A stretch of DNA of 64,000 nucleotides from Prorocentrum cordatum. Lineage: Eukaryota > Sar > Dinophyceae > Prorocentrales > Prorocentraceae. Numbering within the stretch: position 1 is the stretch's first letter; every line of letters starts with the position of its first letter. The stretch spans positions 72,001-136,000 of the forward strand of contig CAUYUJ010017656.1 in NCBI GenBank assembly GCA_963575745.1, given 5' to 3'. The position numbers were made by a program, and so were the translations under genes. Shown here one piece after another: positions 1-64,000 of the stretch. The notes beneath the pieces were generated by a model. The model did not search any database, was not told the DNA's origin, and saw only the letters and a program-made list of their open reading frames with translations.

Positions 1-28
1 TGAACTCGTTCGCGAGGTACGGATCAAC

Positions 29-830
29 ATGACCACAGGCACTGTGACCCTATCCCAACAGGCCGCAGCACTGCAGCGCGGTCTGGGAGGGCTTGCAAGG
101 ACCATGACCATGGGAGAACCCTCTGGACTCGTTAACTTTGGCGTGAACATCGGCGGTCGCCATACTGACGGAGTCACCTACATCATGCTCCTCCTCAGCA
201 ATAAGTTTGGAAATCTAGAGGGGGGGATGCCAACTGAATGCAGGAACGACTCTCATCGAATTCCGCGTCCACGCGGCAGAGCGGATCGACCAGACGTTAG
301 CACGCTTTGAGATAGCACGCTTCGAGGCCGAGATTCGGGCTTCAAGATCTCCAACTTCCAGATCCTAACAGTCATCCGATTCAGAGCTCTGGGAGTGGGT
401 ACGTCGCGCGCCAACAGCTACTACAACCACTCAACCACCAATGCCAAGGACCCAGCAACAGTTTGACTCGCAACTAGAACGCACGAGGTCCCATGCTCAC
501 ATTGCTGAGCGAACCCTTGGCAACATTGGTGGTATATTTAGTCAAGGTCATCGCACCGAAACCTTTTCACACTGATACCAATGCAGGGCAACCTGCTACC
601 AACGTCTGGAACGATGATCCACAACCAACAGAAGCCACCACCTTATTAGCTCAAAATGGTGGCCAGCCTACGGGGTCGCAAGACTCTTGGGCTCGATAGC
701 AGGGGCCGTCGGCAACGGCGGCCCCTGCCCAAGCCACTGCCCTTGTAGGCTCGGCGGGGCGACCCGCCGAGTCTGAATTTGACTCTGGGACTGGCACCGA
801 CACTTCATCAGATGAAGGAACTGGTGCCCT
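29..830 (+). pseudogene. Gag-like N-terminal region, frameshifted
   Basis: The frame from 29 contains GGRHTDGVTYIMLLLSNKF and breaks near 235. The next frame carries LIEFRVHAAERIDQTLARFEIARFEAE-type helical sequence to about 330, and a third frame continues from about 440 with HIAERTLGNIGGIFSQGHRTETF. Joined, this resembles a helical Gag of a copia element, but no catalytic motif is expected or seen. The frame opened at 493 ends at 699. Two of the 14-nt hairpins lie here (583, 754). Assignment rests on position upstream of a knuckle and on family memory, so it is moderate. Confidence 0.45.
751..770 (+). repeat. Longest stem of the hairpin family, 8 bp with GCGA loop
   Basis: TCGGCGGG, GCGA loop, CCCGCCGA: a perfect 8-bp stem extending the 14-nt core at 754-767. 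Confidence 0.8.
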
Positions 831-843
831 AGATTACTCCGAC

Positions 844-1281
844 ATGCTTACGTATCTCACAGCAGAGCAACAGGCGCAGTGGTTATTTCTAGGAAACCAG
901 AAACGTAAACGCCGCTGGAGACGTGCCATGAAGAAACCAGTTCGCAAGGCACGACGCGCTGTCCGACGGGCGTTCAGAGCAAAGGGCAAGGGCAAGGGTA
1001 GAGGCAAACGACGGCGACTACATGGCAGAGGAATGTTGGCATTCTTGGCATCCCTTACTGGACCGCAATACGAAGAACTAGTCCAGGGAACGGGTAGAGG
1101 CCGCAGGCGCACCTCAGGAAAGGGCGTTGGACGTCGGGGTAACCCGAGAGATGCCAATGGGAAAACCATGGAACGTGATATTTGCCATAGCACGCAACAC
1201 TTCCGTCGTGAGTGCCCCCACGGCGATGGGAGAGGCAGGGGTCCGTCGATACATGTGGCGCAACCCGATTCGGACATTTAG
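844..1281 (+). pseudogene. Gag basic region with a CCHC-type zinc knuckle
   Basis: A 145-codon open frame. Residues about 18-70 are extremely basic (KRKRRWRRAMKKP, then KGKGKGRGKRRR), suiting nucleic-acid binding. Near residue 110 it reads ERDICHSTQHFRREC, which matches a retroviral CCHC knuckle (C-x2-C-x4-H-x4-C) except that the first Cys has been replaced, so zinc binding is probably lost. The hairpin at 1134-1147 encodes part of RRGNPRDA just before the knuckle. The frame ends at 1281 and coding potential continues in another frame. The opposite-strand open frame is a shadow of the biased composition. Confidence 0.55.
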
Positions 1282-1344
1282 TAGGTCGATTGGGAGAGGC
1301 CATTAGCCGAACCCGGAGACGCCCCCACTGCCGCCGCCCACTTC

Positions 1345-2537
1345 ATGGCCGCCCGGCATCTAAGCGCCAGCGTGTCCCTCGAGAGATATGCCGACGAGCT
1401 CTTCGAGGAGATCTACGTTGGCCGCGACGAGATCAACCTGGCGGACTGGTGGGGCATTCCCATCGCAGGGCAACCTGCACAGATTGAGTTCGTCGAGGAT
1501 TTCCACGCGCCCGCCGATTCGGACCACGACATGGCGGGGGCACCCGCGGACTCTGATGCTACAATACCAGCAACAGTGGAGGAGCTACACGTGATGCTCC
1601 AGCCGCCGGCCATTGGCAATCCGATATACGGAGAAACATACGACGACGACCCTCTGCGGGGAAACCCGCGCGACGCTGGTGACTTTGTCCGAACGCATTC
1701 AATATGAAGTTCGACATAACAAAGGCGTTCACTTCACCTTCGCAGCACGCGACCCGTCTACGAGCCGCCCAGTTTGGAGGCGGGCGCATCGTCAAGATGA
1801 CGACGAAGACGATTGGGGAGCTGGGAGTCATCACCCGCAGCGCCATGGTCGGAGTCTTTCGCGCGGGCACTCACGCGCCCGTTCTAGCGGCGCACAGCCC
1901 CCACATCCCCCTGGCACGAGGACCCCAAGGACCCCACCTAGAGGGGAACGCTCGCGGGGAAGCCCGCCTCAGAAGGAGGGTCGGCCAGGCGAGCCCGAAG
2001 GCCACGGCATACAGCGCCTCGTCAGCTACGAAGATCATGGGCTGGCTCGCCAATTTCTCAGAATCAACCACGCAGTACTGGCTCGACGAAGGCTGGACCG
2101 AACACGACATCCGCCACTGGTATTCACTTCGCAATATTACGCGGGGCGACGATGGCTAGATGGCGCGTGCGAACGGAGGTTTCGGAACGAAGTCGGCCGC
2201 TACGCTTGCAAGAAGGGACGCAAAAAGGTCCACTATTCAGGGCCGAGAAGAATACGCGTGCCAGGTCTGCAGCTGTGAACATTTTGCAGACCACAGACCC
2301 GCATGTCCGATGGGGCGTCTTTCAAGGAGCCCTAACTTTGAGAAGACACCGTGGGTCTGGTCTCATGGAGATAGTTTGGGTCGCAAGGTGGATCCGACTA
2401 ACCATCCTCCTGGGCAATGCTTGACCAAGGCTGATTACCGGCCGATCACCGAAGACGAGGCAAAACTCAGTGAGCAAAGGTGGAAGGAACCTCGGCAACC
2501 ACCACCGCCTCAAGCGATACACTGGAGGATATCATGA
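1345..2537 (+). pseudogene. Gag/pol spacer with acidic segment and second Cys/His knuckle
   Basis: Three overlapping frames carry the signal. 1345-1707 is acidic (ERYADELFEEIYVGRDE, then repeated PADSD). 1613-2278 is Arg/Pro/Ser-rich, ending in RRFRNEVGRYACKKGRKK. 2160-2537 contains CQVCSCEHFADHRPACP, a Cys-x2-Cys...His...Cys cluster typical of a Gag-type knuckle. Hairpin copies at 1465, 1534, 1656 and 1954 interrupt or encode AGQPA, AGAPA, RGNPR and RGSP. No enzymatic domain is visible. I infer a nucleocapsid-like or linker function. Confidence 0.4.
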
Positions 2538-3731
2538 CATGATGGCTGCGGCATCACCTGCGGGGCAACCCGCTTCTCTTTTCCGATGGACGATACAAGG
2601 GCTGACGACCCTGTCCGCGCTGAGGCAGTTGACCCTACTGCTACTGTCATGATTCAGAATACACCTACAGCAGCGAGTCAACCCATGCGAATTTGGACAT
2701 CACCCAACCAGTGATGGGGGACATGGACTTAGCGCCTGGTACACTGGTGTCGTATCATACCAGATACATGGATGGTTAGGCATCAAAGTATTGTGTAAGC
2801 TGGACGATAGGCACTATCAGTTGGCCATTCAAGGCAGGCCCTAAGATCAAGAACATGCCACTTTACAAGTCAAAAAGGATTCCTACCCCAGAGAGATCTC
2901 CATCGAGAGATGCGGGGGAACCTGCGGCGCCAACAAATGCGGGGACACTCGCTGAGGAACCGCCCAGGATCCCAAATCCCCCGAAGAAGCGATCTGAGAA
3001 GGATGTCGATCTATCCCCCTCACCAAGTACGCCAAGGTCACCAAGTCCAGCATCACCTAAACGCAAGAGGAGGACCGGTCCTGTGGAGGCCGACTCTGGA
3101 AGCAACAGGCCACAAAGGTCTGCGGGGAAACTTGCTTACAGACGGCACTCCAGGGGGCCGGCAGCGGCCGCAGCAGCATCAGCGTTCCAAGGCAGCACCA
3201 CCCCCACGCCGAAGGAACCCGCATACTTGCGCGGCCCAACTCTTCGCAAGATCCACACGGGAACTGGCTGGGCGCTATCGCTGCGAGATGAGGGTGAGCG
3301 GTCACTGCAGACTACATCAAAGGCACCAGAAGCTGCTCCGAAGATCACCGGATGCCCACTACGACACCCGCGAAAAGAAGAAGGCATCTGAGAGTGCATG
3401 CTCATCTGCAGCGCCCGCCGCGGCTGCGACCCCTGCAAGGACACCTGCTGAACCGCCCTCTGCGTCCGCGGGGTAACCTGCTGCTACCACTGAACTGGTA
3501 GAAGGAAGCAGGCGATTCCGCGAACCCCTGGGAACCCTGAACCAGATGAGGCCACGCCAGCCCACAGGCCCCATGCTTCTGACGGCCCCGACCTTCCGAT
3601 ACAGGGCGGTGCAATGTAACGCAGAATAAACCGCCACACACGCTGATAAAGATGCTCTTGACCGCCAGCGCGTCTGCAATATCTCGCGGAAAGAACCTGC
3701 CCTTAGCTTCAACACCGAGGAGAACCACTTA
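2538..3731 (+). pseudogene. Low-complexity Pro/Ser/Lys linker of the polyprotein
   Basis: The longest open piece is 2855-3391 (178 codons), rich in Pro, Ser, Lys and Arg (KRIPTPERSPSRDAGEPAAP, then SPASPKRKRRTGP). A second frame, 2910-3476, ends at the TAA inside the loop of the hairpin at 3468-3481. Six hairpin copies lie in this stretch (2560, 2912, 2939, 3122, 3435, 3468), and a decayed one at 3686-3700. No domain is recognised. It probably links the Gag-like and KptA-like parts. Confidence 0.35.
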
Positions 3732-4585
3732 GTGCAGATACTGCGCGATGCGCACGTCAGCACGAGGCCCCCGAGCGAACACGATAAGCGTTGTTGCTCG
3801 GAGTGGCTCACTACAGCCATTCGGCACAAGCCATTTCACCACGACAGGCTCTCTGACCGGTTTATCAGCTGCACCACCTCGCACGACGAGTTCAACGGCC
3901 GGGTGGGCCTCGGAGACCCGCTGGAAAATGGGCCGCCGGAAAACCACGAGCATTGGCACACTCATCATCTGGACGTCATCAAGAAACGCCTCCGAGGCCG
4001 GCGCTGGGCATACCAAGCAGCGGCCGTGCTCAACCTCTGCGGGACGTTCGACAGCAACTCCAGCATGCAGAAGAACCGACTTCTGGTGAACATGCTCAAG
4101 TTCTGCGGGGAAACCCGCCCGACGTACTTCTTGCGTCTCAGCAACGGACACAGCAATCCAGGCATCAGATGTCCAGAACCTTTTTTTTTCTGGTAACGGA
4201 CCTGAACGAGCCGGGAGCGCCATGCTACTTCATCCACGCTACGCAATGGCTGAACGTCCCGAACATATTACACGTTGGTTTGTCTTGCCGCAGTGGGGAC
4301 ACTGCCAAGGGGAAACGCAGGCAGATGATTCACGGATGCCCATACTTACCTGGCGATGGGTGGACTCAATCAGGCCTGCGGATGGAGTCCGAAGTTTTGA
4401 TCATGGTGAGCCTCAAGAATCTACTTCGCGACAGCATCCCAGTTTGGCGGTCTGCCAACGACATCGTCATGACGTAAGGTATCAAAGGCAGGATTCTGCC
4501 AACCCACATTGTTAAATTTCTTGGCGTTACTCCTAACAATGTTCCATGCAAATATGATCGAGTTGGGCAGGTTTGGGTCAACGAA
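3732..4585 (+). pseudogene. KptA/Tpt1-like RNA 2'-phosphotransferase domain
   Basis: KptA/Tpt1 enzymes remove a 2'-phosphate from RNA by transfer to NAD+, classically the last step of tRNA splicing. The family landmarks appear here in order and at plausible spacing: an LRHxP-like IRHKP (about 3816-3830), RLSNGHS matching the R-x-x-QGHS block (about 4134-4154), FIHAT matching HGT (about 4229-4243) followed by WLNVPNILHVGL, RRQMIH matching R..IH (about 4319-4336), SEVLIMV, and SANDIVMT with GIKGRILP. The residues equivalent to the catalytic Arg-His-Arg-Arg set seem present. The length of about 260 residues suits the family. Breaks are a frame change at a run of nine T (4181-4189) and an in-frame TAA at 4475-4477, after which the same frame stays open to 6118. 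It lies between the Gag-like part and a RING-like part. This is motif-based; a profile search would decide. Confidence 0.6.
4290..4305 (+). repeat. Unrelated-stem hairpin with GNRA loop
   Basis: GCAGTG, GGGA loop, CACTGC: a perfect 6-bp stem with a GNRA loop but a stem sequence outside the main family, lying in the KptA-like coding segment. Confidence 0.65.
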
Positions 4586-6118
4586 TTGCATCTTCAAGAC
4601 AACCAGCAGGGCAACCTGCACCGTTCAAACCCGTTACCACATGAATATTATGAGCATCCATACGATACTTCAACATTGAAAGGATTGATTGTGCCTAGGA
4701 CTCCCTACAACCTCAAGGTCCCTGTCTCGACACCTGCGGCGGAGGTAAAGCATGCCTGTGTCTTCATGATGCAAGAGGTGTATCAAGCGGGGACACCTGC
4801 GGGAGGCTCGGATGGGTCATGGATCCAAGCTCAGAGCGCTGACCTGTCTGGCATGACATCCAGCGGAGTCACGCTGAACGACGGACTGCACGCGAGCGTC
4901 CCGCGGCGCAATCAAGCACGGCAGTTGCCGGCACCTGCGGGGCCACCCGCCGCACTCGCACTCATGAGCAGGGCCACGACCCCAGTCGGCACTCCGCAGA
5001 GCGCCGGGAGCACCAACAGTCTGCAGGCCAGACTCCACAGCATCAGGATGGATCTTCAGCTCAAAAAGGCCTTGCAAGCTACATCGCCATTTGCATATCC
5101 ACGCGCTGCTGCGGGGCAACCTGCAATTGCAGACCAGGAGTCTGCCCAGAGGGCCGAGAGCCTATTGGGGCAGCAGCAGTGGATGCACAGGCAGATGCGT
5201 GAGGCTATGGAAAACATGAAGCGGGACGGCATTGACCTCCCGAACGCCGACTGGACTCCACCCTGGGAGTACGTTCCAGACGTGAATCCCTCACCTGATC
5301 ATCCTAAGAGATATGGATACACACCAGCATTCTTTAGTCACCCGACGTACGATCCGACGGCCGCTGAAAGGCTTGTTGCACCGCCTATGAAGGCGCCTCT
5401 GTTTCCTGATTATTACGCTCAGGAGACTGGCATTCCTCGGGTCGGCATTCAACCCGAGAACCCGCACGTTCGGGCAACGGCCGATGGCTTCTATCGGCCC
5501 CAGTTCACGCGGGGAGCCGGATGCGAATCCGGCATCCCAGGCCAGGTGCCCCACTACGGGTACCCAGCAGCTCCCATGGACCAGGAGGTCAATCATCGCG
5601 GCCCAGAGCTGGTGGCACCCACGTCTATGGGAGAGCTGCGCCCCGAGATCTTGGCCATCCACGAGGCGCCGCAAGCCAACCTGTCAATGCAACCGTCTCG
5701 CCAACGACGCAATCAGGAGCGACAGCTACGCCGCACGATGAACCGCGCGGGGACACCCGCTGCTCCTACAGCCGCGGGGCAACCCGCCAAGAGCCTATCA
5801 GCAGCGGTTGCGATGGGATCAATGCCTGCGGGGCCACGAATGGCACTTGCCTTACCACCGAGTCGGCATGAGATGGGAGAATCCACACTTGATCGACAGA
5901 CGCGCGTCAGGCCATCGGCAACGCCACCGATCATGAGCGACGGTGATGTTTCTGAATTTGCCATCTGCTTGGAAGAGTTTGCATGCCACGTCAAGGTGTG
6001 GCGGCCTCAGTGCGGTCATATATGCCATGCGCAGTGCTGGGGTCGCGTGGCGCACGCACACGTGGAGCAATGGCTGGAAGGTGCACCGAATGAGGTACCA
6101 TGCGCTGCAGAGGCGTAG
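4586..6118 (+). pseudogene. Linker plus RING-H2-like finger, 510-codon open frame
   Basis: This is the longest open frame in the element and continues the frame of the KptA-like domain after one stop. The first 420 residues are Pro/Ala/Gln-rich, with AGTPA, AGPPA, AGQPA pentapeptides encoded by hairpin copies. Near the C-terminus it reads FAICLEEF, then CGHICHAQCWGRVAHAHVE, then VPCAA. The CGHxxHxxCW core is typical of RING-H2 E3 ubiquitin ligase fingers. The usual first Cys (CxIC) is Phe here, and the last CPxC pair is cut by the frame end, so zinc binding is likely impaired. A role in ubiquitin transfer is inferred from fold only. Confidence 0.5.
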
Positions 6119-6776
6119 GCCCCATCACAGCTGAGTTTCATTATGCCCTTGCTGGGGAGCAAACCGTAGCGGATCGACACGAAGAAATACACCTCGTGGC
6201 AAATGAACTCAGAGCCTCCGCGAAGAGCTGAACCGTATCACGGCGATGATGACAGGCCACCAGAGCCACCACGGCCGCTGCAGAGCCACCAGCTGCATCT
6301 GCGGGGGGGCCTGTTACATCGGCCTATGTGTGGCAGAATCCAACAGCCACGATGCCAGCCACTGGAGTGCAAATGCTTCTGGTAGCCGAATCAGCAGCTG
6401 CTGCAGGGACACCTGCCGCAACGACGCCAGCGGGGCTGCCTGCCAATGAGGCATGGCTGAGGCGTATAGAGAGATCCACTGGAGCAAGCACGCACTGGCT
6501 TCGCACGCCATGTGGCAGCGCGCGGGGAAGCCCGCTACGCACGCGCAGAACCGAGAGCCCAGCGAGTGCGCGCAGCGGTGCCAGTGCCATATCTGAGCGT
6601 GACATGCTACACACGGTCTGACGGCCCATACAGATGGGCAGACAGCCGCGCGTGCTGACGAGGACACCTTTGAGAACATTCCACTGGCGGAGCAGCGGCC
6701 CCATCGATATAACGAGTGCCCGTCTTCATGGACCTTCCAGAAGCATCCGATCACAGAAGAAGAAGCCAGGGGGTAC
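6119..6776 (+). other. Interdomain stretch without recognised domain
   Basis: Short Ala/Pro/Ser-rich frames such as 6328-6621 continue the polyprotein style. Hairpin copies at 6403, 6430 and 6532 encode AGTPA, AGLPA and a RGSP variant. No motif was identified. Confidence 0.4.
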
Positions 6777-7440
6777 ATGGACGTCTTTACATGTATGACG
6801 GGGGGCCAGTGGGAGTTGGATCACAGGCGCCGCAAGGGCACGCACGGCACAACCCTGGCCGCTGTACGGGGCATATGCGGTGAACGACATGAGTTAGCCT
6901 TGACAGCGAACAGTGGAACCATGGTGGATGGAATGCTGATTATTATGTTGGACATTGCTTTAAAATCATTGGTTTGACAACTGCACGGGCATTCGAGCGA
7001 GCTCCACGCTCCCATGGACACGACGTCAACAAGCTGGATCTGACAAGGAGGATGTATGTGTCTGGGGTGGGGCATGGCGCCGCCGTTTGCGACAAGTCGA
7101 TGCATTGCTAATTTGCGCGCAAGGAAAGGGGCGACTCCGCGGAGACACCCGCCATTGCCAGGTGCGACACATACTCAGCCAACGTGGCAGAGGGATCTAG
7201 CGAGAATATCCTTGCAATCCTGGGCTTAAGGAGCATGTCAAACATGCGCGCTATCTTGATCCTTGAACAGGGACATGAGAAGATGATCATCCCAGGTACA
7301 GACATGTGCAGGCTCCTCCTTGGAAAAGGCGCCAGGGTGCTGGACTTGGCCAAGACACCGCCAGGGCACTTGGCAGTTAAGGTCGACGAGTACGGGGTCG
7401 CAACAGAGGCCAATGGCTCGACGGCGTTTACTGTCACAGT
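6777..7440 (+). pseudogene. Degenerate retropepsin-like (aspartic protease) segment
   Basis: The frame from 6777 contains WELDHRRRKGTHGTTLAAV and then NSGTMVDGML, where a D-[ST]-G catalytic triplet would be expected, but the middle residue is missing. After a frame change it reads LTRRMYVSGVGHGAAVCD (7052-7093 for the core), then in the same frame ILILEQGHEKMIIPG and LAVKVDEYGVATEANGSTAFTVTV to about 7440. Glycine-flanked beta-type blocks and position before the integrase suit a retroviral-type protease. The lost triplet and a stop at about 7109 make it inactive. The assignment draws on memory of related elements and is moderate. Confidence 0.45.
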
Positions 7441-8112
7441 CAACCTTCAGTGCGAGGAGACACCCGTACTCATCAAGGAGGCCCCAGATGTGGAGCCGAC
7501 GGTGGGGCAACCTGCACCCAGCGATGCGGGGGCACCCGCCCCTAACGATGCTCACACATATGATGTCCCAGAACACAAGGGGCATCAGTCACTCCATCAA
7601 CGAGGAGACGCTTTCTTACACGATCCAGTCTATGGTGAACAACACCCTCAAGACCTGGCATCGCAGGAATACGCTACATGGGAACAGCCCCACGCCTGCC
7701 GATCAGGACTTCGCCTCGCAGAACTTGCAGGCAAAGATCTGTCGGGCCATCTATGAGGAGGGCAGCGAGCGGGCGCCGCCCGACGACACCGCGGGGCAAC
7801 CTGCTGCAGCGAGCGACACAGCCGAGAACTCTAACATTTTTATTTCGAGCAGTGGTTCGGGGGCCCAGGGCACGGGCGCCTGGACGCCCCCATCGCTCGA
7901 AAATGAGCGACGGGGGCAGGCGCGCGCCATGGCCACCTCGCGCTTGCCCAGACAGGCCAAACACTGAGGTGCTGTCTTCAGGCGCGGGGACACCTGCATA
8001 CTTTTCCCAGGCGCCGGCTGTGCGCGCCAGGGACAGCGGCGGACCCGGCTCTGCGGCTGCCGCAGAAAAAGAAAGCTCATCTCATAATTATCACCCGAGC
8101 CCTTGTTATTGA
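7441..8112 (+). pseudogene. Polyprotein continuation after the protease-like segment
   Basis: The frame 7184-7756 overlaps 7320-7967 and 7678-8112. Recognisable peptide is mainly linker: VGQPAPSDAGAPAPND, and NLQAKICRAIYEEGSERAPP. Four hairpin copies lie here (7502, 7526, 7791, 7984). No enzymatic signature is seen. Confidence 0.35.
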
Positions 8113-9060
8113 AGATCTACGAACAGCTGGCGCTGAACTCCGAGCTCGAGGGTACATGCGTGGTCGTATTGCACACACTGAGGTTATGACCACAGTACTT
8201 GGGTGGCTTACTATCAAGGGATTACCAACTACTGTGGGTGGCAACGCCCGCTGACTGGCACTCACGATTGCCTGGAAAGCTGGCGGGTCCACATTATCGA
8301 CGTATCCAAAATCTTATGACCGTCGATTGTACTTGTGGGACCTCCCGGATATTTTTGGAAATTCGGTCCTCGACGCGGTAATATTGAAGGTTTAGGTTTG
8401 CAGGTCATGCGTTTGCGACGTTGCCACTTCGGTCTGAAGTTCGCCCGTTCAAGTCGCTCACCGAGCAGATCATACCTGCAGGTGGAAACCACCTACACGC
8501 GCATTCCGACCAACCTGTGGACATGTATATGCCAGACTGCAGGGATCCCGCGCAACACGCAGAGCATGAGTGAGATTAGTATGGCCAGGGCGCCCAGAGG
8601 GCGGAATGGCGAAACAAAACACTTGCTACCATGGCTGCATGGCTAATTGCTCAAATAAATTACCACAAAACCAAAAAATGCTGCGCACCTCAGCGCACAC
8701 ACACGAGTGCACACAGGAGCTCGGATTTACGTCCAGTCTCCTAAGAATGGCCCTCAATGGGATCATGTGGTACGCCGGGTGAAACTCGACGACAGTACTA
8801 TTATAATGGACATTCAGGTTCAAGATCAATCTACCGGGTATAATTACAATGCACCTCTACCAAGCTGCGTGACGAACAGTCGTACTCGATTGTACTGGGA
8901 GCCTCCGGCGCCAGTGCTGCTCAGAAACGAGGGACAGCGACCACGCCCAAGGCGGGTTACGACCGTCGTTGACGATCGTCTTTCCCCCCCTCGATTAAGC
9001 TCGGCCGCGCGCTACCCCCTATTCCCGATGTTCCGACACTTACTTCCCCCGATACTGAAC
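8113..9060 (+). other. Heavily decayed part of the retroelement
   Basis: Many stops in all frames. Short runs such as LRARGYMRGRIAHTEV and YPKSYDRRLYLWDLPDIFG suggest old coding sequence. There is no GCGGG-type hairpin, but a perfect 6-bp inverted repeat sits at 8480-8494. Confidence 0.3.
8480..8494 (+). repeat. 6-bp hairpin with AAA loop
   Basis: AGGTGG, AAA, CCACCT: perfect arms in the decayed stretch of the element. Confidence 0.6.
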
Positions 9061-9075
9061 AACAACAGACAGCAT

Positions 9076-9982
9076 GACCACCAACGGATGCCCTGATCGA
9101 GCAAAAGGAAGAGCAGAAAGCTGATAAAGAAGCCGGCATCAAGCCACGCAAGATACCTAAACTAGTCGAAGACGGCAGCGGCAACTGCGGCGAGGACCTG
9201 AAGGGCCTCGGGCGTGGCGCCTACTACACCGACGTTCCCCCAGACACCGACAGTGACGACGATGAGGAAACCTTCATCACGCTACCCGCGGGGTTACCGT
9301 CGGATACACATGCCGATGTGTTTCCCATAATCCCAATCTTGTGCTACGGACGACATAACAAGGTAGACATGCTGGAATTATGTGGAGGTAATGGGGGAAT
9401 GTCGCAGTTAGCCTTCAGCCGAGCTTTATCCTCAGGTGGAAACCTCGATGAACGTTCCTATGTTGACCTTGGATACAAGGAAGGCCAGGACGCAGTTATG
9501 CAATCCTTGGATGTGTGCTTCGTCAACGTAGTTATACTACAACCGAGCTGCAGAACGAATGGACCGCCGTCCTACTTAAATCCTGAAGTCAACTACGGCA
9601 CGTGGCATGAACACCACAACGAAGGCCTTCCACACATCAAGTTATGTGGAAGAGCTGCCGCACGTCAAAGTGACCCCCGACGGTTTTACCTACGAGAACA
9701 ACCGGTGGGTATTTGGGTCGACGAAATACCACCATGGACTACGTTAGCCAAACGCGAGGCATTGACCAATGTACTACGGGTCTTCGTGACCCCCATGGGG
9801 CATTAATACGCAAACTTAAAGAGATAATGGCCAACCACCGTCTTGCTGAAACCCCTCGAGATGAAACGGCGCACGGGCCATCATCAGCACGCCTCAGTTT
9901 GCAACAAGGAACTGGCCAGGGCAGCCGAAACTATTCCGAAGATGCAGTCCGTCTTTGTCGAAGTAGTTCAACTTGCACATGA
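9076..9982 (+). pseudogene. Methyltransferase-like segment of the pol region
   Basis: After an acidic Lys/Glu/Asp linker (about 9095-9280), the frame 9318-9806 reads MLELCGGNGGMSQLAF, resembling the glycine-rich SAM-binding motif I of C5-cytosine methyltransferases, and VILQPSCRTNGPPSYLN, resembling the motif IV region (ILxPxC). Spacing is about 60 residues. It continues with LPHIKLCGRAA and GIWVDEIPPWTTLAKRE, then shifts frame to 9713-9982. Copia elements of dinoflagellates commonly carry this block (recalled). Whether it ever methylated DNA is unknown; a Rossmann-like remnant is the safest reading. Confidence 0.4.
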
Positions 9983-10065
9983 CATGTTCCTAGTAAATCT
10001 TCACCCCTTTTCATGATCATCCTCATTCATCTTCCGTTCTCGTCACAAACATACGAGGATTCGAC

Positions 10066-10806
10066 TTGGATGACCCTACTATCCGTCGGCACCCCGACGG
10101 ATCGATCATGAGATCACCCCGAGGAGGGTGGGGGGGTCCAGCACGCGCGGACAACGTCAACATGTATTCCCCTTCACACGGTAGGAACTCTAAACATTGC
10201 AGATGGTACGATAAGGAAGATTACCACTGGGAGTGTCCAAGCTGCAAGAAGAACCATCGTCTGGCTAAACCTGCTCACTTACTTACGCCTGGCAAATGCA
10301 AATTTGCCAGATCGTGGAAGCTGCCTGACAACCACAAAGGAGCTTCCGGCTCCTGCCAAACCGGCAGCACCACCACCTGCGACGGCAGCAGCATCCGAGG
10401 CACCAGTCGCCCAACAATTTGCGCGGCTACGAGCTCCGAGGCCTGGCTCCAGAGCTGGACCAACAGCAGGTGCCAGCAGCCACGACATCACGGCAGGCAG
10501 ACATGCCGCTGAACTGGCTGAGGGGCAACCTGCCTCGAGGGGAGCCGGCAGCTCGGACGATCACAGACGACTACCACAAGTAGTGGCCAGACTAGGCCGA
10601 CAGCAAGGAGGGGAGCCACCTCCACCACCACCTGCGGGTGACCCTGCTGCTTGTCCAAGACACCCAGTCTGGTCAAGGTTCGATGTACAGATTTGTCTAC
10701 AGAACCTACGCAGCCTTGATCCAAGCGTGGTAACACGCGCGTTGCGAAAACTGCACTCACGGTGGTTCCACGCCAAAGAGCCTAGGATGAGACTCATCTT
10801 AGCCTA
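10066..10806 (+). pseudogene. Ala/Pro-rich linker upstream of the integrase
   Basis: The frame 10066-10512 holds CPSCKKNHRLAKPAH, a C-x2-C...H cluster, and the frame 10304-10807 is Ala/Pro/Gly-rich before ending in RALRKLHSRWFHAKEPRMR. That last block looks like the start of an integrase zinc-binding region. Hairpin copies are at 10520 and 10634. Decayed by frame changes. Confidence 0.4.
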
Positions 10807-11913
10807 GGACGAGACTCATATTAACCAAGGCTGGTCTGGACAACGTCAGGCTGACCCGGATAAAGGGCGTCTGTGATACACGTCGGGGGTGCAGGGCTTG
10901 GGACAAGCCAGGGCATACCGTTATGCCGTCTACTGCGCTACCTGGCTAGTTCAACGAAGAAGTCGAATGCGATCTATTGTTCTATAAACAGGAACACCAG
11001 ATATTTCATAGAATTGATCGTTGCATCCGATTTGGTGTTGGAATCGAAATACCCGATAAAACTATGACCAGCATCTTAGATGCACATCATCAATGCTGGA
11101 TGCAATTCGGACCTGTCAAAGTACTCTACTCTGGCGGAGAGGGTGCACTTAACAACGACACCGCAAAGGCAGTCCTTAAGGCAAAAGGCACTGAGTTGAG
11201 GTTACGTGCACGTGGACAACACGCTTCGACAAGTGAAGCCAGAAATTGCAGATTACGACGCGTACTTCACGTCATGGAAGCTGAACGCAACAGGTTGGAC
11301 ACCTCTTGTGGTCACACGTCTACTGCATGAAGCCTTATTTGCCGCCAGCGCGTTCACTTTTTACAACGAGGTTTCTCCATGCAACGCACTGTTTGGACTG
11401 CAACCAGCGATGCTACCCGACCTGCCAGTTCTGGACCATGAACAGCAGACAGAAACATCCGACCACTCTCGAGAGCAGACTATCCGCCGGGTATGCATTG
11501 AGACTATCACTCAAGCCTCAGCAGTAGCCAAAACCAATCGCGCACTACGAACCAAGACCACGATCACGGGTCAGCATTTCTATGACGAAGGAGATCTGGT
11601 TGACTTTCATCGCCCCACTACTACAATGGACAACTGGGGAGGCTGGAATGGCTTTTTCCCGTTCGTACGGAACGAACCCGACAGGTGTCAAGTCATCATC
11701 AGGGTGGGGAACCGCGATGTACGAGTCCAATACGGCGACGCACGACATTCACTATACATCGAAGCTCTGATCGCTAGAGACACTGGCTCAGACAACACAG
11801 CACTACCGACTGCGCTGACATTCATAGCCAGTCTACTTGCGGGACGACCTGCTATGACATTCGGCTATATGCCGACCAAAAAGGGAAGGCTCCAGATGAC
11901 AAGTGCGAGCTGA
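10807..11913 (+). pseudogene. Integrase (rve-type core and C-terminal region), catalytic Asp lost
   Basis: Integrase would insert the cDNA copy into the host genome. A damaged zinc-binding stretch reads CDTRRGCRAWDKPGHT (about 10873-10920). The core follows with ECDLLFYKQEH (first Asp, about 10965), then VLYSGGEGALNND near 11120, where the second catalytic Asp of the D,D-35-E triad is replaced by Gly (YSGG for YSDG), and QHASTSEARN with the Glu at 11235-11237. A frame change between 11206 and 11330 moves into HEALFAASAFTFYNEVSP and a C-terminal region with GDLVDFHRP and WNGFFPFVRNEPDR. Family is clear; activity is not expected. Confidence 0.75.
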
Positions 11914-12566
11914 CTATCTCCCAGGGTACACTTAGCTCTTCAATACCTCATCAGGAACTTCTTTCGCATCGAGAACGTCGTCTCCGTCAGGTTAGCTAAG
12001 GGTATTCGCAAGCTAACTCCAGCGGCTTATGCTGACGGTTGCACACTGGTGCACTATGACAACGACGTGAATCCAGGCTGCCACTATTACGAAGCCGAAG
12101 GTACTGCCTTAAACATATACGATATAGCTGGATCAGCACATTCGGGGATCATCCGATGCCTGCGGCCACTAGACCTCAAGCGGGATTCGACCAAGAGACC
12201 ACGAAGTTCGAAGAATTGGCTGACGCACCGACACAAGACAACGATGCCAGAGAAGCTCCAGAAGACGAACCACCACAGGAGCATTGACTTTCTATTGCTT
12301 CTGAGAGATCAGACGCGGACCTCGAGGCACAGATCACGGATGCGTGGCACACAGAATTGCAGGAGGAAAAAGAGCTACTGGAGGTAACTTTAATAAACTA
12401 CCTCTATACTGTACCCACACAGATGATCACCGACAACAGTGCGCTGGTCACAGTAGCTGAAGAACAGCGGGGGCACCTGCCTACGCGGGGTAATCCACAT
12501 GATATCCACACAACGGAGACATATCATATTCCATTGTGTTCCACGGACGAAGACGACACCTAACGA
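11914..12566 (+). pseudogene. Integrase-RT connecting region
   Basis: Discontinuous coding remnants, for example LALQYLIRNFFRIENV and YADGCTLVHYDNDVNPGCHYYEAEGTALNIYDIAG across frames, then EEKELLE. Two hairpin copies sit almost back to back at 12467 and 12485. No domain is assigned. Confidence 0.4.
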
Positions 12567-13340
12567 TTGGACGTTGACCAGCATGGACAATATATAGAAC
12601 TCTGCTTCACTGCAGACATACCACAGGTAGTCCTATCTGAACAACAACACAATATATGGAACTTTGACCGCGTGACCACTATGCGAGCATATGCGACCGC
12701 TGCAGCTAAACGAGTTGTAGTCGTCAAGGAGAACAACCTCCTCACGAAGGCCGACATCAGGCGAATCCAGTTAGGGTATCTGAAGCCCTATACACTGAAT
12801 TCAAGACATGGTTCGACATCAAGTGTTACGAAATGCAAGATATAGCAAAGGCGACACTCACCATGACTTCGAGATACGATTATAAGTGGAAGTTCGTCAA
12901 GAACAAGAGTGGCCAAATGGAGCGGACCATTGGACTACGCTTGGTTCTCGGGGGATTCATGGACCTCGAAGCATTCGATGTGGAAACTTTCTCAGGGACG
13001 GCGCGTCGGTCAAGTCAGAGACTACTCGCGAGCACGGCAGCGCGCAAGGAGCAATGGATCATTGCTTCCCTTGACAGCAACAGGGCTAGCCTGAAGGGAC
13101 TTACCGATCGGGGCCTTACTGAAGCAACCGGTGCAAAGGAACGCGCGGCGCGCTTTACACTGCCGCTTGGATCCGCACCTTCGCTTAGATCCCCCACAGC
13201 ATTTGAGCACTACGATGAGTCGAAGCACACTGTTTACAGCGCCTCAAACCAGGCACCGGCACAAAGGACGCACCAAGGGCCCTCTCACTGAAGCTCAGAA
13301 AGACCACAAGAGGGATTGGTCACAGACCCACGTCCCATGA
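12567..13340 (+). pseudogene. Ty1/copia reverse transcriptase, N-terminal half
   Basis: The RT would copy element RNA into cDNA. The frame 12833-13291 contains SRYDYKWKFVKNKSGQMERT, LRLVLGGFMDLEAFDVETFS, ARRSSQRLLASTAARKEQWI and IASLDSNRASLKGL. Copia RTs have the order W..K.K.......KARLV..GF, then T..P....ITIR..L, then QLDV..AFLNG; the block IASLDSNRASLKGL matches the last (first catalytic Asp). Frame breaks follow near 13200-13340. Confidence 0.7.
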
Positions 13341-13745
13341 CGAGGAGTTCGAGACAAGTCCCAACTTTCTTACAGCCAAGCACTGAGGACACAATCGACA
13401 AGTACGTCAAGTGTGTCAAGAGTACTTCTGGCAAATGTTAACTCAACGAGCACACATAGACCAATTGTGATATGAGGTGCAAAGAGGATGGGAGCGGCAA
13501 CGTGACACTTGATCAAGACGAATGTTATTAAACTACCCCGCCCCATACAACATCCTGAACTCACTGGCGCAGACGCTGACGCCAAGACATCAAAGATGGT
13601 CACAGAAATGCTTGTCAGCCACAGACGTGTTTTGGCTTACGCCTTAATCACACAGGTGCGATTGATAGCATATGTTGCATCCCTACAACGTGTCCAAGAA
13701 ATGACCAACACCTACGTGCGATGACAGAACGCGATTACCAGGAAG
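13341..13745 (+). pseudogene. RT C-terminal half with the catalytic dyad missing
   Basis: After TAKH (about 13371-13384) the sequence jumps to EDTIDKYVKCVK; no [YFV]xDD is readable in any frame between 13200 and 13740, so the polymerase dyad has apparently been deleted. Later peptide QHPELTGADADAKTSKMV and LAYALITQVRLIAYVASLQRVQE (13547-13700) is RT/RNase H connection sequence. Confidence 0.55.
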
Positions 13746-14375
13746 TTGCAGGCTTGCCTTAAGAAGATCGTCTACCAATCGGTGACTCCAACGGGCGAGG
13801 GCGACCTGCAAAGCGACTCCGGTTACCGGCGTCTTAGTGGAGATGCCGAGGACGAGGTCAAAGGCCATGGCATTCGCGGGGCAAACCTGCTACGGCGTGG
13901 AAACACGCCTGCTGGTAAGCCCGTCGCCCATCTGATCGACGCGCACTGCAAGTCTCACCGCTCGCAGGTCCGCTCAAGCTACTCAGCGAAAGCACTAGCA
14001 GCAGCCCACAGCTTGGAGGACTGCTATCCCACGGTCGTCACTTTGCATGAACTCCACGCAGGGCCGCTGACACCCACTCAGTTGAGATATATACTTGAGA
14101 TGGGTGGCCTGAGCATTAAGGTCACTTCGACCGTCGATGCGGAATATGTTATCAAGTCCTTGTCAAGCAACGACCTGAAGAAACCGACTAAGCGTACTCT
14201 CTTTGAACACGTCAGTTGGATACGACAGATGATGGAGCGAGGTATCGTGCATAGTGTACAGTGGCGTGACACTCGCGACATGATTGCAGACGGCCACACC
14301 AAAGGGAGCATCGACAGAGATATGCTCGCACAGGCCATGGGAGGAACGCAATCTTTTTTATATTATATTTTTTGA
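13746..14375 (+). pseudogene. Copia-type RNase H, catalytic Glu replaced
   Basis: A 209-codon uninterrupted frame ending in TGA at 14373-14375. It reads SDSGYRRLSGD (first catalytic Asp, 13815), VRSSYSAKALAAAH, where related elements have AE so the catalytic Glu appears changed to Lys (13989-13991), TVDAEYVIKSL, and DTRDMIADGHTKGS, the copia ADxxTK tail. It would degrade the RNA strand of the RNA-DNA hybrid. A hairpin variant with a 5-nt loop (13876-13890) and a different 6-bp hairpin (13894-13909) are read in frame. It is the least broken domain of the element. Confidence 0.7.
13894..13909 (+). repeat. Unrelated-stem hairpin with GAAA loop
   Basis: GGCGTG, GAAA, CACGCC: a perfect 6-bp stem with a GAAA tetraloop, four bases after the family copy at 13876-13890 and within the RNase H frame. 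Confidence 0.7.
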
Positions 14376-14388
14376 ACACAAAAAAACC

Positions 14389-14432
<44 letters not shown>

Positions 14433-14700
14433 GGCCAGCCAGACAAGATCGTCTGAGCCGCCCGAGTAGCAATCGCCTGCAAGGTGAGTTGCCTGCGAGG
14501 CAACTTGCCTCAAACGCACTTGCGTGCGGGTCAAGCGTCCTTGTTGAGCCCGCCTGCTGCTGCCTACCTTGCGTATATAGTGTTCTACTGTATAGCAGGC
14601 GGCGGGCTCACGTTTCGTCTCTTCCCCCCCGACTCTAAAGGAGGCTGGGGCAAAGGCGAGAGATAGCGAGCGTTTGTCCGCGGCCGTTTGTTTTCAAGCG
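14376..14700. repeat. Retroelement 3' flank: TA tract and two inverted repeats
   Basis: A (TA)n tract spans 14394-14429. An inverted repeat has arms 14482-14494 (AGGTGAGTTGCCT) and 14498-14510 with two mismatches and a 3-base loop. A second has perfect 9-bp arms GAGCCCGCC at 14546-14554 and GGCGGGCTC at 14601-14609. These may belong to the terminal region of the retroelement, but no LTR partner is available. Confidence 0.6.
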
Positions 14701-14738
14701 GCCGGCCGCCAACATATGAGGCACATTACTTGCCATCG

Positions 14739-15380
14739 AGACCGAAAACATATTCGCTTGACATGGCCCGTCGCTCCCGCGACGATCTCCTACTTCTGGG
14801 AGTATCGCTAATACGGTACAACCGGGTTGGATATGTGCTTTGCCTTAGGCGAAGTTTCTGGTAGGGCCTCACAACCCCCTTCAAACTATGGAGGCCTTGG
14901 CGGCGGAGAGTTGCATCGGCGCCGAAGCGGGCGAATTCGAACAGGTACTGCACGGGCCCTGGGTTCAGTGCCAAGATGTTCGACGAGCGCGGCGTGTCGG
15001 CAGAGTTTGGGGACTTGCTGGCAGCCATGAGAGAGGTCTACAGGGACTTCTGGCCTGCTGCTGCCAGGGAAGGGTTTGCGCCAACCGCGCGCGCGGGGTG
15101 GGTAAGCTACGCCGACGGGGACGATAAGTGGCTTTCGGAGGCGGAAATCTTGGCCATTGAGCTGGGGGTCATAATGGACCAGAGCCTGCCGCGATCGAGG
15201 AGCTCGACGAACACCTAGCCAATATGTCTAAATTGTGCCCTGGCGACGGCGGAAGGACGTGTATGAGTTCGTGGAGTGCGCGTGCTTCTCGGCAAGCCCC
15301 TCTGGGAGCGGAGGGTTTGCGAAGACGCTCTCAATGAGGCGACCCAGCTGGGCCTGGGGTCGCTCCCCCCTTTTTCCCGC
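14739..15380 (+). pseudogene. Decayed protein-coding remnant, unknown function
   Basis: A coding-like series in changing frames. One frame reads MARRSRDDLLLLGVSLIRYN and stops at about 14863. It reopens with FSAKMFDERGVSAEFGDLLA, then MREVYRDFWPAAAREGFAP and GDDKWLSEAEILAIELGVIM to about 15180. The next frames carry EPAAIEELDEHLANMSKLCP, KDVYEFVE and LLGKPLWERRVCEDALNEA to about 15355. Successive pieces abut with small shifts, as in a recent pseudogene or a gene with assembly errors. I do not recognise the family. Confidence 0.4.
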
Positions 15381-15830
15381 CCCCCTTCACCGCGTAAGTC
15401 TGTCATCCTGCACCTTTTCCTCCTCCTGAATTCGCAGCCCCCGCACGCACGTAACGATGAGGTGCGCGTCCACCAGGGCTGTGCGTGTCGCGGCCGAGTG
15501 TCCTCTCCAGAAAAAACAGAGAAGGGGTGTGCCCATCCGAGAGGTTTTTCTCAGCACCCGAAGTGAAGGTCGCCACTCCACCCAGGTGTCGGCGACAGGA
15601 CACACCCCGAAGAAACAGCTGCGCGGAGGGGGAAGGGGAGAGGAGCGGGAAAGGAGTGAGCAGGCAAGAACTGGAAGGCGGAGGCGACCGACGCGCGGCG
15701 GAGGGGTGTGAGCCACCCACCCACCCCTTAGGCGCTCGCGCGCCCGCCCGAGGCAAAGGGCGGGGAAGTGAGAGGGGAAGAAATGGAGAAGAGCTGGGGC
15801 TTCAAATGAAACGAGCAACAGCTTTGAAAG

Positions 15831-16017
15831 AGGAAGGAGGAGGAGGAGGAGGAGGACGACGAGGACGAGGACGAGGAGGACGAGGAGGACGAGGAGGACG
15901 AGGAGGACGAGGAGGACGAGGAGGACGAGGAGGAGGAGGAGGAGCAGGAGCAGGAGCAGGAGGAGGAGGAGGAGGAGGAGGAGGGAGAATGAGGAGGAGG
16001 AGGAGGAGGAGGAGGAG
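15831..16017 (+). repeat. (GGA)n / 9-bp GAGGACGAG purine tract
   Basis: Purine-rich low complexity, with a central 9-bp GAGGACGAG periodicity around 15855-15930. The long open frames here (poly-Gly/Arg or poly-Ser) are artefacts of composition. Confidence 0.9.
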
Positions 16018-16154
16018 CCATCACGGCTACGGGGTGGAGCAGCCGACCGGCAGCCCGCAGGCCGGCAGGCGGCTGGGGCGCCGCTGCGTCACGGCTGGCG
16101 GGGCGGGGCTCAGCGCTCAGCGCCTGCCCCCAACGACAGGAGGCTCACGGGCAC

Positions 16155-16620
16155 TTAGCAACTGTTCAGCGACCGCCGTCTGCAGAATAGCACCGAGCTC
16201 TTGCCAGAAGGCGACGGCATCAGCGGAAGCCCCGTGGCCAGCCCGGGCGGGTACCGGCGGCGCTTCTCGTGAGCTGCAGCTTCCGCTGCAAGACCAGGCT
16301 TCTCCGCCCGAGCACATTCCACGCGCTCTTCGGTGCTGTCGGGGCTGACTACCATCACGTCCACCGCCCTCGCGGCACCCTGGCGAGACCAGACCACATC
16401 GAGGACCGCCAGCTCGACGCGCTTGATTTCGGCCCCGTCCACCCAGACTCGGCGAAGCTGTTGCCACTGGGGCACAACCTGTTCCTTCTGCACCCACGCG
16501 GGGATGCGCCGGGGAAGCCAGCGGGCCAGCAAATCGAAGACACGGTCATGCCGTGTCACGCGGCGCTTTCCATCTCGCACGCCAGCACGTGGTGCTGACC
16601 GGGCTCCAGAGTCGTTCCGC
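16155..16620 (-). pseudogene. RT-associated nuclease-like C-terminal domain (non-LTR element type), fragment
   Basis: Read on the minus strand: RHDRVFDLLARWLPRR, then VQKEQVVPQWQQL, VLDVVWSRQGAARAVDVMVV, and AAAHEKRRRYPPGL, ending at 16155. In dinoflagellate genomes this arrangement (RHDR, EQ.VP, LDVV....R..DVTVV, KRRRYP) is typical of the region after a non-LTR reverse transcriptase and resembles a PD-(D/E)xK nuclease core (recalled). No RT upstream of it is recognisable; on its 5' side it runs into the TCC tract at 16681-16746. It is probably a truncated retroelement tail. Confidence 0.5.
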
Positions 16621-16660
16621 AAAGCGCCCCAGCAAGGGACGTGTTTCGACAGTGCGTCCT

Positions 16661-16690
16661 GCTGCCAGGTGACGATCGCTTCTCCTCCTC
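16661..16690 (+). repeat. Short dispersed motif GCTGCCAGGTGACG beside TCC tracts, copy 1 of 3
   Basis: The 19-base consensus GCTGCCAGRTGRCGNTCGC occurs here, at 18449-18468 and, more diverged, at 19663-19682, always on the plus strand and always touching a TCC-rich tract. Confidence 0.6.
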
Positions 16691-17000
16691 CTCCTCCTCC
16701 TCCTCCTCCTCCTCCTCCTCCTCCTCCTCCTCCTCCTCCTCCTCCTGCCCACATCTTTCACCAGCGCCTCCCACCTTCCGTCCCTAATATCACTCTCCGA
16801 TCCTCTCTGTCTCTGCCCCCTTTCCAACACTTCCCCCCCTTCCCCACAACACGTCTACCCACTTCCACGCTTCTCCCTCCCACCCCGCCCCCTCCCCCCC
16901 GTCTCCCTTCCAACCCTTGCTTCCGAATCCTGCCGTCTCAGCCCCCACCCTTCCCTTCCCCGTTCCCATCCCCCTCTCCTGCCCGATCTGGTTCGAGGGT
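16681..17000 (+). repeat. (TCC)n tract followed by C/T-rich DNA
   Basis: Nearly pure TCC from 16681 to 16746, then C/T-rich, low-complexity sequence to about 16985. Confidence 0.9.
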
Positions 17001-18360
17001 GATAGGGGGGGGCGCGAGAGGCCACAGTGGTTGAAGGATCTTTGGGCCAGTAAGGACGTCGTGATGAGTTGGAGATGGACAAGCAGCAAAAGGCAGATGA
17101 GGAGCGAGGGAAACCAGGAGATATCAGCAAATGGTGTTCGATGGTCGAGACAGTCGGCGATCGCACTCGAGCGTGCGAGGGTCTCAGGGCTCACGCAGTG
17201 AGCGCCGGACTTGCTGACTGGGCTCCCAGTGGTATTCCAAATGCGTTGGGTTCGCGGGCAGTGGGAAAGAGGAGGCCGAGGGTCATCGTTGCAGACGCGG
17301 GCTCAGGAAGATGTAAAGAGGAAGGGCAAAAGAGGGGCAGGGGCAACCTTTTAATCCGCCCCTGTACGTGCACCTCTGAGTCGTCCCCTCCCCTCCTAGG
17401 CCGTTCGAGGTTTGGAGCGGCCGAGGTGCACTTTTGGTCTCTCCCAACACACTGCATATGCCCTGGCAGTGTGTTTTTGTTTTATGCTTTTTGTGTGAAT
17501 TTCGCTGCGCGAAGGCTGTAATCCCTCCCTCCATCAATCCTTCGTCCTTACAAATAACTCCCCACCTTGCCGTGCCACCAGACGTGACCGTAGGTGTTCC
17601 GTCTGGGACTTCTTGACAGGTGATAACATGATCTTGAAGCTAGAGAAATTTCCACGGTTACAGGGGTGGAGGGATGATCGTCTTCAAAGTGTGGTTCTTA
17701 TCTCAGCTTTGTGTACATGTGTTGTCGAAATTCTCAACAGCTGCAATACAAGGATGGAGGTGGTCTGGTTTACAGGCTTCCATGAGCACAAGACTGCAAG
17801 CCGGCTCGTTTTCGGAATGCGGCTCTAGTTTGAAACGTCTTCAAGTTCTATGCCCCGAAATTCCGAATTGTGCAGCAGCGACACGAAAGGAGGGTGAATG
17901 TGCTTGAGCACGGAATTTTCGCCTCAGCGCTACGAACACTCATCGCGAAAAAAACATAGCTAAACGGATGGAGGTGGTGCTGTTCAGCATGCGGTTCTCG
18001 CTACGATCCGAAGGTCGAAATCGCGCAAAAGTTTAAAGAAGTGAGGGCGGCTTCCTTTCAAAATGGAGCATGCGCTTGATACTTCCACGAACTGTATGAC
18101 CAGGACTGTGAAAATATGAAACGCTTCACGGACGGGGGGCAGATCGATGTCAAAACAGGGTTATCGTTGGAGGTTTCCTGACAGTTGGTCAGCCTAACTT
18201 TTCGCGCTGCTCTCAGCTAGAAGGACGGAGGCGGATTCTTTACACACGGGGTCTGGCCTGAGTGACAGGCGCACCAGGCGCCCGCCATTTCAGCAGTGGA
18301 GAGGAGGATGTGTAGGAACTCATGGGGAGGGGACTTGGGACGAGAGGATGCATCGCAGCA
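17001..18360. other. No gene recognised
   Basis: Single-copy-looking sequence with only short open frames. 17600-18200 is relatively AT-rich. No RNA gene or domain was found. Confidence 0.5.
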
Positions 18361-18444
18361 TCGCTGATGCATACTTTCTTCTTCCTTCTCCTCCTCATCC
18401 TTATTCTCTCCGCCCCCCATTTTCCCTCCTCCGCCTTTTCTTTC

Positions 18445-19590
18445 TCCTGCTGCCAGGTGGCGTTCGCACATGCTTTGGGCGTCTCCGGGGCGCCGACCAA
18501 ACGGTGGGCGAGGCAGAGCGCTTCGCCGCGCTGCGTGCGTTCGAAAAGATCTCCACCTTAGAGCGTATCAACTCTGATTTCCTCTCGTTGGCTGAGGAGG
18601 ACCAACGCTGGGATCTCGCGGACGCGGGGCCTGGAGGGGAACATGCGAGTTTATGGCGCCGAACTCGCGCGGTTGCGCAGGCTCGCCCAAAACCACCTCC
18701 CGAGTTCGCGTGGTGTCTTGCTCACGCGTCCCTGGAGGACGCCGTGGTCAGAGGGCCCCTGGGTGCCCCCCCGTTTCCGTTTGCCCTCGGAAATGCTTGG
18801 GGCTGATTTTTGTTCGCAAAGCGGCGAGCCGCTGAAGAGTGCGTTGGCCATGGCATTGCTGATCTGTTTCGGATGACACTCTCTGAGGCGCAGGCGTTCA
18901 GCGCGTACCAAGCTTGGGCAGGGCGCCGAATGATCGAAGGAGTCGGAGGTCGGTCGTCGTCCGGGTCATGCCCCCCGGCGCCCTGCCCAGCATCCCGCCC
19001 CCTTTTCATCGGAGATGGGACTGGGCGCCAGATATGTTTCAGCCCGTCCCGCGGTGAGTGGAGTGCGGGCAGTGCAACACGGTCACAGAGTCCCGTGCTG
19101 GCTTGCACAGCCTTCAGGTGGTGAAGAAATGCCGTGTCTGCAATCCCTCGGACATCCAGCGTTGGGCTGCTCAGAGGCTGCTCCATAGATGCCGCGATGG
19201 TGTGCCCCAGACGTCCGAGGGAGCGGAAGCGGCCCTCTCGGCCGCCTCGAGGCTGCTCGATGGCCCCCCCCCCCCTGACCCTGCCCTGGTCCCTGGCCGG
19301 TCGTGGGGGGCTGACGCGGAAAGCGTGGCGGCGCCGAGCTCTGGGGAGCGTGGGCGTGCCGATTGGGACCTGCTCCGCCGCCTCGACCATCGGATGCCCG
19401 AGGTGAGGGCGTACGCCTTCTGCGAGCGGCGTGCCTGTGCGGTCGGGAAAGCGGGGCGGGTTCTCGCCCGCAGGCGGCCCTGTAAAGGTCCCTCGGACGT
19501 CCCCAAGACCCTCAGCGCGCAGAAGTCCCGCTTAAGGCGGCTGCGCCTCGGGAGACCCCTCGGTAGGCGTCTCCATGGGTGAGTTTTATA
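18445..19590 (+). pseudogene. Cys-rich protein remnant, unknown function
   Basis: Coding-like pieces in shifting frames. First: GEAERFAALRAFEKISTLER and SLAEEDQRWDLADAGPGG (to about 18635). Then MRVYGAELARLRRLAQNHLP and WSEGPWVPPRFRLPSEMLG. Then TLSEAQAFSAYQAWAGRR. Last, 19058-19582: CGQCNTVT...VVKKCRVCNPSDIQRW, a paired C-x2-C arrangement like a small zinc-binding knuckle, and YAFCERRACAVGKAGR...RRPCKG. The ending resembles short Cys motifs seen in dinoflagellate retroelement ORFs, but I cannot place it. It starts just after a T/C tract and the motif at 18449. Confidence 0.4.
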
Positions 19591-19662
19591 GTTTCGTGCT
19601 CCAAATCATTTTGTGAAGTAGGTGGGTTCGGGCAACTTGAACTCACTCTATCATCCGTTTCC

Positions 19663-19815
19663 ATTACCAGATGACGTTCGCTCCTCCTCCTCCTCCTCAT
19701 CCTCCTCGTCATCATCATCCTAATCCTCCATTCCTCATCCCCCCTTTCCTACATATTTCCTCGTTCACCTGTTCCTCTTCCTCATCATCATCCCCCCTCC
19801 ATCCCTCCCTCCCTA
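19663..19815 (+). repeat. TCC/TCA-rich tract with flanking motif
   Basis: The diverged copy of the dispersed motif at 19663-19682 runs into CTCC/TCATCA-rich sequence to about 19815. Confidence 0.75.
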
Positions 19816-20799
19816 TTTCCATACCATGCTCCCTGCTGCGATCTCTGGGACCTGGAAAGGTTGAGCGCCTTCATGCTGCCTCTCGTGGCTCCGAGTCCCG
19901 CCGCAGGAGACGCTGAAGTCATCGGTCAAGAGCCATGTCGAGGGAGTGAAGGCCAGGGGGGCCGGGAAGCTCACTGGCGCGGCTGCTCTTCTTACGGGCG
20001 GAGCACGAGGATTGGTAATACTTGACATTTCTCTCTGGCACAGCGCACGCCTCATTCACTCCTCCCCCCTCCTCTCCTACCAGTCGGCGCGAGAGCGCCC
20101 TGCTTGCATCAGGAGAGTGCAGGAAGAGCGGGGGCTTGCTACATCGGTTTGCCCGCATACGTGTGTGGGATCGCACCGTGAGTGGACGCATGAACCATAC
20201 CATGTGGCTGTAAAGCAGCACTCAGCTGGCGATCGCTGAACACACTTTGAGACTCCCCATGGGCACCGGGAGCCGCGAATCGCAAAAAGGAGGACATGGG
20301 CCAGGAGGAGGAGCCCACTCCGTGAGAGTTTCTATACCCTCCGGCAGAGCCACCCCACCCCATCAGTACCATGAGTATCTTTCAGGCGGTGCGTACTCAC
20401 GACTGGCCAGTTCGGTACCGGCTCGGAAAGGACATCTTTTTCGATAGCATTACATCGGTTGCCAATGTCGACACTCGTTGTCACGATGATTCCGTTCAGC
20501 AAGTTTGCCAGCCCGGTCCAGACATCCTCGCACGACGGATCGAATCGCACACTGACGTTGGAGAATGTGTCTTTACATTCGTGATGCGAGTTGTGATGAA
20601 TTGCGTTGTTGTGGCCCAGTTCGACAGGGTGACCCCTCCTAGTTTGTCTCATCCTCCTTTTCCTACGGCACTTTCTGAATGAACTCATCGCGCTTGAATT
20701 TTTTATTTGGGATCTGAGCAGCGTGTTTCGCTTGTCGCCGCGTCGGCACTGCTTACTCGCGGTAGCGCAGGGAGGTCGCCCAAGAAAGAGGAAGGAGAT

Positions 20800-20801
20800 G
20801 A

Positions 20802-20836
<35 letters not shown>

Positions 20837-20985
20837 AACGGCGGCGACGACCACGAGGAGGCGGGGTAGGGTCGGGGGAAAGAGGAAGAAGTGGGAAGAG
20901 GAAGGAGGGAGAAGCAGGATGGGGAGGCGAAGGAGAAGGAGGAGGAGGAGGAGGAAGAGAGGAGGAGAAGAGAGATGGAGAGGAC
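20800..20985 (+). repeat. (GAC)n then GGA-rich tract
   Basis: GAC repeats run from about 20802 to 20836, followed by AG-rich sequence to about 20980. Overlapping basic or serine-rich frames are spurious. Confidence 0.9.
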
Positions 20986-21394
20986 AGGTGTTGCTTGCGC
21001 CCTTCTTTCTCTACAACCCGCTGTATGGCTTCTTGCTGCAGCCCTCCCAGACGCGGGCCGACCAGGACCGCTCTTTGCTCGGAAGAGGTGGGCCTCTGAG
21101 GGGTTTGACCGATGTGCACTCTCTCGCATGCCGCCTCGACGTCTGAGCGGGCGTCCGCTCTGTAAGCCGAAGCGGGCGCGGACCCAACTGCTGTGACTTG
21201 CCCCCGCCCCCAACACGTTCCAAGTATTATTCGGAGCGACCGTCCCCAATCTGTGCATGTCACTGCCTTGCACTTCCCGCCGTGAGTGCCGGAGTGAGAC
21301 TGTGTGTTGCCTGTGGCGACCAGGCGCTCCCTGGCGGCTTTCCTTCTGGACCGTCCAAGTGCCCTGCTTGCTACAGCGGGGTGCCCTTGGAATT

Positions 21395-22190
21395 CTGAAG
21401 TGAGAGGAGTCGGAGGATGGGCAAAACCAGCGCGCCCATGAGGTGCCCCCACAATGTGGCCGCGAACGGGCAATTGTGGCATCCCCCGGCAGCTCCCCCT
21501 CGAGGTGTCCCAACGCGATGCTTGCTACATCGCGGTGAGCAAGGGGGTTTAGAAAGGAAAAGAGTCAGGAGATGTTTCAGAACCAGCGCTTCGTTCGAGG
21601 CACGAGACGTCCCGACAATTTGGCCGCGGACGGGCAAGTGGAACACCCTTTGGAGGCTCCGCCTTGGGGTGCCCGACTGCTACGCCTGCTATACCGCGGT
21701 GATCTTGCGGCTCCGAGAAGAGAAGAGTCGCGGAGGTCAAGCGGGGGGAGCCGCCCGAGACTTCCCCGTGAGTTGACCGCGAGCGGGGGCAAGCAGGACT
21801 TGTTGGTTGTTCCTCTGCGGGGTGTTCACGTGCCACACCTGCTCTGTCGCAGCGGCCATGCGGCGCTCGAGGCAGGAGCGTCGAGGCGCCAGAACACGGA
21901 ACCGCCCGATGGGATCCCACCAATGCCGCCGCGAACGGGCAAGTACGACACCCCCATGGCGGCGGCTCGTCCCTGGGGTGCCCAACTGATGTGCTTGCTT
22001 CATCGCTGCGACCATGCGTCTTCCAAGGCAGAAGACTTGGGGGCGCCAAACGAGCCAACGCACCGAGACGTCCCCACAGTGTTGGCGCGCACGGGCGAGT
22101 GAAACACCCTTGGCGGCTCATGCTTCGGGTGCCCGATTCCTATGCCTGCTACATCGCGGTGTCGTTGCGGCTGGACGTGCTTATGAGAGT
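21395..22190. repeat. Degenerate minisatellite, about 156-bp unit, 5 copies
   Basis: The anchor GCGAACGGGCAA and variants recurs at about 21462, 21625, 21779, 21931 and 22087. Each unit also carries GGGTGCCCGA and a GCTACATCGCGGTG-like block. Repeated peptides appear on the minus strand, but the frame is not kept. Confidence 0.75.
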
Positions 22191-22204
22191 GTCCAAGCAT
22201 GAGT

Positions 22205-22425
22205 AGATCTGAGCGTGAATGAGTTTGAGCGTGGGCGAGTTTGAGTGTGAGTATTTGCGAGGGTAAGCCTGAATATGAATGAGTCAGTGCGGGTGGCTCT
22301 GAGCGTGAGTGAGTCTGAGTGCGAGTGGAGTTAAGTGTTAGTGAGTCTGATTATGAGTGAGTCTGAGCGTGAGTATTCGAAAGTCTGATGACTGAGCTTG
22401 GGTAAGTCGGAGTGTGACTAAGTTG
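22205..22425. repeat. GAGTNTGAGYGT hexamer/12-mer array
   Basis: Repeated GAGT, CTGAGCGTGAGT and relatives with irregular spacing. Confidence 0.75.
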
Positions 22426-23600
22426 CGCATGGGACAAAGCAGAGCCACGAACAAAGCACTGCACGAGATATTCGAGGATGGAGTCAGCGGCTCCAGTTCC
22501 TCAAGATTCTTCTGGCGAACAGGCCATGGAAGTTTGCGATATCAGCGAGTGGAGGCGACGATGCACGGCGGAGACCGGCCATGCATGTTCATTGCAGTTT
22601 TATAAAGTCATTATGTTGGGTTCCTGCACAGTTCGCGGCAGGAAACCCATTCATCATACGCGGACGAGTTCATGCACTGAATGATGCGGTGTGAATTCGC
22701 GGAGTGGGTTCATTTTCACCATCAATATTTGAAGAAGATTCGCGTGTTCCGTGGAAGTGAATGAAGACGTGTTCCTGGGGCATCCTAGGCAGCAGCACCC
22801 CACTACGTCCACCCGTTATGGGAAACTTGCTTTCTAACCCGGAAGGTAGACATCATTATCAAGATACGTAGCCGCCAGACACTATAATCGGACCCGTGGG
22901 CAGCCTCGTTGCAGGCAGGCAGGCAGTGCTTCTGGGCAGCGCAGGAACTCCAAATCTTTTTGCTGAGCCATCATCCCGCAAACAGTACCTGTCCTCCGGG
23001 CCAGTCCTCCCTCTTCACGCTGAGAGTGCACACGTGGTCAAACTTGACCCTTGGCTCTCAGCTCATGAGTTGGAGACATTGGAGCGCTAAAAGATTATAT
23101 GTTGTTTGCTGGAGCTGGAATATACAAATACACTGCGATTGCACACATCAAATACCAAGCAGTCAACACGAGCCATAACGTTCACCATCGTCAGCGCACC
23201 CTCACTCACTCCCCTCAAGTGTTAACCAGGCACAACTTTGGGACTCATGGGTATAATCAGCAAACACTTTTGCTCTGGAGGTAGGCCATTCGGCCCCGAC
23301 TCGATTTGAATTTCACTCCCCTGGGCTCCCACCCCAGATCCATTGGTGAGCTTCTTTTCTCCCTCTCTCCCTCCCCCTACCTGTCCTGTTCGTCCATCTC
23401 CCTTCCTCCCTCCCCCTTCTCCCGCACGCTCCGTTGCACTCCCGTCACCTCTCTTCCCTGTCCCGCTCCCTCCACATCTGCCCGCGAAGCCCCAACTGGC
23501 CAGACCCACGCCCCGATCTCCACAGAGCAACCAGGATCGGGCCCCGACGCTTGAAGGCGCCCGCAGGGAGGAGCATGACCAGGGCAAAAACGACGGAACC
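22426..23600. other. No gene recognised
   Basis: Short open frames only. 23340-23480 is C/T-rich. Confidence 0.5.
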
Positions 23601-23611
23601 GGGAGGGGAAA

Positions 23612-23722
23612 ACACACACACACACACAGACACAATGAATCGTCGATTCCCAGGAAAATATTCGAAAGTACGAAAACTTAGAAAATATGGGATTTGTGTA
23701 TATTTATTTGCGTGTCCCTGGG
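23612..23722. mobile_element. MITE-like dispersed repeat, copy 1
   Basis: Begins at ACACAGACACAAT and ends at TTTGCGTGTCCCTGGGCCCC. Shares AATCGTCGATTCCC and the GGAAAATAT block with the copies at 27411 and 34785. This copy lacks the internal GGGGGAAGACA segment. Ends are imperfect inverted repeats (GACACAAT against GACACGCAAAT on the other strand). Confidence 0.6.
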
Positions 23723-23916
23723 CCCCTTTCCGGAAGCAGTGCTCCCCGACGGGCGGCGTCGCCGCGCAAGCGAGCCGGCGGCGCGCGGGGCGCAGGGCCG
23801 CAGCGGCGGCCCGCCCGGAGAGGATTTTGCGGCTCGCAGCGGCCTCCTTGCCGTGCCCCCCCGGTCAGCGGCGCCCCCGCGATCGTCGGGGGCCTCCTCC
23901 TCCCCCATCCCCCTTC

Positions 23917-24075
23917 TCCTCCTCCTCCTCCTCCCCCTTATCCTCCTCCTCCTCCTCCTCCTCCTCCTCCTCCTCCTCCTCCTCCTCAACCTTCTCCTCC
24001 TCCTCCTCCTCCTCCTCCTCCTCCTCCTCCTCCTCCTCCTCCTCCTCCTCCTCCTACCCCTCCTCATCCTACTCC
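23917..24075 (+). repeat. (TCC)n tract
   Basis: Almost pure TCC with few interruptions. Poly-Ser, poly-Pro and poly-Leu frames here are artefacts. Confidence 0.95.
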
Positions 24076-24325
24076 TCCTTCCTGGAACTCCGCCGCCCCT
24101 CCAGCCGACGTGCTGGGGGGAGTGATCCCCGAGATCCGCGCCGCGCGGGCGGGCGCGCGGCGCGCGGGGCGTCGCCCCCGGTCAGCGGCGCCTCACCAAT
24201 GCCAATGAGGGCCCGCCAGAGCACCGGAGCTTGCAGGATCCTGAGAAGCCAGGGTTGTATTGGTTTGGGCTAGCGTTGGGTCGGGCATGCCTTACGACAG
24301 GCGGGTTTTGAGAGAAAAATAAGAA

Positions 24326-24364
24326 AACTATTTTTAAACTGTCCAGAAACAGTCAAAAATAGTC
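24326..24364. repeat. AT-rich inverted repeat
   Basis: AACTATTTTTAAACTGT pairs with ACAGTCAAAAATAGTC across a 6-base loop, with one bulge. No following T-run specific to a known terminator class is assumed. Confidence 0.6.
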
Positions 24365-24589
24365 GAAACATCGTACCCAGACTATTTGCTGACTAATTTT
24401 AATTTTTCCTTTTGTGGAGAGGGACATGCCCAGCTTAAGGCTAGCGCGCAGGATCCTGCAGGGTCCTGCAGAGCCTGACGGACCCAGGTTATTGCATGGA
24501 CCCGGATCAGCAGGAGCCCGAGAGGCCGCCGCTTCCGTCATCGCCGCCGCCGCCGTTGGCGTCGTGGCCTTCAGTCGTCGGCCGTCGGC

Positions 24590-24740
24590 CGTCGTCGTCC
24601 TCGTCGTCGCGCTCGTCGTCCTCGTCCTCGTCCTCGTCCTCCTCGTCGTCGTCGTCTCCCTCCTCCTCCTCCTCCTCCTCCTCCTCCTCCTCCTCCTCCT
24701 CCTCCTCCTCGTCCCCCTCCTCCTCCTCCTCCTTCCCTCC
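24590..24740 (+). repeat. (TCG)n and (TCC)n tract
   Basis: TCG-rich to about 24655, then TCC-rich to 24738. The 300-codon minus-strand frame over 24507-25409 includes this as poly-Glu/Asp and is not supported as a gene. Confidence 0.9.
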
Positions 24741-25794
24741 GCCCCTGCAGGGGGCCTGCGGCCTCGGTGGCGACGAGGCCGCCGGCTTCGAGATCCAGGC
24801 GGCGATGGCGGCCCCGCTGCGGCCAGTGCTGCCCAGGCCAGCCGCCACGCCCCGCGCGGGGCCTCTTGCCGAGGCCAGGAGGTCGAGATGCCAGGGCAGG
24901 TCGAAATTCCCGACACGGTCTCCATTCCAGTGCGAAGTGGTTGAGCTTCGCACCGCCTTTTCACGAGTCTCGGATCGACTCGACCTCCACTCCTTGTACG
25001 CCGTCTCATTTCCATCTGCCAACGCAGGCCGGTCTTCCATCAAGGTGGCTTCATGCATTGAGCAACCTAATAAATCTTCAGCCGTCGGTCTGCTGCTCAT
25101 CGGGCTTGCCATGGCATTTACACGGGCGAAAGAAGGTCGAGGCGTCGTGGCGCGTGCAAGATTGCTAGCCAGCCGCTCCACGGTTGGTCGGGAGTTTCTG
25201 TACGTAGCAAGAGAGGAAGGGACAGAGAGAGAGAGATAGGGGGTGCGCTTTTTCCGTGACGCCGTTGTCACCGAAAGCGGTACAGGAAGCATTGTTGGCC
25301 CATCCCCTGGGAATTTTGAGAGGATGTCCCGAGCGATGGCGCAAGGTTGGGATTCTGCGCCAGATTCTGGCAAATTCGCTGGATTCCCCAGAAACGGTGC
25401 AGGGTGCACAGTTGTTAAGCAAACTTCCTCGCGTGCCTGGGTTCAGGTTGACGCGAGTTCAACAGGAACTCCTTCCAGTAAGGCAGCAGGCCTTCTCGAA
25501 AAGGCCCGGGGGACTTCTAGGAGGCCTTCTCAGAAGCCCCCGAGCCTTTCCAGGGAGCCCGTGGCCTTCTCGGAAGACCTCCCCCTCATGCAGGCTCCGT
25601 CCAAAGCTTCGGGCGGCGATTGCTCGAACTCCACTGGTGGTGGGTATCCTGGGCATCTGGGCGGCCAGCCTCTGGTCGAGCAGCTGGACGAACCCCTGCA
25701 AGTCATGAGGAGCCCACACCCCTGACGACGGAAGTATTTCACGACGTGGCGGGGCCAGCCACTCATCTTGAGTCATTATTTGGCGGTCCTGGGG

Positions 25795-25977
25795 CCTCCT
25801 CCTCCTCCTCCGCCTCCTCATCCTCCTTCCTCCTCCTTCCTCCTCCTCCTCCTCCTCCTCCTCCTCCTCCTCCTCCTCCTCCTCCCTTTCCTCCTCCTCC
25901 TCCTCCTCCTCCTCCTCCTCCTCCTCCTCCTCCTCCTCCTCCTCCTCCTCATCATCATCATCATCATCATCATCATC
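25795..25977 (+). repeat. (TCC)n followed by (TCA)n
   Basis: TCC repeats to about 25949, then TCA repeats to 25976. Confidence 0.95.
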
Positions 25978-27400
25978 CCCGGAAGTCCGAAGATGACAAA
26001 TGGTTGGTCGTCGCGTTTCTTCGCGGACCTGCAGGGCCTGGCAACCTCGCGAAGATCTCTCCAGGGTCTCAATATGCGGGGGAAGGCTGCCGACTGGGCG
26101 AGAACGCCTGAGCTGCAGGGGCGCGTTTCGAACAGCCACGCCTCGTCGGGGGCTCTGGAAGCACTGGCCTCACCTTCTCGGGCTGTGCCTCTGGCACGCG
26201 CGGGCCCGGCCGAGCTGGCCGTCCGCGGCACACCTACGCCACGTGAGATGTGGCTCGCGTGATGACGGCAAACGGGGAAGCGTCCCCGGCGAACGAGTGA
26301 ACGAACACGTGGAATGAGAGGGCACAGCCCTCAAACCTTCGACGTCTTGCTTTTCCACGACGCGGCCCCTAGAGAACACTTCTTCATCCTGCGCAGATTT
26401 GGACGATCCTGGGGCCCCTCCACGCGTTTCCCCTCCCCCTCTTGCCGTCACTCTGCCTGCAACCCCTGCCTGCTCATTCCACCCTCTGCATGCCCCTAGT
26501 GCACGCCCGCGCGGGTCTTAGTTGCATGTGGGTTTTGCTCACTCCTGCCTGTCTCCCTCCCCTCTTCCTCCCTCTCTGGGGAATCTTTTGTCGGCCTCAG
26601 AATTTCAAGTGATTGCAGGCAGCTCGCGCTTTTGACCTCTATCAGCGGAACGGTGCTAGAATGCACATTTGACGAACGGTGGTCGCCAGTAGTCTTGGGA
26701 GCTCACTGCTCCCAGCTCGCGTTTCGGGGACCCCAGATGCTGCTGCGCAGTCGTGGAAAAAACGAGCAAAAGAAAACAAAAAACAAAACAATGCCCCTGA
26801 GGCGCCGCCAAGGTGTTTTCGCAGCCAGGCCTGTTCATTCCACCCCCCGAGTGCGCCCGCAGCGCCGCTGGGGTGCGGTTTTCGCAAAGAGAGCCTGCTC
26901 GTTCCGACCCCCGCATGTACCACAGGCAAGGAGCGCATCATGCCGCGGCAGCCAGTGCCGCCCCACCGCCCGAGAAGGCTGGAGGGCCTGACAGGTAGAG
27001 TGGACGAGTTCGGCTTCTCTACGCCCGTCTCCTTGGAGTAGGCTGGGGGTCCGAGGTGGCCCAGCATTGGTTCCGGCGAGCAGGGAAGGAAAGGGGGGCG
27101 AGGTTCGAAGCGATGGGTTCGAGAAGGTGATTTTGCCTTTGTCGGCCTCTAGGGGCCGTGTTCGGGCTCCGGGACCGTCCACAACTGGTCCAGGGTGAAA
27201 AGTTGCATCGGATTGATACCGGGAAGGGTCCAGGGGCAGATTTTGAGCGGAGTTGCTGTCATCCCCCCGTCCTGATAGATTGTTTCAGCCCCTCGGCCGC
27301 CTCCCATCGTTTTCCCCTGCTCCTCCCTCTACGACCACCCTGCCCCTCGAGCTCCTCCACTCTGTCCGCCTCGCCCTGGCTCTTCCCCTCCTCCCTCCCA
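25978..27400. other. No gene recognised
   Basis: Open frames up to 141 codons without motifs on either strand. Sequence looks single copy. Confidence 0.45.
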
Positions 27401-27410
27401 AGGAGGATCA

Positions 27411-27560
27411 CGATGAAAAAAAACACACAGACACAATTAATCGTCGATCCCCGGGAAAATATGCGAAAATATTGGAAGTGGGGGGGGGAAGACAGAAACC
27501 CAGAAAATATGGGAATTTGTTTTATTTGTGTGTATTTATTTGTGTGTCCTGGGGCCCCTT
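27411..27560. mobile_element. MITE-like dispersed repeat, copy 2
   Basis: ACACAGACACAATTAATCGTCGATCCCC at the left in spaced blocks, internal GGGGGAAGACAGAAACCCAG, right end TTATTTGTGTGTCCTGGGGCCCC in blocks. Left GACACAATTAAT and the complement of the right end, GACACACAAATAAAT, look like imperfect terminal inverted repeats. Confidence 0.6.
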
Positions 27561-27727
27561 CAGAGGAGCCGCTCTCCTCCCATCCCGCCCTCTCGCGCGG
27601 CCCCGGGCCGCGCGGGCACGCGCCCTAGCTCCGCGAGGCGCGGCCGTGGGCCGCCGCTCGCCGCTCCCTGGATCGCTGGCCCGGCGAGCTACACAACAAT
27701 AATTTGGTGATATCGCTTTCGAGGAGA

Positions 27728-27806
27728 ACGAGGAGGAGGAGGAGGAGGAGGAGGAGGAGGAGGGGGAGGAGGAGGAAGAGGAGGAGGAGGAGGGGGAGGA
27801 GGAGGT
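27728..27806 (+). repeat. (GGA)n tract
   Basis: GAGGAGGAGG-type purine tract with GGGG interruptions. Confidence 0.9.
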
Positions 27807-27908
27807 TGGAGCTGGGGCTGGGGTGTGCGCGCAGAGATCGGCACGTGAGCCCGCGCGCCGCCTGTCGCATTCGGTGCAAGTCTTAACTGGGCAGAAAACA
27901 AAAGAAAC

Positions 27909-28113
27909 GTGATCGGGCCCGACAGGGCGGCACTGCAAAGAGTGGCCAGCACTTGTTCCCAGGTCAGCCATGGCAAGCTGATGCGCGCCGTGTCGGGCAG
28001 TTACGAATACATCCACTACGTGTCTTGGCTTGGGGAAAAAGCTGAGTAGTGATCTGGCCGGGCAGGGCGGCACTGCCAAGAGTGGCTAGCATTTGCGCCC
28101 AGGTTGGCCACAG
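27909..28113. repeat. 65-bp direct duplication, 140 bp apart
   Basis: 27909-27972 and 28049-28113 share GTGATC, CAGGGCGGCACTGC, AAGAGTGGC and CCCAGGT blocks. Confidence 0.75.
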
Positions 28114-28781
28114 CCCCCCCTAAAAAATGAAATACGATTCAAAACCGAAACAAAGGAATCATTTGTTGTCGAAAGATAAGCAACAGGGCATCCCATCCAA
28201 TGTGCTCGGGCCGCTGGCCCGTCGATCGGGAGCCCGTGCTGGGGCGGTCGGCCGTCCCTCGAGCGTCGGGAGGGGTACCATCCGACCGATTCGAAACGGA
28301 GGAGGACGTGCTGATTAGTTCCGATTCCCTCCTCCATGTTTTTTCCAGGACCTCTCTAGATCTTTAGTCAGCGGTTTGGAGAACGTGTTGGAGCGGTGTT
28401 TGCCCTCTTCGGGTTGCCTTGAGACCCAGCCCCCCCTCCAAACGATATCAGGATGTGCCACAACCAGACCGAATTTCAAGGCGAAAGTTTTTGTTGGGTG
28501 GACGAGGAAGCGATTTCGGACATTTCGGACCAACGAACAAACTGAGCGGCTCACATTTTGAGTATGTCCATTCAGGGTTGCTCGACAGTCCGAATCGGGA
28601 TCGGGCCTTCGTCAGCGTCTGTGCAGGGCGCGCCTTACAAGTTCGTGGAATATGTTCCTCTTCTCACTCATCCCCCTCCTCCTCTTTCTCCTCCATCCCC
28701 TCCGTCTAGTAATTTTCCTCCTGTTCCTCTCCCTCTCCTGGTCAAACAGACAGGGGCCATGACCTCCAGCGCGCCGCTGCA

Positions 28782-29525
28782 ATGTACCATTGGCCGTCTC
28801 CAGCAGCAGCCGCCCACGTTTCAACAGGCTACCACTCGATGAAGTCCAGTTCGCGATGGCAGAGCAAGATTGGTCCTTCTCGTCGTCCTCCTCCACTCAC
28901 ACGATCAGCAGACGCGCCCTCCAGCACGATGCTCTCCTACGGTGTTGGGTTGGTCTTGCCCGTCTCTCCTCTACTTGCCTCTCTTCGGTCGTGGCCTGGC
29001 GCCAGGTTCCCGCTGCTTCCAGTCGCGATGGCTTCCACGCTGGTACCACGTTGCTTTCCTTTTTCTGCAATTTTTAGGTTGATCATTGTACATCTGGCGG
29101 ACGGAAGCATGAGGACTCAGCCTTGCTCGAGAGAGTCGTCGCGATCCGATGCACGAGTGAGTCAGTGGAGGCCAGTGTGGCAGTTTCAGACGCAGCGCTG
29201 GATTGATCGTTTGGTATTGCCTCTTGGACACCCTGCCCCCTTGCTGGGTTCAAGTGTTGTACCTTTCGGAGGAGCTACCGTTGTCACTCGCAATGGATGC
29301 GTAGCCAGGTGTCCTCACCAGTCCAGGCCGGCTTGTTTTCAAGAGTATGAGCGAAGCGAGAACGATAATGGTGGTTCAAGTTCTGAAGTGCAAGCGTGTA
29401 TGCGATGGTGTTGTATTTCAGCCGATGTGCATGTTCACGAGCAGTGTGTTGGCGCATGCGGGTTCAACTCATTTGAAGTGGTGCAGAGTATCTTCCCCTT
29501 GACTGTAGAAGGCAGCACGCGCTGA
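28782..29525 (+). CDS. 247-codon open frame, unrecognised
   Basis: An uninterrupted frame in sequence of moderate GC content. Composition is Ser/Arg/Pro-rich, with no domain, signal peptide or convincing membrane segment. Cysteines are scattered toward the C-terminus. Its length makes chance possible but not certain. I do not assign a function. Confidence 0.2.
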   Translation: MYHWPSPAAAAHVSTGYHSMKSSSRWQSKIGPSRRPPPLTRSADAPSSTMLSYGVGLVLPVSPLLASLRSWPGARFPLLPVAMASTLVPRCFPFSAIFRLIIVHLADGSMRTQPCSRESSRSDARVSQWRPVWQFQTQRWIDRLVLPLGHPAPLLGSSVVPFGGATVVTRNGCVARCPHQSRPACFQEYERSENDNGGSSSEVQACMRWCCISADVHVHEQCVGACGFNSFEVVQSIFPLTVEGSTR

Positions 29526-29636
29526 GTACAAGGGTGGATGTGGCGTCTGGGGGTGGCTCTTTGTTGTCAGCATTCTGATCGAAAAAAGAAAAATTATCCC
29601 AGTGCGACCCTACCTAGGAGTTGGAGCATTTAGGAA

Positions 29637-29990
29637 GGCAACATCTACATCTACACCGACAGCTACATTTACATCTACACCTACATCTACATCTACATGT
29701 ATGCTATGCGTGGCTATGCTATGATGTGCTAATGCTGCGCTAAGCTAAGGTAAGCTAAGCTTTGCTAAGCTAAGCTAAGCTAAACTAAGCTAAGCTAAGC
29801 TAAGATGATATAAGCGAAGCTAAAGCTAAGCTAAGCTAAGCTAGGCTAGCCGAAGCTAAGCTAAGCTAAGATGAGACAAGATGAGCTAAGCTAAGCCAAG
29901 CTAAGCTAAGCTAAGCTAAGCTAAGCTAAGCTAGGCTAGGCAAAGCTAAGCTAAAATGATATCAGCTAAGCTTAGCTAAGCTAAGCTGGG
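29637..29990. repeat. ACATCT hexamer tract and (CTAAG)n pentamer array
   Basis: 29637-29700 is ACATCTACA-type hexamer repeat. 29736-29990 is CTAAG pentamer repeat with variants such as GATGA and CTAGG. Confidence 0.9.
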
Positions 29991-30071
29991 TGAACCCAGG
30001 GGGCGCAACTGGGGGAACCGCGGGGCGGATACTAGGGGAACCGCCCAGGCCGCTTTCCACTGCCCGGCCCC

Positions 30072-31008
30072 TTACAGCCCAGAGAGTAAGAACCTTTCTA
30101 GGCAGAGCCTAGGTAGGGAAAACGCTGCAAGTGTCTCAACGGAATGTGATAGATTGAAATCGTGCTGAATGGTCCACGTGAGCCAAGCAGCCCCAAACAG
30201 ACGTTTTTGATACAGGCGACTACAATACATTGGTTTGGTCGCTACGCTGGCACATATGAGTCCACAAGAGCACGCGCGCATGAATGTGCTAGTGAACAAC
30301 GTCGCAGTCAACGTCCCATCGTGTTTGCACGAGGGTATCGCAGAAGAAAGCAAGCTCGACACCCCCAGCATTCTAAGATATACACATGTTGAGTACAAGT
30401 TTGCCCGAGCATCGTCCTTGTGGACTAGGCCCGCTTCCTTTCCAACGATTTCAATCACGACGCTCTGGTGTATAGGTGGTTTTGTTACCCTGTCTGCATC
30501 CACTGTCATGGCTTCGTGCTGTCTTTGTGCGAAGGATCTGACGCAGAGACGCGCACGACAGTCACCGATCGGACTTCCAGGATCCAGGAGAGAGACTCGA
30601 GTTGCGGCGTTCCGTCGACGATGCAGGCCGGGAGCCTTGGCCGCGGCTTCTGCTCCTCCCACCCCGGCGGAAGAGCAAAACGCGGCGACGCTCCAGGCAT
30701 ACACTTCTTCCACCGATCTCGACGCACGGCTCGGGCTCAGCGCCGAAGCGATGGACAGGGCGGCCGCTCGCGCCGCCGCGGCATCAGGTGTTCGGGCTGC
30801 CGTTCGCATTCCTCCCCGTTGTTCCGCAGGGCCTCTCCAGGCTATCAGTCCACATCTTTGCGTGATGTCCGACCCCGAGCCACACCTCCGGGTCGGCTTT
30901 GGAGGTCGCCACGGCGGCCACAAATCGGGGAAAGTTTTTTATCAAGGAGTGGCATGCCCTATTCTTGGCTTCCTCCCCCCTCTCTTTGCGATGCAGACGT
31001 GGGTGTGA
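30072..31008. other. Overlapping long open frames on both strands, unrecognised
   Basis: A plus-strand frame (30235-31008, 257 codons) and a minus-strand frame (30072-30923, 283 codons) overlap. Both become Ala/Arg-rich in the GC-rich centre (30590-30850). At most one can be real; neither shows a family motif. The centre might be an old exon. Confidence 0.2.
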
Positions 31009-33100
31009 ATTGGCCAGATGGCTACAGAGATTTGTCAATTCTATCCGATATTGGCATTCATGTTCTTTTTACTATGGGTCGGTTATCACGCAACCAATTG
31101 TGATCCAGGGTCCCCCCCAGGTCCAGGAACATGTGGTCCCAACCTTGCTGCTCGACGAACCACCAATGTGGACATGGCCAGGAGAGCCCGCAGAGATTGC
31201 GCCAGTCACGCATTGAAGAGAAGGTTTTCAGTTGGTTCACGGAGATGAGCAGCAGTGCCACATGGCGCCAGAGAGGTAAGCCGATGAGGAAACCATAGGA
31301 CCGAGGTCAAACAGAAACACTCCCCAGAGCTACTTCAGGTAATCACTCCCTGGGGATAAGGGAGGAGACCCCAGCATAGGCCTTGCCCTCACATCGCGTC
31401 CACCTTTCGCTCTCGCCATTCCCGCGTTTCATGCCGTGTTCAGGGCCCTTGATGTTTCCCCATCGATTCCCCCTCTCTGTCCCTTCTCTCCTTCTCCCGT
31501 TCCTCATCCGACTCTGAGCCCCCGCCTCCCACTCTCCTCCGCCATCCGCCTATGCACCCCACCGAGTCCTATCTTTGTTTAGCATCCGCCGTCCACCCAT
31601 CCACCCCATCGAGTCCCCTCTTCGATGGATTCCTTCCCACAAGATTCCCGCTCCTGCACACACCTCCTCCACCTTCACCTCCTCCTCCTCCTCATCATCA
31701 TCCCCCTCCTGCTCATCATCCCCCTCTGTTGCCATCCTAAGCCATGCCGCCTCCAGGGCCCAGCCCCGAAGGGCGCGAGTGCGCATTTGTCTCTGGCACT
31801 CTGGCCTCCAGGCAGATGAAGATCGGGGGCGGCAAAGCGGGGGGTGATAAATATTACATCTTATTTATGAAGAAAAATCCCAGGTAGGCTTGTCCAAGGG
31901 GGAGTGTCCTGGAGTGTTGTCTGGATCCCCGCTGGGTTGTCCAAGCGGTTGTCCGGGGATAGTGTCGTCTTGCCGCCATTAATCATTATGGGTTGTCTGA
32001 GGGTTGTCCAGTGATTATTTTTGATTGCGTTATTTTTCCAGTGAAGTTACGTGGGGGCGGATATCTTGGCAGGGGCCATGAGATCTCCCCGGATTTCCAT
32101 GGCTCCTCTTCTCATTACAGTACGTCCCTTGGTCCCCCCATCGTCCGTGCACATGCTTCGGGCCATGATTTGCGAATCACCCCCCCTCTTTGGACGCTCC
32201 GAGAAGTGCATGGTGGCAGCCGCACTCCGAAGCTTTCGTCGTCCGTCGTCTTCTCCCTCGCCCATTCTGGCATGACTCGAGGAGCAGGTTGCGAGCACTG
32301 CATGCTCGGAAGGTCGGCTCGATTCCCAAGGCCATCAATCTCCTGTTGGCTCGTACGGTGGACGGGACCTGTGTGCCCGTCTTCATTCGAAGAACAAAAT
32401 ACTGCATAACCTTTTCCGTCGCGGCGCAGCAGAGGCGATCCGCTCGCGCGTGGAGCAAGACCGGGCTACGGAGTTCCAAGTTATCCCGCATGCAAGAAAA
32501 GGGGAAAGGAAGAAGCAGGCGGCCGCAGGAGGAGGGAAAGGGAAAGGGGGCACTCACGCGGCGGCGCCGCGGGGAGCGCGCGGGGCGGCCAAGCTGCGGA
32601 CAGCCCCTGGCAGCGGCGCGGGGCGGCGTCGCGGGCGCACCCAGGAGAGGGGCCAGCAGCCGCAGTGCGGGCGAAGCCCAGCAAGCGGGGGGGCAGGAGC
32701 AGCGGGTTGGTGACGGACCAGGGCGCCCGGGCGGGTGGGGTGAGAGGCATCAGTTGAAGCGCGCGGCGGCGGGAAAAACGACATAAACATAAATGTTCGG
32801 CGATCCGTGCGAACCTCCGAGAATTTATGCGTGGGCTGTTTTTGTTTTGTTCTCGTGCTCATACCCTTGACAAGCACCAAAATCATGCTGATCATCCGTG
32901 CATTGAGACCATTTTATTGAAAAGCGTGTCGGCTTTGCGCGCTTCGCTGAGCAGCTTGACGACCGTTGCGATTTCGACATGCAGCATGTCGTCGGAGCCC
33001 GATCTGACTGCCGTACCCGTCAGCTCCGCTCTCTGCGACACGCGACGCACCATGGGTGGATGGTCCCAACATCATTCCCCACGACACCTTGGGTACGCTC
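31009..33100. other. No gene recognised
   Basis: 31440-31735 is C/T-rich with TCC and TCATCA. 31885-32020 repeats TTGTCC and GGTTGTC. 32500-32700 is GC-rich with Gly/Arg/Ala frames. No domain. Confidence 0.5.
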
Positions 33101-33172
33101 ATGCCTAAAGTCAGTTGCCCGGGAGACGCTTGCCAGGGAAACCGCCGTTGACAAGCTGGTCAATTTGACAAC

Positions 33173-33529
33173 GTGGAGCGCGAGTTACTGGACGCCCTGC
33201 AGGTGGTCGACATGAAATCCGACAGCGTCGACGACGTCGCGGTACTTCCAGGTCAACATGTAGCACAGGATTACCACAATTGTTCCTGTCCTGTGGCTGG
33301 TACTGCGACGCCCGCTGGTGGCGGCACAAACGACTTGCTTGATATCGACGACGTGCGGGCCGACGCGGCGACACACATTCAGGCCCAGGCGCGGACGGCC
33401 TCAACGGTGTCGCGTAGATGGGCGCGCAGTCCAAACTTGTTCAAGCATTGCACCACTGGCTCATGCAGGAAACCGCGGATACGAGCAGGTGTGCCAGATG
33501 GGGTGTTCGACCGTCGCGCCACCAGCTGA
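33173..33529 (+). pseudogene. Possible fragment of a helicase-associated protein
   Basis: Frame reading MERELLDALQVVDMKSDSVD and, later, LFKHCTTGSCRKPRIRAGVP. A short H-C..-C arrangement like this precedes PIF1-like helicases in some mobile elements, and a helicase C-terminus lies 4 kb downstream on the same strand. The link is weak; the frame may be non-coding. Confidence 0.2.
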
Positions 33530-34784
33530 GCAGGAGAAGACGGGTAGGACTCCCGCGCTGGGAGCGGAAGAGGCGAAGTTGGTTGAGGCCAACGCGCCAA
33601 AGCCCGGGGAGGCGAACCTGGCTTGGGACGGCCCGGCAGCTGCTCCCGACGTCGCTCCGCCTCCTTGGTCGCCTTGTGCAGGGCGCCGGTCCAGGCCGCC
33701 GCCCGATATTTCGGGCCGTTGTTGTTTGCCCTGCCCGCCCACGGGGCCAGTCTCATCGTCCCCCTCTCTTCCCCTCTCGGCCAGGCGAGCCAGCACGTTG
33801 TCGTTTCATGCTCGTGTTTTTCATGGGTAGCCGCAGTGCGGCCAGTGCATGTTATGCTTGAGCGGCGGTACCCCTCTGACCACCAGCCCTTGCTTCTCCC
33901 CCCCGCAGCGAGTGCCCCCCCCCCCCTCCTCTTCCTCTTCCTCATCCTCCCCCTCTTTCTTCAATCTTCTGCGCCAAGGGCTCAAGGTAGGCCCCTGCCT
34001 GCTCGGCTCTTGCCCCTGGGCTGGACCACATGCGTTTCCGCTTGAGGGCCAATGCGGGCATACGGTGTGGCTACCACTGCACATCGGGCTGCAACGTCGG
34101 CGAAGCTCAGATATGCGTCATTTTCGCCGTCCGCTCTTGTCCAGCGCAGCATCATTCGCTCCTTGTGTGCGGCGTGGGCCGAACCAGGTCGAGCGGTACT
34201 GCCCCAGAGCCATGGTGATGTACAACTCGACGTGCCGAGCAGCCTCTTTGGCAGCCCATGGTTGGTTCAGTCTTCGGTCCCCTAAGGCAGGCCTGAGCCG
34301 CGGGTTCCATAAACGTACATGGTGCTGGGCCCGTCTTCGGCAGCAGCTCTGGCGCGCGACTCGTGCGTTGCCCAGGTTCGTCGTTGCGGACGAGGCGGCG
34401 ACCGTGCGCGCCTGGAGGCGGAGCGCGCGCGGACCCAGTTGAAAATCAAGCATCGAACAAAAAGCATGTCCGCTCTTGCCTGCTCCTGGTCCTCCGCCTC
34501 CTCCTTTTCCCCTCCTCATCGGCCCCATCCTCGTCCTCCTCTCCGTCCGAACGGCCGAGGGATCTGCGAGTCCATCCCGCCAGGCCCTGCGGCTGGATAG
34601 CATGGTCTCTCTCTCTCTCTCTCTCTCCGCAGGGGCCCCGAGGTCGGCCCGCGGGGCCGAGGCGACCCAGCCGGGCAAGCGAACTTGACGGCTCCATTTG
34701 TTTGGGGTGTCCTTGTAAGAAGACCCCCCTCTTCCCGCAGACCCTGCCTTCCCGCCCTGCCCCAGCTCGTTCATCAGGAGGGAA
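33530..34784. other. No gene recognised
   Basis: GC-rich with overlapping frames on both strands, C/T-rich at 33900-33970 and a (TC)n tract at 34607-34628. Nothing identifiable. Confidence 0.45.
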
Positions 34785-34945
34785 GGATACACACAGACAC
34801 AATGAATCGGCGATTCCCCCGAAAATATGGGAAAGTATGGGAATTGGGGTGGGGAAGACAAAAGCCCAGAAAAGATTGGAAAAAGATGAGGAATCCTGCT
34901 GTTTGTGTGTATGTCTTTGTGTGCCCCAGGGCCCCAGCCAGTTTA
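34785..34945. mobile_element. MITE-like dispersed repeat, copy 3
   Basis: ACACAGACACAATGAATCGG, GGGGAAGACAAAAGCCCAG and TTTGTGTGCCCCAGGGCCCC blocks match copies at 23612 and 27411. Confidence 0.6.
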
Positions 34946-35640
34946 CCCTCTCCTGGCCGGGCATCCTGCGGCCCAGAGGGCAGCGTCACACTGCAGGACG
35001 CCGGCCTCCTTAGGAGGCTAGGCCCCTGGGGGGGAAATCCTGGACTCGCTGGGCCTCGCGGAGGCCATCCTCGCCCGGGTGCGGTCCCGAGGCGAGGCCT
35101 CCCCGTGTCTGTCGTCGGGGGTGGACAGAGCCCCCAACAGTGACACGTCGATTAGTGGATTGTCCGTTTTCGGCTCTCGAGAGGGCGCCGCGGCCGTTAT
35201 TTTCCAGGCTTGCGCCCGCCAGGTTTAGGCCTCAAGTCGTTTTCACTGAACCACGTTTTACGAAATGGAGATCTGTCCATCCCCGATGTCGGCGCCCTCA
35301 TGCAGAGGAGTCGGACCCAGACGTGTCTAGGGTCGTTTGATCATGGACCGCCAGGCTTTCGGCCCGTCCTCGACGACCTTCCGGGGTGCGCCCCTGACCC
35401 CCTGGCCTCTCCTCCCAACATTGCGGGTTACGTTTCGCCTTCCTGCCTCGGGCTGCATTTCGAGGGTGGTTGAGCAACGGGAGGATCTGGGGGAGAAAGA
35501 TAAGTAGGAGGAGGAGGAGGACCAGCGTAAACCCAAGACGCAGCAAAGAGATTGCAATAAACCGTCCCTCCAAGTTCCTTCTTCACAGGCGCGTACAAGG
35601 ATTCGTTTTCACTGAGAAAAGCTCGCCGCTGAAAGACAAC
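34946..35640. other. No gene recognised
   Basis: Short frames only; no repeats of note apart from a small GGA run near 35508-35520. Confidence 0.5.
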
Positions 35641-35644
35641 CGTT

Positions 35645-35855
35645 TGAAAGTCCGGAATTGAACCAGAACGCCATTCCTGGCCTTTCAACGTCGCGAATCA
35701 CGTGCTTGTCGCGGCTTGGCAATCTTGAGCCGTGCCAGAACACCATTCTTGCGACGTCAACACCGCGAATCAACGTAAGTGTTGCGCTCTGACATAATGG
35801 AATCGTGCCAAGACACCGCGTCTGCATCGTTAGCCGTGAAATACCCGAAATTGCC
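35645..35855. repeat. 72-bp unit minisatellite, 3 copies
   Basis: CCAGAACNCC-type anchor at 35663, 35735 and 35808, each followed by CGCGAATCA or a variant. Confidence 0.65.
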
Positions 35856-35874
35856 GCAAACTCTTCAGGCGAGA

Positions 35875-36262
35875 CCCACATGTCGGAAAGGAACCGCACT
35901 CCATCCATGAAATTCTTGCAATAGATTAAAGCGAATGCGCGCGGCGCAAAGATGAGAGCCACATTTTGAAAGCGGGCCGCCCTCCATCTGTGAAAATCTT
36001 GCAAAATGTTAAAACGAACTAGCACGGCGCTAAGGCAACAGCCACATTTTGAAAGATGTCCGACTCCCATCCTTGAAATTCTTGCACTAGTGAAAGCGAA
36101 TGTGCGCAGCGCCAAGGCAAGAGCCAGTTCTTGAAAGCGGCCCGCTCTCCATCCGTGAAACCCTTGCTGAATTTTGAAGCGAACGTGCGTGGCGCCAAGG
36201 TGACAGCCACATGTTGAAGGCGGGCCGCCCTCCATCCGCGAAACCCTTGCAATTTCTCAACC
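35875..36262. repeat. 82-83-bp unit minisatellite, 5 copies
   Basis: GCCACATTTTGAAAG-type anchor at about 35878, 35958, 36041, 36123 and 36206. Each unit contains CTCCATCNGTGAAA, CTTGCA and GGCGCNAAGG. A solitary copy is at 41236-41322. Confidence 0.8.
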
Positions 36263-36419
36263 CCATATCCTAAGGATGGGTTCTTGCTCCCCATATCCAA
36301 AGGATGATATTCCTGTTAATACTCCGACCGCGCCGACAACTCCTTCTCATCTTCCTCCTCCTCGTCTTCTCCTCATCCTCCCCCTCCCTCTCGTTCTCGA
36401 CGCTCTGCCTCCCCCTCCC

Positions 36420-36452
36420 CCTCGTATGATGCTGGTGCTGATGATGATGATG

Positions 36453-36487
<35 letters not shown>

Positions 36488-37085
36488 GACGATGATGATG
36501 CTTATGATAATAATAATGATGATGGCGACGACAACGATGATGCTAATAATAATAATGATGATGATGATGATGATAATGATGGCCATAATGATGATACTCA
36601 TGCGTTTGATGCGTTTGATGAGCATGATGCTGGTGTTGTTGATGATGAAGACAACACCTGGTGATGGCAATGAAGATGATGATGCCGATGACGCTGAAGA
36701 CAATGATGATGATGGTGGTGACGATGATGGTGATGATGGTGATGATTTTCTTGGTGAGAACGATGATGCTGATGAGCAGGATGGTGATGGTGATGGTAAT
36801 GATGTTGGTGATGATGGTGATGATGATGATGGTGATGCTGATGAGCAGGATGGTGGTGTTGTTGATGATGGTTGCAACCATGCTGTCGACAACAATTGTG
36901 CTGATGACGATGATAATGTTGGTGGTGATGCTAACGATGATCACAATAAGGGTGATGATGGTGATGATGCTGGTGTTGATGGCGGAGAAGACATTCATGA
37001 TGTCTCGAGCGAGGCGCTGGCGATGGTGATGATGATAATGAGGATGATGGCGGTGATGATGAGGAGGATGATGGAGATGAGGATG

Positions 37086-37117
<32 letters not shown>

Positions 37118-37130
37118 GATGGAGCAGCTT
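36420..37130 (+). repeat. GATGAT-type trinucleotide array
   Basis: Long imperfect GAT/GGT/GCT array. Asp-rich, Met/Ile-rich and His/Ser-rich frames on both strands are artefacts. Confidence 0.95.
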
Positions 37131-37132
37131 TT

Positions 37133-37690
37133 GAGGATGCCTCGGGCGAGATCCGGGTTTTAGCACACCCAAGGGGGAGGGCCGCCAGGGGGTATCTCAC
37201 TCGTCCGTTCGCGCCCAGATCGCGGGGATGCTTCAAGCGGTTTGCATGTTTGGGGCCCCACTACATTCCGCTTTCGGAGCACTGGGGGAGGATACCTTGG
37301 ACGAGGGGCTGGCTTTCGCACCCCAGGGGGGGCAGATTGCAAGGATACTTCGAGCGGTTTAATTGTTTTGTTGGCCAGATTCGTTCGCGTTCAGAACAGA
37401 CTCTGAGGATGTCTCGGGTGAAACGCTGGCCTCAGTACCGCAAGGGGCTTAGACTACGAGGATCTATTTGGCGGTTTGCTTGTTTTGGTTGTGTCAGACT
37501 CGCTTGCGTCCAGAGCAGAACCCGAGGATGTCTCAAGCGAGTCGCTGGCTCTCGCGCGCCAAGGAGCGCAGATTGCGAGGATGTTTCAGGCGATTTGCTT
37601 CGTCCGGTGGCCAAAGTCATTTGCGGGACCAGCGCGGTGGCCAGCACTCCCAAGGGACGGGGGGAACGTATTCCAGGATGCTGAAAGTGG
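37133..37690. repeat. 119-bp higher-order repeat with two alternating half-units
   Basis: Half-unit A (GAGGATGTCTCGGGCGA then GCTGGC) at about 37133, 37287, 37405, 37525, and half-unit B (AAGGATACTTCGAGCGGTTT) at about 37220, 37340, 37458, 37577. The period is 118-120 bp except for the first interval. Confidence 0.75.
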
Positions 37691-38410
37691 CCAACATCCA
37701 CCGCACAGGCAGGATCCACGGCGTGCTCCCTGCTCACGTGGGAATGCGGGCTCGTTTCGTTGGCAAGCCCAATGAAACATAGAGCACCGGGCCACCGTCG
37801 TTGACTTCGTATTCGAAACGGACGACCAGATGAACTACCGCAATAACCGCCCGGGCGGGATCTTCAGGTCGTTCCGTTCCCGACGGGCATTTGGCTGCAG
37901 GTCGACCACTTCAAGCAGGCCCCCACGTGGAAAAAAAAAATGAATGATGTGGACAGCAAAGAGGAGGCTGCAAAAGAGAAGATTGCTCGCGGCCTGTTTT
38001 GCATGCTGCTGATGGAGGCCACATTCACCTGGGAGGCGTCGCCCGTGTCTCACAGCGCAAAGCGCTTCGGCTTCATGCCCTCGCACGCCCACTACCTGAC
38101 AACGACGACTACGCAAGGGCAGACGGTACGCGGCGCAGTGACCGTCGACTGCGCGCGCCAGGGGCCCCAGGGACAGCGCGGCGCTGACGACGAAGCATGG
38201 TGGCTGAACCTCTATGTGATGTTCTCCCGCGCCACCCAGATGGCGGACACGTTGCTGGCGCGGTCGCCTCTTCATTGGCCGCTGGACAAAGGTCGACCAA
38301 AGTCGGCGAAGGCGGTTCTCAAATGCTTCGAGAAGAAAGAGGGTTTAAGGGTGGAGAGATATGTTGTGCGTGCCGAGAAATACGGGATGGAGCTACCAGA
38401 AGAAGAGTAG
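37690..38410 (+). pseudogene. PIF1/RecD-like helicase, C-terminal fragment, frameshifted
   Basis: Three successive frames join into one protein tail: RIHGVLPAHVGMRARFVGKP (to about 37780), RATVVDFVFETDDQMNYRNN (about 37788-37847), and FPTGIWLQVDHFKQAPTW (about 37875 on) continuing in frame into 37940-38410. Motif V-like TTTTTQGQTVRGAV and motif VI-like WWLNLYVMFSRAT are the superfamily 1B landmarks; LPAHVGMR is typical of PIF1-like proteins. Two frame changes and a missing ATPase half make this a fragment. The tandem array ends directly upstream. Related fragments are common in dinoflagellate genomes (recalled). Confidence 0.65.
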
Positions 38411-38426
38411 AATATTGAACCCTCTG

Positions 38427-38673
38427 TGGCCCGATGCCAAGTGCGGACGGTCTTGCAGGAGCTGGCTCACATGCGCAGCCCGGTCAGATGCTCTATGGCC
38501 ATTGCGCGAGCGTGACTAAGTTGCTGGCCCGACGCCAGGCGCCGACGACCTCTTTCTCCAGTTCCCCGCGCGCCCAGCCGCGCGCTGCCCGATGCCAAGT
38601 GGAGATGATCGCCAGACTCGTCGGCACGAGGCAAAGTGCGAACAATGTGGCCCGACGGCATGTGTCGACGACG
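38427..38673 (+). repeat. Four dispersed copies of a 23-26-bp motif
   Basis: TGGCCCGAYGCC followed by AAGTG or GGCG and GACGAC, at about 38427, 38525, 38585 and 38648. Confidence 0.6.
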
Positions 38674-39215
38674 TTTTTGCGTGCTGGTGGCGAACGGGAC
38701 TTCCTCGAGTCGCTAGATAAAACGAGCCACGCGTTCCCCCCTTCTCTCCATGTGCTTTTGGCTGGGCTGCCGCAGTTTACACCGCCGGCGGGACACTGGC
38801 GCGCGAGCTCCCAGCGCCAAACCGATAGCAGACCCTCTTTTCCACGTGGTGCGCAGCGTGAGATGTTTGCGCGAGCCACTGCGTCAGGACGTCTGTGCCA
38901 GCGAACGAGGTGCAGGGGTCTTGCACGCCATGTACATGAGCACCCACGTTGCTCGTTACAGTCCAGGTCACTGATGCGCATAAGCATTCATCATAAACTA
39001 ATGCATGTCTAGATTCATGCGCAAAAAAACCTTCGTGAAAGTGAGATCCATTCACATTCGAACTTATGCACCGTGAGGTTTTCATTCCCAACCCTCCTGC
39101 GTTGGGTTGTCGTTTTGAATAGAGCACTGCTCGCGCGTCTCCTTCCCCCCGCGTCTCCTTCCCACCGTCTCCTTCCCACCCCCTCCCGTCCCTCTCTTCC
39201 CCCCTTCCTGCCTTT

Positions 39216-40835
39216 GACCTCGCCATCCCTGGGGGGCTGCGATCTGTGAAACTGTCGCCACTTTCGAGGCCTGCTGGGGGGCCCAGCACAGTGGGCACAC
39301 ACGGCAGATTCAAACTAGACCTCGCCATCCTTGGGGGGCTGCGATCTGTGAAATTGTCGCCACTTTCGAGGCCTGCTGGGGGGCCCAGCACAGTGGGTAC
39401 ACACCGCAGATTCAAACTTGACCTTGCCATCCCTGGGGGGCTGCGATCTGTGAAATTGTCGCCACTTTCGAGGCCTGCTGGGGGGCCCGGCACAGTGGGT
39501 ACACACCGCAGATTCAAACTAGACCTCGCCATCCCTGGGGGGCTGCGATCTGTGAAAGTGTCGCCACTTTCGAGGCCTGCTGGGGGGCCCAGCACACTGA
39601 GTACACACCTCAGATTCAAATTAGACCTCGCCATCCCTGGGGGCTGCGATCTGTGAAACTGTCGCCACGTTCGAGGCCTGCTGGGGGGGCCAGCACACTG
39701 GGTACACACCGCAGATTCAAACTACACCTCGCCGTCCCTGGGGGGCTGCGATCTGTGAAATTGTCGCCACTTTCGAGGCCTGCTGGGGGGCCCAGCACAG
39801 TGGGTACACACGGCAGATTCAAATTAGACCTCGCCATCCCTTGGGGGCTGCGATCTGTGAAATTGTCGCCACTTTCGAGGCCTGCTGAAAGGGCCCAGCA
39901 CAGTGGGTACACACCGCAGATTCAAATTAGACCTCGCCATCCCTGGGGGGCTGCGATCTGTGAAATTGTCGCCGCTTTCGAGGTATGCTGGGGGGCCCAG
40001 CACAGTGGGCACACACCGCTAATTCAAACTAGATCTCGCCATCCCTGGGGGGGGCTGCGATCTGTGAAATTGTCGCCACTTTCGAGGCCTGCTGGGGGGG
40101 GCAGCACAGTGGGTACCCACCGCAGATTCAAATTAGACCTCGCCATCCCTGGGGGGCTGCGATCTGTGAAACTGTCGCCACTTTCGAGGCCTGCTGGGGG
40201 GCCCAGCACAGTGACTTAGACCTCGCCATCCCTGGGGGGCTGCGATCTGTGAAACTGTCGCCACTTTCGAGGCCTGCTGGGGGGCCCAGCACAGTGGGTA
40301 CCCACCGCAGATTCAAATTAGACCTCGCCATCCCTGGGGGGCTGCGATCTGTGAAACTGTCGCCACTTTCGAGGCCTGCTGGGGGGCCCAGCACAGTGGG
40401 TACCCACCGCAGATTCAAATTAGACCTCGCCATCCCTGGGGGGCTGCGATCTGTGAAATTGTCGCCACTTTCGAGGCCTGCTGGGGGGCCCAGCACAGTG
40501 GGTACACACCGCAGATTCAAATTTGACCTCGCCATCCCTGGGGGGCTGCGATATTTGAAAGTGTCGTCACTTTCGAGGCCTGCTGGGGGGCCCAGCACAG
40601 TGGGTACACACCGCAGATTCAAACTAGACCTCGCCATCCCTGGGGGGCTGCGATATTTGAAAGTGTCGTCACTTTCGAGGCCTGCTGAAAGGGCCCAGCA
40701 CAGTGGGTACACACCGCAGATTCAAATTAGACCTCGCCATCCCTGGGGGGCTGCGATCTGCGAAATTGTCGCCACTTTCGAGGGCTGCTGAGGGGCCCAG
40801 CACAGTGGGTACACACCGCAGACTCAAATTAGACG
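39216..40835. repeat. 102-bp minisatellite, about 16 copies, open on both strands
   Basis: Highly similar units of 102 bp (34 codons). Each carries GACCTCGCCATCCCTGGGGG, GCTGCGATCTGTGAAA, TCGCCACTTTCGAGGCC and ACACACCGCAGATTCAAA blocks. The plus frame repeats LSPLSRPAGGPSTVGTHRRF; the minus frame repeats NLRCVPTVLGPPAGLESGDN. Small indels near 39640, 39690 and 40050 and a shortened unit at 40206 break the frames. Confidence 0.9.
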
Positions 40836-41235
40836 CCGGTTTCGTCCTTGTTCTCCTCCTGCAGTCACCTTCCCTCTGCTGCTGCCGTGCTGATGGCTCG
40901 GCTTCCCGCACGTTTTTCTCCTGCTCTGCGTTCCCGACTCCCCATGTCCTCTTCGAGCCTGTAGTTGTCGCCCCTCGGTCGTGTATGGTTTTCCTGCGCA
41001 TCATGCCATAGGCGCGTGTCCCAAGTATCTTACACATCAAGTTGATTGTCCATGCAAGTTTCGGCCAACTCCTCGTTTCCATTGATACAAATGGGTTGGG
41101 TACGTCACAGGGTAATTGTTTAGTTATTCATGGCTCAAGCTCGTTCATATTCGAATTCGCTTGCGCTTAAACACCCACGGGGGACGGCCCATGCAGTAGA
41201 CACGCATACGGGGAGCCCCACGCAGTGAATAATTC

Positions 41236-41322
41236 AAGACGAATGCGTGTGGCGCTAAGGCGACAGCCACATTTTGATTGCGGACCGCCCTCCAACCGCA
41301 AAACTCCTGCAACTTTCAAGCT
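41236..41322. repeat. Solitary copy of the 82-bp unit
   Basis: GGCGCTAAGGCGACAGCC, ATTTTGATTGCGGACCGCC and CTCCAACCGCAAAACTCCTG match the array at 35875-36262. Confidence 0.7.
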
Positions 41323-41449
41323 TCAGAATCATCAATGATAAGGAACTCGCAGGTGAAACACCTGGCCCGCCCTTTCGCCCAGCCTCGGAGCGCGACAGGG
41401 AGAATTCATTTAGAAGGCAGAGGTGTAGAGGAGGGGGGGCAGAGAAGGA

Positions 41450-42085
41450 GGGGGTGAGAGGGGGGGGGGGGGGGCCACGGGCAAGGAGGCGGAGAGGAGG
41501 AGGAGGACGAGGAGGAGGAGGAGGAGGACAAGGAGGATAGGATGGAGGGGAGGTAGAGGAGACGGATTAAGAGAAGAAGGGGAGGGACAACGCCACAGCG
41601 CAGCTTGGCGAGGTGGCGTGGGCGCTCCGGGCAGCGGCCTCGGCTGGATGCGGGATGCGTCCTCGCTGGTGGGGAGCGGCCTCGGCTCGTTGGGCATCGG
41701 GAAGGAGCTCTGCGTTTTCTCCTGGCCTCTTGTCCTCCTCTTCTGCTCCTCCATCCTCCTCCTCCTCCTCCTCCTCCTCCTCCTCCTCCTCCTCCTCCTC
41801 CTCCTCCTCCTCCCTCCTCCTCCCTCCTCGCTGCCCTCCTCCTCCCTATCCCCCTTCCCCCGCCGCCCCCTCTCCTCCAGGAGGATTGCAGTTCCTCCTC
41901 GTCTACCCGTCCCCTCCACCACGGGGAAGGGGCCCTCCTCGTCCTCCTCCTCCTCCTCCTCCTCCTCCTCCTCCTCCTTCTCCTCCTCCTCCCTCCTCCT
42001 CCTCCTCCTCCTCCTCCTCCCCTCCTCCTCCTCCTCCTCTCCTCCTCCTCCTCCTCCTCCTCCTCCTCCTCCTCCTCCGTCCCCC
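41450..42085 (+). repeat. GGA tract and long (TCC)n tract
   Basis: Poly-G and GGA at 41455-41540; TCC at 41748-41830 and 41938-42085. A GC-rich stretch lies between. Confidence 0.9.
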
Positions 42086-42461
42086 TCCTTCCCCCTCCTT
42101 GTTCTTCCTTCCCCGTCATTCACGTTGTTCGTCGCTCCTCGAAGTTGTTCCTGTTTCGGGCCCAGAGATCCGCGAGGCTCCGGAAGATTCGGAGCGGCAG
42201 CTTTGGGCGATTTTCGGCCCACTGGCCTCCAACGGGGGCCCCAAGACCGTCAGAAAGCAACGCAGGATGAGAAAACGGCCCTAGGGATGAAGTCCAGGCC
42301 CCTGCGGGACTACGCATCGGATGAATTGGAGCGCCAGATGTCTGGGTCGGGGTGCGCCCCAGCAGCTGCGTCGGGGTGCACTCCATTTTCTCCATCACTC
42401 TTCGGCTCCATGTTGGAAACAGCAGCTGGTCCGACGTCCTGGTCGGTATCCTGTGCCTCTT

Positions 42462-42494
<33 letters not shown>

Positions 42495-43295
42495 GGTTCT
42501 CTCTCCCTCGACTCTTGTAGGCGCGGCAGACTGAGCGTATTCTAGGGGACTCACCACCCCCTGGGTTAAAAAGTCTGGACCGGCACTGCACGAAGTGGCA
42601 GCCCCCTTGGTCCTCGCTCTTCGATCATTCCTCGATATTCGATCTTTGATCGGTCCTCAATCCTGGATCTTCAATCTTCCATCGATCTTCGATATTCTAG
42701 CGGGTCTCAGATGAAGTCGACACTTCCTGGCGGCATGAAATGTTACCAGAAACTTGATTTCCCGGAAGTCTCAAGCGAAATCGTCACGGTTTCGGAGTGG
42801 AGAGTGTTTTGTTGAGGATGTCCCGCGAAATTTGAATTAGTTGGTGGCATTGGAAATCATCTAGTCGCCTGAAGGGCGGCCGCAGAGTGTTTGCCGAGGA
42901 ATATTTGAGCGAAATGCGACTTTCTGGTCCATACCCCATTTGGCCATCATTATATCAAAGGGCGATAGTGGTCACGGCAACATTGTATTTGGGCCCCTTG
43001 GCCTAACAGGAAACGCGCAACGTTTCTTGCGCGACTTCTGCGCTCAGGACTTTTCAACCCAGGGGACTTACGTATAGGTCACGCAGACGTTCAGGAGGCT
43101 CTGTGGCTACGACTGGCTGGTGGCCCCAGGAGCAGTCAAAGATCTTGCAACTTATCGCGCAATGAACATGCATGTTGTTTCGGATGATGTCTTCAATGAG
43201 ACGTATGTAGCAAGTGAGGTAGACTGATGACAAAATTATCCTGGCGAAGCACCCAGCCATATGCAGCTGTGACTACCGCAATTGTGAATAGTTTC
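42086..43295. other. No gene recognised
   Basis: (TC)n at 42462-42492; TCGATCTTCGATATTC-type low complexity at 42620-42700. Otherwise short frames only. Confidence 0.5.
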
Positions 43296-44455
43296 TTCGG
43301 TGGAGCCCCGTATGGGGCCACGAAGCGCCGCACTGGGTGGGGGTAACGCATGCGGGCGGTAGCATCGGGGCCGTCGGTGGAGCTCCGTATGGGCCCACAA
43401 AAAGCTGTACCGGGAGGGGGGCGAACCTGCGGGCGGTAGCACTGGGGCCGTCGGTGGAGCTCCCTATGGGGCCACGAAACGCTGTACTGGGTGGGGGGGG
43501 ACGCATGCGGGCGGTAGCACTGGGGCCATAGGTGGGGCTACCTATGGGGCCACGAAAGCTGTGCTGGGTGGGGGTGACCATGCGGGCGGTAACACTGATA
43601 CCGTCGGTGGAGATCCCTATGGGGCCACGAAACGCTGTACTGGGTGGATGGGACGCAGGCGGGCGGCAGCACTGGGGCCGTCGGTGGAGCTCGCTATGGG
43701 GTCAGGCAACGCTGTACTGGCTGGGGGGAGACACATGCGGGCGGTAGCACTGTGGCCGTCGGTGGAGCTCCGTTTGGGGCCACGAAACGCTGTACTGGCT
43801 GAGGGAGGTGCACGCGGGCGGTAGAAATGAACCCTTCGGTGGAGCTCCCTATGGGGCCACGAAACGTTGTACTGGCTTGGGGGGAGACGCATGCAGGCGG
43901 TAGCAATGGGGCCGTCAGTGGAGCTCCTTATGGGGCCCCGAAACGTTGTACTGGCTGAGGGAGGCGCATGCGGGCGGTAGAACTGGACCCTTTGGTGGAG
44001 CCCCCTATGGGGCCACGAAACGCTGTACTGGGCCGGGCGGGGCGCATGCGGGCGGTAGCATTGGTGCCTTCGGTGGAGCTCCAAACGAACGTTGTACTGG
44101 GTGGGTGGGACACATGCGGGCGGCAGCACTGGGGCCGTCGGTGGAGCTCCCTATGGGGTCACGAAACGTTGTATTGAGTGGGGGGGCGCATGCGGACGAA
44201 GCTCCGTATGCGACCACGAAACGCTGTACTGGGGGGGGGGGCCTACGGGCGGCAGCACTGGGGCCGTCGGTGGAGCCCTCTATGGGGCCACGAAACGCTG
44301 TACTTGGTGGGGGCATGCCAGCGGCAGCACTGGGGCCGTCGGTGGAGCTCCTCTTGGGGCCACGAAACGCTGTACTGGGTGGGGGGGGGCGCACGCGGGC
44401 GGTAGCACTGGTGCGTTCGGTGGAACTCTTTCTGGGGCCACGGAGCGTGTGAGAG
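43296..44455. repeat. 77-bp minisatellite, about 16 copies
   Basis: Units of about 66-80 bp, mostly 77, containing GCTGTACTGGGTGGGGG, GCATGCGGGCGGTAGCAC, TGGGGCCGTCGGTGGAGCTC and TATGGGGCCACGAAA. The unit is not a multiple of 3, so frames rotate. Confidence 0.9.
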
Positions 44456-44465
44456 GTGTGCTGAA

Positions 44466-44522
44466 TCGGATGATGATGATGATGCTGATGATGATGATGA
44501 TGATGATGATGGTGATGATGAC

Positions 44523-44558
<36 letters not shown>

Positions 44559-45075
44559 CATGATGGTGATGGTGATGGTGATGGTGATGGTGATGGTGAT
44601 GGTGATGGTGATGATGATTATGATGATGGTGATGGTGATGGTGATGGTGATGGTAATGGTGATGGTGATCGTGATGGTGATGGTGATGATGGTGATGATG
44701 ATTATGATGATAAATATGATGATGCTTATGATCATGATGATGATGATGATGGTGATGGTGATGGTGATGATGATGATGGTGATGGTGGTGGTGATGGTGA
44801 TGGTGATGGTGATGATGGTGGTGGTGATGATGAGGATGATGCTGATGGTGATGATGATGATGCTGATGTTGCTGATGATGATGAGGAGGATGAGGATGAG
44901 GATGATGATGATGATCATTATGAGCATGATCATGATCATGATGATGCCGATGATGATGGTGTTGATGGTGATGGTGATGATGACGATGCTGGTGATGATG
45001 ATGATGATGATGCTGATGATGATGATGATGCTGATGATGATGCTGATGATGATGCTGATGATGCTGACGACGACA
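44466..45075 (+). repeat. (GATGRT)n array
   Basis: About 600 bp of GATGAT and GGTGAT units, directly after the 77-bp minisatellite. Poly-Met, Ile/Thr and Ser frames are artefacts. Confidence 0.95.
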
Positions 45076-45234
45076 GGAGGCGAGAGGGGGCAGCGGGTGG
45101 AGGTGGAGTGAACGTGGGGCGCTGTCTATTCAAAACGATGACCCAACACCACAGGATTGTTGGGAACAACTAGGTAATGGCGCTCGGAATACTCCGCTAT
45201 TGCGCTTGGGTCATGGACCAAGCTGTTTCGATGC

Positions 45235-45600
45235 TTAATGGGGTCCCTCGGAAGGCCGCTTGGAGGCTTCTTGGAGGCCTCTGGAGCGCCTCTTGGTGGC
45301 TTGGAGGCGGTCTCGGGGGTGGCATTTGGGCGTGGAGGGCCCCAAAGGCCATTTCGAGCTCTTGGAGCCTTCTTGGGAAGCCGTTGGGCTTATCTTACGT
45401 TCTTCAGGTCGGCTTGGGGCGAGTTTGGAAGCCTCTGGCGCCCTCCTGGAAGCCCTTGCGGAAACCATACCAACACCTAAAGTGGTTGAGTGATGTCGGA
45501 TTCTTGAGCCAGCCCCCAGGGGATTACCCAAGAGCCTCGCCATCGCAAGAGGGCCCCAGGACGGCCCCATGGCACGGGCCATCTTGGGACAAATTGTAAG
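45235..45600. repeat. Diffuse GGCCTCTTGG-type low-complexity tract
   Basis: Irregular GGAGGC, CTTGG and GGCC words. Similar tracts occur at 51720-51830, 52080-52200, 52960-53090, 53600-53780 and 54280-54560. Confidence 0.6.
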
Positions 45601-46860
45601 CTGGGCCCTGGAAAAGTTAGGCGACGCAGCACACGACCGCCTACGAAAACCTGGAATTTGGTGTCAAGGCCTCCTACAGGGCATTCACCATTCTGATCAT
45701 GCTGAGTTCGAAAGGATCTGAGCGGCACAGTGGCGGATACGATTTCATCTGTACACAGTATTGGCAAGAATATGGGAAATTGATATAGAAGAATCGTCGG
45801 CATATTTATGTTCGGCGTTGTGAATCGCGTCATGTGCGAATACAGCCTTGGACAAGATGGACCAGAAACGCGGTGGCGCGTGAATCAGTAGAGGCACGCG
45901 CTGATTGCAGCGCGGGACTGTAAAATATGGTCTCCAGGCGTTGGGAGGCAATTGGACAACAGGCCTTGGCTTCCAAGGTGGTCGGCGATGCATTCAAAGC
46001 AGGCAGAGTGAGCAGAGTAGAGTAAATCACGAAGGCATGGTAATGGATCTAGTGTGGGCGTGAGAAGGTTTCTGATCTGAGCAGGGCTGCACTTCAGTAC
46101 CTTCGCGCACAACCAGACCGCAGCATCCAATTCCAACATTGGATAATGGCGACCAGGGGTAACAAGAGAAGCAGTCAAATGACTAATTCCCGTCGTTCGT
46201 TCCTCTCACCACCTTTGTCCCCTATCCCCTCTCCGCCCCCACCACTACTTCATCCAAATCCTCCTCCTCCTCATCATCCACTTACTTTTCCTTTCTCTCT
46301 CTCTCTCTCTCTTTCTCTTATTGTCTTTCTTTCTGTCTTCATTCGCCTGCATCTCCGTTTCCTCCACACCCGAGGCGGTAGCGCAAAGCCACCAGAAGCG
46401 GTGTGATTTCATGAAGTAGACCGGAAAGTGAAGCGCCATTCTTCCGCCTTCCGTTGACTTTGGATGAGCCCGTGGCCCGTATCTTTCGCTGCCAGCCAGC
46501 CGTGCTCGCGGCCTGCTGAAAGAATCAGGGGCTGGGCAGGGGTTATGTTGATACGACGTCGCAGCACTTGCATCAGTAGGAGCGCATCTGAAGACATATT
46601 GCACATGGCTGGGAAGCGCAATACTAGAGATCATGCATGCTCACGCAAGCGGCGCGCTGAAATATTGTTTTCTGTGGGGGGGCCAGGTAGGCGGTGCGGG
46701 GAGCGGCCGCGTGGGCGATTTCGGGCGTTTCTTGTGTTACTCGACGGGTGCCCGAGCAGCCTTCGATGCTCGCTCCGTGGTTTCGAACAGCTTGGGTGGT
46801 TATTATGGTGATAGGTCGGGCGTTCCAGGCAAGGCCTTGCCTTCGAGGACCGAAGGAATT
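45601..46860. other. No firm gene; one minus-strand frame noted
   Basis: The minus-strand frame 45885-46178 (97 codons, with LELDAAVWLCAKVLKCSPA) has a balanced composition but no known domain. (TC)n at 46292-46318. Confidence 0.3.
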
Positions 46861-46872
46861 GTCATCTCTTCC

Positions 46873-46963
46873 TCGGCGGAAGGCGGCGGAAGGTCGGCGG
46901 AAGTACAACGAGGCCGCCTCCACAGGCGGAAGCCGGCGGAAGGCTGGCGGAAGGCGGCGGAGG
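46873..46963 (+). repeat. CGGAAGG short tandem repeat
   Basis: Repeated GGCGGAAGGC and GCCGGCGGAAGG words. Confidence 0.8.
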
Positions 46964-48200
46964 TAAAAGTTGCGCCCCCAAGAGGTGAAACCGTTTTTGG
47001 GTTCAGGGTTTCCAGAATCACCCAGGTTTGTGCACACACACACACATTTCTCGTCTGGTTTGTTATCCAGTTGCGCTGCCGCGCATGTCCGCCGCTGCGC
47101 TGTGAGAGGGGGGCGAAGGGGGCTGGAGGGGGAGCAGAGGGCGGCCGGGAGGAGAAGGGGCCACGAAACGTCCCACCGGTGATGTTTCTGCTCGGCTTCC
47201 TTTGCTCGATGCTGTTGCGCGAGAATCTGAACTGACAACAAAGCACTCCTCCATGGGCGTACCTAGCCCATCTGCAACACACGGCAGCACCGACGGGCCC
47301 ATCCAAGACGGATGAGCACTGAAAAGGCCATAAGGCTCTTTGTGCAAGCTGCGCGGGGGCACCATGCTTTGCACGCTCCCCGGGGGCCAATGTGAGGCGG
47401 CACCCGGGGTCGCCACAAGTGGCGTGAGTTCAGGGAGGGCGAGGTCCCGTCGGGCGGGCCCCGAGCCCATTTGGACCTCCCAGTGCCGCAGCGACAATTG
47501 CGCGCGGGCGAGAGTCACTTCTGATCCAGCAGGAGGCCATCCCGTTGGACGTCCCAGGGCCGCAGCAGCGTGGCCACAGCTGCTGCGCGCAGCGCTGGCG
47601 GGATCCAGTTGGGTGTCCACGCAAGACGCCACTCCGCTGCACCCCCAAGGGGCGCAGCAGAGTGGCGACAGATGCGCGCCTGCAAGCGCTCAGGGAAGGC
47701 GAGGTCGATCACGATCAGCGTAGGATGCCACGCCGCTGAACGCCGGGGCGTGGCAGGGCGGCCCCAGCTAATTAGGCGGCTGGAAATGCCCATAAAGGCG
47801 GCGGAATCGCTGAGGCTCTCAGAAAACGCGACGAGAAGTGAGAAAGCAAGGGCAGGAGGTGGGGTCGGAGGGGGAGAAGGAGGCGAGCAGCAGTGCTTGA
47901 TCAAGAGCGAGTACCCCACACGGGAGGGCTGGGTGCAAAGGGGCTGGCACGCATCAGTTGTCGCACGCCGCGACGGCGGGTACTTGTTCTCGGGCTCAAG
48001 ACATACTGGCAACAAAACCTCTCCTGGCCATCTGCAATGGGAGCCTCTTACCCTGGCTCTGGGCAGGAGTGCCTGCTCCCAGGGGCGCGCGCACCTCCGA
48101 GACTTTGGGCGTGCGCCGTTGTTGGGGGGTGGCTGCGGGAAGATGGGGCCGAAGAGGAGGGAGGAGATAAGGAGAAGGAGAGGTAGGAGGCATGACGAAG
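46964..48200. other. GC-rich, no gene recognised
   Basis: 47400-47740 has diverged repeats of TTCAGGGAGGGCGAGGTC and GCCGCAGCAGCGTGGCCAC. Long frames on both strands are not convincing. Confidence 0.45.
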
Positions 48201-51200
48201 AGGAGGAAGAGCAGCAGCAGAACTCACCAGCAGCAGACGTCGTCACAACAAATTGTGTGTCGCCTGGTGCCTTTGCCAAAGACAGCTTGCTCCATGAGTT
48301 GTGTCATATATCACGGTGGACACTGGGATTTCCGTTGCAGTTGCAGGCCATCGTTTCGAAGTAGCATCGATCCGCGCATACCAATGGATTTTCAGTATCA
48401 TTTTGTTGTCCGAGTTGCCACGTGAGGGGGCAATCTGAATCCATCAGGAACGGCCCCAGTTCGAACGATGGGATCGCGGAGCCATATGTCATTGCGTATC
48501 AGTCCGTATATGCGAGATGCATGAAATCTCATTCCTTGTGCCGCAGATCGTACTCATCCGAAGCATTGGACGCAGCAACTATGATTGTTGAGTGCATTGC
48601 GGGTTCGATGCATTGTTGTTTGTTTTCCGTCGTTGGATTCCTTGCCTTGGATCTGCAATGCCCCAGGGTGGGTCTCCTTTTCGACGACCGTGGATGGTGC
48701 GAAAGCGCGCGAAAATACGATAGGAGATAAGTGTGTCAGAAGCCAGCTTCCCGTCACTCCAGTATCGTCGGACTTGCACGCAGCAGCGTTGAGCACGTTT
48801 GTGATCTTCACACGTTTCGTAGAATAGACGGCAGTAGTGCGTTAGTGACATCTGATTAATGTTTTGTCAGTTCTTGTTTCTGGTCGGGCACCCGCAAACG
48901 TCATGGTAACATCGCTCGTCGTGTACGCAATGAACAACCCTGCCCGGCTGAGCAACATGTGGCGACCGCGCTTACCCATGAGGGTTGTTGCCCATGCGCG
49001 ACATGTCAAAGCTTGTTCTGAAAGGCAGGGGCCGCGCTTGCAAGATTGATGAAGGCAAACCCTGTCAGGCAATATGCCTTACAAAGTTGAAAATAGCCAA
49101 AATAATCTTCACGATCGAATCGTTGATCGAATTGGTCGAGAACCAACGGCATACCGGACCGATAAAGTGGCAACTGTGAATTTCCGGTGCACGGCACGAT
49201 TGTACACGTATTGTTTTTACATTCCGTTGGGGATTGTCACAGGGGAGACGACGGAGGTAAACAGCGTCAGTTGGTCCTTTCATGGCCTTGCGAAGTTACA
49301 TGGTAAGTAATGTTGGCATGACAAATATTGTCATGAGTATTTGCGACGGTAGCAGATTGAGTGACATTTTCTCAAGCTCAGGCGAATACAGACCGTGCCC
49401 ACAGTGGCTTCATTCGGTAGCCAAGTTATCACCCGCGTTCGTCGTGCATTGTGAAACGTTTTTGCTACCCACATTTTTGTGTCTTTCGTGACAAGCCAGC
49501 AAGGTGCCTCGAGCTTGTGAACACACGTATTTTCATTGGCAGCTATACGCTTAGCCAAGTTCAAGTTCGCACATGCAACAACATGTGGCTGCGAATTGAC
49601 AGCGCATGTTTCGCGGTCGTCTGGTGGGCAGGATCGGTTCCTCCCTCCCCCCCGCTGTTGGGAGGAAGGGGATTCGATTACCTCACCCCCTCCCCGTCGT
49701 TCCCGTGATCATTTGGAGCGGTGTTGAGTGTTGGGACCTTTTGGAGGCATCCTGGATATCATGAGCCGCCTTAGCCACCTGTACTGCTGGAGGCACGCAT
49801 ACTTCGAAATTCAAGAGCAAGAACAGCAGGAAAGCGAAGGGAAAAGATCATGGGAATGCCAGAAGGGTTCAATGAGGAAAGGGAAAACCTAATATAGACA
49901 AGAACAGCAAGGAATCGGGGTCTAGCTCCACCAGAATAAGATTTGAAGTCCAGCATACAATGCGTTTGCTTATGATGTGTTCCCAGTTGGTTTCGAGTAA
50001 CATTCCGTAGACGGGCTAACGGCATTGTAGATAACGCCGATGTAGGTTTCGGTATCGTAGGAACGCGTGGCTCGCGCTTTCCTACCATATGCTGTGTCGT
50101 GTTCAATTAATCCATTCGCCGAGTGGAACTGTCGGAAAGTGTGGTTCACGATGCCCTACAGTTTGGTTCACAACTTCACCGTTGAGTAACATCGCCGTTA
50201 GCCCGGCCTTGGACGTTCCATATCACATTCGGAGCGTATTCCAGAGCACGTCTGCGTCAAAAGCTTGCTTCGGCAACAAAACATGCATTCTAGAAGTTGT
50301 TGTCACAACTGGGTTTCGACGTACATGTATTGATGTTTGTTTGGTGGCCTTGCCGCTATCTCCTGACAATAACTCGTTCAAGGTACCATTCCCTCTATAT
50401 CCCTGCAAACAGGTCAAGAAATTGATTGTACCAGTTGTGATGATCTCAGTTGTTGGGCCGTTCCATCCGATATTTTCAACTCAGCTATGAGCGAGTCGGA
50501 TCACTCACGAATGAGTGTATTGACGCCTCACGTACCCCCACCAGCTAAGACCCGATTATTCGGCGGATGTTCGTGGGCCTGCATGTGGAGGAGCCCATAG
50601 TGAAACAAAGAGGCGGCACCTATCAAACAGGAGTTAGTATTACACCGAGCTGCCAAAAAAATGCAAAATGCAAACGCGGAAATGTTGGCCATCATCAAGT
50701 TATTGTCGGGCGTAGTCGTTGTTTTTCTTTATGTTTCTTTGTGGAAGATCCCGGGTTTCATTGAGGCCCCATTGGGTTGGATTGTCTGAAAATCATATGT
50801 TCGTAGTGTCCATGGTCTATTTTGGAATGCGTTGGTGGTCTTCGGGGGTTGTCGTTGGATTGTGTGTGTGTGGTTTCGTTGGTGTTCTTTTCGGCCGTTT
50901 TGGAGCCCTTTGGGATTCCCACTGGCCATCTGGGGCTTGAGGTCCACAGGAAGCGAAATATCGAAATTACAAAATTGCATGTGTCTTCGTGCGTTGTCCA
51001 GGGAATCGAGTTGCGCTTCGCATGGCATCATTGGGGGGCTTTGTGGCCACCCGAACCCGCATTGGAGCCGTTATTACACGTCTTGGCGCCACGCGCGGTG
51101 GTCATCTTGCACAAGTGTTGGCAAGATTGCGATCACGTTTTGTCGTTATTGGTAGGGTGCAGCCACTGCACGGAAGGATTCTCTTTGTCCTGGTTGGTTG

Positions 51201-51630
51201 GTTTGTCTCAGCGCCACGTTCGGAAATGTTTCAAAACCGCCCAGGGTGTTCCACGAGCACCATAGGGTTTCCGCAGGCAGGACCCCACAAGTATGTTGTT
51301 CCACAATGGAGCTAACACATGATTACAACATGTTGCCGTTGTCCGTAGCCCCGACAGCCCATGTAGAAAAGATCCTAGTCGAGTTGACTTGATCAGAGAC
51401 GTGTAGGAGAATGCAAATACACAAATATGGTTCGCAGTTGGCAAAGCTGAGTTCTGGCTGGGCATGGGCAGACGTACGTACGAGTGCAATTGTTGATCTT
51501 GCCATCGAAGAAGGAGGGGGGGCGGAGAAGCAATTTGAGAAGAAGGAACGCTCTAGAAAAAAATGGAGGACGAGGAAGATGATTAAGGAGGAAGGTTGCG
51601 ACGACCACGACATCAATGAGGACGGGGACA
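48201..51630. other. No gene recognised
   Basis: Moderate GC content, single-copy appearance, frames up to 147 codons. The plus frame 50089-50490 (133 codons, with CFGNKTCILEVVV and CIDVCLVALPL) is the most protein-like but matches nothing I know. Confidence 0.4.
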
Positions 51631-51636
51631 AAGAGA

Positions 51637-51672
51637 ACGACGACGACGACGACGACGACGACAACGACGACG
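51637..51672 (+). repeat. (GAC)n tract
   Basis: GAC trinucleotide repeat inside an acidic frame. Confidence 0.9.
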
Positions 51673-51719
51673 GTAGGAGCCACCAGGAGACAACCATGAA
51701 GACCTCCGACCTATTGTGA

Positions 51720-53240
51720 GGCCCTCGTAGTGCCATTATGGAGGCGTGGGGGGGGTTCTTGGAGCTTTTTCGGAGGCCTTGGGCCTTCCTGGAGCAATCT
51801 TCGAGGACAATGACCTGAGAAGGCGGTGCCATCAATTACCCCCGACCCTTTCTGGAACCCAACACAGTGTTTCTTGGGGCACTTTCGGGACAGCAGTAAA
51901 CATTCTAGGACCACATATGAGGACTCTGTTGGAAGATGTTGGCGCAATCTTGAAGCTTCAGAAGCTCATTGGAAGCGAAAGTGAGGTAAGTTCCAGAACA
52001 GTCCAACAAACTCACTCACGGATTAAAGCGAGTTGGTCATATCAGTTGTTTATTTCGGACATTCCGTTGGGGCTTCGGAATTTACGTCGGGCCAGTTGGG
52101 GTTATGTGTTGCTGTCTCGGGCGCCATCTTGGGCTACCTGGGGCCCTCTGGGGCCATCTTAGACGCTCTGACCCCTCGCGACAGGGCCCGTCCAGACCCA
52201 TGGAGTGGGAAGCAGGGGAAGATTTAAACTTTCCCCGATGGGGGGGGACCCTAAACCATCCAAGCCCGAAATGCTGGTGGGACTCCCTGCAACATTGTGA
52301 CAGGGCGGGGTGCTTACAATCAGTAAAGTAGTACATGCTCTCGGCAAGGATAGTGGGGAGCGCACATCGGACAAACATGTTGTCGCCCCTCTCCCCCCCC
52401 GCCATCACTGCTACAAACCAAGTCAACGTCGGGGGCCGCCTGAGGGGCATTCGGAGACCAAGAGGGCCGTCTGAAAACTCGGTCTTTCGCCCGTCCAGAC
52501 ACGGCGGGGAGGGGAAGGGAGAGAGGGAAACCCTTGCACAGGTCACGAAAGAAATGGCGCTGGAAGAGGGAAGAAAAAAACGCAACATTATTCTCGCCAG
52601 AAAGACCGGTGCGACTTCGCTTGATTGTGCAGATACAGCTGTGTATACATATATTCATATGAGTATATGTGTGTATGCTTGTGTGTTAGTGTACATATGC
52701 ATATGTTTGTGTACATGTATATGTAGATGTGCACGCGCATGTGTCTACGCATTTTAACACATGTAGTTATTAGACATACGCGTGTGTACACATACACACA
52801 CACACATACATGGCGTTGGTATCTCTACCTGAACACAAGACGCCCTAAGATGGCTCCAAAAAGACCTCCTAGAGGGCCCGACGAAGCAAAAGTCATCCCA
52901 TCCCTTCTTGGGAAAACTACCATTTCTAGCAGATTCGCTGGTTTTCGATTTTGACAGCAACTTGACGGTCCAAGAGGCCCCCAAAAGAGCCCCAAGACAG
53001 CCCAAGAGAGCCCAAGAGGACCCCAAGACAGCCCAAGAGGCACCCAGGGCCGCCCAAAACAGCCCCAAGAGAGCCCGAAGAAGGGCACCAGGAGGGGAAT
53101 TCGAACCGACATGTTGAGGCCCCCGCCTCAGGATGACCCCGAAGAGGATTCCCCAAGAGGACCTACCCGTCATCCATCCTTCCTCCACCCTGCCCTTCCT
53201 CGTCTCTTTCCTTGCCACTTTGCATCCCCCTGTCTCCCTC
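51720..53240. other. Low-complexity and CA/TG-rich DNA, no gene
   Basis: GGCC/CTTGG-type words at both ends; TATGTG/CACACA-rich at 52630-52820. Confidence 0.5.
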
Positions 53241-53244
53241 TGAC

Positions 53245-53425
53245 CTCCTCCTCCTCCTTTTCCTCCTCCTCCTCCTCCTCCTCCTCCTCCTCCTCCTCCT
53301 CCTCGTCCACCTCCTCCTCCTCCTCCTTCTCCTCCTCCTCCTCCTCATCCTCCTCTTCCTCCTCCTCCTCCTCCTCCTCCTCCTCCTCCTCCTCCTCCTC
53401 CTGCTCCTCCTCCTGCTCCTCCCCC
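53245..53425 (+). repeat. (TCC)n tract
   Basis: Long TCC array with few interruptions. Confidence 0.95.
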
Positions 53426-54119
53426 ATCTCTCTTTTGCGTCCGCCTCCTCCTTCCTCCGTATTTAGCTTCCGCCTTCTCCCGCTTTCCTCCACTCTATTC
53501 GTCTTGCCACCTCTCCACTCTATCTGACCTCCTGGTGCCACCATCGTCCATTCATATACCGGAAGCCCGACCCGCTCCAGGCATAAACGGGGCACCCAGG
53601 GTCCTTAAGTGGCGCTTCCCCTTCTGGGGGCCTCCCTGGAGCCTTCCCCGAGCTCCCCAGGAGGCTCCCGGAGATGTGCAGAAGTTTGTTCCAAGAGGGT
53701 CCCACGACGGTCCCAGGAGGCCCCGAGGGTGCCCCGGGAAGTCTCCAGCAGGAGGCCCTTAGAGGCCGCCAGAGTGCCCGCACAGAATGTTCAAGAGAGC
53801 CAAATAGTCAAAAAAACAAAAGGAATCCCAACGTGTTTTCCCTTCTTTTCTTGAGTTCCCATTTGTTGACAATGGCCTTGAAGGCCGAGATGGTTCCGAT
53901 GAGAGTTGCAAGAGTGAAAGCAGAAGTCGAGCGCGCGCGAAGCGCGCGCGATGGTTCGAAAACATGTATCGATTGTGCATAGACACCTACACATATGTAA
54001 ACATGTAAACATGCATATGTTTGCGTGGACATGTGTATGCACGCGTGCAGATATTCATATATAGATATATACACACTTGAATGCATTGAAACAAATAGAT
54101 GGGTGCATACAGATGTGTG

Positions 54120-54163
<44 letters not shown>

Positions 54164-54860
54164 ATATATATATATATACAAGAGTCCAACTGTGTATCAC
54201 CGCCACCCCTTCCCTGTTAGGAAATGTTTCTGTGACCCAATGATTGGGCAAATCTTGGCAACGACATTGAGCCGCGCGTTCCGCCAGTTATTGTGGAAGC
54301 CCTTCCGGGAGCGCTGGAGGAAGAAGGGGATGAGGAAAAAGAGAGGCACAAGCAGGATGAGGAGAAGGATGAAGAGACCATTTGGGAGTGTCTTAGATCA
54401 TTATTGGGGCATCTGGGGAGCGTCCTGGGAGCCTTTTGGACCACATTTTCATTCCGGAAACTTCTTTGGCCGTCTTCGGAACCTTTTGGGCTTTCTTGGA
54501 GCCCTGTTGGGCGATCTTGGGGTAATCTTGGGGCCTCTTGGGTCGTCTTGTGGCGTCGGAAGGCCGTCGTGAAACAAATGCAAATGTGTATGTATACAGA
54601 AGCACACAGTTTAACGTATAGAGGAGATATCGGAGGAGAGGGTGAGATCGCAGTGAAACGGCAAGCCCCCCACCGGGACATGAGTTTCGGTTTGGTGTTC
54701 GTGTCGCGCGTGCGAGCGAAGCGAAGCTGCGTGGGAGAGCGAGAGGAATGAATTTTCCTCTGGATAGGGCGCCGCTGGGCCAAAAGCCCGCCCCCCTTGG
54801 GTTGTCCAGCGGTGGCCGGGTGTCCCGCGAGTGCCCGCCGGTGTCCCGTCGGTGTCCCGT
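53426..54860. other. No gene; TA tract within
   Basis: (TA)n at 54121-54180. 54280-54560 is GGCC/CTTGG-rich. Short unrecognised frames. Confidence 0.5.
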
Positions 54861-54864
54861 AGTG

Positions 54865-55100
54865 GGATCTGTAGTGAGATCGATAGTGAGTTCGATCACG
54901 AGATCGATCGTAAGATCGACAGCGGGATCGACAGTGATATCGATGTTGAGATCGATCGTGAGATCGATATGGGATCGATCGCGAGATCGATGGTGAGACC
55001 GATAGTGATATCGATGGTGAGATCGATCGTGTGATCAATAGTGCGACGATTTGTGAGCCCGATAGTGGGATCGATCTAGCGAGATCGATGGTGAGATTAA
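54865..55100. repeat. GAGATCGATMGT 12-bp array
   Basis: Twelve-base periodicity of GAGATCGAT plus variable GTGA, with an unusually high density of GATC. Confidence 0.85.
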
Positions 55101-55756
55101 CGCAGTGTCTTCGGCCGCTTGAAAAGCTGAACAAACCAGGGGCCTACGCTCCCTGACAGTCGCTAATGACTGCATGAATTTCCCGGATGGTTCCCTAAAA
55201 TTAAGAAAGTTTCATATTCGAAGCTGGTACCGCAAGGTAACCCTGGAGCCCGTTCCGGCTTCAGGCAGGAATCCCCACAGCGCCTTCTGCGAATTCGCAG
55301 CGTGTTCCGGCAAGCCTGTTTCCCAATACGTGTGCCGTCAAACTCTCCAGAAGCTCTTCCGAAACTTTCCTCCAACAGTTTTCAGTTTTCTTTCCACAGG
55401 CGATGGAATTTTCTGGCGCTCCGCTATCTGGGTTGTGGATTTTACACGTGTGCATGCGAAGGCCGTTTTCGGAGTGCCGCTAAAGGTTCCCACTGAAGTT
55501 TTTGGCCAAACTTTTACAGCTTTTGACCCCCTTGCACAAGATGCTGGGGATCTTTTGGACAGTCTTCGCGGCCTCCATAGTTCTCGTCCAACACCCCAGG
55601 AGCCCAGAGAAATCCATTGCCGCGGCCTAGACACGGAACGACCGTGCTCTGAACAGTTTCGAATCGAACCTGCCGGAGTATGCGTTGGATCTGTGGGTTC
55701 ATTGCTACGGTTGTGATTCATAGTCATATACGAATGGTACGAATGCATGAAAATCA
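55101..55756. other. Unrecognised 180-codon frame
   Basis: Plus frame 55174-55716 is open, with mixed composition and no motif. It is the last GC-balanced stretch before the AT-rich part. Confidence 0.25.
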
Positions 55757-56021
55757 TAGTATTAATAGCCTTCTTAATACTACTAATATTAGTAGTAGTT
55801 TTATTGATGATATTATTATTATTATTACTTTTAGTACTATCATACTCATATTCTATAATCTTCTAAGTATATATTCATAGAGTATATATACACTATATAT
55901 ATATATATAGAGAGAGAGAGAGATAGATAGATAGATAGATAGGTAGATATATACACAAATATGTGTGTGTGTGTGTACACATACATATATATACATATGC
56001 ATATACATATACATATACGAT

Positions 56022-56089
<68 letters not shown>

Positions 56090-56187
56090 TACACACACAT
56101 GCACCCGTACACACACGCACATATCTATACACGCAACCTACATTGATATATTGATATTCTTCGAGACAGGGATGGAAAGGGAGCGTT

Positions 56188-56222
<35 letters not shown>
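55757..56222. repeat. ATT, GATA and (TA)n microsatellites
   Basis: TAT/ATT-rich 55760-55830; GAGA/GATA 55911-55945; (TA)n 56024-56086 and 56194-56221. Confidence 0.9.
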
Positions 56223-56223
<1 letters not shown>

Positions 56224-57063
56224 AAACACTCGAATTATGAATTACAAAAAAAATATGTTTTGACAAAATATTGTTCATGCACATCCATATCCCAAAAAGA
56301 AAATCAGTTTTTTAGGTTCTCATCAACCAAAACACATATTAATTTGTCTAATTCTCAAGAATGAGTGTCAAGTTACGAGTTGATTCTTCTTAACGAGCAT
56401 CGCATATGTAGAAGTAAGTTTGTGACAAGTCATCGTTATATTCACAGTATCAGCATTAATAGCAGCAGTTTAAGAGTTGGTGTTGTTATTATTTGTTCTG
56501 TGCATGAGAGTTGTAAATTAGTATTAGTAGAGAGTATTAGTGATAGTTTTTTTTGTTCGTTTGATATTTCACGTTTTCTAATTTTTATTCCTATATTTCG
56601 GTAGTGTTTCAATTTCAACATATTTACAGTTTGTTTAATATTATAATCAGATATTATTTGTTTGTTTCTTTTTTATCGAACCTCTATCACGGTTCGAACA
56701 TTAAAATTCAGGAGCAGACAAGATGCATAGCAGCACGCCGGCCACCGCAGCCAGCCAAGCAGGGTGGTTTGCAATTTCCGAGGAAGAACAGGATGCACAA
56801 AAACGAGAGAGCAAAGAGCAAGCAGAAGCAGGCAAGCAAGTTCGAAAAAAGCGAGGAAGAGAAGGAGCGAGAAACGCCGGACGCCCGACGAGAAAACGTT
56901 TACATATTAAGCACTGTTCAGAACCGACAGGGGGGCAGACACAGGAGAAGGACGGCAGACGACAGCAGCGACAGCAGCAAGCAGAGAGGAAGAGAGGAGA
57001 GGAGAAAGGAACGGTACGAGAAGGCAAGGAAAAAAAAAAAAAAAAAAAAAAACGAAGAAAAAA

Positions 57064-57447
57064 ATGGAGGAGATCGATTCATCCATCGGGCTGTCAAGAA
57101 AAAAAATAAGGAGGTTGTGCGAAGTCATCGGCACACGTCGTTTTAAAAGTTTTGTTAAGACGACTTCACGACAGAATCAGCACGAAGCAATTTACAGAGA
57201 ACGCATTAAAAGAAATAACATTGTAAGCGAGATAATTCAGTCAGCAAAGCACAGGGTCAGAGGCAAAGGCACAGGTCTTGCAAGTGACGAACGGGAGGAG
57301 CGGGGAGAGCCTAGATATTTGCCAGAGTCCGTAAAATTTAGTTTGGACGCAGTGCAACAGTTCCAAGTGTGTAAGAAGGTTGTCTCTTATATTGCGCGGT
57401 GTTTGTCCGTGTCGCGACCAACGAAATTGAATTTTCAAATGTATTAA
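57064..57447 (+). CDS. 127-codon open frame, hypothetical
   Basis: Starts MEEIDSSIGLSRKKIRRLCE and ends in KFSLDAVQQFQVCKKVVSYI plus a short tail. Basic N-terminal half, mixed C-terminal half, no known domain. A frame this long in AT-rich DNA is less likely by chance than in GC-rich DNA, but support is only length. Confidence 0.25.
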   Translation: MEEIDSSIGLSRKKIRRLCEVIGTRRFKSFVKTTSRQNQHEAIYRERIKRNNIVSEIIQSAKHRVRGKGTGLASDEREERGEPRYLPESVKFSLDAVQQFQVCKKVVSYIARCLSVSRPTKLNFQMY

Positions 57448-60127
57448 CATTGTTGCAAATATTTGGTCATAGTAGTGTCAACTTCGGTGCGAGTCTCACA
57501 GTTTATTTTAGGTATCGTGAACATTGAATCACATGAAATTTTGAAACATTGAAAGTGATGCAAGATATACACTTAAGTGTGCATATATTGAAATATTTGA
57601 AATAGGTATTGTTTGTGCAACATCGAATACGGTTCGTACGAAAAAAAAAAAACACATACATATTTTCTTTTTCAAAATTCATTTTTTTCTAGGGGAAACC
57701 AAGAATTTAGAGAATCAAATGTAATGCAAGATGATATTACAGCATTCTCACAAGACAAAAGAAAAAAAAAAACATGAAAAATCATTATTTGTTTTTTGCT
57801 TGGATATTAGCCGAATGTCATTATTTGGTGTAAGAAAACAACAAAACGAATAAACATACACAACTAGCTTTGTAGCATTCTAGTGATCACAGATATGATA
57901 TTTTTTTTGTTTTTTTTTATATTCTGCATCAAAATATGGTCCAGCTTATTCCGAGTAACATTGGGTTGTTCCGGTTAGCTTGTGATTTCGCAGCATTCGG
58001 TGTTAAATATGTGAATTATAATTTTCGAAAGTAAGCAGAATTTATTGCGCAGCAATTTCGTGCGCAAAGTTGTTGCGTTTCGGTTTCGTTATATTGAAAT
58101 ATGTAGCATTCGTAAAGACACATGTTGTTCGTTTCGATTTTGTTTTTGAATTGCAGATTTCGGCGTTGAAATTTGTCTATTGCGTGACCAAAGTATAAAT
58201 CACGTAATATGCAGCAGTTCTGTGTTGAATTTGTGATATTTTCGTTTTTATGTTTTGATCCTCGTAATTTGAGAAGTTTTGATAGATTTGCACGTTTCCT
58301 ATGTTATTTTTTTTTTGCGGCGATTCGAGATTCAGACATGTGCGATTTTCGGTTTTTAAATATGTTTTGTTTCCAAGGTATTTTTTTTGTCCGGATTTTT
58401 TTCTCAACCGCGTTTTGTTGTGTGGTTATGTAGTATTTCGAACCAGACGTTTTGTTTGGCGCAACAAAATTCTTAAATATTGATTTCGGTCGCGTTCCTT
58501 GTGTTGAGCAAGTATTAAAGCACGCTCATTTGCAAGGTCTGAACAATTGTCCTGCAACAAACGTCCAGGAATGTTTCTGTAAAGTTGTTTTTATTAGTGG
58601 TTTTGTTTTCCTTGTGATGGAAAAAAAAATACGTTTCTTCGATTTCCTTTGCAACGCATTTCAGTGGATTGATTCGCAGCCATAAATTAGCCTCGTTTTT
58701 CGATAGAACCACAGTTGAATGTGCAGAAAAGTATGGAAAGGCAATTAAACAGAATTTGTCACCCGACAAACCAGATTATTTTATATTGTAATCAAGTTTC
58801 AAATTGCTCAGAATTCGTGATAATCGGAGGAAATTCGAAAATTGAATAAGATTTTACTGCAAACATGACATTCGGCATCACGGACAGGGGGCACAACTTG
58901 TTTATCTTTCGGATGTTTTTTTGTTTTTTCACGTCTCTTCCTATTCCCCAGTTTCGAATTTTATGGTAGTGAATTCGGTCAAGAAAATGTTTCGTGTGAA
59001 CAGATTTCAAAAGGTCGGAATGATTTTTTTGGCACATAATGAAGGTGAAGATTTTCTATGTCTTTTTTGTGTGACGCAACCATACGTGTAAGAATTCCGT
59101 AACAACATGTTACATACCCAAATTCGCGCATGCGTTCCGAACGTTTGATGCATTTTGTTTTTGCGCGAATTCCAAGATTGTGTGCATCACGGGATATAAG
59201 TACACACGATGCAATTTACATCACACATATATTTTGTTGTTTCGCCTCACAGAAGATGGTTGCATCATTTGTTTTGTTTCAGAATGTTCGATAAATTTTT
59301 TGTTTTAATTTTAATGATGATTTTTTTGATTCTATGCCGTCGTCTCGAGTCGAAACCTTTCCTTTTGGCCAGTTCCAACGGCCAAAGACTTTTGTAGCGC
59401 GACACCTTGCCCACGCGGTCAGCGCCGCCAAAATTGCGCGTGGCGCCACGCAAGAACACATGACTTTTTGAAGGTCGGAACCCATATATTGTTTGATATC
59501 TCATTCGAAAAAGTTTCCCAATCGTGAATTTTTGTTTTCCCATTTTTCTTCTATTTTGCTTTCAGATATCATCGATGTTATTATGAAAACGTGCGCACTC
59601 AAATTTGCATATTTCATCGATATCGAAAACGAAATTTGCAAGTAATGTGAGCGTTTTCGTCTTTCCCATTTGCGAACATAAATGCGCATGGGATAACACG
59701 CATATGTGGCTTGTTTGATTTGCCATAAACCAGCCGGACCTGCAACGCCCAAAACCAAACCATGGTAATTTGTTTTAAACGCGAAATGATTTAGAAATCT
59801 CGATAAAGATTCAAATCTTTTGTTTTTGTCGACTGCGAACAGACGCGAACGGTTGGAAATTGCACTGGGTATATGAACGTGACGAGCAGTTAAGGAATGC
59901 AAAAAAGTACGCCAAGATCGCCACGGAGAAGACCGGCTCTTATTACAAGATGGAGTGAATCCAGATTATTGGCCAATAGAGCGTCAAATCACGAACCAAC
60001 GAGCCAAGAATAAAACACCCAGAAATCATAACGTCGTTAGAATGCTTTGGTGCTTTCAATGTGTTTCTGGAAAATCGTCGAAAGAGATGCAGGTATACCA
60101 TAAATTACGTATTGTAGGATGAAGGTG

Positions 60128-60586
60128 TCAAAGAACGCACGTGCATGTCGTTCTCCCGATATAATTATTCACCATTTCACATAACGACATATCTGGCGGC
60201 GTAAAAACAATCGGCTCACCATAGACCTCAAACGGGCGCCGCTTTTTACCTCTCTGCCCCTTCGCGCCCTTTTTCACCATAGACCTCAAACGGGCGCCGC
60301 TTTTCCTTGCTTGGCTTTTCTTCGGGGGCATCTCGGATTTGTAAAGGAACGACGTCGAGAGGTTGGCCTGCGCTACTCGACCCAACTCCGTGTGCGCGCG
60401 AATCTCCTGGAGCGGGGAGCCACCCATCTGAGATTCATTGAATGAGGGCGCGGCTTCAAGTTGGATGCGAGCGCCCTGTGCAGCTGGCCGACGCCATAAC
60501 ACCACTCCATCCGCCACAGTAAACAAAAGAAACATAAACATCATATGGATGTGTGCCCTCCGCAACGGAGCAGACCGAAGGTACAA
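60128..60586 (-). CDS. 152-codon open frame over a GC island, hypothetical
   Basis: On the minus strand, after a hydrophobic start (MMFMFLLFTVADGVVLW), it reads IQLEAAPSFNESQMGGSPLQ, a very basic stretch KKSQARKSGARLRSMVKKGA, and FEVYGEPIVFTPPDM. GC content is visibly above its surroundings, as expected for an exon. A 58-bp-period direct repeat lies inside. The family is unknown. Confidence 0.3.
   Translation of the reverse strand: MYLRSAPLRRAHIHMMFMFLLFTVADGVVLWRRPAAQGARIQLEAAPSFNESQMGGSPLQEIRAHTELGRVAQANLSTSFLYKSEMPPKKSQARKSGARLRSMVKKGAKGQRGKKRRPFEVYGEPIVFTPPDMSLCEMVNNYIGRTTCTCVL
60217..60305. repeat. 31-bp direct repeat, period 58 bp
   Basis: CACCATAGACCTCAAACGGG followed by CGCCGCTTTT occurs at 60217 and 60275. 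Confidence 0.9.
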
Positions 60587-61142
60587 ATGAAGGTGTGATG
60601 ATCACAAGAAATTGCTGAAATAGTTTGAACCTTAAACACTGCGGATCAATTACATTCACCGTTTCCGGAATAAAAGCAATACATCGAGAGAGAATAGGGA
60701 TGGATGACAAATATAGACATCTTTTCCCCTTGCCCGTGCCCTACCGATGCTCTGTCGTGGGATTCGTCACTTGGATTCAAAAGTTCCCGCAGAGGTTTAC
60801 AGATTTAGAGGGGACTAAATCGATAAACTTAGCAACCTTTGATCCCTCGCTGCCGCAATGCCCCAGGGCCGCTACGAATCCACTGTGGAACACGGGCATG
60901 TAAGTTCTGGGAGGCCGATCGATCCCGGAAATGCTTCCGGGAGACCAGCCGGCAGCCTGAGCTTCGAAGAACCTGTCTAGTAGCTTTCAAAAACTGATCC
61001 TGAAACCTGGAAACCAAATCTTCGAGGAAGGAAGCAATCTATCGCTCATTCTATCGTTGTAACGTCTATTCTTTTTGTCGAGAAGACGCGGAACTATATA
61101 ATTTATAATTAATTTTCTGATAATTTTCTAGATATGTTAAAA

Positions 61143-61368
61143 TTAACTCGCAAGTTAATACTTTCCTATACGTGATATATGTATACACACGAATCAAAAG
61201 TATTAACTCGCAAGTTAATACTTTCTATCTGGGGTATATGTATACCAACGATCAAAAAGTCTTAATTCGCGAGTTAATAATTTTTAACTCGTGATTCCAG
61301 TCTCTTCCATATATATGTATATATATATATATATATATAGATAGATGGATATATAGATGGATAGATTG

Positions 61369-61399
<31 letters not shown>

Positions 61400-61472
61400 C
61401 TGCTATAGCTATATATATACATATATAGAAGAAATTGGAACACCAATTCAAAAGTATTAACTGGCGAGTTAG
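61143..61472. repeat. 60-bp repeat with a 16-bp palindrome TTAACTCGCAAGTTAA
   Basis: The palindrome occurs at 61143, 61203 and (TTAATTCGCGAGTTAA) 61262, 60 bp apart, and as a diverged copy at 61457. Units share ATATGTATAC and AATCAAAAGTA. TA microsatellites at 61305-61425 separate copies three and four. Confidence 0.85.
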
Positions 61473-63955
61473 TACGTTTTTATCCCCGGTATACATCTAA
61501 CTTGTTTTTAAACAAGTATCGATTCGCAAGTCAATATAATACACTTTCGCGAGTTCATCGAAATTCGAGAAAGAAAATAGACGTTACAATAAGTGATGCA
61601 GCATTTGTTTCAGTGCATTTCATTTTAAACAGTATGGATGAATTCTATTGCTCGTATTTAAGACATTGCGAATACAACGAGATCATAGACGCTTGCAGGA
61701 TTCGTAATAGAGAAGAATCTCGGTAAAGGTGTAGAGATTATTCAATTTTAGTCATTGCCATTTGACATTCACTTATTTCCCTGAAGACATCTGAAATTGA
61801 ATTCCTTGGGAGACAGAAGAAATGTTGGGCGACTATGTCATTCAGAAATTCTACGTAACATGCAACAGATAATGTTTGTTATTCTGGGAACCATTGTAGA
61901 AATGACCGGTGTCATATCAACAGTTACCAATGAAATCAATCCAACGCTTAAGAGTTCAAGAAATTAGGTGTTTCTTTGTCAAGTTGAGGATTAGACAAAC
62001 CAGTTGAAAGTGTAATGTTTCCACCGTACTGCGTAAATCTGCCATTGCATCCTGGCATCCTCTGAAATACCAGTTCTTACGAATTTTTATCTCAGACTCC
62101 ATCATAGCCGTCTTGGTGCCTTCAGCACTTCATTTGCGAATTCTGAATGAACGCGTTCGTCGGCATATTGGTTATCAAGAAATTCAGCTTTTGGTCGGAA
62201 GAATTCAGCGAAGGCGGGCTTGGTTTTTCCATCAGCGTCGCCTGAGCGAGCAAATCCAATGGACTGCCACCCACGGAGCCTCCCATGCGAGCGGAGCCAT
62301 GCTCGACGCAGCGTTGCCAGCCCCTGCGCCCGAGGCCGGAGCCATACCGGAAGGGAACGGGGTCGCGCCAGCTCCCGGGAGGGCAGTGCCCACACCCGGT
62401 CCGAGATTGCCACCGCAGGGCCGGTCCCGGAACCGTCATTCGCGCCAGGCGGGGGCGGGAGCGAAAGGCTGGGACGCAACTTGCGTCCCAGCGGCGTCGG
62501 CCTTCCTGCCTGTGTTCTCGCCCGTTCGTAATGACTTTTTTGGAGGCGACGTTTTGCTTCAAGATTCGGCCACAGTTGCTTGCATTTCTTCGGCACGCCG
62601 ATTATTCAGACGCGCTGCCTGCTGAGCAAGAACATTCTGACCAGCCGTCGCAGCGCCGGATGAAGCCATGGCTGGAACTCAGAGGAATTGTAAGACATGC
62701 TCCAACAGAGCTCACTCAAGCGATGGGATATCAGACGGTGTCCGACCGCCCCGGCGACAGGCAATGTGATAGCCTGAGCTCTTGCCATAACAGCTTGAGC
62801 TCGTCTACAACAGCTTGATCTTATTTTCAAGACAAATCAGCATGGATTATTGTTTGGTGTAATAGCTTGCCACGTCATTTGTAGATGCTGCTAACGATAG
62901 TTAACATTTATTGGGTCCCGCAAATATTTCCCTTTCATGTTTTTGTCATGCAATTTTTATCGTCTTTTGAATGTTTGAATTTGAGATTAGAAACGGCTCA
63001 CCGGTTGAAGTAGCGGCGCTAGTGGAAGTTCATTCCACAGACTGAATATTATAGTTTTTTGTCGATTTATCCTCAGAAGATGTTGCTGATGCATTCTTCA
63101 AATTGAAGGGGGGCGTTTTTTTGTCGTTTTGCCTTTTTGGGTTTTCCAGCAGGTTCTGAATGAGCATGTTTGTATTCTTTCAAATATTTTTGAAGGTGAA
63201 ATTTTGAATGCGTAACGATTGTTTGAAGTAGCGCCGCAAGATGATGGCGATGGTGTCTCAAATATATGATGGTATCTTTTAGCGAAATTTGAAATTACGC
63301 ATCGAATCGTCGCAAATTTTACGTTTCTTTTTGTTTGAGTCAATGCGTTTGATGATTGTTGCCATATCGCAGCGGCCTTCGATCATGTATGCTTGAAGAT
63401 TACAGCTCATGTTGTTTGCTCGCTTGTTGAATGGGCAATCCCGCACGGTTGCATTAAATATGTGTGTGAACGCCATGTTGAGGAACATGTTCCAAATTGC
63501 ATTTCTAATCGAATAGTTCGAGCGTTATCATTTGTTGTGTGCACGTGACAAATTTGAAGTTAGAAAAGTTTGCAGTGTTTACCATTTTTCTACACCCTCC
63601 TACTTTCGATGTATTTGATTCAGGAATGATCATTGTGACCTCCCTCAATCCGATCGGACATATTTTCGTCAATCCTGCGGCATTCCAACGCTCGTAATCA
63701 GATTCCAGCGACTTCTTCTAGTTTGATGTTTCGGCTTTGTTCGGTGCACAAATGTTCCTAAACCACGCGCCCAAGGCGCCCGATTTATCCTGTCGGAATT
63801 GTTCAGAATTTTTCGAGAGATTCTAGCGGAACACAAGCTCGTTCAAATCGATTACATGGTTTTTTGCGTCACAACGTTGTGAATAATTCGACTAACATGT
63901 ATGAGTTCGATGTTTTTTGGAAAACCAAGTTGATCCCAGTACATATTTGTCAGTG

Positions 63956-63959
<4 letters not shown>
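61473..63959. other. AT-rich region, one GC island
   Basis: Mostly AT-rich without genes. The island 62200-62530 has overlapping frames on both strands (plus 62113-62625, minus 62102-62596) with no recognisable motif; it may be an exon of an unknown gene. Hairpin ACTTGTTT-TT-AAACAAGT at 61500-61517. Confidence 0.45.

Positions 63960-63999
<40 letters not shown>
63960..63999 (+). repeat. Terminal poly-T run
   Basis: Uninterrupted T run of about 40 bases ending one base before the window edge. Confidence 0.95.
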
Positions 64000-64000
64000 C

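Follow-up and report, generated by a model that had tools for sequence, protein, structure and literature searches.

Dispersed RNA hairpins in known systems

The boxB hairpin of phage lambda consists of a five-base-pair stem with a GNRA-like loop and is bound by the Arg-rich N peptide. CsrB/RsmZ-type RNAs carry many GGA hairpins that titrate CsrA, and byp elements and other hairpin inserts place short hairpins within reading frames. The case for dispersed packaging signals has been difficult to make, the viral examples being weak and degenerate. For single-stranded RNA viruses, such signals are proposed to act through multiple motifs of the genomic RNA (PMC6281560).

The DNA analysed here is a stretch of 64,000 nucleotides from Prorocentrum cordatum (hereafter, the window), in which a 14-nt hairpin recurs along an LTR retrotransposon. 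As deduced from the DNA, the sense genomic RNA would carry multiple dispersed hairpins with a shared motif. The likeness to the viral signals (PMC6281560) lies in the multiple dispersed sequence-structure motifs of one genomic RNA and in the shared recognition motif; the differences are the LTR retrotransposon host, the strict loop and clamp, the copy number of 46-47 reached in two young elements and the existence of group dialects. Compared with lambda boxB, the loop has four bases instead of five and the hairpin is present in dozens of copies instead of once per nut site; the five-base GNRA-like loop is not a feature here, loops of 5-8 bases showing no sense excess. Like the CsrB/RsmZ RNAs, each RNA would contain many copies of one short hairpin, but this lies in transposon coding sequence and its loop is GNNA, rarely with the GGA typical of CsrA/RsmE sites: the dominant loops are GAAA, GCAA, GCCA, GGCA and GACA, with GGAA in 6/140 and GGGA in 1/140. 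Unlike at byp elements, the hairpin is itself part of the reading frame, and clean empty sites were not found. Open frames of up to 2468 aa pass through the hairpins, which argues against a translational bypass; since nothing needs cutting out, excision is likewise unsupported.

A limited literature search, including PMC5890265, PMC4974528 and PMC6281560, found no earlier description of such retrotransposon hairpins; in PMC4974528, on the packaging of Ty1 and Ty3 RNA, the word "hairpin" is absent from the main text. The motif is short and strict, numbers dozens in each element and thousands across the genome, and comes with compensatory mutants of natural origin and in three dialects. These properties make the packaging-signal idea directly testable by binding assays and sequence statistics, and the system could help to answer how LTR retrotransposons single out their own full-length RNA.

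A giant Ty1/copia-type retrotransposon

The LTR pair and the domain order obtained by tblastn delimit an old Ty1/copia-type element of about 15.7 kb with many stops, occupying positions 1-14885 of the + strand. Its first ~777 bases, 5' LTR included, lie upstream of the window; comparison of the LTR pair (L030 5223-5491 and window 14632-14885) gives 82.7% identity, and the 3' LTR (14632-14885, +) is free of strict hairpins. All domains were located by tblastn on the + strand. The Gag capsid-like region (2-551, matched by L014/L024 segments) was named from its position and by eye, and the Gag nucleocapsid-like region with a zinc knuckle (1096-1254) is supported in its naming by zf-CCHC matches in L014 and L024 that fall under the curated cut-off. 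They are followed by a broken copy of an RNA 2'-phosphotransferase (Tpt1/KptA) domain (3729-4507; 1e-41 with an L024 segment), identified as PF01885 in L014 (E 6e-21) and L024 (7e-15), and by a RING finger (5927-6109; Pfam in L014/L024). Downstream are a protease-like region (6630-7090, L024 segment), named by eye from its D-G-S motif, and a methyltransferase-like segment with the motif LELCGG (9351-9835, L023 segment), also named by eye and without a Pfam match in window 9078-9803. The integrase region (10730-11802, L023 segment; named from position and by eye) had no Pfam match in window 11200-11910. The reverse transcriptase (12758-13616) matches RVT_2 (PF07727) with an E of 1.5e-4 in the window, below the cut-off, and of 1.5e-10 in L023, above it, and the RNase H region (13716-14345, L023 segment) was named from position and by eye.

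The order integrase, reverse transcriptase, RNase H was found by tblastn in the window, L019, L023, L025 and L011+L029, with the first and last of these domains named by eye. Two family B elements have 285-bp LTRs and 5-bp target duplications (GGGAG and AGGAC). The likeness to Ty1/copia elements consists of RVT_2, the integrase ahead of the reverse transcriptase, the 5-bp target duplications and a primer-like site after the 5' LTR. What sets it apart from Ty1/copia elements (PMC4974528) is its size of ~16 kb and its Tpt1, RING and methyltransferase-like parts. No retroelement domain was found in ten other long open frames of the window.

Distribution of the hairpins

Copies were scored with a strict rule, GC-NNN-GNNA-N'N'N'-GC, which demands five canonical pairs (G.U counted), GC at both ends and a G..A loop; as a search pattern it is written GCNNGGNNACNNGC. 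The window element has 26 strict sense copies, all between its two LTRs (the 5' one outside the window) and none within them. Twenty-five lie inside the window, on the + strand. Copies in the first half of the series include GCAGGGCAACCTGC (583-596, 1465-1478 and 4606-4619), GCGGGGCGACCCGC (754-767), GCGGGGGCACCCGC (1534-1547, and again at 7526-7539), GCGGGGAAACCCGC (1656-1669 and 4105-4118) and GCGGGGCAACCCGC (2560-2573, and again at 5774-5787). One G.U pair is present in GCGGGGGAACCTGC (2912-2925), GCGGGGACACTCGC (2939-2952), GCGGGGTAACCTGC (3468-3481), GCGGGGACACCTGC (4787-4800 and 7984-7997), GCGGGGCAACCTGC (5111-5124 and 7791-7804) and GCGGGGGCACCTGC (12467-12480), and two in GCGGGGAAACTTGC (3122-3135). 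The others are GCGGGGCCACCCGC (4937-4950), GCGGGGACACCCGC (5747-5760), GCAGGGACACCTGC (6403-6416), GCGTGGTAACACGC (10725-10738) and GCGTGGAAACACGC (13895-13908), the last two with T-A at pair 4:11, and GCGAGGCAACTTGC (14495-14508), which has A-T and G.U and lies between the RNase H region and the 3' LTR.

An earlier note on this DNA had reported 34 copies at 583-13890, in a fixed sense orientation and with sharp edges. The observation is real, and better supported than the note by itself could make it, and the orientation was borne out: window 1-14400 contains 24 strict copies in sense and none in antisense, whereas 200 dinucleotide shuffles gave 0.325 on average and 2 at most. The count of 34, however, is made up of ~24 strict copies and roughly 10 decayed ones recognised by eye (1134, 1954, 3435, 6430, 6522, 7139, 7502, 10520, 11839 and 12485), whose assignment relies on a GCGGGG-like look alone because copies with one deviation (26 sense and 22 antisense in window 1-14885) are as a class no more frequent than background. 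The edges are generally sharp, with the exception of one related family whose hairpins are also followed mostly by C. The set continues past that interval, with a copy at 14495 and another that lies outside the window, 366 bases upstream; positions 14401-64000 hold 2 sense strict copies (one, at 14495, still within the element) and 2 antisense. Rfam, at gathering score, returned 0 matches in window 1-20000.

In 20 loci picked around hairpin matches, together with window 1-16000, there were 399 sense and 15 antisense strict copies, so that the sampled elements are nearly all sense instead of showing the equal numbers in both orientations that would speak against pairing in RNA. All sense copies of two young elements (47/47 and 46/46) lie between the LTRs. 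Genome-wide, GCGGGGNAACCYGC has 8676+9845 occurrences, compared with 373+403 for the reversed control. Of the 100 genome matches listed, 97 lie within 15 kb of another listed match on the same strand and none within that distance of one on the opposite strand, a pattern suggesting that the hairpins are carried mainly by something other than host genes. The frequency of lone matches is about as low as expected from the reversed control. The hairpins sit mostly in the linkers that separate the conserved polyprotein domains, as in one element with 3 in 5432 bp of mapped domains vs 44 in 10427 bp elsewhere. Two loci in which no element was mapped, L027 and L028, contain 2 and 3 strict sense copies, respectively, in 9.9 kb each.

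Folding as RNA

Each 14-nt unit is, from its sequence, almost certainly a sense-strand RNA hairpin of 5 base pairs with a GC clamp and a G..A tetraloop. Covariation was analysed on 132 independent sites selected blind to the two tested pairs; 123/132 and 127/132 were canonical at these pairs, exceeding permutation maxima of 101 and 100 in 20000 shuffles, and 12/132 broke at least one. The avoidance of A.C in the presence of G.U, which had been noticed on few copies, holds genome-wide (7340 G.U vs 491 A.C). Between relatives 70-85% identical, double changes gave 29 pairing and 0 broken combinations, compared with 100 and 156 in control hairpins, pairwise counts between relatives not being independent. 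At 60-70% identity, where alignment is unreliable, 11 doubles were pairing and 7 broken. Single changes broke the pair in 22 cases and kept it in 25 at 70-75% identity, and broke it in 30 and kept it in 42 at 75-85%. The predicted pairing probability in a local 174-nt context had a median of 0.92 in hairpins (120 of 386 sampled) vs 0.02 in GC-rich control hairpins (120 of 499). Among GC-clamped stems, the enriched class is that with four-base GNNA loops (405 vs 16), and no sense excess is seen for loops of 3 or 5-8 bases.

The hairpins are better conserved than their own flanks, and in most identity bins the surroundings of control hairpins also surpass these flanks in conservation. A larger conserved structure was discarded on the grounds of this lower flank conservation and of the depletion of pairing just outside the stem. 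The proposal of the earlier note that the arms pair in RNA is upheld by the covariation, the compensatory doubles between aligned relatives, the excess of G.U over A.C and the dependence of frame and peptide on the family. At the level of sequence comparison, selection on the folded RNA has been demonstrated to keep the hairpins.

Family dialects and a proposed reader of the hairpins

Element groups keep their own versions of the hairpin, as seen in three groups. Family A has GNRA loops, mostly followed by C, and almost no G.U; family B has mostly GNYA loops; and the group of the window element has frequent G3.U12. The dialect persists within one frame, GNRA accounting for 32/33 frame-2 copies in family A and 0/6 in family B.

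The reading that we favour, with a probability of about one half, is that the hairpins are dispersed cis-acting recognition sites on the sense RNA, recognised by a family-specific reader, most probably the Gag that the element itself encodes. The genomic RNA would carry a dispersed recognition code read by this partner, the contact with Gag would run through the Arg-rich and zinc-knuckle region, and many weak contacts would select and pack the full-length self RNA, in the manner proposed for the packaging signals of single-stranded RNA viruses. Gag is in our judgement the best candidate for the reader. The Arg-rich/zinc-knuckle region is similar, by eye, in Gag homologs (P0001, P0007 and P0011), and twelve Gag relatives from other sources (P0001-P0012) have no dense hairpin signature in their proteins; this region alone therefore does not explain the hairpins. 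More tentatively, the RNA dialect of each family may work as a password read by its own Gag or by another element-encoded partner, tagging the RNA as self along its whole length so that families in the same nucleus avoid cross-packaging. If so, a distributed self/non-self code would be laid over the protein code.

Alternative explanations

Instead of Gag, a host RNA-binding protein might read the hairpins, the element either using it for export, stability or translation or titrating it like a sponge. We regard this as rather unlikely. It would agree with the dozens of copies per element, with a motif as short as a protein site, with a hairpin common to three diverged groups in one host and with the lack of a dense signature in the twelve Gag relatives. 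Family-specific dialects are nevertheless unexpected from one shared host reader, and so are the same-strand grouping of the listed genome matches and the scarcity of lone ones. In addition, a comparable, if imperfect, peptide signature occurs in P0014, a relative with 40% identity.

P0014 also has a Tpt1 domain, and six RING-bearing Gag relatives have neither Tpt1 nor the dense signature. This coincidence, in the few elements seen, makes a Tpt1-linked role conceivable, in which the hairpins would be acted on by the RNA 2'-phosphotransferase that the element encodes, or by a linked step of RNA cleavage and ligation serving repair or marking. A Tpt1 match was found in 14 of 21 sequences, comprising the window and the 20 loci; of the seven without it, four start downstream of the Tpt1 region, L013 aligns to the family from its second half only, and L027 and L028 are the loci without a mapped element. 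Tpt1 is known for acting on the 2'-phosphate at ligation junctions, not on hairpins, and in frames that stay open through the hairpins there is nothing to cut out, so that we consider this role improbable. With two protein queries, viral contigs gave no relatives, and in the last protein search the query itself was the sole match.

Recognition by Gag remains the preferred reading over explanations in which the hairpin is not read at all. The many near-identical short units with sharp edges could evoke a mobile 14-15 nt hairpin inserting itself like GC clusters or byp-type inserts, and the earlier note had described the copies as seeded. Among 1184 ordered comparisons of fetched copies, however, the strict unit is preserved in 974, another 187 differ but contain no gap of 8 or longer, and 23 do contain one; the hairpin-less sites mostly differ by point changes, and the five gapped sites with good flanks, one of them a tandem-repeat unit, include 0 clean empty sites, so mobile insertion was rejected as very improbable. 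Quasi-palindrome correction during reverse transcription, which would produce correlated changes on both arms and keep stems without function, is equally remote: the other hairpins of the same elements lack a pairing bias (the 100 pairing and 156 broken doubles above), and such correction would leave the persistence of the loop G..A, GC clamp, orientation and G.U-rich dialect unexplained.

The weakest explanation, a protein repeat (biased codons in an AGxPA linker or processing site, with the palindrome as a by-product), agrees with the in-frame AGxPA of most family B copies but can be dismissed on frame, codons, compensatory changes and covariation across frames. Frame differs by family (122/170 in frame 2 in A, 66/84 in frame 0 in B), as the varying translation phase noted earlier had indicated, and family A encodes other peptides in its other frame, with residues that co-vary like base pairs (R..P, Q..L, L..E, L..Q); because peptide and frame differ in this way, protein selection fails as an explanation. 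Codons that encode AGxPA and cannot pair, which a protein repeat would allow, are rare: sense AGxPA runs without a stop have a canonical 3:12 pair in 287/302, vs 34% in control A..P codon pairs (n=271). Of 307 sense AGxPA runs, 271 have an x codon with A as its last base and 290 encode Gly by GGG, vs a GGG background of 19%. Here, RNA structure dictates protein sequence, residues such as R..P, Q..L and L..E co-varying as their codons must pair.

Hairpin distribution

The sense-strand hairpin is maintained by selection on pairing; it tolerates a range of positions, occurs many times per element and has group-specific versions. Under a strict rule (five canonical pairs, a GC clamp and a G..A loop), window 1-14400 holds 24 sense and 0 antisense copies, whereas 200 dinucleotide shuffles of this region gave a mean of 0.325 copies and a maximum of 2, which bears out the recurrence and single orientation described in the earlier note. 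Of the 34 copies it had claimed, the strict ones were confirmed and the remainder, about 10, are decayed copies recognised by eye; the class with one deviation is not above background (26 sense vs 22 antisense). The other 49.6 kb of the window contains 2 sense strict copies, one still within the element, and 2 antisense. When the window is joined to its upstream sequence, 26 of 26 strict sense copies, and 0 antisense copies, lie between the LTRs (5′ LTR at window -777 to -509, in the upstream sequence; 3′ LTR at window 14632-14885), which are 82.7% identical.

The genome search covered 4.13 Gb in 21875 contigs, the window being contig C16807 positions 72001-136000; the Prorocentrum cordatum genome is described as about 4.15 Gbp (PMC10449503). 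Among 100 matches listed, another listed match lay within 15 kb on the same strand for 97 and on the opposite strand for none; the last of the other three has neighbours in another genome search. Twenty loci, hairpin-enriched by choice since they were picked around the first matches to one hairpin pattern, gave 399 sense and 15 antisense strict hairpins together with window 1-16000. Alignments define family A (L009-L016), family B (L022-L025) and a looser group of the window copy, L017-L021 and L026; L027 and L028 were fetched around lone matches. Six more stretches were fetched later; in each of the four of window type among them, selected by the G.U form, sense copies number 11-17 and antisense copies 0-2.

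Evidence for pairing

Sites were chosen blind with GCNNGGNNACNNGC, which leaves stem pairs 3:12 and 4:11 unconstrained and matched 373 sense and 8 antisense sites. At 132 independent sites, 123 and 127 were canonical at these two pairs, whereas the highest values reached in 20000 permutations were 101 and 100; at least one of the two was broken at 12 of the 132. Between aligned relatives of 70-75% and 75-85% identity, double changes preserved pairing in 9 and 20 cases and broke it in 0, compared with 54 and 46 pairing and 104 and 52 broken in control hairpins, although Fisher values on these counts overstate certainty because the counts are not independent. Double changes were 7 pairing and 0 broken at 85-93% identity, and 11 and 7 at 60-70%, where alignment is poor. 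Single changes broke the pair in 22 cases and kept it in 25 (70-75%), and in 30 and 42 (75-85%). The suspected avoidance of A.C holds genome-wide, with 7340 G.U forms (reversed control 250) against 491 A.C forms (reversed control 168); CpG-type decay would be expected to yield both alike. The pair immediately beyond the stem is depleted (0.171 observed vs 0.316 expected, sd 0.034) and, therefore, stem length seems bounded at five.

Reading frames and dialects

The frame tally took open frames of 400 aa or longer and counted related copies separately. As the earlier note had observed, translation phase varies: 122 of 170 family A hairpins are in frame 2, reading R-G-N-P, Q-G-N-L, L-G-N-E, L-G-N-Q or R-G-N-S, and 66 of 84 in family B are in frame 0, reading AGxPA. 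In sense AGxPA runs of all three frames, the Ala/Pro third bases pair in 287 of 302 cases vs 34% in controls. A protein repeat is rejected, since frame and peptide differ by family and the third bases pair; together with the covariation, the double changes and the excess of G.U over A.C, this supports pairing in RNA. The opposite strand of the hairpin likewise reads AGxPA, and G.U cases appear there as A.C.

Counted at independent sites, family A (n=46) has GNRA loops in 43, a C after the hairpin in 40 and any G.U in 3. Family B (n=41) has GNYA loops in 33 and G.U in 7, and the window's group (n=55) has mixed loops (33 GNRA, 22 GNYA) and G.U in 26, part of which may be decay because copies there are older and broken. 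Reading frame is not the cause of the loop difference, which remains within frame 2 (GNRA in 32 of 33 in A, 0 of 6 in B).

Element architecture and possible function

Segments similar to known domains lie on a single strand and in a single order: Gag, zinc knuckle, Tpt1, RING, protease-like, methyltransferase-like, integrase, RT and RNase H. In other copies Pfam supports Tpt1 (E 6e-21), RING and RVT_2 (E 1.5e-10); zinc knuckle matches fall below cut-off, and domains without Pfam support were named by eye or position. These copia-type polyproteins include an RNA 2'-phosphotransferase (Tpt1/KptA) domain (window 3729-4507; L014 5671-6405; L024 6296-7105) plus a RING finger. The methyltransferase-like segment (window 9351-9835), ahead of integrase, has an LELCGG motif seen by eye, and its window copy gave no Pfam match. 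Symbiodinium Copia elements are without a DNMT domain according to a statement in a paper on DNMT-bearing retrotransposons (PMC5890265).

In family B, two copies show LTRs of 285 bp, duplications of 5 bp (GGGAG and AGGAC) and a primer-like site, TGGTAGCGGAGC, immediately 3′ of the 5′ LTR. These two copies carry 47 and 46 sense hairpins, with 0 in LTRs and 0 in fetched flanks, and 5 and 4 antisense matches. One family B element has 3 hairpins in 5432 bp of mapped domains vs 44 in 10427 bp of other internal region. Adjacent antisense matches lie at element positions 10556 and 10571 in L024+L025 and at 10458 and 10473 in a second young family B element, perhaps a chance duplicate.

The hairpin would act within the element RNA, where a family-specific reader, most likely Gag, may use it for self-recognition or packaging. 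The Arg-rich stretch adjoining the zinc knuckle is a candidate reader; by eye, it is also found in the three Gag relatives inspected, which are without the hairpin signature. The role may alternatively be one in RNA processing, since the signature coincides with Tpt1. Systems for comparison include boxB, CsrB and byp. Dispersed packaging signals, as described in one account (PMC6281560), are another.

Relatives and other window features

The 12 Gag homologs (P0001-P0012; 30-37% identical) have at most one AGxPA and, by a stricter count, at most three frame-2-type peptides each; Tpt1 is annotated for none, and six scanned with Pfam gave none at E up to 1. P0014 (40% identical) bears Tpt1 and RING, eight AGxPA (five of them AGQPA), two RGNL and one RGNS; as counter-signs, N or H occurs in three of these AGxPA, residues that would not give the loop A in that frame, and there is one RGNQ. 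Such protein-level tests can neither prove nor exclude hairpins in these genes. Two P. cordatum proteins are 86-90% identical to a retrotransposon segment of this genome over 25-41% of the query. The predicted P. cordatum proteins P0013 and P0015, which take their names from glucan synthase or phosphatase, include pieces of the present retrotransposon and are likely gene-model chimaeras.

Elsewhere in the window, a 77-bp tandem repeat of about 12 copies (43297-44385) is followed by a long GAT repeat (44469-45067), in a region with high GC skew at 44-46 kb.
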